Origin: Citrobacter sp. MGH106
GTDB taxonomy: Bacteria > Pseudomonadota > Gammaproteobacteria > Enterobacterales > Enterobacteriaceae
NCBI RefSeq assembly: GCF_001037495.1
Contig: NZ_KQ089822.1
Coordinates: 1,364,001-1,428,000, forward strand
Direction of reading: 5' to 3'
DNA length: 64,000 nt
Part shown: in pieces, positions 1-64,000 of the stretch
Numbering within the stretch: the first letter of the stretch is position 1
Layout: every line of letters begins with the position of its first letter
The notes under the pieces: model-generated
Database searches by the model: none
Seen by the model: the letters and a program-made list of their open reading frames with translations, nothing else
What the model was told of the DNA's origin: nothing
Position numbers and translations under genes: made by a program

Positions 1-96
1 CGCATTGTCATCATTTCATTACTGGTCTTTACCACCGCCTTCTTCGGTGCTGCTTTTGTGGCCCAGTTCATCCTGAACATCCAGGGCATTATCTGA
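1..96 (+). CDS. C-terminal end of an inner-membrane transporter (partial)
   Basis: The window opens inside a gene whose last 31 codons are read in frame 1 and stop at 94-96. The tail is strongly hydrophobic (TTAFFGAAFVAQFIL) and looks like the last membrane span of a permease. It ends 18 bp before an M20-family amidohydrolase on the same strand, so the pair is probably an operon for uptake and hydrolysis of an amide or peptide-like compound (inference). The transporter family cannot be fixed from 31 residues. Confidence 0.5.
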   Translation, partial: RIVIISLLVFTTAFFGAAFVAQFILNIQGII

Positions 97-114
97 TTAA
101 CAAGCGAGTAAATT

Positions 115-1254
115 ATGGAATATCAAACCTACCTTGATTACGGCATCAGCATGCGTCGACATTTTCACCAGTACCCGGAACTGGGCCGAGAGGAATGTGA
201 AACCCGGAGTTTTTGTATTCATCAGCTCAAAGATATGGGGTATACAGTTACTGATTGTTTTCATACGGGTTTTTATGCCGACCTATATGTCGATACGGCT
301 TTTCCAGTGATTGCATTCCGCGCTGATATGGATGCTTTACCGGCAACAGAAAAACCCGGTGAGGTGGTTATCTCTCAGTATCCTGGGGCTGCGCATCTGT
401 GCGGACATGATCTGCATATGGCTATCGCACTGACTGCCGCGAAGATCATGAGCGATCAGCGGATGAACCTTAAGGCTAACATACGCTTTTTGTTCCAACC
501 TTCGGAAGAAATGTTCCGTGGAGGGGCAAAAGGAATGATCGAGAAAGGTTGCCTGGACGGAGTTGATCAGGTTTACGGTTTGCATAATGACCCGCAGATA
601 GATTGCGGTCAGATAGCCATTAGTCCGGGCATCATGTCCTCTAACGGCGATCAGTTCAGGTTGATGATTGAAGGCAAGAGTGCTCATGCTTCTGCCCCGC
701 ATCTGGGATTGGATGCGTTGTCGGAAGCCGTCCGTCTGCTGAATGAGTTCAGAGCAATTATTACTGATCACGTTGATCCCAACAAAGCCGCACTGATTTC
801 CACATGTATGCTTAAAGCTGGTGAAGCGCCCAATATTTTAGCCCGAACGGCAGAGTTGCAGGGTTCTATTCGTTCATTTGATAAAGATGTCCAAAAAACA
901 ATGATTCGGCATTTTATGGAAGAAATTCAGGAGACTCGTCGGAGAGGGTATACAGCAGAACTTGAAATGAAGGGTTACCCGGCTATCAGTAATCATCCAG
1001 CAGAGGCCCAGAAATTGATAGATATTGCCCGTCAGTTCCTTGGGAGTGAAAATGTCCTGACCGGGCATCCGCCAATGGTGGGATCTGAGGATTTCTCGTT
1101 TTTCCTGGAAGAAAAGCCAGGTGCCTTTTTCTTTCTTGGCAGTGGCGATCACAGCAAAGGAATTAGCAACCCGCTGCATTCTAATCCCTTTATTGTTAAT
1201 GAGAATTGCATTCTTACTGGTGCCACACTGTTTGCCATGCTTGCTGGTTTGTGA
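115..1254 (+). CDS. M20-family amidohydrolase / aminoacylase-like metallopeptidase
   Basis: A 379-residue protein of the M20D amidohydrolase family (HipO/AbgA/IAA-amino acid hydrolase type), which removes an acyl group from N-acyl amino acids or related amides. Visible family signatures are the metal-binding CGHD near residue 96, the FQPSEE segment near 128 carrying the catalytic and metal-binding glutamates, and the C-terminal PLHSNPF near 354 that supplies a late histidine ligand. The dimerisation insert lies between, around residues 180-290. No signal peptide, so cytoplasmic. It follows a permease gene by 18 bp, which suggests import followed by hydrolysis. The exact substrate cannot be read from sequence. 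A short palindromic hairpin follows the stop codon. Confidence 0.85.
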   Translation: MEYQTYLDYGISMRRHFHQYPELGREECETRSFCIHQLKDMGYTVTDCFHTGFYADLYVDTAFPVIAFRADMDALPATEKPGEVVISQYPGAAHLCGHDLHMAIALTAAKIMSDQRMNLKANIRFLFQPSEEMFRGGAKGMIEKGCLDGVDQVYGLHNDPQIDCGQIAISPGIMSSNGDQFRLMIEGKSAHASAPHLGLDALSEAVRLLNEFRAIITDHVDPNKAALISTCMLKAGEAPNILARTAELQGSIRSFDKDVQKTMIRHFMEEIQETRRRGYTAELEMKGYPAISNHPAEAQKLIDIARQFLGSENVLTGHPPMVGSEDFSFFLEEKPGAFFFLGSGDHSKGISNPLHSNPFIVNENCILTGATLFAMLAGL

Positions 1255-1283
1255 AGATCCCGGCAACCCACTAATATACTTAA

Positions 1284-1303
1284 GAGGCTACAATTGTGGC
1301 CTC
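1284..1303 (+). terminator. Palindromic hairpin after the amidohydrolase gene
   Basis: GAGGC and GCCTC arms flank the self-complementary core ACAATTGT, giving a near-perfect 20-nt palindrome 30 bp after the stop codon. The following ATTTCT is a weak U-tract, so termination is plausible rather than certain. Confidence 0.4.
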
Positions 1304-1363
1304 ATTTCTCAGTGAAAGTAACGCCGATTTTATTCTCAGAGAAAGCATAACCAGGGGTTTATG

Positions 1364-2422
1364 TTAATTCAGAATAAGAAACAGTACCGTCACGACTAAA
1401 AAAGTGAACCCGGCTATAATGGGAAGATGCAACATACTGGAAGGGGATAGTGTGTTTTCCTGCTGCGTTGCTGGTGGATAAGGGTAATACTCGCCTTTGG
1501 GCATTTCACCGTTATGAGCGTTCTCTTCTTTGCGCGTTTTTTTGGCACTATTGCGAGATTCGTACATTTTTGTCTCTTCCTGTTGCATCTTATCCAATAT
1601 ATCGAGCCACTCTTTAGGGCGCTGAGATGGCGTACTTTCGCGTCGTTCTTTGACCAGCACCGTTTGTTCTTTTATCTCTGGAAATTCCGCCGTTCCTGCT
1701 TTTTCAGGATTGGCTGAAGGGGATGCCTCCTGAGTGGAGTGAACCTTTATTCTGGAAAATAGTGCCGGAAATTGAATGGGTTGCTGGTTTTCCTCATTCG
1801 GGGGGAGCTTCTGAGTACTTTCTGTTGTCACCGACAAACTGTCAGTGGCTATACGAGTCATCGGTGCTTGTGTGGTGACGAGTTCGGGCGAGCGGCGAGA
1901 AGCGGCAAGAGTTTCATCTGGTAACCTCAACGTACTGATTTTACCCGTTAACACAATGGGGGCCGCAGTTTGTTCCCGCTTGCCCCCCTCTATGCCAGGT
2001 TTTTCAGTGCCAGCGGGTTGGCTGCGGTCTGGCGTTGCGGGTTGTGGCGATATTTTATCTGAAGGAGCAGGGGACCGGTTTGGTAATGTTGGAGCTGTTG
2101 GCGGCGGTGCTAATTGCAAACGAGTGGATTTTATCAGCGATGGAGATGCTGAATAATGCTGTTCAGGTTCAGGTTCAGGTTCAGGCTGAATATCCTCATC
2201 CAGAAGATATTTTGTCGCTGCCAGCAATACCTCTCTTTTTATCGTTTCCGGTTGAGGCGGTTGTAGCGAAGATTCCGCTATCTCAACAACTGATGTGACG
2301 ATGGCACTGTCAGTTTGTACGGTTTTATTGCCATTTGCATTTTCTGATGAAAAGGCCGAGCGCAGTGAGCCAACAAATAAACGCTGAGCAATGGCCCTGG
2401 CTGGACGAAGTGGTGTCATCAT
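1364..2422 (-). CDS. Proline-rich protein with C-terminal membrane anchor, unknown function
   Basis: A 352-residue protein I do not recognise. The first 330 residues are low in hydrophobic stretches and rich in Pro, Ser, Thr, Glu and Gln, with an EPEPEPEP run near residue 80. The last 20 residues (LPIIAGFTFLVVTVLFLILN) form one hydrophobic span ending at the C-terminus, so it would be tail-anchored with a long disordered domain, which is rare in bacteria. The start at 2422 has a weak GGAAAT ribosome site 7-9 bp upstream. Overlapping opposite-strand frames are all shorter and look like shadows. It could be a spacer or scaffold protein, or be fast-evolving; there is no catalytic motif. It faces the amidohydrolase gene tail to tail. 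Confidence 0.6.
   Translation of the reverse strand: MMTPLRPARAIAQRLFVGSLRSAFSSENANGNKTVQTDSAIVTSVVEIAESSLQPPQPETIKREVLLAATKYLLDEDIQPEPEPEPEQHYSASPSLIKSTRLQLAPPPTAPTLPNRSPAPSDKISPQPATPDRSQPAGTEKPGIEGGKREQTAAPIVLTGKISTLRLPDETLAASRRSPELVTTQAPMTRIATDSLSVTTESTQKLPPNEENQQPIQFPALFSRIKVHSTQEASPSANPEKAGTAEFPEIKEQTVLVKERRESTPSQRPKEWLDILDKMQQEETKMYESRNSAKKTRKEENAHNGEMPKGEYYPYPPATQQENTLSPSSMLHLPIIAGFTFLVVTVLFLILN
2161..2184. repeat. Hexanucleotide tandem repeat (GTTCAG)x4
   Basis: Four perfect copies of GTTCAG lie inside the proline-rich gene and encode its Glu-Pro run on the minus strand. A 6-bp unit changes length without breaking the frame, so copy number may vary between strains. Confidence 0.85.
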
Positions 2423-2698
2423 GATTTAAATTTCCAATTTATCTCTGGAAGTAAAACGACAGAACCAGTGGGAAACTTAAAAGCGAGTTGTTTTTAATCT
2501 CAAATGAATGAATGGAGATGTGAGACGTTGCGAATGTTATTTTTGACGTTCAGGGCGATAAATTTAGGTATTTCGCTTCTTTACTAAGTATCAAAGTGAG
2601 TTCGGTAGAACAGAACTGAGAGCCACTGAGCATTTTTCTAAGCCTGACGATGTACTATCAGACTAAGACGCATCATAAAATGTAAGGAAACTGCCAAA

Positions 2699-2905
2699 AT
2701 GTCAAAAACGCTCACCGCTGAAAAATTCGACAGTGCCAAAACTTTTACCGGGCTGGATTTCATCGCGCGTAGCCTGGTTATGATGGAATCAAACGGGACT
2801 CAATTGAGTCCCGAGGAAGTCGCCGGGAATATGACCGATGAACAAAAAGAAATTTTTCTGGCGCGTCTCGATTTTCACAGAAACAGGAATGCTAACAATA
2901 AGTGA
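2699..2905 (+). CDS. GlgS (ScoA)-like small regulatory protein
   Basis: A 68-residue acidic protein. Its middle (LDFIARSLVMMES near residue 19, then AGNMTDEQKEIFLARLDF) matches the pattern of E. coli GlgS/ScoA (DFLARSFARM, then GNMDEEHRTWFCARYAW). GlgS is a 66-residue, three-helix protein first tied to glycogen synthesis and later shown to lower motility, fimbriae and biofilm exopolysaccharide. The match covers most of both proteins, so the same fold is likely, but this is a paralogue outside the glgS locus and the function is inferred. An AAGGAAA ribosome site lies about 9 bp before the ATG. It is the last chromosomal gene before the thiM leader and the integrated element. Confidence 0.65.
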   Translation: MSKTLTAEKFDSAKTFTGLDFIARSLVMMESNGTQLSPEEVAGNMTDEQKEIFLARLDFHRNRNANNK

Positions 2906-2972
2906 TTATTAGGTGTTGATGTTTCTGCTGTTGGCTTGTATCAGATATAAAGATGGGATATCTGGCAAGGAC

Positions 2973-3001
2973 TTGCATCAGCAAACGACTTCCTCTACGC
3001 T
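2973..3001 (+). promoter_or_regulatory. Candidate native thiM promoter, now cut off from thiM
   Basis: TTGCAT (2973-2978) and TACGCT (2996-3001) are separated by 17 bp and sit 30 bp before the left TPP aptamer half. The same arrangement, with a diverged sequence, occurs at 14125-14153 before the right aptamer. The 34-bp blocks starting at 2972 and 14124 share 28 positions. The -10 match is modest, so the call rests mainly on this conservation. Confidence 0.45.
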
Positions 3002-3030
3002 GCCAGTGTTACAAAATTTCATGTGACAAC

Positions 3031-3103
3031 GACTCGGGGTGCCCTTCCTTGTGAAGGCTGAGAAATACCCGTACCACCTGATCTGGATAATGCCAGCGTA
3101 GGG
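3031..3103 (+). ncRNA. Truncated TPP riboswitch: native thiM leader split by the integrated element
   Basis: From GACTCGGGGTGCC to GCCAGCGTAGGG this is the THI-box aptamer and closely resembles the E. coli thiM leader, including a P3 helix made of CCTTC and GAAGG. The P1 closing strand (AGTC) that should follow is missing: at 3104 the sequence changes to GGCCGAAATTCGGCC and then to the integrase gene. P1 cannot form, so ligand-dependent switching is not expected. This copy is the 5' part of the original thiM leader, left behind when the element integrated. Confidence 0.85.
3056..3103. repeat. attL: left copy of the 48-bp core in the TPP aptamer 3' half
   Basis: Identical base for base to 14208-14255. 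It covers the 3' strand of P3, the L5/P4/P5 region and the end of J2/4 of the aptamer. Sequences diverge abruptly after it (GGCCGA here, AAGTCT on the right) and gradually before it. Confidence 0.9.
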
Positions 3104-3118
3104 GGCCGAAATTCGGCC
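3104..3118. repeat. Perfect short palindrome at the element's left edge
   Basis: GGCCGAA and TTCGGCC flank a single A directly after the attL core. There is no following U-tract. It could be a core-adjacent recombinase site or fold at the end of the truncated riboswitch transcript. Confidence 0.5.
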
Positions 3119-3165
3119 TACTTATCATGAGATTGACTCTCTTTTTGTCGGTGCGTAATGTACTT

Positions 3166-3199
3166 GAGGTACAAAAAGGGTGTATTCATGGGGTACAAA
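3166..3199 (+). promoter_or_regulatory. Left arm-type integrase sites, 12-bp period, overlapping the int start
   Basis: GAGGTACAAA at 3166-3175 and GGGGTACAAA at 3190-3199 are 24 bp apart, and a degenerate AGGGTGTATT sits at 3178, halfway. The same 12-bp array occurs at the right end (14062-14095). The last site covers codons 1-4 of the integrase gene, so bound integrase would be expected to block its own translation start or transcription. Confidence 0.6.
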
Positions 3200-4492
3200 A
3201 CTCTTCCATACACGTTTCAGCGAAACGGCAACTACTACCTTCAAATCCGGCTTTCAAATGGCAGGATGTATAAGAAATCCCTCCTCACTGACAGCTATCG
3301 TGAAGCATCTGCTTTGATGATTGGCGTTACGCCACACATTCCTTTTGTTAAATCATTTTCTACGCCGCTCCTCGTGTTCGAATCATTTTTGTCTAATCTG
3401 ATTGCGTCAGAACGCAAGGCTGTGAGAAATCCACTTTTGCCCCACCAGCAGATAGCTCCTCCTGTTGAAATCGTGGAATCTCAACCGCCAGCCGAACCGG
3501 AAAAAGTGCTAACCCTCTCGGATGCGTGGGCGATGTACAAAGACGAAAAGGGGCGAAACTGGACGAAATCGATCTCAATGGCAAATAAGCGCTACATGGA
3601 AGTGTTGCTAACTGTCTTGGGCGGAGAAACTAATGTCGCGGCTATCACCAAGCAAGACATTAAACAGGTGATGGAAGTTGTTGAGAACCTCCCTAAGCGA
3701 GTTGTACAGCCTTATCGCTCAATGACCATTCAGCAATTGATCGAATGTGACGATGTCCCGGCTGATGAACTGGTCGGGGTTGAAGCCATCCATAAACATC
3801 TAAAGCTCTACAAATCACTGTTCAAAACTTTTCTTACTGAAAGTAAAGACGTTTTGCTGAAGTCGCCAACTGATGGTGTAGTGGCTGCACCATCGAAAGC
3901 AAGATTTGGCGCATACAGTACAGCTGAGATGAAAAAGTTTGTAGGGTGGGCGCTTAAGCAGCCCGATAACTGGCAAAAATGGATCACGTTGTTATTGGCA
4001 TACACGGGAGCGAGAAGAGGCGAGATAGGAAAGCTGGAGAAGTCACAGATTAAATTTGACGAAGATAGCCAGCGTTACTATTTTCTGATTGCTGAAGGAG
4101 GGCAGGGGAAAACTGAGAACGCTACGAGACAGGTAGTCATCCATCCTAAGTTAATCGAATGGGGTTTCATGGATTACGTTGATCGCCAGTGGAAAGAGCG
4201 GATTTTTTCAGAAGTGGCAGGTACGAACATGACGAAGATCGGCAAAGTTTTAGCTGATGTTCGTGATCAGCTTGGAATTCCGTATCAGGATGACTACGGG
4301 CAGCGCCGTTTGGTGCATAGTTTCCGGCATACCATGATTTCAACCTGTTTATCTGGCTGGGTTGATAACTTAGCGCACTTGCAACAAGTGGTCGGTCACG
4401 AGAAAAGCGGAGCAGGGATCACACAGCGCTATCTGCACACATTCCCACTAAATTCAGTTTGTTACGTTATTGACGGACTGTGTTGGACGTAA
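3188..4492 (+). CDS. int: Tyrosine recombinase / integrase of the thiM-riboswitch element
   Basis: A 434-residue phage-type tyrosine integrase from this start. The N-terminal part (FQRNGNYYLQIRL) resembles the arm-binding domain of long integrases; the central part (LSDAWAMYKDEKGRNW) is the SAM-like core-binding domain. The catalytic domain shows the first arginine in YTGARRGEIGKL, then HSFRH (His and second Arg), a GH in VVGHEKSG and the nucleophile in TQRYLH. An in-frame ATG 30 bp upstream (3158) is possible, but AGGGTG precedes 3188 at suitable distance and the conserved start fits. It lies 84 bp inside attL and points inward, the usual position for an integrase. Its promoter may be its own or read-through from the truncated thiM leader. 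Confidence 0.93.
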   Translation: MGYKTLPYTFQRNGNYYLQIRLSNGRMYKKSLLTDSYREASALMIGVTPHIPFVKSFSTPLLVFESFLSNLIASERKAVRNPLLPHQQIAPPVEIVESQPPAEPEKVLTLSDAWAMYKDEKGRNWTKSISMANKRYMEVLLTVLGGETNVAAITKQDIKQVMEVVENLPKRVVQPYRSMTIQQLIECDDVPADELVGVEAIHKHLKLYKSLFKTFLTESKDVLLKSPTDGVVAAPSKARFGAYSTAEMKKFVGWALKQPDNWQKWITLLLAYTGARRGEIGKLEKSQIKFDEDSQRYYFLIAEGGQGKTENATRQVVIHPKLIEWGFMDYVDRQWKERIFSEVAGTNMTKIGKVLADVRDQLGIPYQDDYGQRRLVHSFRHTMISTCLSGWVDNLAHLQQVVGHEKSGAGITQRYLHTFPLNSVCYVIDGLCWT

Positions 4493-4613
4493 TACGGATT
4501 AATTTTCATCTATTTGTGATGGCGATCAAAAAGTCTTTAGGATTTGTCTTGAAAAGTGTAGTGATGGTATTCATATAGTTTTAATACTTACTTTGCTGAA
4601 GGAAAGAGGGGTT

Positions 4614-4877
4614 ATGGCTAAGTGTGAAGATGAACATCGTTACTGGGATTTCTTTGAACAACTGCCTGATGATCAAGGGGGAATTGGAAGACATAAGTGC
4701 TGTGGTTGTGCTTATGAAAGAGGATACCAAGCGGGAACAAGAAGAGATGAAACCCTTCATATTGATTTAGATTCCCTTCCAGAAAGCCAAGCAGGGAATG
4801 TTCGGCACAAGAGTCCCCATGCTGCCTATGCCCAAGGCTATCTTGACGGTATCTCATCGTCATATTGGAATAAGTAA
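4614..4877 (+). CDS. Small protein with an internal duplication, unknown function
   Basis: An 87-residue hydrophilic protein I do not recognise. It is built from two similar units: LPDD...RHKCCGCAYERGYQAG (about residues 20-45) and LPES...RHKSPHAAYAQGYLDG (about 56-80). Only the first unit keeps the cysteine cluster (CCGC), so a metal site could exist in one half. An upstream in-frame ATG at 4593 is possible, but GAGG sits at good distance from 4614. It is followed after 31 bp by the 317-residue gene on the same strand and preceded by the integrase, so the two form the element's first cargo cassette. Coding-like composition, no known domain. Confidence 0.6.
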   Translation: MAKCEDEHRYWDFFEQLPDDQGGIGRHKCCGCAYERGYQAGTRRDETLHIDLDSLPESQAGNVRHKSPHAAYAQGYLDGISSSYWNK

Positions 4878-4908
4878 CTATTAATGTGATATTTATCAAG
4901 GAGATGGG

Positions 4909-5862
4909 ATGGCAATTCGAAGAATCGCTTACGCATATTATGATTCCGATTGGATTAAAGGTGAGCATACGCTCCTTGCTCTCAAAAGAAATACCGTTGA
5001 GCCTTTGGCTTACTCGCTATATATGAAAGGATATCTTTTCTGCCCATCTTGCTATGAACATATAACCCGAGTACCTGCTGATCCCGATAAGGGGATGACT
5101 ACGAACGAAGTTCCTGCTTATTATAAACATCTTAAAGATGATAATGCGCCTTTCTGTAGCTTAAGATGTGGGCCCATTCAGTACAAACAATATTCATCTC
5201 AGGAAGATGCAAAAAAAGCAGTTGAAGACGAGGAGCTTATCGTCATAAGCGGTTTTCTTGAATCCCGTCCAGACAATAACCCCAGAATAGATTCTGAAAA
5301 TGACGAAATACCTATTGATTCGCATTTCGAGAGAAAAAATGGGAAAGAGGTTTCATTGCCCATTTCACGCCATAATGGCGAATCTTTCAAGGTTCCCAGT
5401 CAGGTAACAAGTGTGCAGTCCCTGTGCGTTAATTTTGATCACAATTATTATCGAGAGATCTACCTTGTTGGTGAGGACAGTAGAGCTAAGCGTTATAGGT
5501 TGTGTGACTCGTTAAAAGAAATCAACGATATAGAAGAGGGTTGCACAGAGTCATCATTCTACTTTGGTGAGTTTTGGAAGATTCAAAGGTTTTCAGGTCA
5601 CAGTAATGTCTGGCTGAAGATCAAACAAGGAGCATCATTTAAAGATTTCAGAATAAGAATAACTAACGATACTGCTGATGGAAGAGGATTTTTCAATGAA
5701 AAAAACCTTGGTCGGATAGTCCTTTTTTACAGCCAGGTTGATGAGGTTGGGATGGGATATATGACTCCTCAGCTTGGATGGGGGGAAGTTGCTCTATTAC
5801 CCGCTAAATATGATGAATTCCTAATTAAAGATTATATGCTATCGCATCGCATTGAGCAGTAG
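4909..5862 (+). CDS. Uncharacterised 317-residue protein with N-terminal zinc-ribbon-like cysteines
   Basis: The first third carries FCPSCY near residue 44 and FCSLRC near residue 82, a spacing that fits a zinc ribbon or treble-clef knuckle like those at the front of CoiA-like nucleases, although no nuclease motif follows. The remaining 200 residues are mixed charged and aromatic sequence with no membrane span or signal peptide. An AAGGAG ribosome site precedes the ATG. Expressed with the 87-residue gene just upstream. Genes next to an integrase are often cargo such as anti-phage genes, but nothing here proves that. Codon use is AT-rich compared with the flanking chromosome. Confidence 0.6.
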   Translation: MAIRRIAYAYYDSDWIKGEHTLLALKRNTVEPLAYSLYMKGYLFCPSCYEHITRVPADPDKGMTTNEVPAYYKHLKDDNAPFCSLRCGPIQYKQYSSQEDAKKAVEDEELIVISGFLESRPDNNPRIDSENDEIPIDSHFERKNGKEVSLPISRHNGESFKVPSQVTSVQSLCVNFDHNYYREIYLVGEDSRAKRYRLCDSLKEINDIEEGCTESSFYFGEFWKIQRFSGHSNVWLKIKQGASFKDFRIRITNDTADGRGFFNEKNLGRIVLFYSQVDEVGMGYMTPQLGWGEVALLPAKYDEFLIKDYMLSHRIEQ

Positions 5863-5952
5863 TTTTTGACTATTTACGATTGAATCTCACAAATTTGTGA
5901 ACTCTGTTCAGAGAGTTGTTTTTAAGCACAAAGCTGACCGATAAGCCAGCTT

Positions 5953-6029
5953 TGTATCCCATTTCATTAGGCACCGGAAGCGGTGGAATGCGGGTTGTAG
6001 CCCACAATGTATCCCATCGTGTATCCCAT
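5953..6029 (-). repeat. Orphan array of ATGGGATACA arm-type sites: relic of a second integrase attachment end
   Basis: On the minus strand ATGGGATACA occurs at 6020-6029, 6008-6017 and 5953-5962, with a degenerate GTGGGCTACA at 5996-6005. The three at 5996, 6008 and 6020 have a 12-bp period, the same layout as the GGGGTACA arrays at the element's ends but with a different base at the fifth position. No integrase gene lies beside it. It fits the arm region of another integrative element that was captured and then lost its integrase. Confidence 0.5.
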
Positions 6030-6326
6030 TTGAAGTGAGGTGACCAGCTATAACTGATTTTCATACTGCCCAAAGCTACTTGATAAACTCCAGCAAAAAG
6101 TTACGATTCTCGCGTGTCGTCCAAGTACTGGAACGAACCGAACAGAAGGACCTTTTTGTGCTAGGAGCAGACCTTTCAACAAGCTATATAGGAGCTGAAC
6201 AATCCTCATTGCTCCACGCTTTGGGCTTGTAAATTACCATTCCTAAAAGTTACATGATAAGTTCTATAATGTTTAGCAGCGGTGATTAACATAGTTGTTT
6301 TAAGTTAAGTTAACTTCCTACAGGGT

Positions 6327-6792
6327 ATGGGAGTTTTTGATGTTACAATAACTGGCCTGTGAGTTTTTTATCGAGTTTTCACGATATGAATATTGCTTCA
6401 AGGCATGTGGGATTTTAATCAATGGAGGCTATTTAAAAGCTGACTGGAATGGATATTCCGTTCAGGAGCGTGACGTTATCGAAAACCCGTCTACCCCTAA
6501 ACTTAACGAAGCGATTCATTACTTTGAAGAGCATCCCCCTAAAAAACAGATTTACGATGAAAAGGGGAGCATGTGGTTAGAAAAACTACCGAGTTTCCGG
6601 CACCGGGCTGAACTGATTTTACTGCTGGTCTGTTGAGTAAGAAACAATTTCTTTCACGGCGGAAAATTCAATGGTAATTGGTTTGAACCGGAACGCAGTG
6701 AGCAGCTAATCCGGCACGCCCTTACCATCCTACGGGCCTGTGCGGAGAAACTCACCGGAGTGAAAGAAACCTATGAGAACAAACACTTCTGA
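6327..6792 (+). pseudogene. Broken HEPN-like gene (frameshift and internal stop)
   Basis: Translation starting at the ATG at 6327 gives about 11 residues and meets a stop; shifting frame near 6357 opens a long frame (EFFIEFSRYEYCFKACG, then ADWNGYS). This frame is cut by TGA at 6634-6636 and continues in the same frame to 6792. Immediately after the stop comes VRNNFFHGGKF, the R-x-N/x-x-H style motif of HEPN-domain proteins, placed before a C-terminal helix (LIRHALTILRACAEKL). A single C-to-T change would turn CGA into this TGA. The parent looks like a roughly 150-residue single-domain HEPN protein, a fold used by RNases in defence and toxin-antitoxin systems. Two lesions make it a pseudogene unless sequencing errors explain both. 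Confidence 0.55.
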
Positions 6793-6898
6793 GCCGGGTC
6801 ACTGCTACAACCCAGCCCATAACGGCAACTCTGACAGGATGATTAAAGGTTACCAGTGCATTAAAAGAAATCGATAAAGCAGTCGGTTTTATGTCTAT

Positions 6899-6945
6899 GG
6901 GGAGCAGGTCAAGACGAAGCTAGCTCGGCTCCCCGTGATTTTTAT
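6899..6945 (+). terminator. Rho-independent terminator after the HEPN-like pseudogene
   Basis: GGGGAGC (6899-6905) pairs with GCTCCCC (6928-6934) across a 22-nt loop, followed by a T-rich stretch. It could serve the plus-strand pseudogene; the minus-strand gene that ends at 6971 lies just beyond it. Confidence 0.45.
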
Positions 6946-6970
6946 TTACTCACCACGGAGGCATTAGGCA

Positions 6971-7696
6971 CTATTGCCTTTTTTTCAGGTCATCAAGAAT
7001 GCTCTGCTTTTCGGCAACCAACATTTTGTACACATCATCATCACCTGTAAGATTAAATTTGAAATGCGATCGTCCCACAGATATACCGGATACGCCTTCA
7101 ATCCACATATCCTTGGCTAATTTTTCATCTGAGTCATCTAGGGCATTTTCAGAAATCTTATCAAGGGATGAGAGGATATCCCCATGCAACTGTAACAATT
7201 TTTTATATGTGATTGATGGCGAATTATTCTTTCTCAGAGAGATCAAGCTTAGATCATTAATCTGCGCGTTAACGCGATCAATAATACCAAAAACTCCTAA
7301 GCGAGCCTCAACTGACTTGCGCTCAGATTTATGTTTTGCGCCTGTTTGAAATAACAGCTCGGAGTTAATATACGAACCTAGATCATGTGCATCTTTCACC
7401 ATGGTTCTAACACCCTCACTAAAGTGTGGGTATCCGATAACTAGCCCCCCCAGTAGTGGGATGATTTTACCGTAAGCGGTGATTTTCGCGATGATTGAGC
7501 CTTCAGAGAACTCAACTGTTATCTCTACCTCACTTCCAATAAAAAAAGGTATTCGGCTCTTCGCAAAGGCAGTTATTTGCTTCTCAATCTCATTGATTCT
7601 TAGTTTCTTATCTTGAGGGGTCGCTTTTTTTAACCACTCAGGATTAACATGAACATACGATTGAGAAATGATATTCCCTGATACATAGTTTGCCAT
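6971..7696 (-). CDS. Uncharacterised 241-residue protein with a central hydrophobic segment
   Basis: I do not recognise this protein. Residues 1-55 are charged; residues about 65-100 contain an amphipathic to hydrophobic stretch (AYGKIIPLLGGLVIG) that is too short and glycine-rich for confident membrane insertion; the rest is helical and charged with an LDKISENALDDSDEKLAKD segment. There is no signal peptide and no clear catalytic motif. GGAGTAGGA precedes the ATG, a good ribosome site. It stands alone between the HEPN-like pseudogene and the WYL-like gene, on the minus strand. Given that company, an accessory or defence role is possible but is inference only. Confidence 0.6.
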   Translation of the reverse strand: MANYVSGNIISQSYVHVNPEWLKKATPQDKKLRINEIEKQITAFAKSRIPFFIGSEVEITVEFSEGSIIAKITAYGKIIPLLGGLVIGYPHFSEGVRTMVKDAHDLGSYINSELLFQTGAKHKSERKSVEARLGVFGIIDRVNAQINDLSLISLRKNNSPSITYKKLLQLHGDILSSLDKISENALDDSDEKLAKDMWIEGVSGISVGRSHFKFNLTGDDDVYKMLVAEKQSILDDLKKRQ

Positions 7697-7861
7697 TCCT
7701 ACTCCATTAACAAGTTACCTTAGCCACCTAGTAATCCCCCCCAATTTCAGGAGATATCGATATCATTCGTAACGATGATCTAAGGGATTGAATTGAACAT
7801 AGCATTTCACTGTGGGGTTAAAAAACCCGCCAGAACGTGGCTCTATTTTCATCTGAAGCTT

Positions 7862-8182
7862 TTAACTGTACTGGCCCCAGTTTCTGGCAATTACCCAGTT
7901 TGGACGCCAGGAAACAAAAGAAGCAGGGTCAAAAACTTCCCCAACATCGTTCATCCATTCGATACGTTCGGCTCTCAATGGCAGAGTGTGCCTGGCTTTG
8001 TCACTATCAAAATCCCAAACCCAGTAGCGAGGGATCCCATCATGTATTCGTTTCCCAACAGCATAATCCATTGGAGCACATACTCGTTCGATATAACGGT
8101 CATCTTCCTCGGAGTAGAATCGGATTCTCAGTTTCTTTTTCGTGTGTATTGCATCAATAAAAACCTCATGCTGAATATGCAT
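7862..8182 (-). CDS. Small WYL-domain-like protein
   Basis: A 106-residue protein that resembles an isolated WYL-type ligand-sensing fold: an N-terminal basic strand (KKKLRIRFYSEEDD), a middle segment ending RYWVWDFDSD, then HTLPLRAERIEWM, the usual closing strand of WYL domains where sites of regulators report on bound ligand. No DNA-binding domain is attached. Two in-frame ATGs are available; the one at 8182 is better spaced from AAGGAA than the one at 8188. Small solitary WYL-like proteins are common on islands. It could be a regulator subunit that works with a partner or an accessory to defence genes (inference). Confidence 0.55.
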   Translation of the reverse strand: MHIQHEVFIDAIHTKKKLRIRFYSEEDDRYIERVCAPMDYAVGKRIHDGIPRYWVWDFDSDKARHTLPLRAERIEWMNDVGEVFDPASFVSWRPNWVIARNWGQYS

Positions 8183-8390
8183 AGTCATTTCCTTGTACTT
8201 TGTTCAAGAGGTACAACCATCGAAAAAATACAGCACACAAATCTGTTTTACCATAACATTCCTATTATGAATCGGCAGAAGCCAGCTCCGCAAGCCTCTT
8301 GAGCGTAAAGCGGGGATCTGCCGAGCAATATTCCATGACGCCTAACCAGACGATTTTTCGTTTGTCGACGCCCTGATGGTAAACTGATAA

Positions 8391-8588
8391 CGAAGTCTCG
8401 GAGCGCAGACGAGAAGTACGGTGTTGCGAGCACCTAAAGCGCCTCTTAATAGTCGTTCAAAACGTATTTCAGACAGCAGTGGTATGCGGCTCATAAGGAC
8501 TGAAAAGAAAGAGTATGCCAGTGGTCTACTGGATTCCGAACTCTGGGAAATCACCCGTGACGAATGGAATACTCGTCAGGTTGGTTGA
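8391..8588 (+). other. Open frame fragment, possibly the C-terminal remnant of a lost gene
   Basis: The stretch 8189-8762 holds no convincing complete gene. The frame 8391-8588 reads protein-like near its end (MRLIRTEKKEYASGLLD, ELWEITRDEWNTRQVG) but has no good start or ribosome site. It may be the tail of a gene whose 5' part was deleted. I do not recognise the family. Confidence 0.25.
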
Positions 8589-8762
8589 TTAAGTTATGGA
8601 ATGTCTGTTCTTCGCTCATAGCTGCCTGTCACTCAGCTTTATGTACCCTCAATTTTACCGGATATGATCAGGTAGCGACCAGCACTCAGTGGCGCGGATG
8701 GAGGCGGTGTTAAGCCCGGATTTTTGGTGTCCCCTATTCCGCACTGGCAAGAGTCTCAAATA

Positions 8763-9320
8763 TCAGGGTGTTTTTAGTCGGTAAAAGGAAGCTTTGCTAA
8801 TACCTAACTGATCCTGCACTGCTGCTGGTGACAATCCTTGCGCTAATAATTCATCCACCTGTTCTGTGGTTGCCTTGTTAGGTCTGCCGCAATGCTTGCC
8901 TTCCGATTGAGCACGTTTGATACCTGCTGTTCTACGCTCTGCTATCAGGTCTTTCTCCAGGCTGGCAAGTCCTGCCATCATAGTTAGCATCGCTTTACCA
9001 ACTGGCGTTGACAGGTCGAATCCCTCTCGCAAGCTGACAACTTTCACGCCCTTCATCTGCAACATTTCAACTATGGACAGTACATCAATCGTGTTACGAC
9101 CAAGGCGGTCTATAGCAATCACGATCAGCGTGTCACCTTCACGAACGTAATCGAGTAGCTCACCGAATCCTGGACGTTCTGCGGCTTTAACTGCTCCGCT
9201 CACAGCTTCATCACTGAACCAACGAGTAACACAGTACCCAGCATCATTGATTTGTTGTTTCTGGTTTTCAACGGTTTGCTCGCTGGTGGACACTCGTACA
9301 TATCCGATCACTGTGGTCAT
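8763..9320 (-). CDS. Serine recombinase (resolvase/invertase family)
   Basis: A 185-residue small serine recombinase of the Tn3-resolvase/Gin-invertase type. The N-terminal catalytic domain shows GYVRVSTSEQT with the nucleophilic serine, then DRLGRNTIDVL and the long E-helix segment (MLTMMAGLASLEKDLIAERR); the C-terminal 45 residues are a helix-turn-helix (LSPAAVQDQLGISKASFYRL). Full family length, so likely active. No transposase, res site or pair of inverted crossover sites is apparent nearby, so it may act on sites elsewhere in the element or genome, or be a leftover from a transposon. The ribosome site is weak (AGAGAA). Confidence 0.9.
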   Translation of the reverse strand: MTTVIGYVRVSTSEQTVENQKQQINDAGYCVTRWFSDEAVSGAVKAAERPGFGELLDYVREGDTLIVIAIDRLGRNTIDVLSIVEMLQMKGVKVVSLREGFDLSTPVGKAMLTMMAGLASLEKDLIAERRTAGIKRAQSEGKHCGRPNKATTEQVDELLAQGLSPAAVQDQLGISKASFYRLKTP

Positions 9321-9535
9321 GTCGTTCTCTTAGTCTTAAAAGGTAGTATTAAAACAATAGCAGTCTTAAAAATTGGAATCAATCTTTTGAGACAAGATGA
9401 AGCCGCATTCTGTTGTTGTGTTGGTGTGGTCTTATAAGGAGATGGTTTTGAGACTTGAAACGAGGAGTTGAATTCGTTTTGACGAGCGAAGATGAAAATG
9501 GCGTGATCACACACGCCAGTCGTTGCATGAGATGA

Positions 9536-9850
9536 TTATTCTTTGAAGAACTGTGTGGCTGACCATCCACCATGACCACCTGGGGTAATGAAGAAAACAA
9601 ACCCCTTATCGTCTACGTTCTGAATCTCAACTGTCATCGATTCTTTTAGGAGACGGCATTTACCGGAAGTGATGAGGCCCATCATACCCTGTTGGTCTTT
9701 GTCCTGGATGTAACTGATCATCTCGTAAAAGTCGGTCAGCTTCTTACAGTTAAATGTTCCTTCTTTTAGGGTGGCGGTATCTCCATGACTCAATGCATAA
9801 GCGTTCGGTATCACTGACAAAAATATGGCGGCTGCGAATAGTTTTTTCAT
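9536..9850 (-). CDS. Small exported protein, unknown function
   Basis: A 104-residue protein starting with a clear signal peptide (KKLFAAAIFLSVIPNAYA, cleavage near residue 19). The mature part has two cysteines (FNCKKL and GKCRLL) that could form a periplasmic disulfide, and ends in a glycine-rich segment (TPGGHGGWSATQFF). AAGGGGC precedes the ATG. It starts 9 bp after the stop of another small exported protein, so the two are co-transcribed. I do not recognise the family. Confidence 0.65.
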   Translation of the reverse strand: MKKLFAAAIFLSVIPNAYALSHGDTATLKEGTFNCKKLTDFYEMISYIQDKDQQGMMGLITSGKCRLLKESMTVEIQNVDDKGFVFFITPGGHGGWSATQFFKE

Positions 9851-9859
9851 TACCGCCCC

Positions 9860-10207
9860 TTATAGCTCAGAGCATTCGCTGAGGTTGTAAGTGCCTTTTC
9901 TACCGTCATCATTAACCAGATGCAGAACAAAAATGAGCGGGTTGCCGTCAATGAAAGACACGGCGACACTGCCGTTGTCGGTGCTATAGAGCTTGGCAAT
10001 TTGCTTCTCCCCGATGTACGAGAGATCCCAGCTTGCGTTATTTAAACTGAAGTGCATCTGAGAACCATCAATTTCAATGCTGGATTGTGCTGTGACTGTC
10101 TTCCCATTGCTACCCAGTTGCCCTTGCTGAAGAGCTTCACATTGATAGGAGCTTGCATAAGTTGACAGAGGCAGCAGTAAGAGTGCAGCAAGAGTTATCC
10201 CCTTCAT
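9860..10207 (-). CDS. Small exported protein, unknown function
   Basis: A 115-residue protein from the start at 10207, which has an AAGGAA ribosome site; longer in-frame starts up to 10291 would bury the signal peptide and lack such a site. The signal peptide is KGITLAALLLLPLSTYA with cleavage near residue 18. The mature part is predicted beta-rich (SIEIDGSQMHFSLNNASW, GSVAVSFIDG) with cysteines at its start and end (YQCEAL, LSECSEL) that could pair. It heads a two-gene operon with the next exported protein and is divergent from a third at 10397; all three are likely controlled from the shared region with the 16-bp palindrome. Confidence 0.65.
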   Translation of the reverse strand: MKGITLAALLLLPLSTYASSYQCEALQQGQLGSNGKTVTAQSSIEIDGSQMHFSLNNASWDLSYIGEKQIAKLYSTDNGSVAVSFIDGNPLIFVLHLVNDDGRKGTYNLSECSEL

Positions 10208-10290
10208 AGCGTTCCTTTTTTCGATTGGTGTTAGACATTCATCGGGAATCAGTATAAAACCATCAATTGATAAAAACGATCGGTTTATCA

Positions 10291-10306
10291 TTTATCGATC
10301 GATAAA
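10291..10306. promoter_or_regulatory. 16-bp perfect palindrome in the divergent promoter region of the exported-protein genes
   Basis: TTTATCGATCGATAAA reads the same on both strands and lies between the divergent starts at 10207 and 10397. A TATAAT hexamer follows at 10325-10330 on the plus strand, without a good -35 at the right distance. The layout suggests an operator for a dimeric regulator; which one is unknown. Confidence 0.4.
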
Positions 10307-10396
10307 ATTGATCAATGTTGAAACTATAATGTCTTGCACAGTTCTTCGCTATGGATGAGTCTTGATAGACGAAAGAGCATGCACAGGAGAAATGCA

Positions 10397-10603
10397 GTGA
10401 GAAGAGCACTGATAGTGATATTTGGGTTACTGGTTTCACAGATGGCAGCAGCAGGACAGATCACAATGACCGATCCCCAGCAGGATACGACCGAGAATGG
10501 TAAGACGCTTTGCACCTACGAAAACAGCATCTATCTGTTCACCTACGTTACCAAAGGAAAATGCCCGTATGCGAAGACGTTTGATACTGTAGATTCAGAG
10601 TGA
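10397..10603 (+). CDS. Small exported protein, unknown function
   Basis: A 68-residue protein from the GTG at 10397, chosen because AGGAG lies 7 bp before it; an in-frame ATG at 10379 has no such site. The signal peptide (RRALIVIFGLLVSQMAAA) is followed by a 48-residue mature part with two cysteines (TLCTYENS and KGKCPYAK), so one disulfide is likely in the periplasm. It is divergent from the two-gene exported-protein operon. I do not recognise it; the trio may act together at the envelope. Confidence 0.6.
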   Translation: MRRALIVIFGLLVSQMAAAGQITMTDPQQDTTENGKTLCTYENSIYLFTYVTKGKCPYAKTFDTVDSE

Positions 10604-11367
10604 AGGGGGCTTAAAATATAGGTTTGTTTAAATTTCCAAGTTAGGTGGAGTTGCTTAGCAAAAGAATCATGTTTTTTTCTTCGATTGTGCTGAAACCCTT
10701 ATAGAATAAGGGGTGGAGGGATTTTCATCACTAGGTTAAAGCGCTGTAAGAGTGTTATAGACTGGTTAATATGAGTAGAATTAGCATAGATTAAACCTAT
10801 TAATAATCATCATTTATTAGTTGATTATCGCTTGTAATTTAGTCAACTTTTCCGGCTCTATGGAGAGTTGTTTCATGGTGAGCACTGCGACCATGAAAAG
10901 TATGCTGCATGAGTAGCATGTAATGCGGAGCATGAAAGATATCAATTACAGGAGAGCAACCTTTGCACCAGAAGCGATTTTAAGGAGTGATTCTCCTGTA
11001 AAAGTAATCTGCTATGCTCGCATTGCTCACATAATGAACATTAAAACCAACAAAACCGCTAACTACTGTTTAAATAATAAACAGTTATTGATTCCATTTT
11101 ATGTGCTCGTACAACTCGCCCATGCGTTAACTGTGCAAGATACGCTTAAAAAAATGAGTTTATGCAACCACTCCACACCGATAGTGTTCCATTGTAAGCC
11201 TTCACTTTTACCGAAGATGCAAATAACTCTAAAGAGACTTTAGACTTTTCTGCACCCTCTGTATCAGGTTACTTGTGCAAATGGCATAGCCATAAGATCG
11301 GCTTACTTGCATAATAAGCCGGAAATCTCATTGCTAACATTATCGGAGCTGCCGCCGCGTTAGCGAC
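10604..11367. other. AT-rich gap of 764 bp without a convincing gene
   Basis: The only longish frame (10923-11243, plus) lacks a good ribosome site and has a biased, tRNA-like mixture of residues, so I do not call it. The region holds two adjacent hairpins at 10871-10920, a CTGTTTA/TAAACAG inverted repeat at 11066-11084 and a run of short repeats. It could contain an RNA gene or a transfer or replication origin. Confidence 0.4.
10871..10920. other. Two adjacent hairpins
   Basis: TTTCATGGT (10871-10879) pairs perfectly with ACCATGAAA (10890-10898) around a 10-nt loop, and ATGCT/AGCAT form a second small hairpin 3 bp later. There is no U-tract after them. Candidates are a structured RNA, a protein-binding site or an origin-like element. 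Confidence 0.35.
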
Positions 11368-11871
11368 TTAATGGAGCAGGCGAGCGCCTCTTAACGCATC
11401 CATCGTTAGGGTAGTCGGCTGGGCGTAAGTAATGGAGCTACATAATGAAACGATGGTTTCAATGTCCTGGATGGTGATCTGATAGGTTCCAGTGCCGGGG
11501 TTGCCAATGTCCCGACAGATTATCCAGCCCGCATTTTCCAGATCGCCAATGACGGTAATCACTCGTTTTTGCGTCATACCGAGGTCACGGGCCGCACAAC
11601 TTAGGTCGAACATCACACATCCGGCTATCTCGCTCTGTTGGCTTCTGAGGTATGCCCACATCTGTTTATGATCGGTGGTGAAAGTCAGCACCTTGGGGTG
11701 TCTGCTGCGTTTCTGTGGATGCGTTACTTCGGTGAAATACGGCACGAGACTATCAAACATCTGTTCGATGGTGTTCGTTACTTGCGTTGGGGTAGTGCTG
11801 GAGTGGGTGGTAAATGTCTCTGTGAAGAGTGCTTCAACTTCGGTTGGGGAAAGTCCCTGGTTATCTGTCAT
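11368..11871 (-). CDS. Winged-helix DNA-binding protein, probable element regulator
   Basis: A 167-residue protein. Residues about 75-140 fit a winged helix (KQMWAYLRSQQSE, LSCAARDLGMTQKRVITVIGDLENAGWI, then a GTGTYQI wing), as in MarR-like or plasmid replication regulators. The N-terminal 60 residues are Thr- and Ser-rich and less ordered. GGAGGATTAAT precedes the ATG, a strong ribosome site. It is transcribed away from the replication-like operon at 12131, with a 259-bp shared upstream region containing that operon's strong promoter, so it may repress it (inference). Confidence 0.65.
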   Translation of the reverse strand: MTDNQGLSPTEVEALFTETFTTHSSTTPTQVTNTIEQMFDSLVPYFTEVTHPQKRSRHPKVLTFTTDHKQMWAYLRSQQSEIAGCVMFDLSCAARDLGMTQKRVITVIGDLENAGWIICRDIGNPGTGTYQITIQDIETIVSLCSSITYAQPTTLTMDALRGARLLH

Positions 11872-12061
11872 ATTAATCCTCCTGTATGTTTTGTAGTCAA
11901 TAAATCCTCATAGTTGAGTTGTTAACGTTCATTTTTTATTTGCTTGTTTTTTTAAAAAGAAGCGTTCAAATAAAGGTTGGCAAAACTAACATTTATTTAT
12001 GTTAAATGCAATCTCAAATCGTGCTTGTTTTATTAACGTGTTGAAAATGATCATAAAATAG

Positions 12062-12090
12062 TTGACTTTGCAACCGATTTGATGTACAAT
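12062..12090 (+). promoter_or_regulatory. Strong sigma-70 promoter of the replication-like operon
   Basis: TTGACT (12062-12067), 17-bp spacer, TACAAT (12085-12090): near-consensus on both hexamers. It is followed by GTTAACAATCGTTATAA, a possible operator, and by AAGGAGG before the first gene. Confidence 0.75.
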
Positions 12091-12130
12091 AAATAGTAGG
12101 TAGTTAACAATCGTTATAATAAGGAGGTAC

Positions 12131-12337
12131 ATGTACCAAACGAAAACTGATGTGCTCGAAGCTCTGCGTAGCGGAAAGCTCCTTCCCAAGATTTGCCAGC
12201 AATACTCCCACAACAAAAATCTCTCCGACGAACGACGCAAGATGTTCAGGGTGGCCTTGATCAGCTACCGCATTGAGCAGCTTCAAGAGAGTTTACGTAA
12301 CGAGGAACAACCGAATGAACATCCGATTCACCGATGA
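12131..12337 (+). CDS. Small helical protein, first gene of the replication-like operon
   Basis: A 68-residue basic, helical protein (TDVLEALRSGKLLPKICQQY, then RRKMFRVALISYRIEQLQESLR) that I do not recognise. A consensus AGGAGG lies only 3 bp before the ATG, tight but the sole candidate. Its 3' end overlaps the start of the ribbon-helix-helix gene by 23 bp, so the two are translationally coupled. Likely a regulator or accessory factor of the module. Confidence 0.6.
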   Translation: MYQTKTDVLEALRSGKLLPKICQQYSHNKNLSDERRKMFRVALISYRIEQLQESLRNEEQPNEHPIHR

Positions 12338-12473
12338 AACCCACAAGGCGCTTGTTGAACGTGCCAACCGTGAAGACAAGTCAGCCGCTGCGCTGGTGAG
12401 TGAATTAATAACAGCAGTCCTAAACCGAGAGGAACCGAATGACCGAAAAGAAACCAGTAGTAAACTTCGTTAA
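12315..12473 (+). CDS. Ribbon-helix-helix (Arc/CopG-like) protein
   Basis: A 52-residue protein from the start at 12315, which has GAGG at fair distance; an earlier in-frame ATG at 12273 would overlap the previous gene more. The sequence MNIRFTDETHKALVERANREDKSAAALVSELI is a typical ribbon (strand) followed by two helices, the dimeric DNA-binding fold of plasmid copy-number and partition regulators. It overlaps the next gene by 35 bp. Location before a helicase-like gene suggests control of that gene or of element copy number (inference). Confidence 0.7.
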   Translation: MNIRFTDETHKALVERANREDKSAAALVSELITAVLNREEPNDRKETSSKLR

Positions 12474-13899
12474 TGCGATTTGCGGCTCAGGAAAAAGCCA
12501 CCGTCTGAAAGAGTACATCCTGAGCTTCAAGAACGAAGCTGTCCCAGAAAAGTTCTTAATCGTAGTACCAACCCACGCTTTAGCCGATCAGTTCAAGCAA
12601 GATCTGAATCATTTTAGAATCTCAAACCATCACATTTTCGTTGAAGGGGCGACTCTCAACCTGAAAAGTACTTTGGCTGATAGCTTCCAGATAAATGTTG
12701 TGATAACAACCCATGAATGTTTCACCAACTACTGCCACCTCGCTACGTTCAATCTTGAGATGCGTTCTCTACTGGCAGAACACAATGTGGTGATTGACGA
12801 GATCCCTGATGGCTGGTTTGGAGCAGAAGCAACGATCCGTCATGCTGACAGGACGGCAGAAAACTTCCCATTCCTGGAATGGCTGGAAGAACGAAACGGG
12901 CTTCTGTACCTGCGCGAAGAGCACTACGACAATCTGTACAAGTATTACCACGAGAAGCACGCTAACAGTGATAACTTGAAGAAGGTTCTTTACGTGGCGC
13001 TCGACGGTTGTGGTGTGATGCACACCGAATGTGATTCGTCATACAGCTTCTTTGCCTACACCTATAATCCGATACTGAAGGCCGCAACATGGGCGAAGAG
13101 CTTCACTGTGCTCGGCGCTGGCGTGAATCGCAGTGGGTTTGTCTGGATGGCAGAGAACGTCGCTCAGATGGCGGTTCAGGAAGCGGGTGAACACCTTCAG
13201 CCTGATCCCGAGAGACGCAAACATAAAAACGTGCCTATCAAAATCGTTGCTGTCCTCTCAGAAGATATCAAAAGAGCGGGGCAGTCAGAACTCGCTAATA
13301 TCTTTAACAACCACTTGAGGGAAATACGCCAAATCGTCGGAAAGGATTTTATCTTTGCAACCAACAACGACAAAGCTATCTGCGATTTTAAGACCATTGG
13401 ACTCACTGAACTTGGTGATCGCATGGGTGGTGTTGACGTTTCAATGTCCAGCTACGGGATAAACAGCTATCAGAGCATTCATTGTGCCGTGTTCCTCGGA
13501 TGTGCAAATCTGGGCGATAAAGACCGTAAGCGATGGGCAGACTATTGCGAACGTATCGGTTGGGATTTTGAAACGGTGATGGAGAAGAAGCGGCAGGCAA
13601 TGTATTTTGAACGGTGCTACCAGTTTCTTAGCCGAACATCCATTCGCAACACTGATACCGATCACCCTCTCGTGTTTGTCGTTCCCGACATGGCGGCAGC
13701 GGAATACCTCAAAAACCATTACTTCCCTGGCTCAACCATCGAATGCCTTGGAATCAAGAAAGCTGGAAAGCAGCATGAAACGCGTTTGAAGGTTCTGGAA
13801 TACAAGGCGCAAGGACTAACTCAGAAAAAGGCTGCGGAAGAAATGGCGGTGTCTCTGAGGACGGTAGCAACCTACTGGAACCAGGACACTCGCGTATGA
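12439..13899 (+). CDS. Helicase-like P-loop protein with C-terminal HTH, probable replication protein
   Basis: A 486-residue protein. The Walker A motif is CGSGKS at residues 15-20 and a Walker B-like VVIDEI lies near residue 119, with VPTHALADQF (motif Ia-like) between and a possible second RecA-like half ending in LVFVVPDMAAAEYL, so it resembles a superfamily 2 helicase. The last 35 residues (YKAQGLTQKKAAEEMAVSLRTVATYW) form a helix-turn-helix that could bind an origin. It is the third gene of a tightly overlapping operon with a small basic protein and a ribbon-helix-helix protein, an arrangement like plasmid replication control. A role in replicating the excised circle is likely but not shown. 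GAGGAACCG precedes the ATG. Confidence 0.7.
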   Translation: MTEKKPVVNFVNAICGSGKSHRLKEYILSFKNEAVPEKFLIVVPTHALADQFKQDLNHFRISNHHIFVEGATLNLKSTLADSFQINVVITTHECFTNYCHLATFNLEMRSLLAEHNVVIDEIPDGWFGAEATIRHADRTAENFPFLEWLEERNGLLYLREEHYDNLYKYYHEKHANSDNLKKVLYVALDGCGVMHTECDSSYSFFAYTYNPILKAATWAKSFTVLGAGVNRSGFVWMAENVAQMAVQEAGEHLQPDPERRKHKNVPIKIVAVLSEDIKRAGQSELANIFNNHLREIRQIVGKDFIFATNNDKAICDFKTIGLTELGDRMGGVDVSMSSYGINSYQSIHCAVFLGCANLGDKDRKRWADYCERIGWDFETVMEKKRQAMYFERCYQFLSRTSIRNTDTDHPLVFVVPDMAAAEYLKNHYFPGSTIECLGIKKAGKQHETRLKVLEYKAQGLTQKKAAEEMAVSLRTVATYWNQDTRV

Positions 13900-14006
13900 T
13901 CACCGCGCTTTACTGGTATGTGCTGTTCCTGTTTATCTGGGGTGTAATCCGCACCTTTGAACGACGTAGAAAAACAGAACGCAAAACTGAATCTCGGAAT
14001 CCATGA
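13896..14006 (+). CDS. Small single-span membrane protein
   Basis: A 36-residue frame that starts in an ATGA overlap with the helicase-like gene's stop. Residues 4-19 (ALYWYVLFLFIWGVIR) form one hydrophobic span, followed by a very basic tail (FERRRKTERKTESR). Translational coupling and the terminator 20 bp downstream support expression. Function unknown; small hydrophobic-basic peptides of this kind include toxins and membrane tethers. Confidence 0.5.
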   Translation: MITALYWYVLFLFIWGVIRTFERRRKTERKTESRNP

Positions 14007-14024
14007 GATCTTGGGTTATGTCAC

Positions 14025-14050
14025 AAAGGAGCTTAACGGCTCCTTTTTTT
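14025..14050 (+). terminator. Rho-independent terminator of the replication-like operon
   Basis: AGGAGC and GCTCCT pair around TTAACG and are followed by seven T residues. It isolates the operon from the thiM leader. Confidence 0.85.
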
Positions 14051-14061
14051 GTTTCTGTGGT

Positions 14062-14095
14062 GGGGTACAAACTGAGGTACAAGCTGGGGTACAGC
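14062..14095 (+). promoter_or_regulatory. Right arm-type integrase sites, three repeats with a 12-bp period
   Basis: GGGGTACAAA (14062), GAGGTACAAG (14074) and GGGGTACAGC (14086) are exact 12-bp steps in the same orientation. They mirror the sites overlapping the integrase start at the left end and mark the right arm of the element. Confidence 0.7.
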
Positions 14096-14124
14096 GTGAA
14101 GAAGCGATAACCGGAAGGGCGGGC

Positions 14125-14153
14125 TTGCTTCAGCAAGCAACTTCCCCTAAGCT
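14125..14153 (+). promoter_or_regulatory. Candidate thiM promoter supplied by the element
   Basis: TTGCTT (14125-14130), 17-bp spacer, TAAGCT (14148-14153), 29 bp before the aptamer. It is the diverged counterpart of 2973-3001. Since the operon upstream ends at a terminator, thiM expression after integration would depend on this promoter. Confidence 0.45.
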
Positions 14154-14182
14154 GGCAAAAAGTATAGAGATTCAATTTTCAT

Positions 14183-14304
14183 GACTCGGGGTGCCCCATC
14201 GCTGATGGGCTGAGAAATACCCGTACCACCTGATCTGGATAATGCCAGCGTAGGGAAGTCTGACACTGCTCGTGTCCCTTCTTCGCGCGGGCAGGAGCTG
14301 AACC
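14183..14304 (+). ncRNA. TPP riboswitch (THI box) controlling thiM, hybrid of element and host halves
   Basis: The aptamer runs from GACTCGGGG (14183) to GGGAAGTC (14260) with P1 closed by GACT and AGTC. P3 is CCCATC with GATGGG, fully paired but different from the native CCTTC/GAAGG at the left copy. The conserved CTGAGAAATACCC and ACCTGATCTGGATAATGCCAGCGTAGGG elements are intact. An expression platform follows and the thiM ribosome site AGGAG is at 14293-14297, 7 bp before the ATG. In E. coli thiM, bound thiamin pyrophosphate hides the ribosome site. The part before 14208 comes with the element; the part after 14255 is host. Confidence 0.93.
14208..14255. repeat. attR: right copy of the 48-bp core
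   Basis: Identical to 3056-3103. Downstream (AAGTCTGACACTG) is the host thiM leader and completes P1; upstream is element sequence. Confidence 0.9.
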
Positions 14305-15093
14305 ATGCAGCCTGACCTGCACAGCCGCACGCTCGCGGCTCATACCCTTCACCAATTTAGAACACTTTCCCCGCTCACACATTGTATGACCAATGAGGTC
14401 GTACAGAGTTTTACTGCCAATACATTACTGGCTTTAGGTGCGTCGCCTGCAATGGTGATTGAACCGGAAGAAGCGAGCCAGTTTGCAACTATCGCCAGTG
14501 CGTTACTGATTAATGTAGGTACTCTCACTCAACGTCGCGCCACAGCAATGCGTGCTGCAGCCGAGCGGGCGCATCTTGCTAAAACCCCCTGGACTCTCGA
14601 TCCCGTTGCCGTGGGTGTTCTGGACTATCGTCGTTATTTTTGTCTGGATTTACTGACGCTTCGGCCTGCCGCAATTCGCGGTAATGCCTCGGAAATACTT
14701 GCCCTCGCGGGGATGAACAGCGGTGGGCGAGGGGTGGATACCACCGATACGGCAGTCGCAGCACTTCCGGCGGCACAGGCGCTGGCGCGCCAGGCTGGAA
14801 CTATTGTTGTGGTCACCGGGGAAGTGGATTACGTCACCGATGGCCAGCGCACCGTCAGCGTGAGCGGAGGTGATCCGCTGATGACGCGTGTGGTTGGTAC
14901 TGGATGTGCTCTGTCGGCGGTGGTAGCAGCCAGTTGCGCACTGCATGGTGATCGGCTTGATAACGTGGCTTCCGCCTGTAGCTGGATGAAGCAGGCTGGA
15001 AAAATAGCCTCTGAACAAGCAACCGGACCGGGAAGTTTTATCCCGGCATTTCTCGATGCCCTCTATAACCTGGAAATGCAGGAGCAAGCATGA
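14305..15093 (+). CDS. thiM: Hydroxyethylthiazole kinase
   Basis: A 262-residue cytoplasmic kinase, the E. coli length, that phosphorylates 4-methyl-5-(2-hydroxyethyl)thiazole to salvage the thiazole part of thiamin. Family signs are the thiazole-binding [21 protein letters not shown] segment and [14 protein letters not shown], the ATP-site loop with the catalytic cysteine region, near residue 195. It overlaps thiD by 4 bp (ATGA), so the two are translated together. Expression is controlled by the TPP riboswitch directly upstream, now a hybrid created by the integrated element. Confidence 0.98.
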
Positions 15094-15890
15094 AACGCAT
15101 TAACGCATTAACGATAGCCGGAACCGACCCTAGCGGCGGCGCAGGTATTCAGGCTGACTTGAAGACCTTCTCAGCGCTCGGGGCATATGGTTGCTCTGTA
15201 ATTACGGCGTTAGTGGCGCAAAATACGCGCGGGGTGCAGTCGGTTTATCGGATCGAACCTGATTTTGTCGCCGCGCAGCTGGACTCCGTATTCAATGATG
15301 TGCGTATCGATACCACCAAAATTGGCATGCTGGCTGAAACGGACATTGTTGAGGCGGTCGCTGAACGCCTGCGCCGTCATCAGGTGCAGAACGTGGTGCT
15401 GGACACGGTCATGCTGGCGAAAAGCGGCGATCCATTACTTTCGTCTTCTGCGGTTGAAACACTACGTACCCGGTTGTTGCCGCAGGTGTCGATTATCACG
15501 CCGAATTTGCCAGAAGCTGCGGCGTTACTAGGGGCATCGCACGCACGAACGGAACTGGAAATGCTCGAACAAGGGCGTGCACTTCGTGCGTTAGGCTGTG
15601 ATGCAGTATTAATGAAAGGTGGTCATCTGGATGACGAACAAAGCCCGGACTGGCTTTTTACCCGCGATGGTGAACAGCGTTTTACCGCCCCAAGGGTGAT
15701 GACCAAAAATACCCACGGTACTGGTTGTACGCTATCGGCGGCGCTGGCGGCACTGCGTCCGCGTCATTCCAGTTGGGCCGACACGGTACAGGAGGCTAAG
15801 TTGTGGCTCTCTGCAGCACTGGCTCAGGCGGATACGCTTGAGGTGGGGGAGGGGATTGGTCCGGTGCATCATTTCCATGCGTGGTGGTAA
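15090..15890 (+). CDS. thiD: Hydroxymethylpyrimidine kinase / phosphomethylpyrimidine kinase
   Basis: A 266-residue ribokinase-fold enzyme that phosphorylates the thiamin pyrimidine precursor HMP, then HMP-P to HMP-PP, for coupling with the thiazole by ThiE. It shows the N-terminal [17 protein letters not shown] motif that binds HMP and the C-terminal [16 protein letters not shown] anion-hole and catalytic segment. The length equals E. coli ThiD. Starts inside the thiM stop codon and shares thiM's riboswitch-controlled message. Confidence 0.98.
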
Positions 15891-16004
15891 CACAGATTAT
15901 CTTTCAATATTGCTCCCGGTCGATTTCACATTCGCCACCACGATGCATCTTGAATGATTTTTTGTATATACTGACTGCAGTACTGGCAGCCAGGAAAAAG
16001 ATAA

Positions 16005-16751
16005 ATGGAACAAGCGCATACCCAGCTTATCGCGCAACTGAATGAACGTATTTCAGCGGCAGATAACACGCCGCTATATATGAAATTCGCTCAAACGGTT
16101 AAGGACGCTGTGCGCAGCGGGATCCTGGAACATGGCAATATTCTGCCTGGTGAACGCGATCTCAGCCAGTTGACTGGTGTTTCACGAATTACGGTGCGCA
16201 AAGCGATGCAGGCGCTGGAAGAAGAAGGTGTGGTAACCCGCGCCCGTGGTTACGGGACGCAGATTAATAATATCTTCGAGTATTCGCTAAAAGAAGCACG
16301 CGGTTTTTCGCAGCAGGTGGTTTTACGCGGTAAAAAGCCGGATACGCTGTGGGTTAACAAACGTGTGGTGGCATGCCCGGAAGAGGTGGCGCAGCAACTG
16401 GCAATTGCCGTCGGAAGTGAAGTTTTCCTGCTCAAACGTATTCGCTACGTGGATGAAGATGCCGTTTCAATTGAAGAATCGTGGGTTCCCGCGCATCTTA
16501 TTCATGATGTGGATTCCATCGGTGTTTCTCTTTATGACTATTTCCGCAGCCAGCATATTTTCCCGCAGCGTGCGCGCTCACGCGTCAGCGCGCGGATGCC
16601 AGATGCGGAATTTCAGTCGCATATTCAGATGGACAGCAGAGTGCCGGTACTGGTGATCAAGCAGGTAGCGCTCGACCAGCAGCAACGGCCCATTGAGTAC
16701 AGTATTAGCTATTGTCGAAGCGATCTATACGTCTTTGTGTGCGAGGAGTAA
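16005..16751 (+). CDS. yegW: GntR/HutC-family transcriptional regulator YegW
   Basis: A 248-residue regulator: an N-terminal winged helix (ILPGERDLSQLTGVSRITVRKAMQALEEEGVV, residues about 45-80) and a C-terminal UTRA effector domain from about residue 100. Same length as E. coli YegW. It converges on yegV, with which it overlaps by 27 bp at the 3' ends. Its place next to the yegT-yegU-yegV operon suggests it controls those genes, probably in response to a nucleoside-derived ligand (inference). Confidence 0.95.
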   Translation: MEQAHTQLIAQLNERISAADNTPLYMKFAQTVKDAVRSGILEHGNILPGERDLSQLTGVSRITVRKAMQALEEEGVVTRARGYGTQINNIFEYSLKEARGFSQQVVLRGKKPDTLWVNKRVVACPEEVAQQLAIAVGSEVFLLKRIRYVDEDAVSIEESWVPAHLIHDVDSIGVSLYDYFRSQHIFPQRARSRVSARMPDAEFQSHIQMDSRVPVLVIKQVALDQQQRPIEYSISYCRSDLYVFVCEE

Positions 16752-17690
16752 CGCGTCACGTGAGGGGGCACAATCGCCGCCGCGATGACCGACCACCCAC
16801 GATCCCACTGCGTTGCCAAGGAGTACGGCATCGGCCAGCGACCAGCCCGAGGCCAGTCCAGCCAGCATTCCTCCTGCGTGGCTGTCACCCGCGCCAATAG
16901 TATCCACGACCGTCGTGGGGAATGCGGCAACGCAACCGGACGTTTGCTCGCTGAAATACCATGCACCCTCTTTATCGTGGCGGACCACAACCGGTGTGGT
17001 AAATTTTTTCACCCATTCGGCGCCGAAACCTTCAACATCGGGGCTTAACCTGAACCGCCCGGCGGCGATTTCTGCCTCCTGGCGATTCAGTGACACCAGC
17101 GGATGACAGGCCATAATTCGTGCCATCAGGGCATCAGAAATATCGCTGATCCGTGGACCAAAATCGATAAACGGCGTCACCTCTTCCAGACCCTCCAGCC
17201 ATTGCACAAGCAGCTCGCCGCACGGTGAGGCCAGCTGGTAGCCTGACAGGTAAACCAGGCTCTGGCGCGGAATGTTCAATTGTGCCAGCCAGTCAGCATT
17301 CCACTGATTTTCTACGCCGCTGAAGGACATAAAGGTGCGTTCACCATCCGGCTCCACCAGTGCCAGACACCAGCCATTATCGCCTTCAGCATTATCGATC
17401 AGACTGTGTAATCCCTCTTTTGCCATCCGGTTGCGGATAATATCGGCCCACACGCCCTGGCCTAGCGGTAGAGCATTACTGGCGTTGATACCTAAACGCT
17501 TGAGCGCTACAGCAATATTCAGCGCACAGCCGCCAACGTTAACGCCCTGTTGTTTCAGCTCAATGTCACAACCGCGCCAGGGAAGGGCATACGCATCGGC
17601 AATCACATCAATTACCGCCGCGCCCACCACCGTTACCGGCCGCTGAGTGTGTAATTGCGGAAGAAGATCTCGCAGACGCGTGATGCTCAT
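16725..17690 (-). CDS. yegV: PfkB-family sugar/nucleoside kinase YegV
   Basis: A 321-residue ribokinase-family kinase. The N-terminal GGCALNIAVALKRLG segment and the C-terminal DTIGAGDSHAGGMLAGLASG motif with the catalytic aspartate are clear. E. coli YegV has the same length and is of uncertain substrate, probably a nucleoside. It overlaps yegU by 4 bp (ATGA), and the yegT-U-V operon pairs a nucleoside-type transporter, an ADP-ribosylglycohydrolase-like protein and this kinase, a logical uptake, cleavage and phosphorylation set. Confidence 0.95.
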   Translation of the reverse strand: MSITRLRDLLPQLHTQRPVTVVGAAVIDVIADAYALPWRGCDIELKQQGVNVGGCALNIAVALKRLGINASNALPLGQGVWADIIRNRMAKEGLHSLIDNAEGDNGWCLALVEPDGERTFMSFSGVENQWNADWLAQLNIPRQSLVYLSGYQLASPCGELLVQWLEGLEEVTPFIDFGPRISDISDALMARIMACHPLVSLNRQEAEIAAGRFRLSPDVEGFGAEWVKKFTTPVVVRHDKEGAWYFSEQTSGCVAAFPTTVVDTIGAGDSHAGGMLAGLASGWSLADAVLLGNAVGSWVVGHRGGDCAPSRDALLLAHKDV

Positions 17691-18691
17691 AATGCCTCCC
17701 GTTGTTCGCGCAGGCGCGTCAATTCCGTGGCGTAGCGTGTAAAGTCCAGTTGATTAACGGTATCCAGCTCCAGTTTCAACATCGAATCAATAGCGTCAGG
17801 GCCGTGCAACGCGCCGCAAATAGCTGTCGCCATTGCGCCGATAGTGTCCGTATCGCCGCCGAGGTTAGCGCACAGAATGGCGCAGCGGTTGGGGTCGGTC
17901 CCCGCCAGTTCAACCATGGCGATTGCGCAGGGGACGGATTCAATGGTACTGGTACCGGCTCCAACGACCTGATACAACTGCTCGCTGGCCGATTCTGCAC
18001 CGTCTGCGTTGCGGACGATTTTAAGCGCCAGCTCCAGACGTGCGCAGAGCGATGCACTAAAGGTAGTGATCCGTTTTTGTTGTGCATGCAGGGCAATGGC
18101 TGGGAGAGCCTCGACAATATCCGCCCATTTCGCTCCGTCGATCGCACGCGAAACCGCCCATGCGATCACCACTGCACCGGCCACCGCCAGGTCTGATTTA
18201 TGCGTCGGGCTGGATGCCAGCGCCACATCATCGATAAAAGCATCGAGATCGCGTGTTGGCAGCAGACAACCCAGCGGAGAAACGCGCATCGCTGCGCCGT
18301 TGGTTACGCCGTTATTTTCAAGATCGGCGACCGGCTTACCATCGCGAATAGCGTTTAGCGCAATCTTAGACGTGGGGCCGAGTACGTTTTTATTGAAGGC
18401 ATCAAAGCGTTGGGCCCAGGCCAGAATATTGCGTCCAATCACGTCTGGTACGATTTCCCCGTTGCATTCAAGCAGGGCGTCAGCCAGGCACAATGCCATT
18501 GATGTGTCATCAGTGAATTCTGCCTGGTTAAAATAACAGGCAGCGTTATTTTCCGCAGGGCCAGGCAAAAAGCGGTCGATCCACCCAAAGTGTGCTTTAA
18601 CACGGCTTCTTGGCCATAGTTCCGACGGCATACCCATCGCATCCCCTAACGCCTGCCCATAAAGAGCACCGAGAATACGTTCTGCTTTCAT
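17687..18691 (-). CDS. yegU: ADP-ribosylglycohydrolase-family protein YegU
   Basis: A 334-residue member of the DraG/ARH family, which cleaves ADP-ribosyl or related N-glycosidic bonds using two magnesium ions. The metal-binding motifs are present: GQALGDAMGMPSELW at the N-terminus, EFTDDTSMALCLAD near residue 60 and LGGDTDTIGAMATAICGA near residue 275. Same length as the E. coli protein. Four-base overlaps link it to yegT and yegV. The natural substrate is not established. Confidence 0.95.
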   Translation of the reverse strand: MKAERILGALYGQALGDAMGMPSELWPRSRVKAHFGWIDRFLPGPAENNAACYFNQAEFTDDTSMALCLADALLECNGEIVPDVIGRNILAWAQRFDAFNKNVLGPTSKIALNAIRDGKPVADLENNGVTNGAAMRVSPLGCLLPTRDLDAFIDDVALASSPTHKSDLAVAGAVVIAWAVSRAIDGAKWADIVEALPAIALHAQQKRITTFSASLCARLELALKIVRNADGAESASEQLYQVVGAGTSTIESVPCAIAMVELAGTDPNRCAILCANLGGDTDTIGAMATAICGALHGPDAIDSMLKLELDTVNQLDFTRYATELTRLREQREAL

Positions 18692-19965
18692 TTTACTTCC
18701 CCTTGTGTCAACGCAGTATCGCGATCGTCCACCTTAATTGCGGTGATTTCTTTGTCTGATTCGCGAAAGAAAATCATAAACAGTACGGCAATGACGGCGA
18801 TCATAATCGCGCCAAATCCCCACATACCTGCCCAGTTGAAAGTGAGACCATTTACCGGTTCTTTATAGGCAAACATTTTTTCCATCATCACCCCGCCCAG
18901 ACGGTACCCAAGCAGGCTGCCGAATCCCTGACAACAGAGAGTGATCAACCCCTGGGCGGCAGTCCGCATGTGTACTGGCGCTTTTTTATCGACATAGATA
19001 TAGGCCGTCACGTAGTAGAAGTCGTAACTGACCCCGTGCAGCAGAATGCCGAGAAACAGCAGTGCGTAAGTGAAATATTCTTCCGCGCCGCCGTAAACGA
19101 AAAATCCGTAACGGATCGCCGCGGTAATAAGACCAAGCAGTAATACCTTTTTGATGCCAAAGCGTTTCGTGAAGAACGGCAGCGCCAGCATAAAGAAGAT
19201 TTCAGAGAACTGGCCCAGCGTCATCCAGCCGGTAGCGTTTTTCATCCCGACTTCCGTGAGGTAGCCGTTGGCGAAGATGTAATAAAACGCGAGTGACATA
19301 GCAAACAGGAACGAACAGAAGAAAAAGACGAGGAAGTTTTTATCACGCAGCAGGATTAATGCGTCCAGCCCCAGCATGACTTTGAAATCCATTTTGCCGG
19401 TACTTTTCGGTGGTGTATCCGGTAAGAAGAAGGCAAAAACACCGAGTAAAGCAGAGCTTCCGGCGGTGATGAGCAGAGGAATATTGGTTGGTGAGATATC
19501 GTTGTAGCCGAGCATTTGCGGTAAGAATCCGCATGCTAAACCGGAAGCAATCCAGCCAATTGTCCCCATAACACGGATGCGCGGGAAATCGCGTTCGACG
19601 TCCGGTACGTTGGCAAAAGCGATGCTATTAGTGAGCGCAATGGTCGGCATATAGGTTAGCGAGTACGCCAGTAATAACGGGAAGAATCCGCTAAATGTCG
19701 TTTGCTGCGCCGCAAAGTACATCAGAATTGCCCCGACGAACATCAGCACGGCCAGCACTTTTTGCGCGGAGAAAAAGCGGTCAGTTAACGAGCCAACAAA
19801 AATTGGTGAGAGAATGGCAGCAATCGCTGTACAGGCATAGGACCAGCCAATTTCACCGGCGGTAAATCCGCTTTTACTCAGCCATAGCCAGAGAGGTACA
19901 AACCAGGCGCCCCAGATAAACCACTCTACAAACATCATGAACGACAGCTTAACTGTAGTTTTCAT
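18688..19965 (-). CDS. yegT: Nucleoside:H+ symporter-family transporter YegT
   Basis: A 425-residue inner-membrane protein of the NHS branch of the major facilitator superfamily (relatives NupG and XapB), with about twelve spans. The start at 19965 (KTTVKLSFMMFVEWFIWG) gives the E. coli length; an upstream in-frame ATG at 20010 adds 15 unconserved residues. It is first in the yegT-yegU-yegV operon, 253 bp upstream of and divergent from fbaB. A nucleoside is the likely substrate from family membership. Confidence 0.95.
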   Translation of the reverse strand: MKTTVKLSFMMFVEWFIWGAWFVPLWLWLSKSGFTAGEIGWSYACTAIAAILSPIFVGSLTDRFFSAQKVLAVLMFVGAILMYFAAQQTTFSGFFPLLLAYSLTYMPTIALTNSIAFANVPDVERDFPRIRVMGTIGWIASGLACGFLPQMLGYNDISPTNIPLLITAGSSALLGVFAFFLPDTPPKSTGKMDFKVMLGLDALILLRDKNFLVFFFCSFLFAMSLAFYYIFANGYLTEVGMKNATGWMTLGQFSEIFFMLALPFFTKRFGIKKVLLLGLITAAIRYGFFVYGGAEEYFTYALLFLGILLHGVSYDFYYVTAYIYVDKKAPVHMRTAAQGLITLCCQGFGSLLGYRLGGVMMEKMFAYKEPVNGLTFNWAGMWGFGAIMIAVIAVLFMIFFRESDKEITAIKVDDRDTALTQGEVK

Positions 19966-20218
19966 CTTTAAATCCTTCATGACAGGTAAGGTACGCCTCG
20001 ATAGTACCACTTGATAATACCTTTAAAATACCTTTGTGGCTTAAATTTGACCGCTGTAACATTTTTTTCTGCCTGAATCGAGCCAGCGGAAACCGCTGAA
20101 AAGTGCGCTAAAGATGGAAAAAATGCGCAGTCAGTACCAGACTTATTGCTGCCCGCAACAAGGCGGGTCAGGACAATCCATATTCCGGTATCTGGCCGGA
20201 ACTTACGGGAGCATAGCT

Positions 20219-21271
20219 ATGACTGATATTGCGCAGTTGCTTGGCAAAGACGCCGACAACCTTTTACAGCATCGTTGTATGACCATTCCTTCTGATCAAC
20301 TTTACCTGCCTGGACATGACTACGTCGACCGAGTGATGGTGGATAATAACCGTCCGCCTGCCGTGCTGCGTAATATGCAGACGCTGTACAACACAGGCCG
20401 ACTCGCCGGGACGGGATATCTGTCTATTTTGCCGGTGGACCAGGGCGTGGAGCATTCCGCCGGGGCATCGTTTGCTGCTAATCCGTTGTACTTTGATCCA
20501 AAGAATATCGTTGAGCTGGCTATCGAAGCGGGCTGTAACTGCGTGGCATCGACCTATGGTGTACTGGCTTCCGTTTCTCGCCGCTACGCGCACCGTATCC
20601 CATTCCTTGTGAAAATTAACCACAATGAAACGCTCAGTTACCCTAATACCTTTGATCAGACGCTGTATGCCAGCGTGGAGCAGGCGTTCAACATGGGGGC
20701 GGTAGCGGTTGGAGCGACCATCTATTTTGGTTCAGAGGAGTCACGTCGCCAGATTGAAGAGATTTCTGCGGCATTTGAGCGTGCTCATGAACTGGGGATG
20801 GTGACGGTTCTGTGGGCCTATCTGCGTAATTCGGCATTTAAAAAAGACGGCGTGGATTACCATGTTTCCGCCGATCTGACAGGGCAGGCTAACCACCTGG
20901 CTGCCACTATCGGTGCAGATATCGTTAAGCAGAAAATGGCAGAAAACAATGGTGGGTATAAAGCGGTTAATTTCGGCTACACCGACGATCGCGTCTATAG
21001 CAAATTGACGACTGACAACCCTATCGATCTGGTGCGCTATCAGCTAGCGAACTGCTATATGGGCCGGGCTGGATTAATTAACTCAGGCGGGGCCGCCGGG
21101 GGCGAAACCGATCTCAGCGATGCGGTGCGCACAGCGGTGATTAATAAACGTGCCGGTGGGATGGGATTAATTCTTGGTCGTAAAGCCTTCAAGAAAACTA
21201 TGGCAGACGGCGTTAAGCTGATTAACGCCGTGCAGGATGTTTATCTGGATAGCAAAGTCACAATTGCCTGA
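20219..21271 (+). CDS. fbaB: Class I fructose-bisphosphate aldolase
   Basis: A 350-residue DhnA-type aldolase that cleaves fructose 1,6-bisphosphate through a lysine Schiff base, mainly used during gluconeogenic growth. Recognisable parts are [28 protein letters not shown], and [15 protein letters not shown], which holds the catalytic lysine region. The frame is open for 35 more codons upstream, but GGGAG 8 bp before 20219 and the exact match to the E. coli N-terminus ([19 protein letters not shown]) fix this start. It converges on yegS. Confidence 0.98.
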
Positions 21272-21292
21272 ATCATTGCGGATTGCTTTGTA

Positions 21293-22192
21293 CTAACGTA
21301 ACAGCGGGCAATCTGGTGGTAACCGGCAACGCAACGCTGCGGGCAGGATTTCAATATGAAACTCCTGTCCGCTGAGTGGTTCACCATCGAGATTAAAGGT
21401 GATTTCATGTGGCGCACGTATGTCAAACCATGCCGATGCTCCATCAATGATGTTAGGGTTGTCATCGGATTGCGTTAACGTCGAAAGCAGTGCCGGAAGC
21501 AGTTCTTCTCCGGTAAATATCCGCAACTGTAGCAAACCGTCATTAATCAGTGCTGTTGGGCAAAGCTGCTGTCCGCCACCAGCCTGGCGCCCGTTGCCGA
21601 TGCCAATCACCAGCGCGTCGCCCTGCCAGTGAAAGCCCTCACCGCGAATTTCGCAACTGTCGGGTTTGAGGGTATCCATTCGCATTAGTCCATGGATAAA
21701 GTACGACACGCCTCCCAGTGCGGCTTTGAGTTTTTCCGGTGTCTCGGTGGTGATCCGGGTTCCAAAACCCCCCGTCGCCATATTGATAAAATAGGTTTTA
21801 TCGTTCACCTGTACCATATCGATCTCTACCGTATTCCCGGCGATAGCAAGCTTTAACGCTTTATCCAGCGCCTCCGGGATGTCTGCGCTGGTGGCGAAGT
21901 CATTCGCTGTTCCCAACGGCAGAATACCCAGTGCGATAGCGTGGCTATCCTCCGACTGAATTAACGCGGTGGAGACTTCATTGATGGTGCCGTCACCCCC
22001 GCCGGCAATCACCGTTGCGACACCCAGTTGACGGGCTTCATCAACGTAGCGCTGGGCATCACCTTTTTCCCAGGTAACGCGAACATGAATTTCCACGCCT
22101 TCATCGCGAAGCAGGGCGACTGCATCACGTAGAGGGAGATTATCAGCACTTTTTCCATTCAGGATCAGTAAGCTGGCAGGGAACGCTATCAT
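21293..22192 (-). CDS. yegS: Lipid kinase YegS
   Basis: A 299-residue diacylglycerol-kinase-like protein, same length as E. coli YegS, which phosphorylates phosphatidylglycerol in vitro. The catalytic-domain glycine loop [11 protein letters not shown] lies near residue 62, and [12 protein letters not shown] follows. The C-terminal beta-sandwich ends in LPPDCPLLR as in E. coli. It is the last gene of the thiM-yegS block; the next gene, artJ, is not its neighbour in K-12, so a rearrangement breakpoint lies at 22193-22281. Confidence 0.97.
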
Positions 22193-22281
22193 CCTTTTGC
22201 CTCACTTTTATCGTTTTAACAAGTGTATGCCAGGAATCGGGATATGACCCAGGAACAGACTGAAAGCGGAAGCGTAAAGAG

Positions 22282-22308
22282 AAAAAAAAGCCGCGATTGC
22301 GGCTTTTC
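22282..22308 (-). terminator. Rho-independent terminator of artJ
   Basis: On the minus strand AAGCCGC-AATC-GCGGCTT is followed by a run of T residues, 14 bp after the artJ stop. Confidence 0.85.
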
Positions 22309-22321
22309 TGACAAGGGGAGA

Positions 22322-23053
22322 TTATTGCGGGAACCACTGGTCGCTGATTTTTTGATAAGTACCGTCAGCTTTGATGGCGGCCAGCGCATTATTCAATTTT
22401 TCCAGCAGGGCTTTGTTATCCGGGCGAACTGCGATACCAAGGCCGGTTCCGAAATATTCAGGGTCAGTTACTTTTGCCGTTGCCGTACCTAACTGAGGGT
22501 TGGTTTTCAGCCACTCATTAACCACCGCGGTGTCACCAAATACGCCATCAATACGTCCATTTTTCAGGTCGATGATCGCATTCTGGTAGCTGTCATAGGC
22601 TACAGTTTTTACTTCAGGATGTTTGTCCTGCAGGTATTTCTGGTGTGTGGTGCCGTTTTCCATTCCGATACGTTTGCCTTTTAGATCGGCAAAAGTTTTA
22701 TAGGTATCTTTTTTCGCAATCACCAGCGCAGAGTTTGCATAGTATGGCTGAGTAAAGGAGACCTGCTTACTACGCTCTGGGGTGATATCCATACCGGAAA
22801 TCACCGCATCATATTTTTTGAATTTTAGCGCGGGGATCAGACTGTCGAAAGCATGATTGGTAAAAGTACAGTCAGCCTGCATTTGTTTGCACAATGCTGT
22901 TGCCAGGTCGATGTCAAAACCGACAATTTTATTGCTCGCATCCAGCGATTCAAATGGCGGGTAGGTCGCTGATACACCGAAATTAATTTTATCAGCAGCT
23001 GAGGCGCCGGTGGCGAAAGTAGCAAGTAATGCGGCCAGTACTAACTTTTTCAT
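22322..23053 (-). CDS. artJ: Periplasmic arginine-binding protein ArtJ
   Basis: A 243-residue family 3 solute-binding protein of the ArtPQM arginine transporter. The signal peptide is KKLVLAALLATFATGASA with cleavage after residue 19. The mature part shows NFGVSATYPPFESLD and GFDIDLATALC, the ligand pocket. The start at 23053 has GGGAG nearby; 7 codons further upstream are not conserved. It is transcribed separately from artPIQM, 194 bp before the next gene, and carries an ArgR operator pair upstream (23123-23161), so arginine represses it. Confidence 0.97.
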   Translation of the reverse strand: MKKLVLAALLATFATGASAADKINFGVSATYPPFESLDASNKIVGFDIDLATALCKQMQADCTFTNHAFDSLIPALKFKKYDAVISGMDITPERSKQVSFTQPYYANSALVIAKKDTYKTFADLKGKRIGMENGTTHQKYLQDKHPEVKTVAYDSYQNAIIDLKNGRIDGVFGDTAVVNEWLKTNPQLGTATAKVTDPEYFGTGLGIAVRPDNKALLEKLNNALAAIKADGTYQKISDQWFPQ

Positions 23054-23122
23054 GGTGGAACTCCCGTCTGTCAATCTTATGATTATTTACCGTGTCTGCG
23101 GCATGGATTTACAATGCCATTT

Positions 23123-23161
23123 AATGAATTTGTATGCAATAAAAATGATTAAGTATTTTTT
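23123..23161 (-). promoter_or_regulatory. Pair of ArgR boxes upstream of artJ
   Basis: AATGAATTTGTATGCAAT (23123-23140) and AATGATTAAGTATTTTTT (23144-23161) match the 18-bp ARG-box palindrome and are 3 bp apart, the standard spacing for one ArgR hexamer. Confidence 0.75.
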
Positions 23162-23247
23162 ATAAGATAAAAAAAGACGGACAGTTGAGAAACTTGTCCG
23201 TCTTGATGTTATTGTCTTATGCAGTTTATACGGTCTGGATTATATGG

Positions 23248-23916
23248 TTAGTTTCTGTGTTCAAACGCCAGTGCCTTGCGCTCGATTAAGCGCATCATTA
23301 AAGTCAACAGCCCGTTTACGATCAGGTAAATGACGCCTGCTGCACCGAAGACCATCACGTCATAAGTGCGACCATACAACAACTGGCTGTAGCCCATGAC
23401 TTCCATCAACGTAATGGTGTAGGCCAGCGAGGTGCTTTTGAACACCAACACCACTTCGTTTGAATAAGAGGATAGGGCGCGTTTAAAGGCGTAAGGTAGC
23501 AGTATTGCCAGCGTATCCTTTTTGCTCATCCCCAGCGCACCACATGATTGCCACTGGCCCTCCGGTATCGCACGGATAGCGCCGTAGAACAGTTGCGTGG
23601 TATAGGCCGCGCTGTTTAATGACAACGCAATCAGGGCGCACAACCACGGTTCTGACAGCAGATGCCAGAGTACCGGGTATTCCTGCAACGCGGGAAATTG
23701 TCCTGGCCCGTAGTAGATGAGGAAGATTTGCACCAGCAGCGGCGTACCAGTAAACAGCGTGATATAGGCGCGAACCAGCCAGACCAGCACGGGGGTTTTC
23801 AGCGTCAGGATGACGGTGAAAATTAGCGCCAGAACCAGAGCCACAACGATGGATGCGACCGTGAGTGTCAGGCTGGTATGCAGCCCTTTCATCAATTCAG
23901 GTAAATACTCAAGCAT
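23248..23916 (-). CDS. artM: Arginine ABC transporter permease ArtM
   Basis: A 222-residue inner-membrane permease with about five spans and the conserved EAA-type loop (ALGMSKKDTLAILLPYA) that contacts the ATPase ArtP. It pairs with ArtQ to form the channel. Its ATG overlaps the artQ stop by one base (TGATG). Last gene of artPIQM. Confidence 0.97.
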   Translation of the reverse strand: MLEYLPELMKGLHTSLTLTVASIVVALVLALIFTVILTLKTPVLVWLVRAYITLFTGTPLLVQIFLIYYGPGQFPALQEYPVLWHLLSEPWLCALIALSLNSAAYTTQLFYGAIRAIPEGQWQSCGALGMSKKDTLAILLPYAFKRALSSYSNEVVLVFKSTSLAYTITLMEVMGYSQLLYGRTYDVMVFGAAGVIYLIVNGLLTLMMRLIERKALAFEHRN

Positions 23917-24632
23917 CAGCCCGGTCTCCGCTCAAAACGTGTTGCGCGCAGGTCAATGCGTTTGAGAATGTACTGACTCACCAGCGTAATCACCAGGTAA
24001 ATAGCGGCTGCAACGATGTACCAGGTAAATGGCTCCTGAGTACGGGTAGCAATGCTTTTGGTTTGCAGCATCAGATCATTCACGCTAATCAGGCTAACTA
24101 ATGCGGTATCTTTCAGGAGTACCAGCCACTGGTTACCCAGGCCTGGCAGAGCATGGCGCCACATTTGCGGCATCACCAGACGAAAGAAGATGGCGGTCTT
24201 AGACAACCCCAGCGCCTGACCCGACTCCCATTGTCCGAGCGGAACGGCCTTCAGCGCACCGCGCAGCGTTTGCGAGGCATAGGCCGCGTACAGCAATGAC
24301 AATGCAATGACGCCGCACAGGAACGGGCTGACGTCGAAGTTTTCGATCTGCATCTGAACGGGGATCTGTACGAACCCAAGATTGATCGTAAAGCCATCGG
24401 CCAGCGTCAGCAGAAGTTGAGAGGAACCAAAATAGATAAACAGAACGACCAGAATTTCTGGTAGCCCACGCAGGATAGTGACCAGAGCTGAGCCCGTCCA
24501 GGCCACCGGACGCCATTTTACAGACTCCCAGACGGCAAAAAGCATGGCGAGCGCAAGGCCGATGATCAGCGCACAAACCGCAAGGCCGACGGTCATCCCG
24601 GCGGCGCTTGCTAAAGGAAAAAATTCATTCAT
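23916..24632 (-). CDS. artQ: Arginine ABC transporter permease ArtQ
   Basis: A 238-residue permease, same length as E. coli ArtQ from the second of two adjacent ATGs (24632). It shows the EAA loop ([19 protein letters not shown]). It forms the membrane heterodimer with ArtM. It lies 6 bp after artI. Confidence 0.97.
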
Positions 24633-24638
24633 CAAGTA

Positions 24639-25370
24639 TTACTTCTGGAACCATTTGTTGTAGATGGTCTCGTAAGTCCCATCTTTCTTCACTTTTTCCA
24701 GCGCAGCGTTAAATTTCTGCTGCAGCTCGGTATTACCCTGGCGCACAGCAATGCCCAGGCCGGTGCCGAAGTAATCTTTATCCGTGACTTTATCGCCGAC
24801 TGCGGCCAGTTTCGGATTGTCTTTCAGCCATTCAGTCACGACTGCAGTATCACCAAAGACGCCATCAATACGACCGTTTTGCAGATCAAGTTTGGCATTC
24901 TGGTAGCTGTCATACGGAACGGTGGTCACTTCCGGATGTTTATCCATGATGAATTTCTGGTGCGTGGTGCCGTTTTGCACGCCGACTTTTTTGCCTTTCA
25001 GCTGGTCAATACTGGTAAATTTACCTTGCTGACCAACAAACAACGCAGAGTTGTCGTAATAAGGAGTAGTGAACAGTACCTGTTTTTCACGCTCCGGAGT
25101 GATGTCCATGCCGGCCATTACCGCGTCAAAACGACGGAATTTCAGGCTTGGGATCAGGCTGTCGAACGCCTGGTTAGTGAACGTACAGGTAGCGTCAATC
25201 TCTTTACACAGCGCATTCGCCAGATCAACGTCAAAGCCCACGATCTTATTATTAGCATCGATGGATTCAAACGGAGGATAAGACGCTTCTGTAGCAAAAC
25301 GAATAGTTTGGGCTGCGGTAGCGGAAAGGCTAAAACCTGCGATTAGCGCGGCAATCAGAACTTTTTTCAT
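24639..25370 (-). CDS. artI: Periplasmic amino acid-binding protein ArtI
   Basis: A 243-residue family 3 binding protein with signal peptide KKVLIAALIAGFSLSATA. It is a paralogue of ArtJ nearby, sharing ATEASYPPFESIDANNKI-type N-terminus and GTTHQKFIMDKHPEV. In E. coli ArtJ binds arginine with high affinity, while the ligand of ArtI is less certain. The start at 25370 is chosen by the conserved MKKVL; two upstream codons (ATG ACA) are not. Confidence 0.96.
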   Translation of the reverse strand: MKKVLIAALIAGFSLSATAAQTIRFATEASYPPFESIDANNKIVGFDVDLANALCKEIDATCTFTNQAFDSLIPSLKFRRFDAVMAGMDITPEREKQVLFTTPYYDNSALFVGQQGKFTSIDQLKGKKVGVQNGTTHQKFIMDKHPEVTTVPYDSYQNAKLDLQNGRIDGVFGDTAVVTEWLKDNPKLAAVGDKVTDKDYFGTGLGIAVRQGNTELQQKFNAALEKVKKDGTYETIYNKWFQK

Positions 25371-25387
25371 TGTCATTGTCCCGAATC

Positions 25388-26116
25388 TTAGTGAGAGAGA
25401 TAGTTTTTAAACGCTTCGGTTTGCGGGTTGGCAAAGCAGCTCGCATCCCCAAACTCTACGATATGACCGTTTTCCATATACACCACACGACTGGCAGTTT
25501 TACGTGCAACTTCCACTTCATGGGTGACGATCACCTGAGTAATGTTGGTTTCAGCCAGCTCACGGATGATGCTGACGATTTGTGCCGTAATTTCCGGATC
25601 AAGCGCCGCGGTAGGCTCATCAAACAGCAGTACCTGCGGCTCCATCATCAACGCACGAGCAATGGCCACACGCTGTTGCTGACCGCCGGAAAGATGCAGT
25701 GGGTAACGATCGCTGTAAGGCTTGAGGCGCAGACGTTCCAGCAGTTTCTCGGCACGTGCCAGCGCTTTTTCTTTCGTCAGACCGAGTACGCGGCAGGGCG
25801 CTTCAATCAGGTTTTGCTGCACTGTGAGATGCGGCCAAAGATTGTATTGCTGGAAAACCATACCCACGTTTTGACGCAGCTCACGAATGGCTTTATCGGA
25901 AGGGGTTTTCGTGAAGTCGAAACGGTTGCCCGCAATAGAGAGCGTGCCCGAGCGCGGCATCTCAAGCAGATTGAGTACGCGCAGTAGCGAGCTTTTCCCG
26001 GCTCCACTTGGGCCAAGTAACACCAGTGTTTCACCCTGAGGGCAATCCAGCGTGATATCGAACAGCGCCTGATGGGCGCCGTAGAAGCAGTTAATGCCGT
26101 TTAATTGAATACTCAT
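25388..26116 (-). CDS. artP: Arginine ABC transporter ATPase ArtP
   Basis: A 242-residue polar amino acid ABC ATPase with Walker [13 protein letters not shown]-loop [10 protein letters not shown], signature [15 protein letters not shown] and Walker [14 protein letters not shown]. From 26116 it has the E. coli length; the frame stays open for 24 codons upstream without conservation. First gene of artPIQM. About 65 bp upstream (26181-26198) TTATGCAATATTTATGCG resembles a weak ARG box. Confidence 0.97.
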
Positions 26117-26343
26117 TGACACTCGTATACTGGCAGTCTGATAGCTATTGAAGCCGCAGATACTACCTTTGACAGAATAGTTATGCAATATTTATGCGTT
26201 AAAAGTTAAATGCAAACCGCATTCTTATCTAAACATAGCACAAAATAGCGGGGTCACCAGTGGGCAAGAATAATTGTCGGCATTCTATGCAGAATGCCAG
26301 ACAATTTATGGGGGTTATGATTTAAGCTGTTGAATGGTGGTAA

Positions 26344-26859
26344 TTAGCGATTTTCGATGGACTGGCGCAGCGTCCCGGCTGGCGCGTGTACGCTGCCTCC
26401 GAGATAGCGTACATCGTCCACAACCCAGCACTGGCCTTCACGGATCATCAGCACTTCATCACGCCAGGTCTGATTCCCTTGTTTAAGCTCTACGCGCAGT
26501 GGAATGTTGCGTGCATCACTATTCGGAATGGTCGATGCACTGGCAACGCTGGCGCTATCCGGTAATGTGGTGCGGCTGGAGAAAAGATCGCTGTTAAACA
26601 GTTCACGGTGCGTGTTGTCGCGGCTGGCATCGGTCAGCAGTTTCGCCAGATTGTCGCTCAGGTACGGACGAAGGGCGGTCATATCATTGTTACGATGCTG
26701 AATGCGGTAATCGTAGAATTGCTGTGCCACGCTGTCCGGCCCACCTTCCACACATGCGCCGCTACGCGGACCATTGTCTTTATAGGCCGGAGTCACCGTC
26801 GTACAGGCGCTGAGAAGTAATGCACATGGAACCAGCAGAGAGAGTTTTGAGTAGCGCAT
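26344..26859 (-). CDS. ybjP: Lipoprotein YbjP
   Basis: A 171-residue lipoprotein with signal sequence ending LLSAC, acylated Cys at residue 19 and Thr at +2, so outer-membrane sorting is expected. The mature domain resembles a small NTF2-like fold (FYDYRIQHRNNDMTALRPYL, then DEVLMIREGQCWVVDDVRY). Function in E. coli unknown. It lies downstream of nothing obvious and ends 155 bp before artP's upstream region. Confidence 0.93.
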   Translation of the reverse strand: MRYSKLSLLVPCALLLSACTTVTPAYKDNGPRSGACVEGGPDSVAQQFYDYRIQHRNNDMTALRPYLSDNLAKLLTDASRDNTHRELFNSDLFSSRTTLPDSASVASASTIPNSDARNIPLRVELKQGNQTWRDEVLMIREGQCWVVDDVRYLGGSVHAPAGTLRQSIENR

Positions 26860-26875
26860 AATGATTTCCTTATAT

Positions 26876-26975
26876 ACTCGTTATATTTCAAGTTGCTGAT
26901 GCGTTGGCTATACTCGCTCATCCCGGTCACTGCGTAGCAGCGTGACCGGCGCTCGAACGATTCAGAGTATGAGCG
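26876..26975 (-). repeat. ERIC-like intergenic repeat
   Basis: On the minus strand the segment GGGATGAGCGAG, then AGCCAACGCATC and CAACTTGAAATATAACG, closely follows the second half of the enterobacterial ERIC consensus, and CCGGTCAC/GTGACCGG form a central hairpin. It lies in the 5' region of ybjP. Confidence 0.55.
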
Positions 26976-27064
26976 TTCTACAACAGCGATAATGAATCAT
27001 ATCTTTTCAATGATAGCATAATTGATTAAGGCATTGTTTTTGCTCGCTCCCTGGGGAGCCACGT

Positions 27065-27394
27065 TCAAAGTGGGGGGAGTCCGTAATATGTCCTTGCACG
27101 ATTACACGCTTCATTCACACCACCATTTTCACCAGTCATGGCAAACTCTCTACATGTAGTAGGCCTGTTTTCATAAATAGTACAGTGGGCAGATTGTCCT
27201 GGCGTTCCACAAAGGGCAACGCAGCGGGGGCGGGGTTGGTTAGTGCCTGTCATACAGCGCAGGAAAGGGGATACCTGTTCGGTTAATTGGGCTGGCACTA
27301 CACCATCAGCATCATCACCTTCAGACCAATAGAAAGAAACACGAAAAAATGCACAACACGCGCCACATGTCATGCATGGGTTCAGATTGCTCAT
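27065..27394 (-). CDS. ykgJ: YkgJ-family cysteine-cluster protein
   Basis: A 109-residue protein that matches E. coli YkgJ along its length: [13 protein letters not shown] at residues 7-19, then [25 protein letters not shown] and NEACNRAR. The many cysteines suggest a zinc or iron-sulfur site of the CxxCxxCC type (UPF0153). The start at 27394 is set by that match. In K-12 ykgJ lies near 6.5 min, not here, so its position between ybjP and ybjQ is unusual. Function unknown. Confidence 0.9.
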
Positions 27395-27555
27395 TACTTC
27401 ACCTGTTACAACATTACATATCAATTAAATCGACATATAAATTATGTCAGCCTTTGGTACCCGGGCAAGTGTACGTTACTGATATTGCATCCAGTTGGGT
27501 ATTTGTAAATAGGGGGGCAGGATAATTTTTCATCCATGCTATTTTGCGCAGATGT

Positions 27556-28074
27556 TTACTTTAAGCTGATATTCTTATTTTTGGCCCATTTTCTTAATCT
27601 TCCATTAGCATTGGCATAAGGTGAAGATGTATTAAAGGAGATCATCCTTCCCATTGTCCATTTTGTGTACCATGGTTTTCCATACAAAATGTCATTAGAG
27701 CGCTCATCAATAAGCTTCACAATTTCATTTTTTACGGCCTGAAGCTCGGTTACTAATGAGCTATAGCTCAACTCACTGTAATCTGAGTAGAATTTCTGCG
27801 CTAAAAGACCAAGCTGATTCCATTTATAGCCCGTCTCAGGAAAGTCGACGGGCATCCCTTTCGCGTCAGAAGTGATCCACTTTACAACCAGGACGTTCCA
27901 TCCGAGCAGGTATGAAACCAGGTCATGAACGCTCATTTCTGTCCCTTTGGCATGTCCCTCCATCGAGCTATCCGCAGTTAACTCGGGAGGGATTGCGCTA
28001 AGGTAACTCATTAATTTACTGAAATTTTTATCAATAGCGAAAAGTAGTTCAGATTTGGTTTGCGGCACACTCAT
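27556..28074 (-). CDS. ClbS/DfsB-family protein
   Basis: A 172-residue four-helix-bundle protein of the DinB-like ClbS/DfsB family. It closely parallels ClbS of the colibactin island: EGHAKGT, SVHDLVSYLLGWN, WNQLGLLAQKFYSDY, DILYGKPWYTKWTMGRM and FNTSSPYANANGRL all occur in the same order. ClbS is the colibactin self-resistance enzyme and opens the cyclopropane warhead. No pks biosynthetic gene is present here, so this copy may protect against related metabolites or act on another substrate. It is AT-rich, stands alone between ykgJ and ybjQ and is absent from this site in K-12, which suggests acquisition. Confidence 0.88.
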   Translation of the reverse strand: MSVPQTKSELLFAIDKNFSKLMSYLSAIPPELTADSSMEGHAKGTEMSVHDLVSYLLGWNVLVVKWITSDAKGMPVDFPETGYKWNQLGLLAQKFYSDYSELSYSSLVTELQAVKNEIVKLIDERSNDILYGKPWYTKWTMGRMISFNTSSPYANANGRLRKWAKNKNISLK

Positions 28075-28450
28075 AAAGAATTCCCTCTCGCTTCAGAAGA
28101 GTTACCATAAAGACTACGGTGTAGTGTTTGAAAAACAGTCAATTATGTATCACTTACAACAGCAGGGAAAGGCCCTTGGGTAGATAAGCTCATTTGCTTT
28201 TTCTTCATAAGATATCAATACAAAAAAACAGGGAAACTATTGGGAGGAAAATTGTTTATTGAGACAGCATCGAGCTCAAAAAAATCAAATATATTGATTT
28301 GAAATTTATATAATTTGCTGAAAGGTAATCGACTTCTGGACGTGCTTTTTGTCGTTTTGAAAAATATACAATCACATCATTTTCAATGATAGTGTATAGG
28401 TTTGAGAATACTTTTGAGATCGCACGCTTAGCGCATTAAGGAGATTAACC
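28075..28450. other. 376-bp AT-rich intergenic region
   Basis: Divergent spacer between the ClbS-like gene and ybjQ. I see no gene, no clear hairpin and no repeat in it; promoters for both flanking genes must lie here. Confidence 0.5.
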
Positions 28451-28774
28451 ATGCAGTTTTCGACTACCCCTACGCTTGAAGGGCAGAGCATCGTGGAATA
28501 CTGCGGTGTGGTAACTGGTGAAGCTATTCTGGGCGCAAATATCTTCCGTGATTTCTTTGCGGGCATTCGTGATATTGTCGGGGGGCGCTCCGGCGCGTAT
28601 GAAAAAGAGTTGCGAAAAGCGCGAGAAATTGCCTTTCAGGAGCTGGGGGAACAGGCGAAAGCGCTGGGTGCGGACGCGGTCGTCGGTATCGATATTGACT
28701 ACGAAACTGTAGGTAAAGACGGCAGCATGTTGATGGTGAGCGTAAGTGGTACTGCGGTGAAAACTCGCCGATGA
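28451..28774 (+). CDS. ybjQ: YbjQ (UPF0145/DUF74) protein
   Basis: A 107-residue protein of the YbjQ family, which forms small cytoplasmic pentamers of unknown role. The family core is visible: [20 protein letters not shown], then [31 protein letters not shown] precedes the ATG. It overlaps amiD by 4 bp (ATGA), so the two share a message. Confidence 0.95.
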
Positions 28775-29601
28775 AACGTTTGTTATGTCTGCTGATGTTT
28801 ACCCTGCTATTGGCAGGGTGTGCCGGTGAGAAAGGTATTGTTGATAAAGACGGGTATCAACTGGATACCCGCCGTCAGGCTCAGGCGGCGTATCCGCGGA
28901 TAAAAGTGCTGGTTATCCACTATACGGCAGACGATTTTGACTCTTCTCTGGCGACACTGACGGATAAAAACGTCAGTTCGCACTATCTGATCCCGGCGAT
29001 ACCGCCGCTGTACCACGGAAAGCCGCGTATCTGGCAACTGGTTCCGGAGAAAGATCTGGCATGGCATGCGGGGATTAGTTTCTGGCGTGGCGCCACACGT
29101 ATTAACGATACGTCGATTGGTATTGAACTGGAAAACCGTGGCTGGCAGAAATCGGCAGGCATAAAGTATTTTGCCCCGTTTGAGCCCGCGCAGATTCAGG
29201 CATTGATCCCTCTGGCGAAGGAAATCATTGCTCGCTACGACATCAAACCACAAAACGTGGTGGCACATGCGGATGTTGCGCCGCAGCGCAAAGACGATCC
29301 TGGTCCCCTGTTTCCGTGGCGTGAACTGGCGGCACAGGGGATTGGCGCATGGCCGGATGCGCAGCGCGTGATGTTTTATCTCGGCGGACGCGCACCTCAT
29401 GAGTTAGTTGAAACGGCATCGTTACTCGATCTGCTGTCGCGTTATGGCTATGAGGTAAAACCGGAAATGACGTCACGCGAGCAGCAGCGGTTGATTATGG
29501 CGTTTCAGATGCACTTCCGCCCGGCGTTGTGGAACGGCGTGGCGGATGCAGAAACTCAGGCAATTGCCGAAGCGCTACTGGAGAAATACGGGCAGGATTA
29601 A
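28771..29601 (+). CDS. amiD: N-acetylmuramoyl-L-alanine amidase AmiD (lipoprotein)
   Basis: A 276-residue outer-membrane lipoprotein (lipobox LLAGC, Cys 17) with an amidase_2 zinc domain that cuts the amide bond between MurNAc and L-Ala, including on anhydro-muropeptides. Zinc ligands and catalytic residues lie in [31 protein letters not shown] and the central GIELENRGW. The C-terminal part from about residue 205 is a peptidoglycan-binding helical domain. The stop codon overlaps that of convergent ybjS. Confidence 0.96.
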
Positions 29602-30611
29602 CGCGGTAGCTTACCGTGGTCGCGCAGCCAGGCCGCGGTACGCTCAATTCCTTCATCCAGCGTCACAACGGGCTGATAGCCTAACTCTTCCTGGGCGCGA
29701 GTAGTATCCAGCGTAAAGTCAAAATTCAGCTTTGAAACGCCGTAGTGAGTGAGTTTAGGTTCTTTAGCCGATTTGTTACCAAGACGCTCCATGCTGCGGG
29801 CAATCATGTCCAGCATCGGATAGGGTACTGAGCGAATACGGCAATCAATATTGAGCTCGTCGATAAGTTTTTGCACGATACTGCGCAGGGTACGATGCTC
29901 ACCATTGGTAATGTTATACGCACGACCCGACGGCAGGTTATCGCAGGTTTCCTGACTTACCAGCCACATTGCGTGAACCGCATTTTCATAATAGGTCATA
30001 TCCACCAGCGCACTGCCACCGTGTGGCAAAAGGATGCTGCCGTAGTGATGCATCATGTGTGCCAGGCGGGGGATAAAAACTTTATCGTGAGGGCCGAACA
30101 GGCTTTGCGGACGAAGCACTGTAAAGCGGGTCTGCGGGTTGGCCTGGGCCAACAGCGCAATAACGTCTTCACCAGCCGCTTTACTACGGGCGAATTCGTT
30201 GGCGAAACGGTGTGGACGGAAGTCCTCTTTAATATCGCGATGGTGGTGATAATCAAAATAGAGCGACGGGGAGGAGATATGAATAAAGTTACGCACGCCC
30301 CAGGCGACGGCCCATTCGCCCAGACGACGGGTCGCACGGACGTTGGCCAGATCGAACGCTTCTTGTGTTCCCCACGGCGAGGTAAAACTGGAGCAGTGCC
30401 ACAGCGTGTCGATGCCTGCGAGCATCACTTTTGCCTGCGAAGAGACCAGTTCGGTCAAATCTGCATGCACAAATTCTGCGCCCATTTTCTCCAGCAGCTT
30501 ACCCATCGCTTCGTTGCGACCGGTGGCTCTGACGCTGATGCCTTTGTTGCGTAAAAACTCAACCGCGTTTCGGCCTAAGCCGCTGGTGGCTCCGGTAACC
30601 AGTACCTTCAT
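29598..30611 (-). CDS. ybjS: NAD(P)-binding epimerase/dehydratase-like protein YbjS
   Basis: A 337-residue extended short-chain dehydrogenase. [14 protein letters not shown] is the Rossmann glycine motif at residues 7-20, and the S-YxxxK type centre is around [16 protein letters not shown], where the usual Lys spacing is not clear, so catalysis is uncertain. Same length as E. coli YbjS, whose substrate is unknown. It follows ybjT by 98 bp on the same strand. Confidence 0.94.
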
Positions 30612-30709
30612 ATCAATCCGCTGTGTTTAATAGAACTTCACGCGCATTCTTCCGTGAAATACGACTGTATGCAATGGGAAACATGAAAGAATACAGCCTC
30701 TTTTTGTCT

Positions 30710-32140
30710 TTAGTCTGTGATTTGTTCTGCAAGTTTGGCGATACGCTTCGCCATCCCCCTGAAAATGAACAGGTGAGCCGGGATCATCAGCAACCAATAG
30801 AAGAGGCCTGGCATACCATGTGGATGCCACCAGGCGCGAACGTCTATACGGCGGTGATCGCCTTTATCTTCCAGCGTAAAGCTCAGGCGGCCAAGTCCTG
30901 GAGCTTTCATTCCAAACAGCAGGGTAAGCTGTTTTTCCGGCTCTACAATAATGACTTTCCAGCTATCAACGGTATCGCCGACCTGTAAAATCGGGTGTTC
31001 GGGTCGACCTTTCGCCAGCTTATGGCCTACCAGCAGGTCCAGTGCTGCACGCGTTTTCCACAATATATTGCCAAAGAAATAACCTTCCTTACCGCCGAGC
31101 CGGTTTACTACCTGCCACAGCGCTTTCCGGCTGGCAGACGTTTCGACGCTAAAACCGGCCTGTTTGGCAAAATAGCCGTATTCAGGGCGCCAGCGTGCGA
31201 ATGCCTGGGCGTCGTAACCCCAGTCGCTGGAGTTGACCAGCTTCTCTTCTTCTTTGAGCGTACTGCGTACCGCATCGTCAAACGCAATCAATTGTTGCGG
31301 AATAAGCGACCGTAGCGCGGCGTCATCAGCCAGAAGATCGTGTTTCAGCCCTTGTATCAGCGCTTTTGCGGTGTTCGGCGGAACTGAGGTAATCACATTT
31401 AAAAACCAGACCGAGATCCAACGGGTAGGAAAGGGGATGGGAATAAGCAGGCGATGCTTGCCGCTGACGGCCATAAAATGCTCGAATTGCTCCTGGTAAC
31501 TTAATACCTGTGGCCCTGCGGCTTCGAGCACACGATGTTCGCTTGTTGGGTGATCCAGCAATGCCACCAGGTAATGCAGCAGGTTTTCCAGTGCAATTGG
31601 TGTGGTGCGTGAGCGTACCCAGCGGGGGGGAGTCAGCACCGGCAGGTTGTAGACCATGTCGCGCATCACCTCAAAGGCTGCTGAGCCAGCCCCCACGATT
31701 ATGCCGGCCCGTAGCTCAGTTACCGGCACACCGGATTCTCGCAGTGTGTCCGCCGTTATCTGGCGTGCGCGCAAGTGATCGGACTGTTCATGTTTGGGAG
31801 CCTGTAATGAACTCAGGAAAATAAGCTGTTTGACCGGGGTGTTACGCAACGCATCACGGACATTCAGCGCGACCTGACGTTCATGAGCGATAAAATCGCC
31901 ACCTTCGCCCATGCCATGAACCAGATAATAGACAGTATCGACCCCAGCCAGAAGAGACGTCAGGTTATCCGGCCAGTTTAAATCGACTTTATGGCAACTG
32001 ACGTTAGCCAGCTGCTGTTTTTCCAGTCGCTCAATGCGACGTGCCGCAGCCAGCACCTGATGCCCTTGCTGGCTGAGCGCCTGAACCAGATGCTGACCAA
32101 TGTAACCACTGGCGCCAAGTACCAAAATCCGTTGCGGCAC
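30710..32140 (-). CDS. ybjT: SDR-family protein with DUF2867, YbjT
   Basis: A 476-residue two-domain protein. The N-terminal 290 residues are an atypical NAD(P)-binding Rossmann domain ([16 protein letters not shown]). The C-terminal 180 residues are a SRPBCC-like DUF2867 domain ([27 protein letters not shown]) that ends in a hydrophobic stretch. It starts 10 bp after ltaE and belongs to the poxB-ltaE-ybjT operon, which in E. coli depends on RpoS. Function unknown. Confidence 0.94.
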
Positions 32141-32150
32141 GCCTGTCTCC

Positions 32151-33152
32151 TTAGCGGTTTAAGAATGTGCGCCAGTGAGCGGCGACTTCAGCAAGTTGCT
32201 CACGCGAGACGTCCAGATGCATTACCAGACGTACAATTGGCGAGGCGTTAATCAGAACGTCTTTCGATTTCATATACTCGCCCAGCGCGGCAGCATGCTC
32301 TTCACCGACACGGACAAACAGCATATTGGTGTCGTGACGCATCACGTCCGCGCCAGCTTCTCGTAGTTGCTCTGCCATCCAGGCCGCGTTGTCATGATCG
32401 TCCTGCAAACGCGCAACGTTATTTTTAAGCGCATACAGTCCGGCAGCCGCCAGAATACCAGCCTGACGCATCCCGCCGCCGGTCATTTTACGCCAGCGAA
32501 TGGCGCGTTTGATGTAGTCCTGGCTACCGACTAACAGTGAGCCGACCGGCGTTCCCAGACCCTTGGAGAGGCAAATGGTGAACGAGTCGCAATACTGGGT
32601 GATCTCTTTCAGCTCACATCCGTAGGCAATGACAGCGTTAAAAATACGTGCGCCGTCAACGTGTAGCGCAAGATTTCGTTCGCGGGTGAAGTCCCAGGCA
32701 TCCTTTAAATACTCGCGCGGCAGCACTTTACCGTTGTGGGTATTTTCCAGACTGAGCAGGCGTGTGCGGGCAAAATGGATATCGTCTGCTTTGATTTTGG
32801 CAGCAACTTTATCCAATGGAAGAGAGCCGTCTGGTGCTGCGTCGATAGGCTGCGGCTGAATACTGCCCAGCACTGCGGCACCACCGGCTTCGTATAAATA
32901 GTTATGCGCCCCCTGGCCTGCAATGTACTCTTCACCGCGTTGGCAGTGACTGAGTAGCGCAACCAGATTTGCCTGAGTGCCGGTAGGTAAGAAAATCGCC
33001 GCTTCTTTGCCTGAAAGCTCAGCGGCATATTGTTGAAGTGCATTGACGGTAGGGTCGTCCCCGTACACGTCGTCCCCGACCGGGGCGGTCATCATTGCTT
33101 CGAGCATGGCACGGCTCGGTCGGGTAACGGTATCACTGCGTAAATCGATCAC
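32151..33152 (-). CDS. ltaE: Low-specificity L-threonine aldolase
   Basis: A 333-residue PLP enzyme that splits L-threonine and allo-threonine to glycine and acetaldehyde. [12 protein letters not shown] is the conserved N-terminus, [10 protein letters not shown] holds the PLP aspartate, and [14 protein letters not shown] holds the Schiff-base lysine. The GTG at 33152 is preferred over the ATG at 33158, because AAGGA sits 6 bp before the GTG but directly abuts the ATG, and because it gives the E. coli length. Cotranscribed with poxB. Confidence 0.96.
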
Positions 33153-33188
33153 GGGCATTCCTTGTAGTGTGAGGTAATGCCCTCTGTT

Positions 33189-34907
33189 TTACCTGAGCCA
33201 GTTGGTTTTCGCCAGTTCGATCACTTCATCACCGCGTCCGCTGATGATCGCGCGCAACATATACAGGCTAAAACCTTTAGCCTGTTCGAGCTTGATTTGT
33301 GGTGGAATTGCCAGTTCTTCTTTCGCTACAACCACGTCAACCAGCACCGGGCCATCAATCGACATTGCCCTTTGTAGTGCCTCATCTACGTCTGATGATT
33401 TTTCCACGCGAATGCCGGTGATCCCACACGCTTCGGCAATGCGCGCGAAGTTGGTATCGTGCAGTTCAGTACCGTCAGTCAGGTAGCCACCGGCCTTCAT
33501 CTCCATCGCCACAAATCCCAGCACGCTATTGTTAAAAACGATAATCTTCACTGGCAGTTTCATCTGCACGACTGAAAGAAAATCTCCCATCAGCATGCTG
33601 AACCCACCGTCGCCGCACATTGCGACTACCTGGCGTCCTGGTTCTGTCGCCTGAGCGCCTAACGCCTGTGGCATAGCATTCGCCATTGATCCGTGATTAA
33701 ACGAACCAAGCAGACGGCGCTTACCGTTCATTTTCAGATAGCGAGCTGCCCATACGGTAGGCGTGCCGACATCGCAGGTAAAGATGGCGTCGTCGGCGGC
33801 GAAATGACTGATCTGTTGCGCCAGATACTGCGGATGTATGGCTTTATCGCTGGGTTTGGCTAAATCATCCAGGCCTTTGCGTGCATCACGATAGTGTTCC
33901 AGTGCTTTATCCAAAAACTGCCGGTCGGTTTTTTCTTCCACCAGCGGTAGCAGGGCGCTAAGTGTGGATTTAATATCACCCACCAGCGCCATATCGACTT
34001 TACTGTGTGCGCCAATGCTCGCCGGATTGATATCAATCTGAATAATTTTGGCGTCGGTTGGGTAGAAGGGGCGATAGGGGAACTGGGTGCCGAGTAAGAT
34101 CAGCGTGTCGGCATTCATCATGGTATGAAAACCTGATGAAAAGCCAATTAGCCCGGTCATGCCGACATCGTACGGATTGTCATATTCAATGTGCTCTTTC
34201 CCGCGCAGGGCATGAACAATCGGTGCTTTGATTTTCGCAGCAAACTCGACCAGTTCTTTATGCGCACCAGCGCAACCACTGCCGCACATCAACGCGATAT
34301 TGCTGGAATAGCGTAGCAGTTGCGCCAGCTTTTTAATCTCTTCTTCTGCTGGGGTCACCACCGGTAACGGCGCGTGGTACCAGTGTGTACTGGCGCTTTC
34401 AGGGGCCGGTTTTAATGCCACGTCACCTGGTAGAACGACCACGGAAACGCCGCGGTTTAACACCGCTTTACGCATGGCAATTGCCAGTACCTGCGGGATC
34501 TGTTCAGGGCTGGAAACCAGCTCGCAATAGTGGCTACATTCACGGAACAACTCTTGCGGGTGGGTCTCCTGAAAATAACCACTGCCGATTTCACTGGAGG
34601 GAATATGCGCGGCAATCGCCAGCACCGGGACGTGGTTACGGTGGCAATCAAACAGGCCGTTAATCAGGTGCAGGTTTCCCGGCCCACATGAACCGGCACA
34701 CACCGCCAGTTCACCAGTCAGTTGTGCTTCTGCACCTGCGGCAAAGGCCGCAACCTCTTCATGCCGGGTTGGCATCCAGTCAATCGTTCCCATACGATTC
34801 AGACTATCACTCAGGCCATTCAGTGAGTCTCCTGTTACACCCCAAATGCGTTTTACCCCAGCTTGTTCAAGGGTTTTAGCAATAAACGCAGCAACCGTTT
34901 GTTTCAT
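33189..34907 (-). CDS. poxB: Pyruvate oxidase (ubiquinone-dependent)
   Basis: A 572-residue peripheral membrane flavoenzyme that converts pyruvate to acetate and CO2 and passes electrons to ubiquinone, mainly in stationary phase. Domains in order: TPP-binding Pyr domain ([29 protein letters not shown]), FAD-binding middle domain, and TPP-binding PP domain with [14 protein letters not shown] through VFNN. The C-terminal [16 protein letters not shown] segment and amphipathic tail mediate lipid activation. First gene of poxB-ltaE-ybjT. Confidence 0.98.
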
Positions 34908-35059
34908 GGTTTTCCATCTCCTTTAATGTGATACCGGTTACAAGTTTAGATGAAGATAATAGTTATGCTTCTCATTCCCCCTGATTTTCGGCAGCTTTCT
35001 TTTCAGATAGATAAAGCGTAGTTTGAGAGCAGACATGGTAAAACAAGGAATAAATTCAA

Positions 35060-35494
35060 ATGTTTACGAGCCTATTAAATGCAGTGAATCGGATGCTGAC
35101 TCATGAAGACTTTGGCAAGTTTTTGTTACGCCTTGCCGTTGGGGGACTGATGCTGTTTCACGGCTTGCATAAGCTTTTTGCGGGTATTGATGGTATCAGC
35201 GGCATGTTGATCGCTAAGGGATTCCCGGGTTTCATCGCTTACGGTGTTTTGTTGGGGGAGGTGGTTGCTCCTTGCCTGATTATTCTCGGTATTCTGACGC
35301 GTCCGGCGGCGTTAGGGCTGGCGTTTACGATGGTTGTAGCATGGCTGATGGTCGGGATGGAGGAGACCTGGTCGCTGGACAAAACTGGCGCATGGGCGAT
35401 TGAAAGCCTGGTGTATTTTTTTATTGGTGCGCTGGCAGTGGCATTTTTAGGTGCGGGGAGATATGCGTTGGGTGGCAACTCGGCCTGGCGGTAA
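35060..35494 (+). CDS. DoxX-family membrane protein
   Basis: A 144-residue four-span inner-membrane protein of the DoxX family (LRLAVGGLMLFHGLHKLFAG, then AKGFPGFIAYGVLLGEVVAPCLIILGILTRPAA). Family members are linked to terminal oxidase subunits or thiol/redox metabolism, but most are unassigned. AAGGAAT precedes the ATG. It is divergent from poxB and absent from this position in K-12. Confidence 0.9.
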   Translation: MFTSLLNAVNRMLTHEDFGKFLLRLAVGGLMLFHGLHKLFAGIDGISGMLIAKGFPGFIAYGVLLGEVVAPCLIILGILTRPAALGLAFTMVVAWLMVGMEETWSLDKTGAWAIESLVYFFIGALAVAFLGAGRYALGGNSAWR

Positions 35495-35500
35495 AAAATA

Positions 35501-35575
35501 GTCGGATGACAGCATAAACAGCTTATCCGTCCTACGGTTGTTCTTGTAGGACGGATAAGCTCAGTGTCATCCGGC
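35501..35575. repeat. REP-like inverted repeat between the DoxX gene and hcr
   Basis: A 16-bp perfect stem (35520-35535 with 35546-35561) around a 10-nt loop is extended by GTCGGATGAC/GTCATCCGGC. It resembles enterobacterial REP/BIME units and can act as a two-way terminator for the two convergent genes. Confidence 0.7.
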
Positions 35576-35584
35576 TATTAATGA

Positions 35585-36553
35585 TTATGCAAGTACCAGA
35601 TCACCTTGCGGATGGCAGGAGCAGGCCAGTACATAACCTTCAGCAATTTCCGCGTCAGTCAGCGTCATGGTGCTGGAGACCGTGTAGTTACCATCAACCA
35701 CTTTGGTTTTACAGCAGCCGCATACGCCCGCACGGCATGCGGCGACGATCGGCACGCTGTTGCTTTCCAGCGCTTCCAGAAGGGTCGTGCCAACCGGTGC
35801 ATAAAACTCTTTTGCCGGTTGTAACTTGGTGAACTTCAGACCGCTGGTGGCGGCTTCCGCGACCGGAGTGAAGAACTGCTCTTTAAAGAAGCGCGTCACG
35901 CCAAGCGCTTTCACTTCTTTTTCAACCAGATCCATGTACGGCGCCGGGCCGCAGGTCATCACGGTACGTGCGGTCAGGTCCGGTACGCTCTTCAGTAGTT
36001 CGGTTGTCAGTCGGCCGGAAACAAAGCCATGGGTAGCATTGTTTTCGGCGACTAACGTGACCGGATACTCACGCCATTCGTCGGCAAAAATGACATCTTC
36101 CGGCGAACGGACGTTAAAGATCACCTGTACATCGGCCTGCGGACGATACTTTGCCAACCAGCGACGCATTGACATGATTGGCGTAACACCACAGCCAGCA
36201 GCCAGCATCAGGAACTTGTCTTCCGCTTTATCTTCACAGGTGAATTCACCCATGGCATCGGACAGCCAGATGTAGTCGCCGCGCTTCACGTCACGGGTTA
36301 ACCACTGAGAACCTGCACCGTCGTCAATCCGCCGAATAGTCAGCGTGATGTATTCGCTAACGCCCGGTGTTGAGGAGAGGGTGTAAGCACGCAGCGTATC
36401 CGCTGAGTTACGTACGCTGACCAGTGCATACTGCCCGGCACGATATGGGTAATAGTCGTGGCATAGCAACGAAATTGTCCATACATCCGGCGTTTCCTGA
36501 TGGATGTGATGAACCTGCATCCGCCACGGGCACTGATGGGTTGGCATTGTCAT
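35585..36553 (-). CDS. hcr: NADH oxidoreductase Hcr
   Basis: A 322-residue reductase that passes electrons from NADH to Hcp. In order: FAD-binding barrel (RAYTLSSTPGVSEYITL), NAD-binding domain (FLMLAAGCGVTPIMSM) and a C-terminal plant-type 2Fe-2S ferredoxin domain with CRAGVCGCCKTKV and LACSCHP supplying the four cysteines. It lies 10 bp after hcp in the same operon. Confidence 0.97.
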   Translation of the reverse strand: MTMPTHQCPWRMQVHHIHQETPDVWTISLLCHDYYPYRAGQYALVSVRNSADTLRAYTLSSTPGVSEYITLTIRRIDDGAGSQWLTRDVKRGDYIWLSDAMGEFTCEDKAEDKFLMLAAGCGVTPIMSMRRWLAKYRPQADVQVIFNVRSPEDVIFADEWREYPVTLVAENNATHGFVSGRLTTELLKSVPDLTARTVMTCGPAPYMDLVEKEVKALGVTRFFKEQFFTPVAEAATSGLKFTKLQPAKEFYAPVGTTLLEALESNSVPIVAACRAGVCGCCKTKVVDGNYTVSSTMTLTDAEIAEGYVLACSCHPQGDLVLA

Positions 36554-36563
36554 TCTCTACTCC

Positions 36564-38216
36564 TTACGCGCTCAGCAGCTGCTTCATGTCTTCTTCAACG
36601 GTGGTCACAGAACGCAGACCGAATTTCTCGTTGAGTACAGCCAGCAGATCCGGCGTGAAGAAGCCAGGTGCAGTTGGGCCAGTGACGATGTTTTTCACAC
36701 CCAGGGACAGCAGGGTCAGCAGAATTACAATCGCTTTCTGTTCAAACCAGGAGAGCACCAGAGACAGCGGCAGGTCATTGACGCCACAGCCCAGTTTTTC
36801 CGCCAGGGTTACCGCCAGGATGATGGCAGAGTAAGCATCGTTACACTGACCGGCGTCGACCAGACGTGGCAGACCTTCAATATCGCCGAAGTCCAGTTTG
36901 TTGAAACGGTATTTACCACAGGCCAGGGTCAGGATCAGGCAGTCGTCCGGTACGCTGGTGGCGAAGTCGGTGAAGTAGTTACGTTCACCACGGGCGCCGT
37001 CGCAGCCGCCAACCAGGAAGATGTGACGCAGTTTTTCGCGGCTCACCAGGTCGATCAGGGTATCAGCTGCGCCCAGCAACGTCTGACGACCGAAACCGAC
37101 GGTGATCAGGTGTGGAATTTCGCTGTACGGGAAGCCCGCCATTTGCTGCGCCTGAGCGATAACCGGACCGAAGTCGTCGCCTTCCAGATGGCTCACGCCC
37201 GGCCAACCGACGATGCTACGAGTCCAGATACGGTCGTCGTATGCGCCAACGGTCGGGTCGATGATGCAGTTAGAGGTCATTACGATTGGACCTGGGAAGC
37301 GGGCGAATTCCACCTGCTGGTTCTGCCAGCCACTGCCGTAGTTACCGATCAGGTGTTTGAATTTACGCAGCTCCGGGTAACCGTGCGCTGGCAGCATTTC
37401 ACCGTGGGTGTAGACGTTAACGCCGGTGCCTTCGGTCTGCTCCAGCAGGTTATACAGATCTTTCAGGTCATGACCAGAGATCAGAATGCATTTCCCTTCG
37501 GTCGCTTTCACGTTGACCTGAGTCGGTGTCGGGTGACCGTATTTGGTAGTTTCACCGGCATCCAGGATGCTCATCACTTTGAAGTTCATCTGGCCTATTT
37601 CCATAGAGCACTCCAGCAGAGCGTTCATATCGGAAGGCCAGGTACCCAGCCATGCCATGATTTTGTGGTACTGAGCGTAGATATCGTTGTCGTACTGACC
37701 CAGAACATGTGCGTGTTCCATGTAGGCTGCCGCACCTTTCAGGCCGTACAGGCAAAGCAGACGCAGGCCGAGAATGTTCTCGCCAATGGTCGCTTTGTCT
37801 TTATTCGGGGTAAATTCCGCTGCCTGGCGTTGCAGGTCACCCAGATCGTCGCTGACCAGTTGCAGGTCAGCCATCGGGTTATCGACAGTCGCGTTAGCAT
37901 CAATATTCAGACATTGTGCTTTCAGTGCGTCACGCATGGCGATAGCTTCGCGAGCATAGCCGACAATACGTGGGGAGTCGAAGTTTACGTTGGTCAGCGT
38001 GGAGAAGAACGCGCGCGGAGCAAAATTATCAACTTCATGGTCGATGATGCCGTATTCACGCGCTTTAACCGCCCATGCAGACAGACCTTGTAGGGAAGCA
38101 ATCAGCAGATCCTGCAGATCGGAGGTCTCCGCTGTCTTACCGCACATACCCTGCGCGTAAGAGCAGCCGTTCCCTGCCGGAGTACGGATGGTTTGTTCAC
38201 ATTGCACACAAAACAT
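36564..38216 (-). CDS. hcp: Hybrid cluster protein, nitric oxide reductase
   Basis: A 550-residue protein with a 4Fe-4S cluster ([17 protein letters not shown] at residues 2-25) and the hybrid 4Fe-2S-2O cluster bound by later residues in [30 protein letters not shown] and [11 protein letters not shown]. It reduces NO at low levels and protects during nitrate or nitrite respiration. An in-frame GTG lies two codons upstream, but the ATG at 38216 has AAGG 8 bp before it and gives the E. coli length. NsrR- and FNR-like sites lie upstream. Confidence 0.98.
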
Positions 38217-38230
38217 GGTCACACCTTTTA

Positions 38231-38253
38231 AAGTTATATTTAATATACATGTT
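38231..38253 (-). promoter_or_regulatory. NsrR binding site at the hcp promoter
   Basis: AAGTTATATTT and ATATACATGTT are separated by one base, the 11-1-11 palindrome of NsrR sites (AAGATGCATTT half). NsrR is the NO-sensing repressor of hcp in E. coli. Confidence 0.65.
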
Positions 38254-38312
38254 TAAGGTTATGCCTGCGCGCGCAGGGATTAAAGGGATTTCTAATACAA
38301 TTTGCAGGGAGA

Positions 38313-38326
38313 TTGATTTAGCGCAA
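38313..38326 (-). promoter_or_regulatory. Possible FNR site upstream of hcp
   Basis: TTGAT-TTAG-CGCAA has one perfect half of the TTGAT-N4-ATCAA box and a 3/5 second half. FNR activates hcp-hcr anaerobically in E. coli. Confidence 0.35.
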
Positions 38327-38371
38327 TTTTGGCGGTAGCTGACTACCGCCAGAGAGGTATTTGTCTGTATA

Positions 38372-39271
38372 TCAGGCGGAGAAAAATGCCATCAACAAAG
38401 GCACCAGTAAACTCAGAATAAAGCCGTGAACGATTGCAGCTGGAACCATCTCCAGACCACCGCTACGTTGTAAAACGGGCAGGGTGAAATCCATTGATGT
38501 CGCACCGCAGAGTCCTAAGGCGGTGGATCGACTGCGGCCAACTAATCCCGGAATTAACATAATGGCAATCAGTTCGCGCGCCAGATCGTTAAAGAAAGCG
38601 GCGCTGCCGATAACCGGCCCGAACGATTCGGTCAACAAAATACCGGAAAGGGAATACCAGCCAAATCCCGATGCCATCGCCAGTGACGTTTTCATCGGTA
38701 GACCGAGGATGAGTGCATTGATGACTCCACCCAGCAGCGAACTGGCAACCACGACGACGGCAACAATCATGCCTCTGCGGTTCAGCACAATCTGTTTTAA
38801 GGTCATGCCGCTGTTGCGCAATTGAATTCCCACGAGGAACAATAAAAAGATCAACGTATATTCGCTGGCTTCGGTTGCGTGCTGCAGCATTGAAAACCCG
38901 GTAAGCCCGAGCAGAAAACCCAGGACAACGACACCACAAAGTTGTAGCGACTCAAATGCCATTGCAATTCGCGAAGGTAACTTTTCTTGCTGGTGGTTGT
39001 GTCGCCAGGGCAGTGCACGTTCCAGCCACAGTAGCGCCGCAATGTTACATAGCAGAATGACCGTAATACTGACGGCAGAATAATGAAGAATGGATAACAG
39101 ATTACTGGTGAGATTATCCAGAAACGCCAGGCTGATGCCCATAAAGAAGAGAATAAGGTAGACGATCCAACTCAGCAGGCGATTAATGAGTTTTAAAGCA
39201 GCCCTGTGCCGAAGCGGAATCAGATAACCCACAATAAGTGGGACCAGAATGATTAACAGTCCTGAAAACAT
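38372..39271 (-). CDS. lysO: L-lysine exporter LysO (YbjE)
   Basis: A 299-residue inner-membrane protein with about eight spans that exports lysine and thialysine. Conserved segments include FFMGISLAFLDNL, LLFLVGIQLRNSGMTLKQI and SFGPVIGSAAFFNDLARE, which carries the acidic residues needed for transport. The ATG at 39271 gives the E. coli length; another ATG lies two codons upstream. Confidence 0.96.
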   Translation of the reverse strand: MFSGLLIILVPLIVGYLIPLRHRAALKLINRLLSWIVYLILFFMGISLAFLDNLTSNLLSILHYSAVSITVILLCNIAALLWLERALPWRHNHQQEKLPSRIAMAFESLQLCGVVVLGFLLGLTGFSMLQHATEASEYTLIFLLFLVGIQLRNSGMTLKQIVLNRRGMIVAVVVVASSLLGGVINALILGLPMKTSLAMASGFGWYSLSGILLTESFGPVIGSAAFFNDLARELIAIMLIPGLVGRSRSTALGLCGATSMDFTLPVLQRSGGLEMVPAAIVHGFILSLLVPLLMAFFSA

Positions 39272-39342
39272 GAACAACCGGGTCCTTTATATGTGAAGCA
39301 GCGCAATGACACTACCCAATAAAAGCTTTCAGGTAAAGTTAC

Positions 39343-39378
39343 AAAAAAAGCCGGGTGGCGCTGATGCCTACCCGGCTT
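39343..39378 (-). terminator. Rho-independent terminator of aqpZ
   Basis: On the minus strand AAGCCGGGTAGGC pairs with the GCCACCCGGCTT side and is followed by seven T residues. A second imperfect inverted repeat (GTAGG...CCTAC, 39397-39435) lies between it and the aqpZ stop and looks like a REP-derived unit. Confidence 0.75.
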
Positions 39379-39442
39379 ACATATTGCAGTGAACTGTAGG
39401 TCAGGTAAGACACTGCCACCTGACACTATGGCCTACGTGGGA

Positions 39443-40138
39443 TTAATCGCGTTTTTCCAGCAGGGTGCGATAAATAAGTCCACCGAGAACCCCACCGATA
39501 ATCGGCATGACCCAGAACAGCCACAGTTGTTCTAGCGCCCAGCCGCCCTGGAAGAGGGCAACGGCGGTACTACGTGCCGGGTTTACGGATGTGTTGGTGA
39601 CCGGAATGCTGATCAGGTGAATCAGCGTTAACGCAAGACCAATAGCAATGGGTGCGAAACCTGCCGGAGCATGTTTATCGGTAGCACCGTGGATAACCAG
39701 TAAGAAACCTGCGGTCAGAACGATTTCAATAACGATAGCGGAAAGCATCGAATAGCCGCCCGGAGAATGTTCACCGTAGCCGTTTGACGCAAACCCACTG
39801 GCTGTAGCATCGAAGCCTGCTTTACCGCTGGCAATAAGATACAGCACAGCTGCCGCAACAATACCGCCCACGACCTGGGCAATAACATAACCAATAACGT
39901 CTTTTGCCGGAAAGCGACCACCAGCCCATAAACCGAATGTCACTGCTGGGTTAAAATGTCCGCCTGAAATATGACCGACGGCAAATGCCATTGTCAAAAC
40001 AGTGAGACCGAAGGCCAGCGCAACACCGGCAAATCCAATACCTAACTCAGGGAATGCTGCGGCCAGCACGGCACTCCCACATCCACCAAAAACAAGCCAG
40101 AATGTACCGAAGAATTCGGCTGCTAATTTCCTGAACAT
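39443..40138 (-). CDS. aqpZ: Aquaporin Z
   Basis: A 231-residue six-span water channel. Both pore motifs are intact: [11 protein letters not shown] and TSVNPARS. The [22 protein letters not shown] start matches E. coli from 40138; two upstream codons are not conserved. Transports water with high selectivity. Confidence 0.97.
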
Positions 40139-40508
40139 AACCACCTCAATTAAAAGTTCCGGGTTCGTTGTCGTACCCGGTTATTCATCGCTAAAAGGGG
40201 CGATGATTAAAGAGCGTATATTTTAGAAAAAAACATCATCCCTTCGCCACTTAAATTAATAAAAAAATTTGATTTAAGGCAATGCGACGTCAATCCTTTT
40301 TGGATTTGATGTAGATAAGGTATCGTTTAATTACATTAAGCGGATTGTTGTGCCCTGAAATAATATTCATTGTAAATTTTAAGAAGAATATTCTTATGTT
40401 TTTTAGTTCCCCCGGTTTCGGTTTGGGTGATATCGGGTGTCCTGAGTGCCTGCTTGCCGTTATACTCCTGATAACTTGAAGGAAAAAGTTAGCATTTCCG
40501 GAGGCTAT

Positions 40509-42167
40509 ATGATTCTCGAACGCGTTGAGATTGTTGGGTTTCGTGGTATTAATCGGCTGTCGTTGGTGCTGGAGCAAAACAACGTGCTGATTGGGGAGAA
40601 CGCGTGGGGTAAATCCAGCCTGCTGGATGCATTAACCCTGTTGTTGTCACCTGAGTCGGATTTATACCATTTTGATCGCGAAGACTTTTGGTTCCCACCG
40701 GGTGATGTCCAGGGGCGGGAACATCATTTGCACATTATTCTGACGTTTCGCGAATCTCAACCGGGCCGCCATCGGGTACGTCGGTACCGTCCGCTGGAAG
40801 CATGCTGGTCCCCATGTTCGGATAACTATCACCGTATTTTCTATCGGCTGGAAGGAGAGTGTGCGGATGATGGTAGTGTCCTGACGCTGCGCAGCTTCCT
40901 TGATGGCGCAGGCCATCCTTTACCCATCGACGATATTAACGACCAGGCCCGCCATCTCGTCCGCCTGATGCCGGTTCTACGTCTGCGTGATGCGCGTTTT
41001 ATGCGGCGGATCCGCAACGGTACGGTGCCAGATATGGCCGATGTTGAAGTCACCGCCCGTCAACTGGATTTTCTGGCGCGCGAACTCGCTAACCGTCCAC
41101 AAAATTTGACGGATGGACAGATTCGCCAGGGGCTTTCAGCCATGGTTCAACTGCTGGAGCACTATTTTTCTGAGCAGGGATCTAGTCAGTCACGTTATCG
41201 TCTGATGCGTCGGCGATCCAATAACGAACAACGTAGCTGGCGTTATCTGGACATTATTAACCGCATGATTGATAAGCCTGGAGGACGTACTCACCGCGTG
41301 ATCCTTTTGGGGCTTTTTTCGACTCTGTTACAGGCTAAAGGCACACTTAGGCTGGATAAAGATGCCCGTCCTTTGTTGCTGGTAGAAGATCCAGAAACAC
41401 GGTTGCATCCTATTATGCTCTCTGTCGCCTGGCAGTTGCTGAATCTACTTCCTCTGCAGCGTGTGGCGACCACCAACTCCGGAGAATTGTTGTCTCTCAC
41501 GCCCGTTGAGCATGTTGTCCGTCTGGTGCGTGAATCCTCCCGCGTTGCCGCCTGGCGGCTGGGGCCGGGTGGTTTGAGTGCGGAAGACGGACGGCGTATT
41601 GCGTTTCATATTCGCTTTAATCGAGCGTCGTCGTTGTTTGCCCGCTGCTGGCTGCTGGTGGAGGGGGAAACGGAAACCTGGGTTATTAACGAACTGGCTC
41701 GTCAGTGCGGACATCACTTTGATGCCGAAGGCATTAAAGTCATTGAGTTCGCCCAGTCAGGCCTTAAACCGCTGGTTAAGTTTGCCCGGCGTATGGGGAT
41801 AGAGTGGCATGTGTTGGTCGATGGAGATGAAGCGGGCAAAAAGTACGCCGCTACCGTACGCAGCTTGCTGAATAACGATCGGGAAGAAGAACGCGAGCAT
41901 TTAACCATACTGCCTGCGCTGGATATGGAACACTTTATGTACCGGCAGGGATTCTCTGACGTCTTTCATCGGGTGGCACAAATTCCGGAAAATGTACCAA
42001 TGAATATGCGCAAGATTATATCGAAAGCTATTCATCGTTCGTCAAAACCGGATCTGGCGATTGAAGTGGCGATGGAAGCAGGGCGACGCGGCGTTGAAGC
42101 CGTACCAACCCTGCTCAGGAAAATGTTTTCGCGCGTGCTGTGGTTGGCGCGCGGGCGGGCTGATTAG
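40509..42167 (+). CDS. ybjD: OLD-family ATPase/TOPRIM nuclease YbjD
   Basis: A 552-residue protein with an N-terminal ABC-type ATPase (FRGINRLSLVLEQNNVLIGENAWGKSS split by residues, Walker A GENAWGKSS near residue 33; LLVEDPETRLHP Walker B near 295) and a C-terminal TOPRIM domain (CWLLVEGETETWVINEL and LVDGDEAGKKYA with the DxD-type acidic centre). This is the overcoming-lysogenization-defect architecture found in phage-defence and DNA-repair nucleases. The frame is open 21 codons upstream, but GGAG precedes 40509 and the N-terminus matches E. coli. Its stop overlaps that of convergent ybjX. Confidence 0.95.
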   Translation: MILERVEIVGFRGINRLSLVLEQNNVLIGENAWGKSSLLDALTLLLSPESDLYHFDREDFWFPPGDVQGREHHLHIILTFRESQPGRHRVRRYRPLEACWSPCSDNYHRIFYRLEGECADDGSVLTLRSFLDGAGHPLPIDDINDQARHLVRLMPVLRLRDARFMRRIRNGTVPDMADVEVTARQLDFLARELANRPQNLTDGQIRQGLSAMVQLLEHYFSEQGSSQSRYRLMRRRSNNEQRSWRYLDIINRMIDKPGGRTHRVILLGLFSTLLQAKGTLRLDKDARPLLLVEDPETRLHPIMLSVAWQLLNLLPLQRVATTNSGELLSLTPVEHVVRLVRESSRVAAWRLGPGGLSAEDGRRIAFHIRFNRASSLFARCWLLVEGETETWVINELARQCGHHFDAEGIKVIEFAQSGLKPLVKFARRMGIEWHVLVDGDEAGKKYAATVRSLLNNDREEEREHLTILPALDMEHFMYRQGFSDVFHRVAQIPENVPMNMRKIISKAIHRSSKPDLAIEVAMEAGRRGVEAVPTLLRKMFSRVLWLARGRAD

Positions 42168-43111
42168 TGGCGGAACATCAGCGATAACTGAGCGTGTATA
42201 TTGTCCAGTAACTGATAGCGGCGGCGATATTCCGCGCGTTTTTTACTGGCAATATCTGCCTCGTTTTTTCGAGCCAACGTGCGTGGAATATGATAATACC
42301 CGTGGCTGTCGCATTCTCCACCTACCGACTCCCAAAAGGCATTATAGTCAGAAAGAATAACCTTGTTTTTATCATGGTAACGTGGGCTGCGAAAAATATG
42401 TTGCTCATTACTGACAGCCAGAACTTGTTCGATATTAAGCTGTTCCGCAAAGCGGCAAATAGCCTCCATTACAATACGCTTAGGAAAAATTCCATGGCAT
42501 GATTTGGTCGCTTTTTGAATTTCTTCGTGCGGCAGTTGAGCATTACCCTGTACGCCGCCAATAAAGAGCGTACTTTTCTTATTGTACTTACACAGTGTGA
42601 ACGTCATTTTAATCAGGATGTCCCCGGCGCTATTACGCATGAGAATTGTACTTTCCCCTTCTTTATCCAGTGCAGTGAACATCATCATGTCGACAGTGAA
42701 TATTTCACCGTCTTTGCCTTCAATTTTCGCCAGTTGCAATCCATCATTGCTTAAAAATGCGCTAAACTCCGCGGGCAAAAATGCGTTACGGATAACATGG
42801 TAATGAAAGCGCACCGCGTCTAAACGCATTTTCAGGTCGAAATTTTTAGCAAGATACGGGCGATGTAAACGCACCGGCAAGCGCGGCTGGCGGGAGAGTA
42901 AATTATCAAGGTCTGGCCACTGTGCCAGTTCAGTCATCCATTCTCGAGTCAGTCGTGGTATCAGCAATGAGCGCCACATAAACTTACGGCGAAAACTTCG
43001 CTTTTCCCAACAATTACCGGGTCGCCAATGACCGGTAGTCAGGTTGCAAAAAAGGCCAAAACCAGTTGCTGGTTTTGCAGAATGAAAAGTGCTTTCAGTT
43101 AGCTGGCTCAT
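42164..43111 (-). CDS. ybjX: VirK/YbjX-family protein (DUF535)
   Basis: A 315-residue protein of the VirK/YbjX family, linked in Salmonella and Shigella to envelope remodelling under PhoPQ control. Family segments are TTGHWRPGNCWEKRSFRRKFMWRSLLIP at the N-terminus and IQKATKSCHGIFPKRIVMEAI. No signal peptide. It is divergent from macA; the shared region has a TGTTAA-N5-CGTTGA pair at 43207-43223 that resembles a PhoP box. Confidence 0.92.
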   Translation of the reverse strand: MSQLTESTFHSAKPATGFGLFCNLTTGHWRPGNCWEKRSFRRKFMWRSLLIPRLTREWMTELAQWPDLDNLLSRQPRLPVRLHRPYLAKNFDLKMRLDAVRFHYHVIRNAFLPAEFSAFLSNDGLQLAKIEGKDGEIFTVDMMMFTALDKEGESTILMRNSAGDILIKMTFTLCKYNKKSTLFIGGVQGNAQLPHEEIQKATKSCHGIFPKRIVMEAICRFAEQLNIEQVLAVSNEQHIFRSPRYHDKNKVILSDYNAFWESVGGECDSHGYYHIPRTLARKNEADIASKKRAEYRRRYQLLDNIHAQLSLMFRH

Positions 43112-43206
43112 AATAACAATCCAATTGATACGCTGGTACTAATTTCAGCACGGTGGATCTTAACGATTCATCAATAACTCTGTTATTCTTTGAACTTTTC
43201 AACGCC

Positions 43207-43223
43207 TGTTAATTTATCGTTGA
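43207..43223 (+). promoter_or_regulatory. Possible PhoP box between ybjX and macA
   Basis: TGTTAA-TTTAT-CGTTGA matches 9 of 12 positions of the (T/G)GTTTA-N5-(T/G)GTTTA repeat. PhoP is known to act on both ybjX and macAB in Salmonella. Weak match. Confidence 0.3.
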
Positions 43224-43272
43224 TGTTTATCACTCCACTCTGGTGGACGTATTGGGGGAAACTGGGATTTTT

Positions 43273-44388
43273 ATGAAGCTCAAGGGAAAAATTAAAAAAC
43301 GGTATTTTCTCATCGCCATCATTATTATTGTGGTGATGATTGCACTTTGGAGAACACTAAATGCTCCATTACCTCAGTATCAGACATTAATCGTTCGACC
43401 TGGCGATCTCCAGCAAAGCGTACTGGCAACCGGGAAACTGGATGCGTTACGCAAAGTTGACGTAGGTGCGCAGGTGAGCGGGCAGCTGAAAACGTTGTCA
43501 GTAGCGATTGGCGATAAAGTAAAAAAAGATCAACTGCTTGGTGTTATTGATCCTGAACAGGCGCAAAACCAGATCAAAGAGGTTGAGGCGACGCTCATGG
43601 AATTACGCGCTCAGCGTTTGCAGGCAGAAGCCGAATGGAAACTGGCGCGGGTAACGCTTTCTCGTCAGCAACAGTTGGCGAAAACACAGGCTGTTTCTCA
43701 ACAGGATCTCGACACTGCGGCTACCGAAATGGCGGTTAAACAGGCGCAAATTGGCACCATTGATGCACAAATTAAGCGTAATCAGGCCTCGCTTGATACG
43801 GCAAAGACTAACCTCGATTACACCCGCATCGTGGCTCCTATGGCCGGTGAGGTAACCCAAATTACCACCCTGCAGGGGCAAACCGTGATTGCTGCACAGC
43901 AGGCACCAAACATTCTGACTCTGGCAGATATGAGCACCATGCTGGTAAAAGCGCAGGTGTCCGAGGCGGATGTTATTCATCTGCATCCGGGGCAAAAGGC
44001 CTGGTTTACTGTGCTGGGCGATCCGCAGACGCGCTATGAAGGTACACTCAAAGATGTGTTGCCAACGCCAGAGAAAGTGAATGACGCTATTTTCTATTAC
44101 GCCCGCTTCGAAGTGCCTAACCCGAAAGGGATCCTGCGTCTGGATATGACCGCGCAGGTTCATATTCAGCTAACGGATGTGAAAAATGTGCTGACAATCC
44201 CGTTAGCGGCCCTTGGCGATCCTATTGGCAACAACCGTTATAACGTCAGACTGTTGCGCAACGGCGAGACCCGGGAACGTGAGGTCTCTATCGGCGCACG
44301 TAATGACACCGATGTAGAGATTGTAAAAGGGCTGGAAGAAGGGGATGAAGTCATCATCGGTGAGGCGAAACCTGGAGCAGCGCAATGA
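43273..44388 (+). CDS. macA: Macrolide efflux membrane-fusion protein MacA
   Basis: A 371-residue periplasmic adaptor anchored by one N-terminal span ([15 protein letters not shown]). In order: lipoyl half-motif, long alpha-hairpin (residues about 90-170), second lipoyl half, beta-barrel and membrane-proximal domains. It links MacB to TolC. The start at 43273 gives the E. coli length; 10 upstream codons are not conserved. Overlaps macB by 4 bp. Confidence 0.97.
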
Positions 44389-46331
44389 CGGCATTGCTTG
44401 AGCTGAGCAATATCTGCCGCAGTTACCCGTCAGGAGAAGGGCAGGTCGAGGTGTTAAAGAACGTCTCCTTGAGCATCCAGGCCGGCGAAATGGTGGCGAT
44501 TGTCGGGGCTTCTGGCTCGGGCAAATCGACGCTGATGAACATTCTGGGATGTCTGGACAAGCCTACCAACGGGACGTATCAGGTTGCCGGGCGCGATGTT
44601 TCCACCCTGGACAGCGACGCGTTAGCGCAACTACGGCGTGAGCATTTCGGCTTCATCTTCCAGCGGTATCATTTACTCTCGCATTTAACGGCAGCGCAAA
44701 ACGTTGAGGTACCCGCGGTCTACGCCGGAACCGAGCGTAAGCAGCGGTTGGCACGAGCGCAGGAGTTGCTCCAGCGACTGGGACTGGGTGACAGGGTCGA
44801 CTATCAACCTTCCCAGCTTTCCGGTGGGCAGCAGCAGCGCGTCAGTATTGCGCGTGCGCTGATGAATGGCGGACAGGTGATTCTGGCCGATGAACCGACC
44901 GGGGCGCTGGACAGCCATTCTGGCGAAGAGGTGATGGCTATTCTGCATCAGCTGCGCGATCGTGGACATACGGTGATTATCGTAACTCACGACCCGCAGG
45001 TAGCCGCACAGGCCGAGCGAGTGATTGAAATTCGTGATGGCGAAATCGTGCGTAATCCACCGTCACAGAAACCCTCTGCAGGGCGCGGTATTGCGGAACC
45101 GACGGTGACGACGGCCTCTGGTTGGCGTCAGTTTGCCAGCGGTTTTCGTGAGGCGCTTACCATGGCGTGGCTGGCAATGGCCGCCAATAAGATGCGTACA
45201 CTGCTGACCATGCTTGGCATTATCATTGGTATTGCTTCTGTGGTCTCTATTGTGGTTGTTGGTGACGCAGCAAAACAGCTGGTGCTGGCTGATATTCGCG
45301 CTATCGGGACGAACACCATTGATATCTACCCCGGCAAAGATTTCGGTGATGATGACCCACAGTATCAGCAGGCGCTGAAATATGACGACTTAGTCGCCAT
45401 TCAGAAGCAGCCCTGGGTGAGTTCCGTTACGCCTGCGGTGTCGAAGAATTTGCGTCTGCGTTATGGAAATATCGACGTGGCGGCCAGCGCGAACGGCGTT
45501 AGTGGAGATTACTTTAACGTTTATGGCATGACGTTTAGCGAAGGGAACACTTTTAACGCAGAACAGTTAAATGGTCGGGCACAGGTGGTGGTGCTTGACA
45601 GCAATACCCGACGCCAACTCTTCCCCAATAAAGCGCAGGTGGTGGGAGAAGTTATCCTGGTGGGAAATATGCCTGCCACCGTGATTGGGGTCGCCGAAGA
45701 GAAGCAGTCGATGTTTGGCAGCAGCAAGATCCTGCGGGTCTGGTTGCCTTACAGCACCATGTCCGGGCGGATCATGGGGCAATCGTGGCTGAACTCTATT
45801 ACCGTGCGTGTTAAGGATGGTTTCGACAGCGCGCAGGCGGAGCAGCAACTGACCCGACTGTTGTCGTTGCGCCATGGTAAAAAAGATTTCTTCACCTGGA
45901 ACATGGACGGCGTCTTGAAAACCGCCGAAAAAACCACACGTACTTTACAGTTGTTCCTGACTCTGGTTGCGGTGATTTCCCTGGTGGTCGGCGGAATAGG
46001 TGTGATGAACATTATGCTGGTTTCCGTGACTGAACGAACGCGTGAAATTGGCATTCGTATGGCGGTTGGTGCGCGTGCCAGTGATGTGCTGCAGCAGTTC
46101 TTAATTGAAGCAGTGCTGGTGTGTCTGGTCGGTGGGGCGTTAGGTATTAGCCTGTCGATGCTAATCGCTTTTACGTTGCAACTTTTTCTGCCTGGATGGG
46201 AAATTGGATTCTCTCCTTTTGCCCTGCTGACGGCTTTCCTGTGCTCAACGGCGACCGGCGTTTTGTTTGGCTGGCTGCCTGCGCGTAATGCGGCGCGGCT
46301 TGATCCCGTCGATGCTTTGGCGCGTGAATAA
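44385..46331 (+). CDS. macB: Macrolide export ATP-binding/permease protein MacB
   Basis: A 648-residue ABC half-transporter. N-terminal ATPase: Walker [10 protein letters not shown], signature [15 protein letters not shown], Walker [13 protein letters not shown]. Then four spans with a large periplasmic domain between span 1 (near residue 275) and the last three. With MacA and TolC it expels macrolides, enterotoxin STII and porphyrins. Start codon overlaps the macA stop. Confidence 0.98.
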
Positions 46332-46354
46332 CGTGTTGTATTGCATAGGAAATA

Positions 46355-46383
46355 AAAATGCCAGCCTCCGGGGCTGGCATTTT
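46355..46383. terminator. Bidirectional terminator between macB and cspD
   Basis: AAAATGCCAGCC pairs with GGCTGGCATTTT around a 5-nt loop, with A-run and T-run on either side, so it serves both convergent genes. Confidence 0.9.
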
Positions 46384-46415
46384 GTCTGCGGGATGTACAC
46401 AATGAGACAGAAGAG

Positions 46416-46640
46416 CTATGCGACAGCTTCTGCTTCAATGACAGGCACGATGACGCTGGCGTGATTGCCTTTTGGCCCCTGGTGGACATCAAACTGGACA
46501 GACTGTCCGGCTTTTAGCGTTCTGTAACCATCCATCTGAATGGTGGAGTAATGGGCGAAGATATCTTCGCCACCGCCTTCAGGGCAGATGAAACCAAACC
46601 CTTTGGCATTGTTGAACCACTTAACAGTACCCGTTTCCAT
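46416..46640 (-). CDS. cspD: Cold-shock-like protein CspD, replication inhibitor
   Basis: A 74-residue cold-shock-domain protein that binds single-stranded DNA and inhibits replication in stationary phase. RNP1 KGFGFI and RNP2 DIFAHY are present. Starts at 46640 (METGTVKWFNNAKG); the frame runs 41 codons further up without conservation. In E. coli it is divergent from clpS and a Lon substrate. Confidence 0.97.
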   Translation of the reverse strand: METGTVKWFNNAKGFGFICPEGGGEDIFAHYSTIQMDGYRTLKAGQSVQFDVHQGPKGNHASVIVPVIEAEAVA

Positions 46641-46962
46641 GCTTCGACATCCTTCGTAAATCTTATATAAGTAAGATGGAATGAACCGGTGGCGGAGTGG
46701 GGGCTGTTCAAAACCTCGCCAACTCTCGAGACTACAATTTAGAGAAATCAGGCGGGGCGTCAAGCGTCAGGCTAGTGGAATAGGGTAAAAATGCATCAAA
46801 ATTTGAAGCAGTTAACGCTATTGTCGGTTCTGTGACAGATGTCGCGAATGACACTGATAGATGATAATTATCTAATACTTGAGGTAGATTGATTGTGCGC
46901 ATAGGCTCTTGTCAGCGGCAAGTTATTCTGCCGGTAACCGTAACTGAAGATGACGACTGACA

Positions 46963-47283
46963 ATGGGTAAGACGAACGATTGGTTGGATTTCGACCTGCT
47001 GGCGGAAGACAAATTGCGCGACGCGCTAAAACCGCCATCTATGTATAAAGTGATATTAGTCAATGATGATTACACTCCGATGGAGTTTGTTATTGACGTG
47101 TTACAAAAATTCTTTTCTTATGATGTAGAACGTGCAACGCAACTGATGCTTGCTGTTCACTATCAAGGTAAAGCTATCTGCGGCGTATTTACCGCGGAAG
47201 TGGCTGAGACCAAAGTTGCGATGGTGAACAAATATGCGAGGGAGAACGAGCATCCGTTGCTGTGTACGCTGGAAAAAGCCTGA
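46963..47283 (+). CDS. clpS: ClpS, N-degron adaptor of ClpAP
   Basis: A 106-residue adaptor that delivers N-end-rule substrates to ClpA. The [15 protein letters not shown] segment carries the pocket that recognises bulky N-terminal residues, and [14 protein letters not shown] follows. Directly precedes clpA by 30 bp. Confidence 0.98.
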
Positions 47284-47313
47284 ATGCAGGCATAAATATT
47301 GGGGGAGGTGCCT

Positions 47314-49590
47314 ATGCTCAATCAAGAACTGGAACTCAGTTTAAACATGGCTTTCGCCAGAGCGCGCGAGCACCGACATGAGTTTATGACCGTCGAGCAC
47401 TTGTTACTGGCATTGCTCAGTAACCCATCGGCCCGCGAAGCGCTGGAAGCGTGTTCTGTGGATTTGGTGGCGCTCCGTCAGGAACTCGAAGCCTTCATTG
47501 AACAAACCACACCCGTATTGCCTGCCAGCGAAGAAGAGCGCGACACGCAACCGACGCTGAGTTTTCAGCGTGTACTGCAACGTGCTGTCTTTCATGTTCA
47601 GTCCTCCGGGCGTAATGAAGTCACTGGCGCAAATGTGCTGGTTGCCATCTTCAGCGAGCAGGAATCTCAGGCGGCGTATCTGCTGCGTAAGCATGAAGTC
47701 AGTCGCCTGGACGTGGTGAATTTTATTTCTCATGGCACGCGCAAAGACGAACCGAGTCAGTCTTCTGATTCAGGTAATCAGCCAAATAGCGAAGAACAAG
47801 CTGGCGGGGAGGACCGTATGGAGAACTTCACCACTAACCTTAACCAGCTTGCTCGCGTGGGCGGTATTGATCCGCTCATTGGCCGGGAAAAAGAGCTGGA
47901 GCGAGCCATTCAGGTACTGTGCCGCCGCCGTAAAAACAACCCGCTGCTGGTGGGTGAGTCTGGCGTCGGGAAAACCGCGATTGCTGAAGGCCTCGCCTGG
48001 CGTATTGTCCAGGGTGACGTGCCGGAAGTCATGGCAGACTGCACGCTTTACTCGCTGGATATTGGGTCGCTGCTGGCGGGAACCAAATACCGTGGTGATT
48101 TTGAAAAACGGTTTAAAGCTCTGCTGAAACAGCTGGAACAGGATACCAACAGTATTCTGTTTATCGATGAGATCCACACCATTATAGGTGCGGGGGCTGC
48201 ATCTGGCGGCCAGGTTGATGCCGCAAACCTGATCAAACCGCTGCTGTCCAGCGGGAAGATCCGCGTGATCGGTTCGACCACCTATCAGGAGTTCAGCAAT
48301 ATTTTCGAGAAAGACCGTGCGTTAGCGCGCCGCTTCCAGAAAATCGATATTACTGAACCGTCGGTGGAAGAGACCGTGCAGATTATTAACGGTTTGAAAC
48401 CCAAATATGAAGCGCACCACGATGTTCGTTATACCGCAAAAGCAGTGCGTGCAGCGGTTGAGCTGGCGGTGAAATATATCAACGATCGTCATCTGCCGGA
48501 TAAAGCGATTGATGTGATCGATGAAGCTGGCGCCCGTGCGCGACTGATGCCGGTCAGCAAGCGCAAGAAAACCGTCAACGTAGCGGATATTGAGTCCGTT
48601 GTGGCTCGCATTGCGCGGATCCCGGAGAAGAGTGTTTCGCAGAGCGATCGAGATACGCTGAAAAATCTGGGCAACCGCCTGAAAATGCTGGTGTTCGGGC
48701 AGGATAAAGCTATTGAAGCACTGACTGAAGCGATCAAGATGAGTCGTGCAGGTCTTGGTCACGAGCATAAACCTGTCGGTTCGTTCTTGTTTGCTGGTCC
48801 GACTGGCGTCGGTAAAACCGAAGTCACGGTGCAACTGTCCAAAGCGCTGGGTATTGAACTGCTGCGTTTTGATATGTCTGAATATATGGAGCGGCATACC
48901 GTCAGCCGCCTGATTGGTGCGCCTCCGGGGTACGTTGGATTTGACCAGGGCGGTTTGTTAACGGATGCGGTGATTAAACATCCACATGCGGTACTGCTGC
49001 TGGATGAAATCGAAAAAGCGCACCCGGATGTCTTTAACCTGCTGCTGCAGGTGATGGATAACGGTACGCTGACTGACAACAACGGGCGCAAAGCGGATTT
49101 CCGCAACGTGGTGCTGGTAATGACCACGAACGCCGGGGTGCGTGAAACTGAACGTAAATCGATTGGGCTTATTCATCAGGACAACAGTACTGATGCGATG
49201 GGCGAGATCAAAAAAGTATTTACGCCGGAGTTCCGTAACCGTCTCGACAATATTATCTGGTTTGATCATCTCTCTACTGAGGTCATTCACCAGGTTGTGG
49301 ATAAATTTATTGTCGAACTTCAGGTTCAGCTGGATCAGAAAGGTGTATCTCTGGAAGTGAGTCAGGAAGCACGTGACTGGCTGGCAGAGAAAGGCTATGA
49401 CCGCGCCATGGGCGCACGCCCGATGACGCGTGTAGTCCAGGACAACCTGAAAAAACCATTGGCAAACGAACTGCTGTTCGGTTCGCTTGTGGATGGTGGG
49501 CAGGTGACAGTCGCGCTGGATAAAGAGAAAAATGAGCTGACGTATGGCTTCCAGAGTGCGCAAAAGCATAAACCGGAAGCAGCACATTAA
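47314..49590 (+). CDS. clpA: ATP-dependent Clp protease ATPase subunit ClpA
   Basis: A 758-residue Hsp100 unfoldase. Double Clp N-domain (residues 1-140), AAA+ module 1 with Walker [12 protein letters not shown]+ module 2 with GPTGVGKTE and Walker [13 protein letters not shown], and the IGL loop (KSIGLIHQD) that docks ClpP. From the start at 47314 (GGAGG upstream) it has the E. coli length; 5 upstream codons are spurious. In K-12 tRNA-Ser serW and infA follow; here CyaR follows instead. Confidence 0.98.
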
Positions 49591-49608
49591 ATTCTTATCT
49601 CATAACAG

Positions 49609-49635
49609 ACCGGGCGTAAATGCCCGGTTTTTTTT
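49609..49635 (+). terminator. Rho-independent terminator of clpA
   Basis: ACCGGGC and GCCCGGT pair around GTAAAT and are followed by eight T residues. Confidence 0.92.
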
Positions 49636-49668
49636 CGCCTGAAATTGGGTAATGGATGGGTCAGAGGC

Positions 49669-49754
49669 AAAAAATAAGCCTGCGTAAGGGAGATTACGCA
49701 GGCTAAGGAGGTGGTTCCTGGTACAGCTAGCATTTATGGGTTATGTTTTTCAGC
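49669..49754 (-). ncRNA. cyaR: CyaR (RyeE) Hfq-dependent small RNA
   Basis: An 86-nt segment that matches E. coli CyaR: GCTGAAAAACATAACCC at the 5' end, the target-pairing ACCAGGAACCACCTCC region, and a terminator hairpin made of AGCCTGCGTAA and TTACGCAGGCT ending in TTATTTTTT. CyaR represses ompX, luxS, nadE and others. A TATTAT -10 lies at 49763-49768, and TGTGA-N6-TCTAA at 49789-49804 is a CRP site centred near -42. It is downstream of trhP in the same orientation, as in K-12. Confidence 0.92.
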
Positions 49755-49839
49755 GAAACAGATAATACCCTTAATGAACGAAACGGTATGTGATCGGTTT
49801 CTAAGAATCTTCCGAACGCCGAAAAATATCCATAATTAA

Positions 49840-51201
49840 CTACTTAGCATGCGGATTTCGCGTGGATTCCCCGGCAAAATTACGCATTAACAAGGCATAG
49901 TTCAGATCAATATCTTGCGGTACCGGCATCCACACAGTGTAGCCATCCCCTGGAGCGACCGGCATTGCCTCGCCTTTGGCGTTTTCCATCTGCTCGAGGG
50001 TGAAATTGATATTACCCTGCGGGGTCATCAGTTCCAGGCTATCACCAACGGTGAATTTGTTTTTCACCAGTACTGCCGCCAACTCACCTTTGCGCTCGCC
50101 AGTGAATTCACCGACAAATTGCTGGCGCTCGGAAACAGAAAAACCATATTCGTAATTCTGATAGTCGTCATGTGTGTGGCGACGCAGGAAGCCTTCGGTA
50201 TATCCACGGTGCGCCAGACCTTCCAGCGTCTCTAACAGACTGGTGTCGAAAGGTTTACCGGCAGCGGCGTCATCAATCGCTTTACGGTACACCTGCGCGG
50301 TACGAGCACAGTAGTAGTAGGATTTGGTACGGCCTTCGATTTTCAGTGAATGCACACCCATTTGGGTCAGACGCTCGACATGGGCAATGGCGCGTAAATC
50401 TTTTGAATTCATGATGTAAGTACCGTGTTCGTCTTCGAATGCGGTCATATATTCGCCCGGGCGCTGAGCTTCTTCGATCATAAACACTTTGTCAGTCGGC
50501 GCACCAATACCCAACGTAGGTTCGACGTTTTGTACTGGAATAGGCTCATACTTGTGTACGATGTTGCCTACCACGTCTTCTTTACCTTCCTGCACGTTAT
50601 ATTCCCAGCGGCAGGCATTGGTACAGGTGCCCTGATTCGGATCGCGCTTGTTGATGTAGCCGGAGAGCAGGCAGCGGCCGGAGTAAGCCATGCACAACGC
50701 ACCGTGAACGAAGATCTCAATCTCCATATCCGGTACCTGATTACGGATCTCTTCAATTTCTTCCAGCGACAATTCACGGGACAGGATCACGCGGGTCAGT
50801 CCCATCTGCTTCCAGAATTTTACCGTTGCCCAGTTTACAGCGTTAGCCTGTACCGACAGGTGAATGTCCATATCCGGGAAGTTTTCGCGTACCAGCATGA
50901 TAAGACCCGGGTCGGACATGATTAAGGCATCCGGTCCCATTTCCACAACCGGTTTCAGGTCACGAATGAAAGTTTTCAGCTTGGCGTTGTGTGGGGCAAT
51001 GTTTACCACCACGTAGAATTTTTTACCCAGTTCATGGGCTTCATTAATTCCGAGCTGCAAATTTTCGTGATTGAATTCGTTGTTGCGCACGCGCAGCGAG
51101 TAACGCGGCTGGCCCGCATATACTGCATCTGCGCCATAGGCAAAAGCGTAACGCATATTTTTCAGCGTTCCCGCCGGGGAAAGGAGTTCCGGTTTAAACA
51201 T
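49840..51201 (-). CDS. trhP: tRNA 5-hydroxyuridine synthase TrhP (YegQ)
   Basis: A 453-residue U32-family protein. The U32 signature with iron-sulfur cysteines is EIFVHGALCMAYSGRCLLSG near residue 165 and CTNACRW near 190. TrhP installs 5-hydroxyuridine at tRNA position 34, with prephenate as hydroxyl source. Start at 51201 (MFKPELLSPAGTLKN) is the conserved one; 14 codons upstream are not. Forms the tail of the mdt-bae-yeg gene string. Confidence 0.97.
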   Translation of the reverse strand: MFKPELLSPAGTLKNMRYAFAYGADAVYAGQPRYSLRVRNNEFNHENLQLGINEAHELGKKFYVVVNIAPHNAKLKTFIRDLKPVVEMGPDALIMSDPGLIMLVRENFPDMDIHLSVQANAVNWATVKFWKQMGLTRVILSRELSLEEIEEIRNQVPDMEIEIFVHGALCMAYSGRCLLSGYINKRDPNQGTCTNACRWEYNVQEGKEDVVGNIVHKYEPIPVQNVEPTLGIGAPTDKVFMIEEAQRPGEYMTAFEDEHGTYIMNSKDLRAIAHVERLTQMGVHSLKIEGRTKSYYYCARTAQVYRKAIDDAAAGKPFDTSLLETLEGLAHRGYTEGFLRRHTHDDYQNYEYGFSVSERQQFVGEFTGERKGELAAVLVKNKFTVGDSLELMTPQGNINFTLEQMENAKGEAMPVAPGDGYTVWMPVPQDIDLNYALLMRNFAGESTRNPHAK

Positions 51202-51360
51202 AATTTTCTCGTTCTGATGACAGGTCAGACTCGCCTCACTCAATGAGGCGGTTAGGGGAGTGCCCCCATATTAAGGGCGGGCATTGTAGCGCTGCGGGGA
51301 AGACAGGTAAAGAAAAACGCCGGGCGACAGTTTGGCGTTACCCGGCTGATGAAGTGATAA

Positions 51361-51693
51361 TCAGGTTTTATCTTTCACCGTCTGACTTATGCCATTGGTT
51401 TTTACCGACGCAATTCCGGTATCTCGCGACTGCTCGTTTGCATACAGCTGACTGGTACCAATAACCTGATGGTTTGCCGCTTTCAGATTGAAATGCAATT
51501 TGCCGTTTGTCGCCGTTTTTTTCTCATAACGTTCGCTCAGTGGGCTGTTTACCTGGACCGAAGCGATCCCCTTTTCCGCAGCACCTTTTGTGGCGTAAAG
51601 CTCACTGGTCAGGATAGTTTCTCCATTTCCTGCCTTAAGAACAAATCGGTACTGATTATCACTGCTTTTGCTTAACTCAAACCAACCAGCCAT
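51361..51693 (-). CDS. yegP: YegP (UPF0339) protein
   Basis: A 110-residue protein made of two tandem DUF1508 repeats: WFELSKSSDNQYRFVLKAGN...LTSELYATKGAAEKGIASV and KLHFNLKAANHQVIGTSQLYANEQSRDTGIASV. Same length as E. coli YegP. Function unknown; small and soluble. Confidence 0.96.
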   Translation of the reverse strand: MAGWFELSKSSDNQYRFVLKAGNGETILTSELYATKGAAEKGIASVQVNSPLSERYEKKTATNGKLHFNLKAANHQVIGTSQLYANEQSRDTGIASVKTNGISQTVKDKT

Positions 51694-51831
51694 ATGAACT
51701 CCTTGATTAAAAATTTTATATCAAACAGTTATTAACGACAGTGTATTGCCAGTAAGAGTATGGGTGATATTCACAGAGTTGCTAGTGACGAAGGCTCCGC
51801 CAGCTGACAGAGCCATTTTAGAGAGGGATGT

Positions 51832-52554
51832 TTACGCAATTCTGCACGCATCGGCTTCCCAGCGATATCCCACGCCATAAACGGCGCGGATAAACGACTG
51901 CTCCGCGTCCAGCGACTCCAGTTTGCGGCGCAAGTTCTTGATGTGGCTGTCGATGGTGCGGTCAGTGACGACGCGATAGTCGTCATAAAGATGGTTGAGC
52001 AACTGCTCGCGCGAGAATACTTTCCCCGGTTCATGCGACAGCGTTTTGAGCAAGCGGAATTCGGCTGGCGTTAAGTCGAGCATTTTTCCACGCCACGAAG
52101 CCTGAAAACGACCTTCATCAACGATCAATGGGCTGTCAGCATCCATCTGTTGCAGCTCTCGCTGTGGCTTGCAGCGACGCAAGATCGTTTTCACCCTGGC
52201 AACGACTTCTCGCGGGCTGTAGGGCTTACAAATGTAGTCATCTGCGCCGATCTCAAGCCCCAGTAGCCTGTCTATCTCTTCAATTTTGGCGGTAACCATC
52301 ATGATGGGAACTTCAGAGAAACGACGAATTTCCCGGCACAGGGTCAGACCGTCGGTACCTGGTAGCATCAGATCCAGTAAAATCATATCGGGTGGCGTCT
52401 GTCGCACGTAAGGCAGCACCAGATCACCGTGATTGATTAGGGTTGGGGCATAGCTTGCAGCGCGCAGATAGTCGATAAGCAACTGTCCCAGCTTGGGTTC
52501 ATCTTCCACAATCAGAATACGTGGTGTGTTTTCATCAATGGGTAACTCAGTCAT
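51832..52554 (-). CDS. baeR: Envelope-stress response regulator BaeR
   Basis: A 240-residue OmpR-family regulator: receiver domain with phosphate-accepting Asp in [13 protein letters not shown] and acidic pocket EDEPKLG, then a winged-helix domain ([36 protein letters not shown]). It activates mdtABCD, acrD and spy when BaeS senses misfolded envelope proteins, indole or metals. ATGA overlap with baeS. Confidence 0.98.
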
Positions 52555-53954
52555 ACATCTCTCTGTAAATCGCGTTCCAGCGGTAACACTACTGTAATGC
52601 TAACCCCACCAAAAGGCGAATGGGCGGCACGGATATGTCCATTATGCGCCTGGACGATATTGACGCAAATCGCCAGCCCCAGCCCGGAACCCCCGCTGGC
52701 GCGGTTACGGGACCCTTCCGTACGATAAAATCGTTCAAACAGTTTCTGCAATTGCTCCTCACTGACCCCTGGCGCTGAATCGGCGAAGGTCAACAGCACC
52801 AGCCGGTCACGTTGTTCGGCAGAAATATGCAGCCCACCGCCGCTGTCGGTGTAGCGCAGGCTGTTTTCCAGCAGATTGTTGAATAACTGCATCAGACGAT
52901 CGCGGTCACCAAATACCGTTACGCTGTCCGGGAGCGAAAGCTGGATCGTTAATCCGCGGCTGGCGAAGCGTTCGCGGAAAGCTCCGCTCGCGACTTCCAG
53001 CAACGGTATAAGATCTAACGAGGTTTTTTGGTAGGCCAGAGCCCCTTCATCAGACATCGAGAGCTGATGAAGATCGTCCACCAGTTTGGTGAGCGTACCT
53101 ACTTCGGCCTGTAGCGAGGCAACTGAGTCAGGAGTGAACTGGCGAACGCCATCCTGAATAGCTTCCAGTTCTCCGCGTAAAACTGCGAGTGGTGTGCGCA
53201 GCTCGTGAGAAATATCGGCCATAAAATCACGACGCATCTGCTGGTTCTTTTCCAGCGTACTGGCAAGCTGGTTGAAATCTTGCGCCAGTTTGCCCAGTTC
53301 ATCCGTGCTGGTGGGCGTAACTCGAGTGGTAAAATCACCTGCCGCCAGTTTGTGCGTGCCGTCTACCAGCCGCTTGACTGGCGCCAGCAGGCTTCGCGCC
53401 AGGGTAAATGTTGCCAGTGCCGCCAGCAGGGTAGAGAGCGCGACAATGAGCCAGCTGGTTCGGCGCTGCTGTTTATCAAAATTGATATCCGTATTGCGCG
53501 TTAAGCGCTCGACGGGAGAGGCGATGACAGCCCCAACTTCAGCACCGTTAACTTTTATAGGGCGGCGCATACCGTCACGGGGCACCGGGCCGCGCGGACC
53601 AACCAATACATGTGCTTTTTGATCGACAACCCAAAATTGTGTGCGCCAGCCGTGTGGGGGCATTCCCGGGCCGGGTTTGTCATCGTCATTTTCGTGTTCA
53701 AAAGAGCGCAGGATCTGAAAAACAAAGCGCTCGTTGTTGCGTAAGAAACGCCAGTTGCCGTGCTGTTCATACTGTTCGCCCAATGCGTCGCCCAGCATTT
53801 GCAGACGCTGTTCATTACCATGCTTGATGTAGTCAATAAAACCGCGTTCGAAGCTAATGCGTACGGCCCAGTGCATGCTAATCAGCAACACAATGCAGGT
53901 GGCGAAAATTGCCAGAAACAGTTTGCCGGTGATACCGGGCCGCCAGAACTTCAT
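52551..53954 (-). CDS. baeS: Sensor histidine kinase BaeS
   Basis: A 467-residue kinase: span near residues 10-30, periplasmic sensor, second span ([23 protein letters not shown] split), HAMP, HisKA with [16 protein letters not shown] and HATPase with [12 protein letters not shown] and [14 protein letters not shown]. Start 53954 overlaps the mdtD stop; the frame extends 34 codons further but inside mdtD. Confidence 0.97.
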
Positions 53955-55366
53955 CAGGTGCTCCTTTTGCGTCGTGAAATCACCGCGTTGGGTTGCGTGT
54001 CGTTCGGCACGCGGGCAAAAATGATGGCTGGCAGCGCAATAATGAGAGCAATGCACAGCCAGGTATACATAAAGACGGTATGCGTGGTGTCGCTGCCGAT
54101 AGCGATATGCTGTTGACCAAACATACCCAATAGCAGTCCGGCAATGGTAACCCCAATGCTCATTGACAGTTGCATTATCATCGAAAGCAGACTGTTGCCA
54201 CTGCTGGCGAGATCGTCAGGTAGATCTTTCAACGTCAGGGTGTTCATTGACGAAAAACGGGTTGAATTGACCATTCCTTGTAGGAATAAAACGAAGGGCA
54301 GGGCGTAATACCAGCCGAGCAGGGCGGTCGTCATCAGCAGCAGGCTGACCAGTGACAGGCCAAGCGTCGTTGCGACCAGCACCCGACGATAGCCAAATCG
54401 ATTAACGACCTGAACCACGATGCGTTTCATTCCCATACTGCCCAGTACCATTGGGATCATCATCAGACCGGCGTGAAACGGTGAAAAGCCCAGGCCAATC
54501 TGTAAAAATACCGGCGTCATAAATGGCAACATCCCGCTACCAATGCGCCCGGCAAAGCTGCCAAACAGGCCTAACGAGAAGCAAGGTGTGCGGAAAAGCT
54601 TCAGGCTAAACAGCGCCCGCGGATTGTGCCGGGCGTGTTTGAGGTATAACAGGACCGCCACTACGCCGCAGATAACGAGCGCAGCCAGAGTAATGTCTGA
54701 AATTCCGCTTCCCTTGCTGCCATCCAGAGCGAGCGTCAGCACCGCCATGCCAACTGCCAGCATCATAAAACCCGAAAGATCGAATCGTCGGGTTTGCATG
54801 GTGTAGTTGGGCATCAACATCAATGTCGCTATTGCCCCGACAATGCCGACCGGAATGTTAATCAGGAAAATCCAGTGCCAGGAGGCGTATTCAACCAGAA
54901 TGCCTCCTAACGCCGGTCCCAATAGCGGACCCACCTGACCCGGCAAGGTGACGAATGTCATTGCCGCCATATATTGTTCGCGGGGGACAATTTTCATCAC
55001 CGTTAACCTGCCGACCGGCACCATCATTGCGCCGCCAACACCTTGTAAAACGCGGGCAATGACCAGCTCATTGAGCGTATTGGACCAGGCACAAAACAGC
55101 GATCCGAGCGTAAACAGGATGATGGCGGTGAAGAAAATATTACGCACACCAATCTTATCCGCCAGCCACCCGCTGGCGGGCAGCATTACGGCCACGGTTA
55201 ATACATAGGACACAATGACCATATGCATATGCAACGGGCTTTCACCAAGGCTTTTTGCCATTGAGGGAAGCGCGGTATTGACGATGGTGGTATCCAGCGA
55301 CTGCATAAAAAAGCCAAATGCCACAATCCACAGTTGCCAGCGGGTGCTGTCAGGAAGTTCTGTCAT
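53954..55366 (-). CDS. mdtD: MFS transporter MdtD
   Basis: A 470-residue, fourteen-span DHA2-type major facilitator protein ([33 protein letters not shown]). Encoded with MdtABC but not needed for the drug resistance they confer; the E. coli protein has been linked to citrate-iron efflux. ATGA overlaps on both sides. Confidence 0.96.
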
Positions 55367-58300
55367 AGATCTGCTACCGGTTTGCTGTTTTTACGCGAAA
55401 AACGCAGACGCAGACGGTCGAAAAAGAGATATACCACTGGAGTGGTGTACAGCGTCAGAAGCTGACTGACTACCAGGCCGCCGACAATGGTTATCCCGAG
55501 AGGTTGGCGCAGTTCCGAGCCGTCGCCTGCGGATAACACCAAAGGTAGTGCGCCAAACAGCGCCGCCAGCGTGGTCATCATTATTGGGCGAAAGCGCAGC
55601 AGACATGCCTGGAAAATCGCTTCTTCCGGCGTCAACTTACCGTTTCTCTGCGCTTCCAGCGCAAAATCGACCATCATGATGGCGTTTTTCTTCACAATGC
55701 CAATTAATAGCATGATCCCTATTAGCGCGATTAGGCTGAATGGGGCATTGAACAACTCCAGCGCCAGCAATGCACCAACGCCAGCAGAGGGAAGCGTTGA
55801 GAGGATCGTCAGCGGATGAACGTAGCTCTCATACAGCATGCCCAGTACGATATAAACCGTCGCTATTGCCGCAATAATCAGGATCACCTGCGAGTTCATC
55901 GTGTCCTGAAAAACCTGCGCTGTGCCAGCAAAACTACCGCGCACCGTGGAAGGTACACCAAGCTGCGTCATCGTTCTGTTGATAGCCTCTGTCGCTTCAG
56001 AAAGTGAAGCCCCAGTTGGCAGGTTAAAGGAAATTGTTGAGGCAGCAGAGAGTCCCTGATGATTTACGGACAGCGGGGCGTTCGCTGGTTGCCATTTGGC
56101 AAAGTACGACAACGGTATAGCCTTCCCGTCGTTATTGATGACGAACATTTTATCCAGCGCACTGATGTCCTGGGTGTAGCGTGGATCGACTTCCATCACC
56201 ACTTTGTACTGGTTCATCGGTTGATAGATAGTCGATATTTGTCGCTGGCCAAAGGCGTTATTTAGCAGACTATTGGCGGCTTCAACGTCGATCCCCAGAC
56301 GAGACATGGTGTCACGATCGTAGGTCAGGTTCATCTCCGCGCCGTTGTCCTGCTGATCGGAGTTGACGTCAGCCAACTGGGGCAGGGCAGCTAACGCTTT
56401 ACGGATTTTGGGCTCCCATTCACGTAGTGCCGCAAGGTCATCGGATAACAACGTGTACTGATAGCTGGCGTTGGCTTGTCTTCCACCGACGCGAATATCC
56501 TGCACCGCCATCAGAAACAGGTTCGCACCAGGCTCTTTGGCTAACTTCACACGCAGGCGGTCGATTACCTGCTGAGCGGTTTCATGACGCTCGCCACGAG
56601 GCTTCAGCGTAATAAACATCATGCCACTGTTGACACGAGAACCGCCGGTGAAACCGGTCACGTTATCTACCGCCGGGTCGTCGCGGATGATCTTCATAAA
56701 ATCCTGAAGCTTGCCGCGCATGGCCTGAAACGAAATGCTTTGGTCGGCCTGGATCCCACCCATCAATACGCCAGTATCCTGCTCCGGGAAGAAGGTTTTG
56801 GGGATGGAAATATAGAGCCAGACGTTCAGTGCGATCGTGCCGAGTAAAACAACGCCTACCAGCCGCGTGTGGCGTAATACCCATTTCAGTGAAGTGCCAT
56901 AACTCTGTTGTAAAGCGACCAGCAGACGACCAAAGCCCCGTTTACGGGACTGTTGGCGAGGAGGCGTGGACTTAAGCATCCAGCCGCACATCATAGGTGT
57001 GAGCGTCAACGAAACCAGAAGTGAGATACCGATTGCTACCGACAGGGTGACGGCAAATTCACGTAATAATCGTCCCGGCAGCCCTCCCATTAACAGTAAC
57101 GGCAGGAATACCGCTACCAGCGACAGGCTCATAGACAGTACCGTAAACCCCACTTCGCGGGTGCCCTGTAATGCCGCCTGTAATGGCTTCATCCCCGCTT
57201 CCAGGTGACGGGCAATGTTCTCCAGCACGACGATGGCATCGTCGACCACAAAACCTGTGGCGATGGTCAGTGCCATTAACGACAGGTTGTTGAGGCTGAA
57301 TCCACAAAGATACATGGCGGCAAAGGTGCCAATCAGCGAAACCGGAACCGCAACGGCGGGAATCAGCGTCGCGCGTCCGGAGCGCAGGAAGACAAATACG
57401 ACCAGGATCACCAGCGCGACTGAGATAATCAGCGTCTGTTCCACTTCCTCCAGCGAAGCGCGAATGGTCGGAGAGCGGTCCTGGGCAATTTGTAGATCGA
57501 TGGTGGCCGGGATCAGGGTTTGCAACTCCGGCAGTTTGGCCCGGATGCTGTCGACCGTCTGGATGATATTGGCTTCCGGCAGTTTGCGAATGATCAGCAA
57601 AATAGCCGGTTTGGCGTTGGTCATACCGGCATTACGAACATCCTGTACCGAGTCACTGACCGACGCAACATCACCCAGCCGCACGGCCGCACCGTTATTG
57701 TAGTGGATGATCAGCGGTTGATATTCCGCTGCGGTTTTTAGTTCGTCGTTGGTTTGTACCTGCCAGCGCCGTGTTTCACTCTCTATGGCCCCCTGAGGTT
57801 TGCGCACGTTGGCATTACTGATGGCACTGCGCACATCGTCAAGCGAGACCCCCTGGTTAAATAAGGCTTGCGGATTCAGCCCCACGCGCACGGCGGGCAG
57901 GGAACTGCCACCGACGTCAACGTCACCGACACCGTCGATTTGCGCAATAGTCTGCGCCAGTTGAGTCGATGCGAAATCATACAACTCACCCTGCGAGTAG
58001 GTATCCGAGGTCAGCGTCAGGATCATGACTGGTGCATCGGATGGGTTGGCTTTTCGGTAAGTAGGGCGGTTGGGCATCCCGCTCGGTAACAGGCTCTGCG
58101 CAGCGTTAATGGCGGCCTGAACGTCCCGCGCCGCACCGTTAATATCACGGTCGAAATTAAATTCAAGAATAATGCGCGTGCTACCAAGTGAACTGCTTGA
58201 GGTCATTTCGTTCACGCCCGCGATGCGCCCCAGTGAGCGCTCCAGCGGCGTTGCTACCGAGGAGGCCATCGTTTCTGGCGACGCGCCGGGCAACGATGCG

Positions 58301-58443
58301 CTAACCATGATGACCGGAAAATCCACCTGCGGCAGCGGGGCGACCGGTAACAGGCGAAAGCCCAGTATGCCGCACAGGGTAATAGCGACGGAGATGAGAA
58401 TGGTCGCGACAGGACGATGAATGAAAAGAGCGAAAAATTTCAT
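55363..58443 (-). CDS. mdtC: RND multidrug efflux transporter MdtC
   Basis: A 1026-residue RND pump, near the E. coli length. It has twelve spans and two large periplasmic loops. The proton-relay segment [13 protein letters not shown] lies in span 4. It works as a MdtB2-MdtC1 heterotrimer with MdtA and TolC to expel bile salts and novobiocin. It starts directly after the mdtB stop codon. Confidence 0.97.
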
Positions 58444-61400
58444 TTACGCTTCCTCTTCCTGGCGCGGGAAGCGGTTTTTCACATACAGCGACAGACGGTC
58501 AAACAGCAGATAAATCACCGGGGTGGTAAACAGCGTTAACACCTGACTGACCAGCAAACCGCCGACCATACCAATACCTAATGGACGGCGCAATTCAGCA
58601 CCCACGCCAGTACTTAACATGAGTGGTAAAGCTCCCAACAGCGCCGCCAGGGTGGTCATCAGGATCGGCCGAAAACGCAGCAGGCAAGCCTGAAAAATGG
58701 CGTCGCGCGGCGCCATTCCCTGTTCGCGTTCGGCGGCGAGGGCAAAGTCGATCATCATGATGGCGTTTTTCTTAACAATACCGATCAGCAAAATGATGCC
58801 GATAATCGCGATGACGTCCAGCTCACTACCGGCAATCATTAACGCCAGTAGCGCCCCGACGCCCGCAGTAGGCAGCGTGGAGAGAATGGTAATCGGGTGA
58901 ATAAAGCTCTCATACAGGATGCCAAGCACGATATACATGGCGACAACTGCCGCCACAATCAGCCAGATGGTATTGCCGAGCGCGGCTTGGAATGCCAGCG
59001 TGCTACCCTGGAATTGAGTAGTAATATTCGACGGCAGGTTGAGCGTTTTTTCAGCCTGCAAAATCGCCTGTACCGCATCACCCAGCGACTGATTGTCCGG
59101 TACGTTAAACGAGATGGTCGTAACCGGGAACTGATCGAGGTGGTTAATCGACAGTGGGGCAAAACGTTGTTCAACGCTGGCGATCGTGCTCAGAGGCACA
59201 ATTCCGCCATCGCTGCTGGTCAGGCGAATGGAGTCCAGCGCGGAAAGCCCGGGCGTATTTTCGGTGTCGTGTTCTAACACTACACGATACTGGTTTGCCT
59301 GGGTGTAAATAGTCGAAATCAACCGTTGTCCGAAGGCGTTGTACAGAGCGTTATCGACATCCGCCATACTGATGCCTAAACGGCTGGCACTGTCGCGATT
59401 GACGTTAACCCATGCTACCAGTCCTTTATCCTGCCAGTCGCTGCTGACATCTGAGAGCTGCGGTAACTGCTGCAGTTTTTCCAACAGCTGTGGTACCCAG
59501 GTGCTGAGCGCGTCGAGAGAGGTGGCTTGCAATGTAAACTGGTATTGTGTCCGGCTTACCTGCGTGTCGATGGTCAGATCCTGAGTTGGCTGCAGGTAGA
59601 GATCTACGCCAGGAACTTTATCAACGGCATCCTGCAGGCGGGCGATAACCTTCTGTACGCGATCATCTCGATCATCCAGTGGCTTAAGGTTAATTTGCAG
59701 GCGCGCGCTGTTGAGTGCCGGATTAGTACCGTCAACACCGACGAACGCGGTCAGGCTTTCAACCGCCGGGTCTTTGAGGATCACGTCAGTCACCAGGCGC
59801 TGGCGCTGGGCCATACTGGCAAATGAACTGGACTGTGGAGCCTGCAGCGTGCCCTGAATAATGCCGTTATCCTGCACCGGGAAGAATCCTTTCGGAATAA
59901 AGACCCACAGCATGACGCTAAGGACGAGTGTGCCGAGCGCCACGCTGAGTGTCAGCCATGGGTGGTTCAGCACTTTAGCCAGCCAGTGACCGTACCCGGC
60001 AATGACCCGATCAAACATTCTTTCAGAAGCGCGAGAGAAGCGGTTTTGTTTGCGCAATGACTCCTGACTGAGCATACGTGCGCACATCATCGGCGTGAGG
60101 GTCAGTGACACGACGGCGGAAATCAGAATGGCTACTGCCAGCGTAACGGCAAATTCGCGGAACAAACGCCCGACAATATCTCCCATAAATAACAGCGGGA
60201 TTAGCACGGCGATCAGTGAGAAGGTCAGAGAGATGATAGTAAAGCCGATTTCGCCTGCCCCTTTCAGGGCCGCACTCAACGGTTTTTCCCCCTTCTCGAT
60301 ATAGCGTGAAATATTCTCGATAACCACAATGGCGTCATCTACCACAAAGCCTGTGGCGATGGTCAGCGCCATTAGTGTCAGGTTATTGATGGAGAAATCG
60401 AGAAAGACCATCACCGCGAAGGTGCCAATCAGCGACAGCGGAACGGCGACTGCGGGAATAATGGTGGCGGGGATATTACGCAGGAACAGATAAATAATCA
60501 TCACCACCAGCGCGATTGCCAGCATCAGTTCAAACTGGGTGTCGGAAACCGACGCGCGAATATTGGTCGTGCGATCCGAGAGCACGGTGACATTGACTGA
60601 CTTCGGCAGGCTTTCCGTTAACTGTGGAAGCATCTGGCGAATGCTGTCTGCTGTGGAGATAATGTTCGCACCAGGCTGGCGCTGAACATTCATCACAATG
60701 GCTTGTTGCTTATTGGCCCAGGCGCCAAGCCAGCTGTTTTCTGCTCCTTGCTCGACGGTGGCGACATCGCCGAGGCGCACTGGTGCGCCATTTTTATATG
60801 CAATGATTAACTGACGATATTCATCGGCAGACTGCATCTGGTCGTTGGCAGAAAGAGTAACGGCGCGTGTTGGGCCATCAAGACTCCCTTTTGCTGAATT
60901 GACGTTTGCACTGGTGATGGCGGTACGGATGGTTTCGCTGGTCAGCCCGAGAGCGGCAATGGCTTGTGCATTAAGCTTGACGCGTACTGCCGGACGTTGC
61001 CCACCTGAAAGTGTCACCAGACCAACACCGGAGACCTGGGAAATTTTCTGCGCCACGCGCGTTTCCACCATATCTTCCACCTGCGTCATTGGCATGGCGG
61101 TAGAGGTGACGGCCAGCGTCATGATCGGCGGGTCTGCCGGATTTACTTTGCTGTAGACCGGTGGGTTCGGCAGATCGCCCGGCAATAGATTGGTGGCGGC
61201 GTTAATCGCGGCCTGGACCTCCTGTTCGGCTACGTCCAGCGGCAGGGTTAGCTGAAACTGCAATGTGACAACGGATGCGCCGCCGGAACTTTGCGAGGAC
61301 ATTTGTTTCAGGCCGGACATCTGTCCAAACTGGCGCTCCAGCGGGGCGGTGACGGCGGAAGTCATAACATCCGGGCTGGCGCCTGGGTAGAGCGTCACAA

Positions 61401-61566
61401 CCTGAATAGTGGGGTAATCCACTTCAGGCAAAGCAGCAATGGGCAGGAAGCGATAGCCAATAATCCCGGCGAGTAAAATTGCCACCATCAACAGCGTGGT
61501 CGCGACGGGACGTAAAATAAACAGGCGCGATGGGCCGCCTGTATTGCCTGGGGGTAACACCTGCAT
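58444..61566 (-). CDS. mdtB: RND multidrug efflux transporter MdtB
   Basis: A 1040-residue RND subunit, E. coli length. [15 protein letters not shown] carries the relay aspartates. MdtB is thought to drive proton translocation and MdtC to bind drug. Overlaps the mdtA stop codon by one base. Confidence 0.97.
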
Positions 61567-62813
61567 CAGGAGCGTGCTCCTTTTTTGCTGTACCCGCTAG
61601 CGGTGGCTTTCTCTTCTGTGGCTGAGGAGGTGTGTGCCTCCACGACTTCGACTTTAGCCCCTTCCGTCAGGCGGTCGATACCATCGGTGACGACGCGATC
61701 ACCCACTGACAACCCTGCAGTGATCACGACTTTTTGGCTATCCTGAATACCCGGTTTGACAAGATGCTTGCTGACCTTGTTTTCTGTGTTCAGTACCCAG
61801 ACAAAGTGACCCTCGTTGCCCATCTGTAATGCGGAGGTTGGGATCACGACAGCATTTTGTTCGGTGTCGACCAGCATGCGGGCGTTAACAAACTGATTCG
61901 GGAACAGTGCGTCGTCCTGATTATTAAAACGGGCCTTAGCTTTGATGGTACCGGTGGTGACGTCAATCTGATTATCCAGACTCAGCAGTACGCCTTCGCT
62001 CAGTTTCTGCGAATTGGTGCGATCCCAGGCCTCGACTTTCAGCAGAGCACCCGTTTTTTGCGCCCGTAACACGGTGGCAATATCGTTTTCAGGCAAGGTG
62101 AAGATCAGATCGATCGGATGGGTTTGGGTAATAACGACAATCCCTGTGGTGTCACTGCTGGAAATCTGGTTGCCGACATCGACCTGCTTCAGTCCCACGC
62201 GGCCATCCACAGGTGCCGTGACCCGGCTCCAGTCGAGCTGTAATTGTGCGCTGGCGACGCTGGCCTCATCAGCTTTGATCGTCCCCTGAGTTTCATTGAC
62301 CAGAGCCTGCTGAGCATCCAGCTCCTGTCGGGAAACAAGATTGGTTTTGACCAGTTGCTGATAACGGGCAAGGTCGTGACGGGCATTTGCCAGCGTGGCT
62401 TTATCCTTCGCTAACTGTCCCTGCGCCTGAGCTAAAGCAACTTTAAACTGGCTGGGATCGATCTCTGCAAGCAGGTCGCCGGCTTTAACCTGTTGTCCTT
62501 CCTGGAAGTGTAGCGCGATGAGTTGACCGTCCACGCGGCTACGTACCGTCGCAGTGTTAGCCGCAGTAATTGTTCCCAACCCTGTCAGATAACGCGGGAC
62601 GGTTTGTTCGGTGGCGGTTGCTGCCTGAACGGGAGCCAATGAACCGGAACGCATTCCCCGACGACCAGGGCCAGAGGTGTGCTGCGCTTGCCCGGTAGCA
62701 CCAGGCGCGCTTCCCTGGCGATCGCTATGGTTTTGCCAGAACCAGAATGCGCTGATGGCGGCCACGACGATCACGATTGCTATCACCCAGCGGGTTTTGT
62801 TACTGCCTTTCAT
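61566..62813 (-). CDS. mdtA: Membrane-fusion protein MdtA
   Basis: A 415-residue periplasmic adaptor with an N-terminal span ([18 protein letters not shown]), then lipoyl halves around a hairpin ([15 protein letters not shown] region) and a beta-barrel. Starts at 62813, the conserved MKGSNKTRW; the frame is open 47 codons further. First gene of mdtABCD-baeSR; a BaeR box lies 54 bp upstream. Confidence 0.97.
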
Positions 62814-62866
62814 TGTTATAAGTTTCTCATCCTGAAACGTTTCGCGGAATGATACTAGTTTAGCCA

Positions 62867-62884
62867 GCGAACAAGGGAGAAAAA
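62867..62884 (-). promoter_or_regulatory. BaeR box upstream of mdtA
   Basis: TTTTTCTCCCTTGTTCGC on the minus strand matches most positions of the BaeR site TTTTTCTCCATNATTGGC, at the place expected for the mdtA promoter. Confidence 0.65.
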
Positions 62885-63047
62885 TGGAGGAATTATGAAA
62901 CACTGTAGGGATTCGTCTGAATGCTGACGCGGCTTGCGAGGCATTACGCAACAATCAGCGGTGAAAATAGCGATTACGTCATTGTGCGTTAGAGTGCTGG
63001 CACGGCAAAAAGGAGGAAAGCCAAAGATTTCAGCGGGACGCTGGAAC

Positions 63048-63195
63048 GGGAAAGCCCCTCCCGAGGAAGGGGCCAAAATAAGGAAAGGGTTATGATGAAG
63101 CACGTCATCATACTGGTGATACTCTTAGTGATTAGCTTACCGGCTTACTAAGACACCAGGTGGAAGGGAAACCTTCCCTAACCCTCACTCCTGAA
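63048..63195 (-). ncRNA. Sib-type antisense RNA to ibs
   Basis: The minus strand opposite the ibs toxin gene ends in a GCCCCTTCC/GGGAGGGGC hairpin followed by TTT (63050-63075), a terminator placed as in E. coli Sib RNAs of about 140 nt. The 5' end is approximate. Sib represses Ibs toxin synthesis by pairing along the whole toxin message. Confidence 0.6.
63092..63151 (+). CDS. ibs: Ibs toxic membrane peptide (type I toxin)
   Basis: A 19-codon frame with AAGGAAAGG before its first ATG. The peptide is M-M-K-H, a run of Val/Ile/Leu, then S-L-P-A-Y, the Ibs pattern. Ibs peptides insert in the inner membrane and depolarise it. E. coli K-12 has ibsA and ibsB in the same interval near mdtA; here I see one copy. 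Confidence 0.85.
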   Translation: MMKHVIILVILLVISLPAY

Positions 63196-63250
63196 AATAA
63201 GCCACAGTAGTGATGATGTCAATACGCGTGCTTTTCAGCCTGCGAGCCAC

Positions 63251-64000
63251 TTAGCGGAAAACCACTTCCGCCCAGCGAGCCAGTCCCGCGGTGACAGAGC
63301 CAAAATCATCACCACCGGCGATCGGGATCCCTGGAAGCTGTTCTGCAAGGGCTTTTTTAATCAACGGTGAACGGGCACTACCGCCGGTCAGATAAATGAC
63401 ATCCGGTTTTTCCTGTGCATTATCCAGGGCCAGTTGTACCTGTTCCAGAATACGCGCCAGGGGCTGATTCAGCGCCGTTTCCAGCCCCTGCTGGCTGATA
63501 GCCGTTGCCAGTGCATCGCTGATAAACGGGAGTGCTGTAGTGATGTTTGTCTGGCCCGACAGCGCAATCTTGCTCTCTTCTGCACAGCGCACCAGGCGAT
63601 AGCTCAGGCGCTCGCGCCAGACTTTAAGCAGCAGAGCCGCTTTGTCAGCTTCGCGAGCATCGCGGATCAGATCGTTTAACAACCGTCCGTTGGCGGTACT
63701 ATAGAAATCACTTTGTGCGGGAACATCGTTGATCGCGACTGCGTTCCACCACGGAAGAATGGGTAAAGCGATGCCCTTTTCTGTTTCTCCACCCATGCCG
63801 AGCAACGGCATCAGATGTTTAAATGCCAGCGCAATGTCCAGGTCGTTACCGCCTACGCGGCATCCGCTGTGCCCCAGCAAACTGTTTTCACGATCGGCTC
63901 GGTGGTGCCATTGTGGTCCCATCAGCAGTAACGAGCAGTCAGTGGTACCGCCGCCGATATCCACAACCAGTACGCGCTTTTCTTCTTGCAATGTAGCTTC
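63251..64000 (-). CDS. yegD: Hsp70-family chaperone-like protein YegD (C-terminal part, partial)
   Basis: The frame is open to the window edge, so the N-terminal portion (about 200 residues of 450) lies outside. Visible ATPase motifs: VLVVDIGGGTTDCSLLL (phosphate 2) and VIYLTGGSARSPLIKKAL (adenosine motif). YegD lacks the substrate-binding domain of DnaK. Client unknown. It neighbours mdtA and ibs/sib in E. coli too. Confidence 0.95.
   Translation of the reverse strand, partial: EATLQEEKRVLVVDIGGGTTDCSLLLMGPQWHHRADRENSLLGHSGCRVGGNDLDIALAFKHLMPLLGMGGETEKGIALPILPWWNAVAINDVPAQSDFYSTANGRLLNDLIRDAREADKAALLLKVWRERLSYRLVRCAEESKIALSGQTNITTALPFISDALATAISQQGLETALNQPLARILEQVQLALDNAQEKPDVIYLTGGSARSPLIKKALAEQLPGIPIAGGDDFGSVTAGLARWAEVVFR

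Follow-up and report, generated by a model that had tools for sequence, protein, structure and literature searches.

An 11.15-kb integrative island, as judged from its sequence, lies in the thiM TPP riboswitch of the window, by which we mean the whole 64-kb stretch of DNA analysed. Positions 3056-3103 and 14208-14255 form an exact 48-bp direct repeat, and both copies lie on the + strand inside TPP aptamers of that riboswitch, so that the repeat claimed in the sequence-only reading was borne out by repeat comparison and by Rfam. An exact repeat of this length greatly exceeds what chance would produce, and many other genomes show the same arrangement. The features of the locus are as follows.

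3025..3120, +, left TPP aptamer, a putative TPP binder (Rfam RF00059, 61.9 bits against a gathering score of 54.3); 5' part from the left flank, core common to both copies, 3' end from the element
3056..3103, +, attL, left copy of the 48-bp core (exact repeat)
3103..3119, +, hairpin directly 3' of the left core, folding in the window and in several relatives
3166..3197, +, two RGGTACA repeats (3166, 3190), candidate integrase arm sites (pattern search)
3188..4492, +, tyrosine integrase (Pfam Phage_integrase, E 2.6e-6; PHROG integrase, 2.3e-26)
4614..8188, cargo slot with ORFs 4614-4877 (+), 4909-5862 (+), 6971-7696 (-) and 7862-8188 (-)
8763..9320, -, serine resolvase/invertase (Pfam Resolvase, E 1.3e-42)
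9536..10291, -, two small ORFs (9536-9850, 9860-10291) matching PHROGs of unknown function
11368..11871, -, ORF with counterparts in L001 and L002 (59-60% identity)
12439..13899, +, DEAD/ResIII-type helicase with a C-terminal HTH (Pfam ResIII, E 1e-6; DEAD, E 3.4e-6)
14025..14046, +, terminator-like hairpin ahead of the right end (one seen in the scan, 0.3 expected in shuffles)
14062..14093, +, three RGGTACA repeats 12 bp apart, candidate arm sites (pattern search)
14125..14153, +, TTGCTT-17-TAAGCT, a candidate promoter carried by the element; the right ends of many elements have a similar sequence
14177..14273, +, right TPP aptamer, 5' of thiM (Rfam, 71.7 bits against 54.3)
14208..14255, +, attR, right copy of the 48-bp core (exact repeat)
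14305..15093, +, thiM, the host gene behind the rebuilt riboswitch (Pfam HK, E 4.4e-99)

The integrase has an in-frame ATG at 3188, 84 bp past the repeat, which together with the Pfam match agrees with the tyrosine integrase proposed earlier at that distance; the longest ORF begins at 3158, an alternative start. The protein shares 83-89% identity with five relatives from E. coli, and the R, H-x-x-R, H and Y positions, which we take to be the tyrosine recombinase motif, are invariant among six aligned integrases. Only 3 of 50,697 known phage records matched it, and these weakly (29.5-41.8% identity over 17-35% of its length), and a comparison of alignment A1 with solved structures gave no match at E 0.001. 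Seven RGGTACA matches occur in 3056-14255, five of them near the ends and two internal (8208, 12124). Consensus scans revealed no sigma-70-like site at either element end, the candidate at 14125..14153 included. The hairpin after the left core has a counterpart in L001 in which a G/C pair is replaced by A/T; a role as a conserved regulator was dropped because L004, L027, L067-L069 and type II elements are without it.

The four ORFs of the cargo slot had no Pfam family above the cut-off and no PADLOC match. ORF 4909-5862 is 95% identical to an L004 ORF, and the PHROG matched by ORF 6971-7696 is one of unknown function; assignment of ORF 4614-4877 as a ribosome modulation factor was set aside, the match being sub-threshold. 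Resolvase copies in L001, L003, L005 and L016 are 89-91% identical, the two small ORFs have counterparts in L003 and others, and the helicase shares 90-95% identity with the L001 and L002 copies. Relaxase and type IV secretion genes were absent from the ten window ORFs scanned with Pfam, and capsid, packaging and PICI-type replication genes from the same ten and from the eight compared with PHROGs, a gene content other than that of a PICI; type II relatives carry a capsid gene. The 64-kb window contains no tRNA or tmRNA gene, which sets the element apart from islands targeting such genes. What it has are the marks of a site-specific integrative element: a recombinase adjoining the att site, direct repeats at its two ends, and relatives in which the site is empty.

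Empty sites and distribution of the integrase clade

The thiM aptamer site is intact in 4689 of 5426 E. coli genomes, and at the empty K-12 site the left half that flanks the element is joined to the right half. All 16 other searched genomes of the window's genus have a single uninterrupted aptamer on thiM. The predicted empty site thus exists in K-12 and in these congeners, and element-free relatives that keep both aptamers, a possible sign against insertion, were not seen in either group. The left flank of the window is accessory DNA that is absent beside thiM in congeners. Extra DNA between rcnB and the aptamer, present in the window and in congeners, was considered as possible element debris; its ORFs had no blastp match to element proteins at E 1e-6.

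The least selected test of the link between integrase and aptamer was a scan of 392 genomes of the family. The integrase (E<=1e-120) was present in 16 of them, with a TPP aptamer upstream in all 16, at a distance of 85-88 bp in 13. At L084 the left aptamer lies about 470 bp from the integrase. In the species scan, 13 of 15 loci had the integrase beside a TPP aptamer; the two exceptions are integrase fragments with an aptamer at the far end, and L025 and L029 are without a left aptamer. Homologues consistently beside some unrelated site, another outcome anticipated as adverse, were therefore not what the family (16/16) and species (13/15) scans returned. Four more distant integrases (L033-L036) had no TPP aptamer within 1.5 kb and no tRNA in the stretches examined. 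Within E. coli, the window's integrase clade splits the aptamer in 189 plus 36 of 5426 genomes, and at L066 a second element has inserted into a riboswitch that an earlier element had rebuilt. Relatives carry defence genes. The fully read E. coli elements were picked by similarity to the window region and are not a random sample. Integrase-aptamer adjacency and empty sites together support the original proposal that this integrase uses the thiM TPP riboswitch as its attachment site.

Direct repeats by themselves would also fit an origin without site-specific insertion, in which homologous recombination duplicated the thiM leader in tandem and unrelated DNA came to lie between the copies. We regard such an origin as extremely improbable, since the integrase clade occurs at the same aptamer spacing in many genera, empty sites are common, and the repeat has sharp limits, beyond which lie element-specific ends that bear candidate arm sites.

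Rebuilding of the thiM riboswitch

The sequence-only reading had foreseen one whole aptamer and, at the other end, half of one. Instead, both ends hold complete aptamers belonging to RF00059, since the element comes with a 5' half of its own (14177-14207); beyond 14255 the right aptamer is host sequence. The P3 hairpin differs between the two, with CCCCATC/GATGGG in the element's 5' half and CCCTTC/GAAGG in the left copy, and in E. coli relatives the 5' part of the left aptamer is identical to the empty K-12 site. In four E. coli elements and L015, the exchange point falls at approximately GTAYY^AYCTG, 5' of the P5 hairpin, so that the dyad structure earlier suggested as an advantage of the target was only partly the right explanation.

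In all 21 elements that were read at both ends, the element carries the displaced part and the aptamer is rebuilt on the thiM side with a self-complementary P3. Two versions of the P3 stem occur among these 21 element-borne halves, and none is mixed. The 5' halves at the L004, L067 and L069 right ends have the K-12 letters, which makes the start of the element-borne part uncertain in these three. Right copies scored 71.7-77.7 bits in the nine complete elements scanned, compared to 71.1-73.6 at four empty sites, which the window's right aptamer resembles. In an O157:H7-type strain, the element's leader on thiM is all that remains, and the element-type leader of L012 is found in 496 of 5426 E. 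coli genomes, a count that takes in the full elements bearing it.

We put the probability at roughly 0.9 that this is a tyrosine-integrase island whose attachment site is the conserved core of the thiM TPP aptamer, and which contributes a leader and 5' half that restore the riboswitch. Sequence comparison shows that insertion splits the aptamer near GTAYY^AYCTG, and that the leader and 5' half of the left flank remain ahead of the integrase gene. The right end contributes a second leader, together with a 5' half that comprises the 5' strands of P1 and P2 and all of P3, so that a complete aptamer again precedes thiM. The integrase presumably performs the exchange, the right leader may hold a working promoter, for which there is a candidate, and the rebuilt riboswitch would still respond to TPP, which may be why the insertion is tolerated. 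With every insertion thiM receives a different riboswitch leader and 5' half, and where the remainder of an element is lost the swap can become permanent. Exchangeable cargo sits between integrase and resolvase, where relatives often carry anti-phage genes.

Rebuilding is not universal among islands at this aptamer. The integrase of PICI-like islands, which has no significant BLASTP similarity to that of the window, splits the same thiM aptamer in 75 E. coli genomes; a second, dissimilar integrase targets it. The riboswitch was not rebuilt in either of the two PICI-like copies read, and since these islands persist, rebuilding is not required for persistence. Their persistence would suit the view that the aptamer is merely a conserved DNA target and the 5' half a by-product, a thi leader held in attP from former hosts with no selection for repair; host and element leaders are indeed alike in several genomes, as passive exchange predicts. 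We nevertheless consider this view unlikely, because a complementary P3 was kept in every one of the element-borne halves, in two unmixed stem versions, and because right copies score as native aptamers and left copies do not.

The left aptamer could instead serve the element itself, the integrase being transcribed through it both when integrated (from a flank promoter) and in the circle (from the element leader), with thiamine status controlling integration or excision. The integrase is downstream on the same strand in all full-length cases, 13 of 25 left copies scanned reach the Rfam gathering score (54.9-67.8 bits), the left riboswitch is annotated by NCBI at L071 and at each of the 11 E. 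coli type I loci, and in type I leaders the integrase start region folds, with a hairpin covering the Shine-Dalgarno-like AAAAAGGG. However, the other 12 of 25 fall below the gathering score, the 3' P1 strand is poor in type I and missing in type II, the right copy outscores the left wherever both were scanned, and the att site alone explains the position of the aptamer. An assertion that Rfam never calls type II left aptamers was dropped, as the type II copy L031 passes at 54.9 bits. TPP control of the integrase is possible, if weakly supported, and as a full account of the left aptamer we judge it quite unlikely. Equally unlikely, taken as a whole, is the wider proposal that mobile DNA in Enterobacterales uses the thiM TPP aptamer as a landing pad, by way of two or more integrase families that show no detectable similarity to each other; the restoring family would shuffle the leader and the aptamer halves of this vitamin gene across strains and species, and would keep its integrase behind a TPP aptamer, coupling thiamine status to island mobility.

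Significance and comparison with known elements

The restoring island favoured here would add metabolite riboswitches, target restoration included, to the conserved RNA sequences targeted by integrases. It predicts a modular, repeatedly replaced thiM control region in E. coli, would mark thiM as an entry site for defence genes, and suggests other riboswitches as possible attachment sites; the rebuilding and non-rebuilding islands offer a natural contrast. In the open-licence PMC literature (PMC10121019, PMC8824198, PMC5644110 and PMC12884075 included, as far as their accessible text goes), we found no riboswitch described as an attachment site, though an earlier notice in island databases, supplements or subscription papers is possible. 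E. coli defence islands are likewise integrated elements with exchangeable anti-phage cargo, according to PMC10121019, in whose main text thiM, rcnR, thiD, yohL and riboswitch do not occur.

As far as the accessible part of PMC4482086 describes them, dusA-specific integrases insert in the 5' end of dusA, and they resemble the present clade in that a single integrase family uses a single conserved site near a gene's 5' end in many bacteria; their target is coding sequence, whereas that of the window element is an RNA leader. Two PICI-type islands in our set (L014, L038) share the aptamer as their target in E. coli, and differ from the window element in an integrase without detectable similarity and in an aptamer left unrebuilt. 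PICIs and capsid-forming PICIs are islands similar in size to the window element. Mageeney et al. in 2020 reportedly described islands and prophages that enter and restore tRNA/tmRNA genes or gene ends. Such entry and restoration is also set out in the accessible portion of PMC12884075, and the window element is like these islands in its end-located tyrosine integrase, in the direct repeat of a conserved target, and in bringing the replaced part. Unlike them, it targets a metabolite riboswitch and supplies a 5' half with its leader rather than a gene 3' end, and thereby the leader is exchanged too. In this sense the window element is to a riboswitch what these elements are to the tRNA or coding gene into which they insert and which they restore.

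The thiM riboswitch as attachment site

The 48-bp core occurs in two identical copies, at 3056-3103 and 14208-14255, and the repeat, the 84-bp spacing and the integrase described in the sequence-only reading were all correct. That reading had also placed half an aptamer at one end of the element, which was not so: both copies are complete, because the element supplies the 5' half of the right copy (14177-14207). Two TPP aptamers are called by Rfam in the window; elsewhere in the genome there are two others with a different core (L008, L009), and the genome has a single copy of this integrase.

Features at the element ends
3025-3120, plus strand: left TPP aptamer (Rfam)
14177-14273, plus strand: right TPP aptamer, thiM downstream (Rfam)
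3166, 3190, 14062, 14074, 14086: RGGTACA repeats near the element ends (pattern search)
14025-14046: terminator-like hairpin, right end

The RGGTACA repeats near the ends lie where integrase arm sites would be expected and are candidates for them; two more matches lie inside the element, at 8208 and 12124.

The empty site predicted in relatives, a single uninterrupted aptamer, was present in E. coli K-12 and in 16 congeners. K-12 has one aptamer only at the thiM site; compared with occupied E. coli genomes (L002-L005, for instance), its sequence is identical to their left copy through the core and to their right copy past it. By a 551-bp query, the K-12 site is intact in 4689 of 5426 E. coli genomes (at least 80% of the query at a single place), and 5373 have some match. 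Within the window's genus, the joined-flank query matched 17/17 genomes, the window's own included, and all 16 others have the uninterrupted aptamer before thiM, with variable sequence upstream. Among the eight congeners for which upstream DNA was fetched, rcnB lies ~330-450 bp upstream of the thiM match in three (L061, L064, L065) and 1.8-5.0 kb before it in four (L058, L060, L062, L063), and was not found within the 10 kb taken in L059. The corresponding distance from rcnB to the left aptamer in the window is ~5.7 kb, indicating that the left flank is itself accessory; its ORFs had no blastp match to island proteins. Species of the genus differ greatly in what lies between rcnB and the thiM aptamer, several having an additional 1.8-5.7 kb there (window 1-3055; L040-L055; L058-L063).

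In four E. coli loci (L001, L037, L066, L071) the right copy departs from K-12 within GTAYY, where the left copy matches K-12. L001 shows, two bases further on, a non-K-12 T in its left copy against the K-12 C in its right, and in L015 a GGGGG run further 3' in the left copy is absent from the right. Read most simply, these sequences place the exchange between GTAYY and AYCTG, within the conserved core on the 5' side of P5; the integrase presumably carries it out.

Association of the integrase clade with the aptamer

The proposal that this integrase always lies beside a TPP aptamer held in the least selected test, a sample of 392 family genomes with an integrase cut-off of E<=1e-120: the integrase occurred in 16, the window included, and aptamer sequence (pattern, at most 4 substitutions) lay upstream on the same strand in 16/16. 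In 13 of these, 85-88 bp separate the aptamer GTAG from the first integrase residue; L082 has 105 bp, and for L081 and L084 partial matches extrapolate to 136 and 466 bp. Searching a collection of 84,980 species for two short peptide patterns yielded 15 loci, from Lelliottia, Enterobacter, Silvania, Atlantibacter, Erwinia, Cedecea, Pseudenterobacter, Pantoea, Franconibacter and Mangrovibacter, five of them apparently coinciding with family loci. The aptamer stood at the same distance before the integrase in 13/15. In the exceptions, L025 and L029, the integrase is a fragment (query residues 95-433 and 189-324, respectively), and an aptamer occurs at the far end only.

In an order-level sample, 7 of 394 genomes matched the integrase at E<=1e-60. 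The three full-length integrases (the window's and two recurring from the family sample) all had the aptamer; the other four (L033-L036), whose match begins only at about residue 80-100 (E 1e-72 to 1e-85), had none within ~1.5 kb either side. The link therefore holds for the clade, exclusively as far as sampled, and ends at its edge. The four more distant integrases, L033-L036, have long reading frames of 562-576 codons, with neither a TPP aptamer nor a tRNA in the fetched pieces.

Integrase-like DNA occurs in 221 of 5426 E. coli genomes (at least 80% coverage in 174), and queries on the left junction attain that coverage in 189 genomes for one subtype and 36 for the other; compared as totals rather than per genome, the counts agree closely.

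The rebuilt riboswitch and its probable reuse

Both ends were read in 21 elements: the window's, 11 type I and 3 type II elements of E. coli, picked non-randomly for diversity from similarity lists, and L015, L016, L018, L019, L022 and L028. An aptamer is rebuilt before the thiM leader at the right end in 21/21; thiM itself was annotated, or detected by Pfam or tblastn, in 20, the L016 piece stopping short of it. The right-copy P3 hairpin is self-complementary in all 21 (TTC/GAA in 16, CATC/GATG in 5, mixed in 0). Right copies score 71.7-77.7 bits with Rfam in nine complete elements (the window's, L015, L016, L018, L019, L022, L028, L037, L085), similar to empty-site aptamers (71.1-73.6 bits, n=4). 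On the left the scores are lower. Among 25 left copies scanned, 13 attain the gathering score (54.9-67.8 bits) and 12 fall below it (L015, L021-L024, L026, L028, L037, L075, L077, L079, L080). Both riboswitches are present in the NCBI annotation of the 11 E. coli type I loci and of L071; for L037 and L072 it has only the right one. That right aptamers are good and left ones poor speaks for repair of the host gene rather than for control of the integrase by TPP; such repair has probably been selected, and the rebuilt riboswitch would be expected to respond to TPP.

After the shared ...GCCAGCGTAG, left ends continue mostly as GGGGCC in type I and as TC(C/T)TGG or TCTGG in type II, with other continuations in L027, L032, L067, L075, L079 and L082-L085. 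Upstream of the right aptamer, many elements have sequence like CTTGC..GCAAGC.ACTTCCCCTAA.CTGGCA, a candidate promoter that a consensus promoter scan did not find; the right-end leader presumably contains a promoter. L085 (166-2955, minus strand) is a very short element, with the integrase and ~1.3 kb between two TPP aptamers.

Leaders may also be left behind.

L012 9840-12100: remnant island between rcnR and thiM, O157:H7-type strain

Here (NADC 5570/86-24/6564) the integrase end is lost and the thiM leader resembles the right end of the occupied locus L004; O157:H7 strains give the same kind of match. A 231-bp query from this leader reaches at least 80% coverage in 496/5426 genomes, complete L004-type elements counted in. 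TB06052 (L066 13704-25106) shows two successive insertions at thiM: the L012-type remnant and, after it, a second element that lies in the remnant's element-type aptamer, so the rebuilt riboswitch seems to have been a target again.

Islands with a dissimilar integrase, cargo and known systems

Two islands with a second integrase occupy the same thiM aptamer, with a 14-bp common core, AGAAATACCCGTAT.

L014 12230-23590: PICI-like island with capsid genes, E. coli VG35A2
L038 500-15863: PICI-like island with capsid genes, E. coli SMS-3-5

The SMS-3-5 island also has portal, protease, primase and terminase genes. BLASTP shows no significant similarity between the L014 and window integrases (E 0.29); the window integrase shares 69% identity with its type II counterpart in L037. 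A query over the L014 left junction is covered to at least 80% in 75/5426 E. coli genomes. As read in both copies, neither island supplies the 5' half of an aptamer, and the Rfam scans of both loci are negative for the aptamer; by sequence, thiM behind them should lose TPP control.

In E. coli relatives, the slot after the integrase encodes HamA/HamB (Hachiman), TIR-STAND, SIR2, AIPR/AbiU-like, AAA/NsnB-like and Old-like proteins. PADLOC matched 8/10 chosen slot proteins at 1e-5, and neither the GmrSD protein of L069 nor one L066 ORF. The window's own slot ORFs matched no known family in Pfam or PADLOC; from their position, one might guess at defence genes. Type II relatives of 13-14 kb (L037 300-13915; L071 15540-28805) carry a capsid protein E-like and a tape-measure-like gene, with terminase and portal absent from the annotation, and are possibly satellites that alter a helper's particles. 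Elsewhere in the window, the minus strand carries two ordinary RNAs of enterobacteria, CyaR (49672-49756) and one of the Sib type (63077-63222).

Full-text searches of open-licence papers turned up no description of a riboswitch that serves as an attachment site. The element is a target-restoring integrative element, a kind already known, here with a riboswitch as its target.
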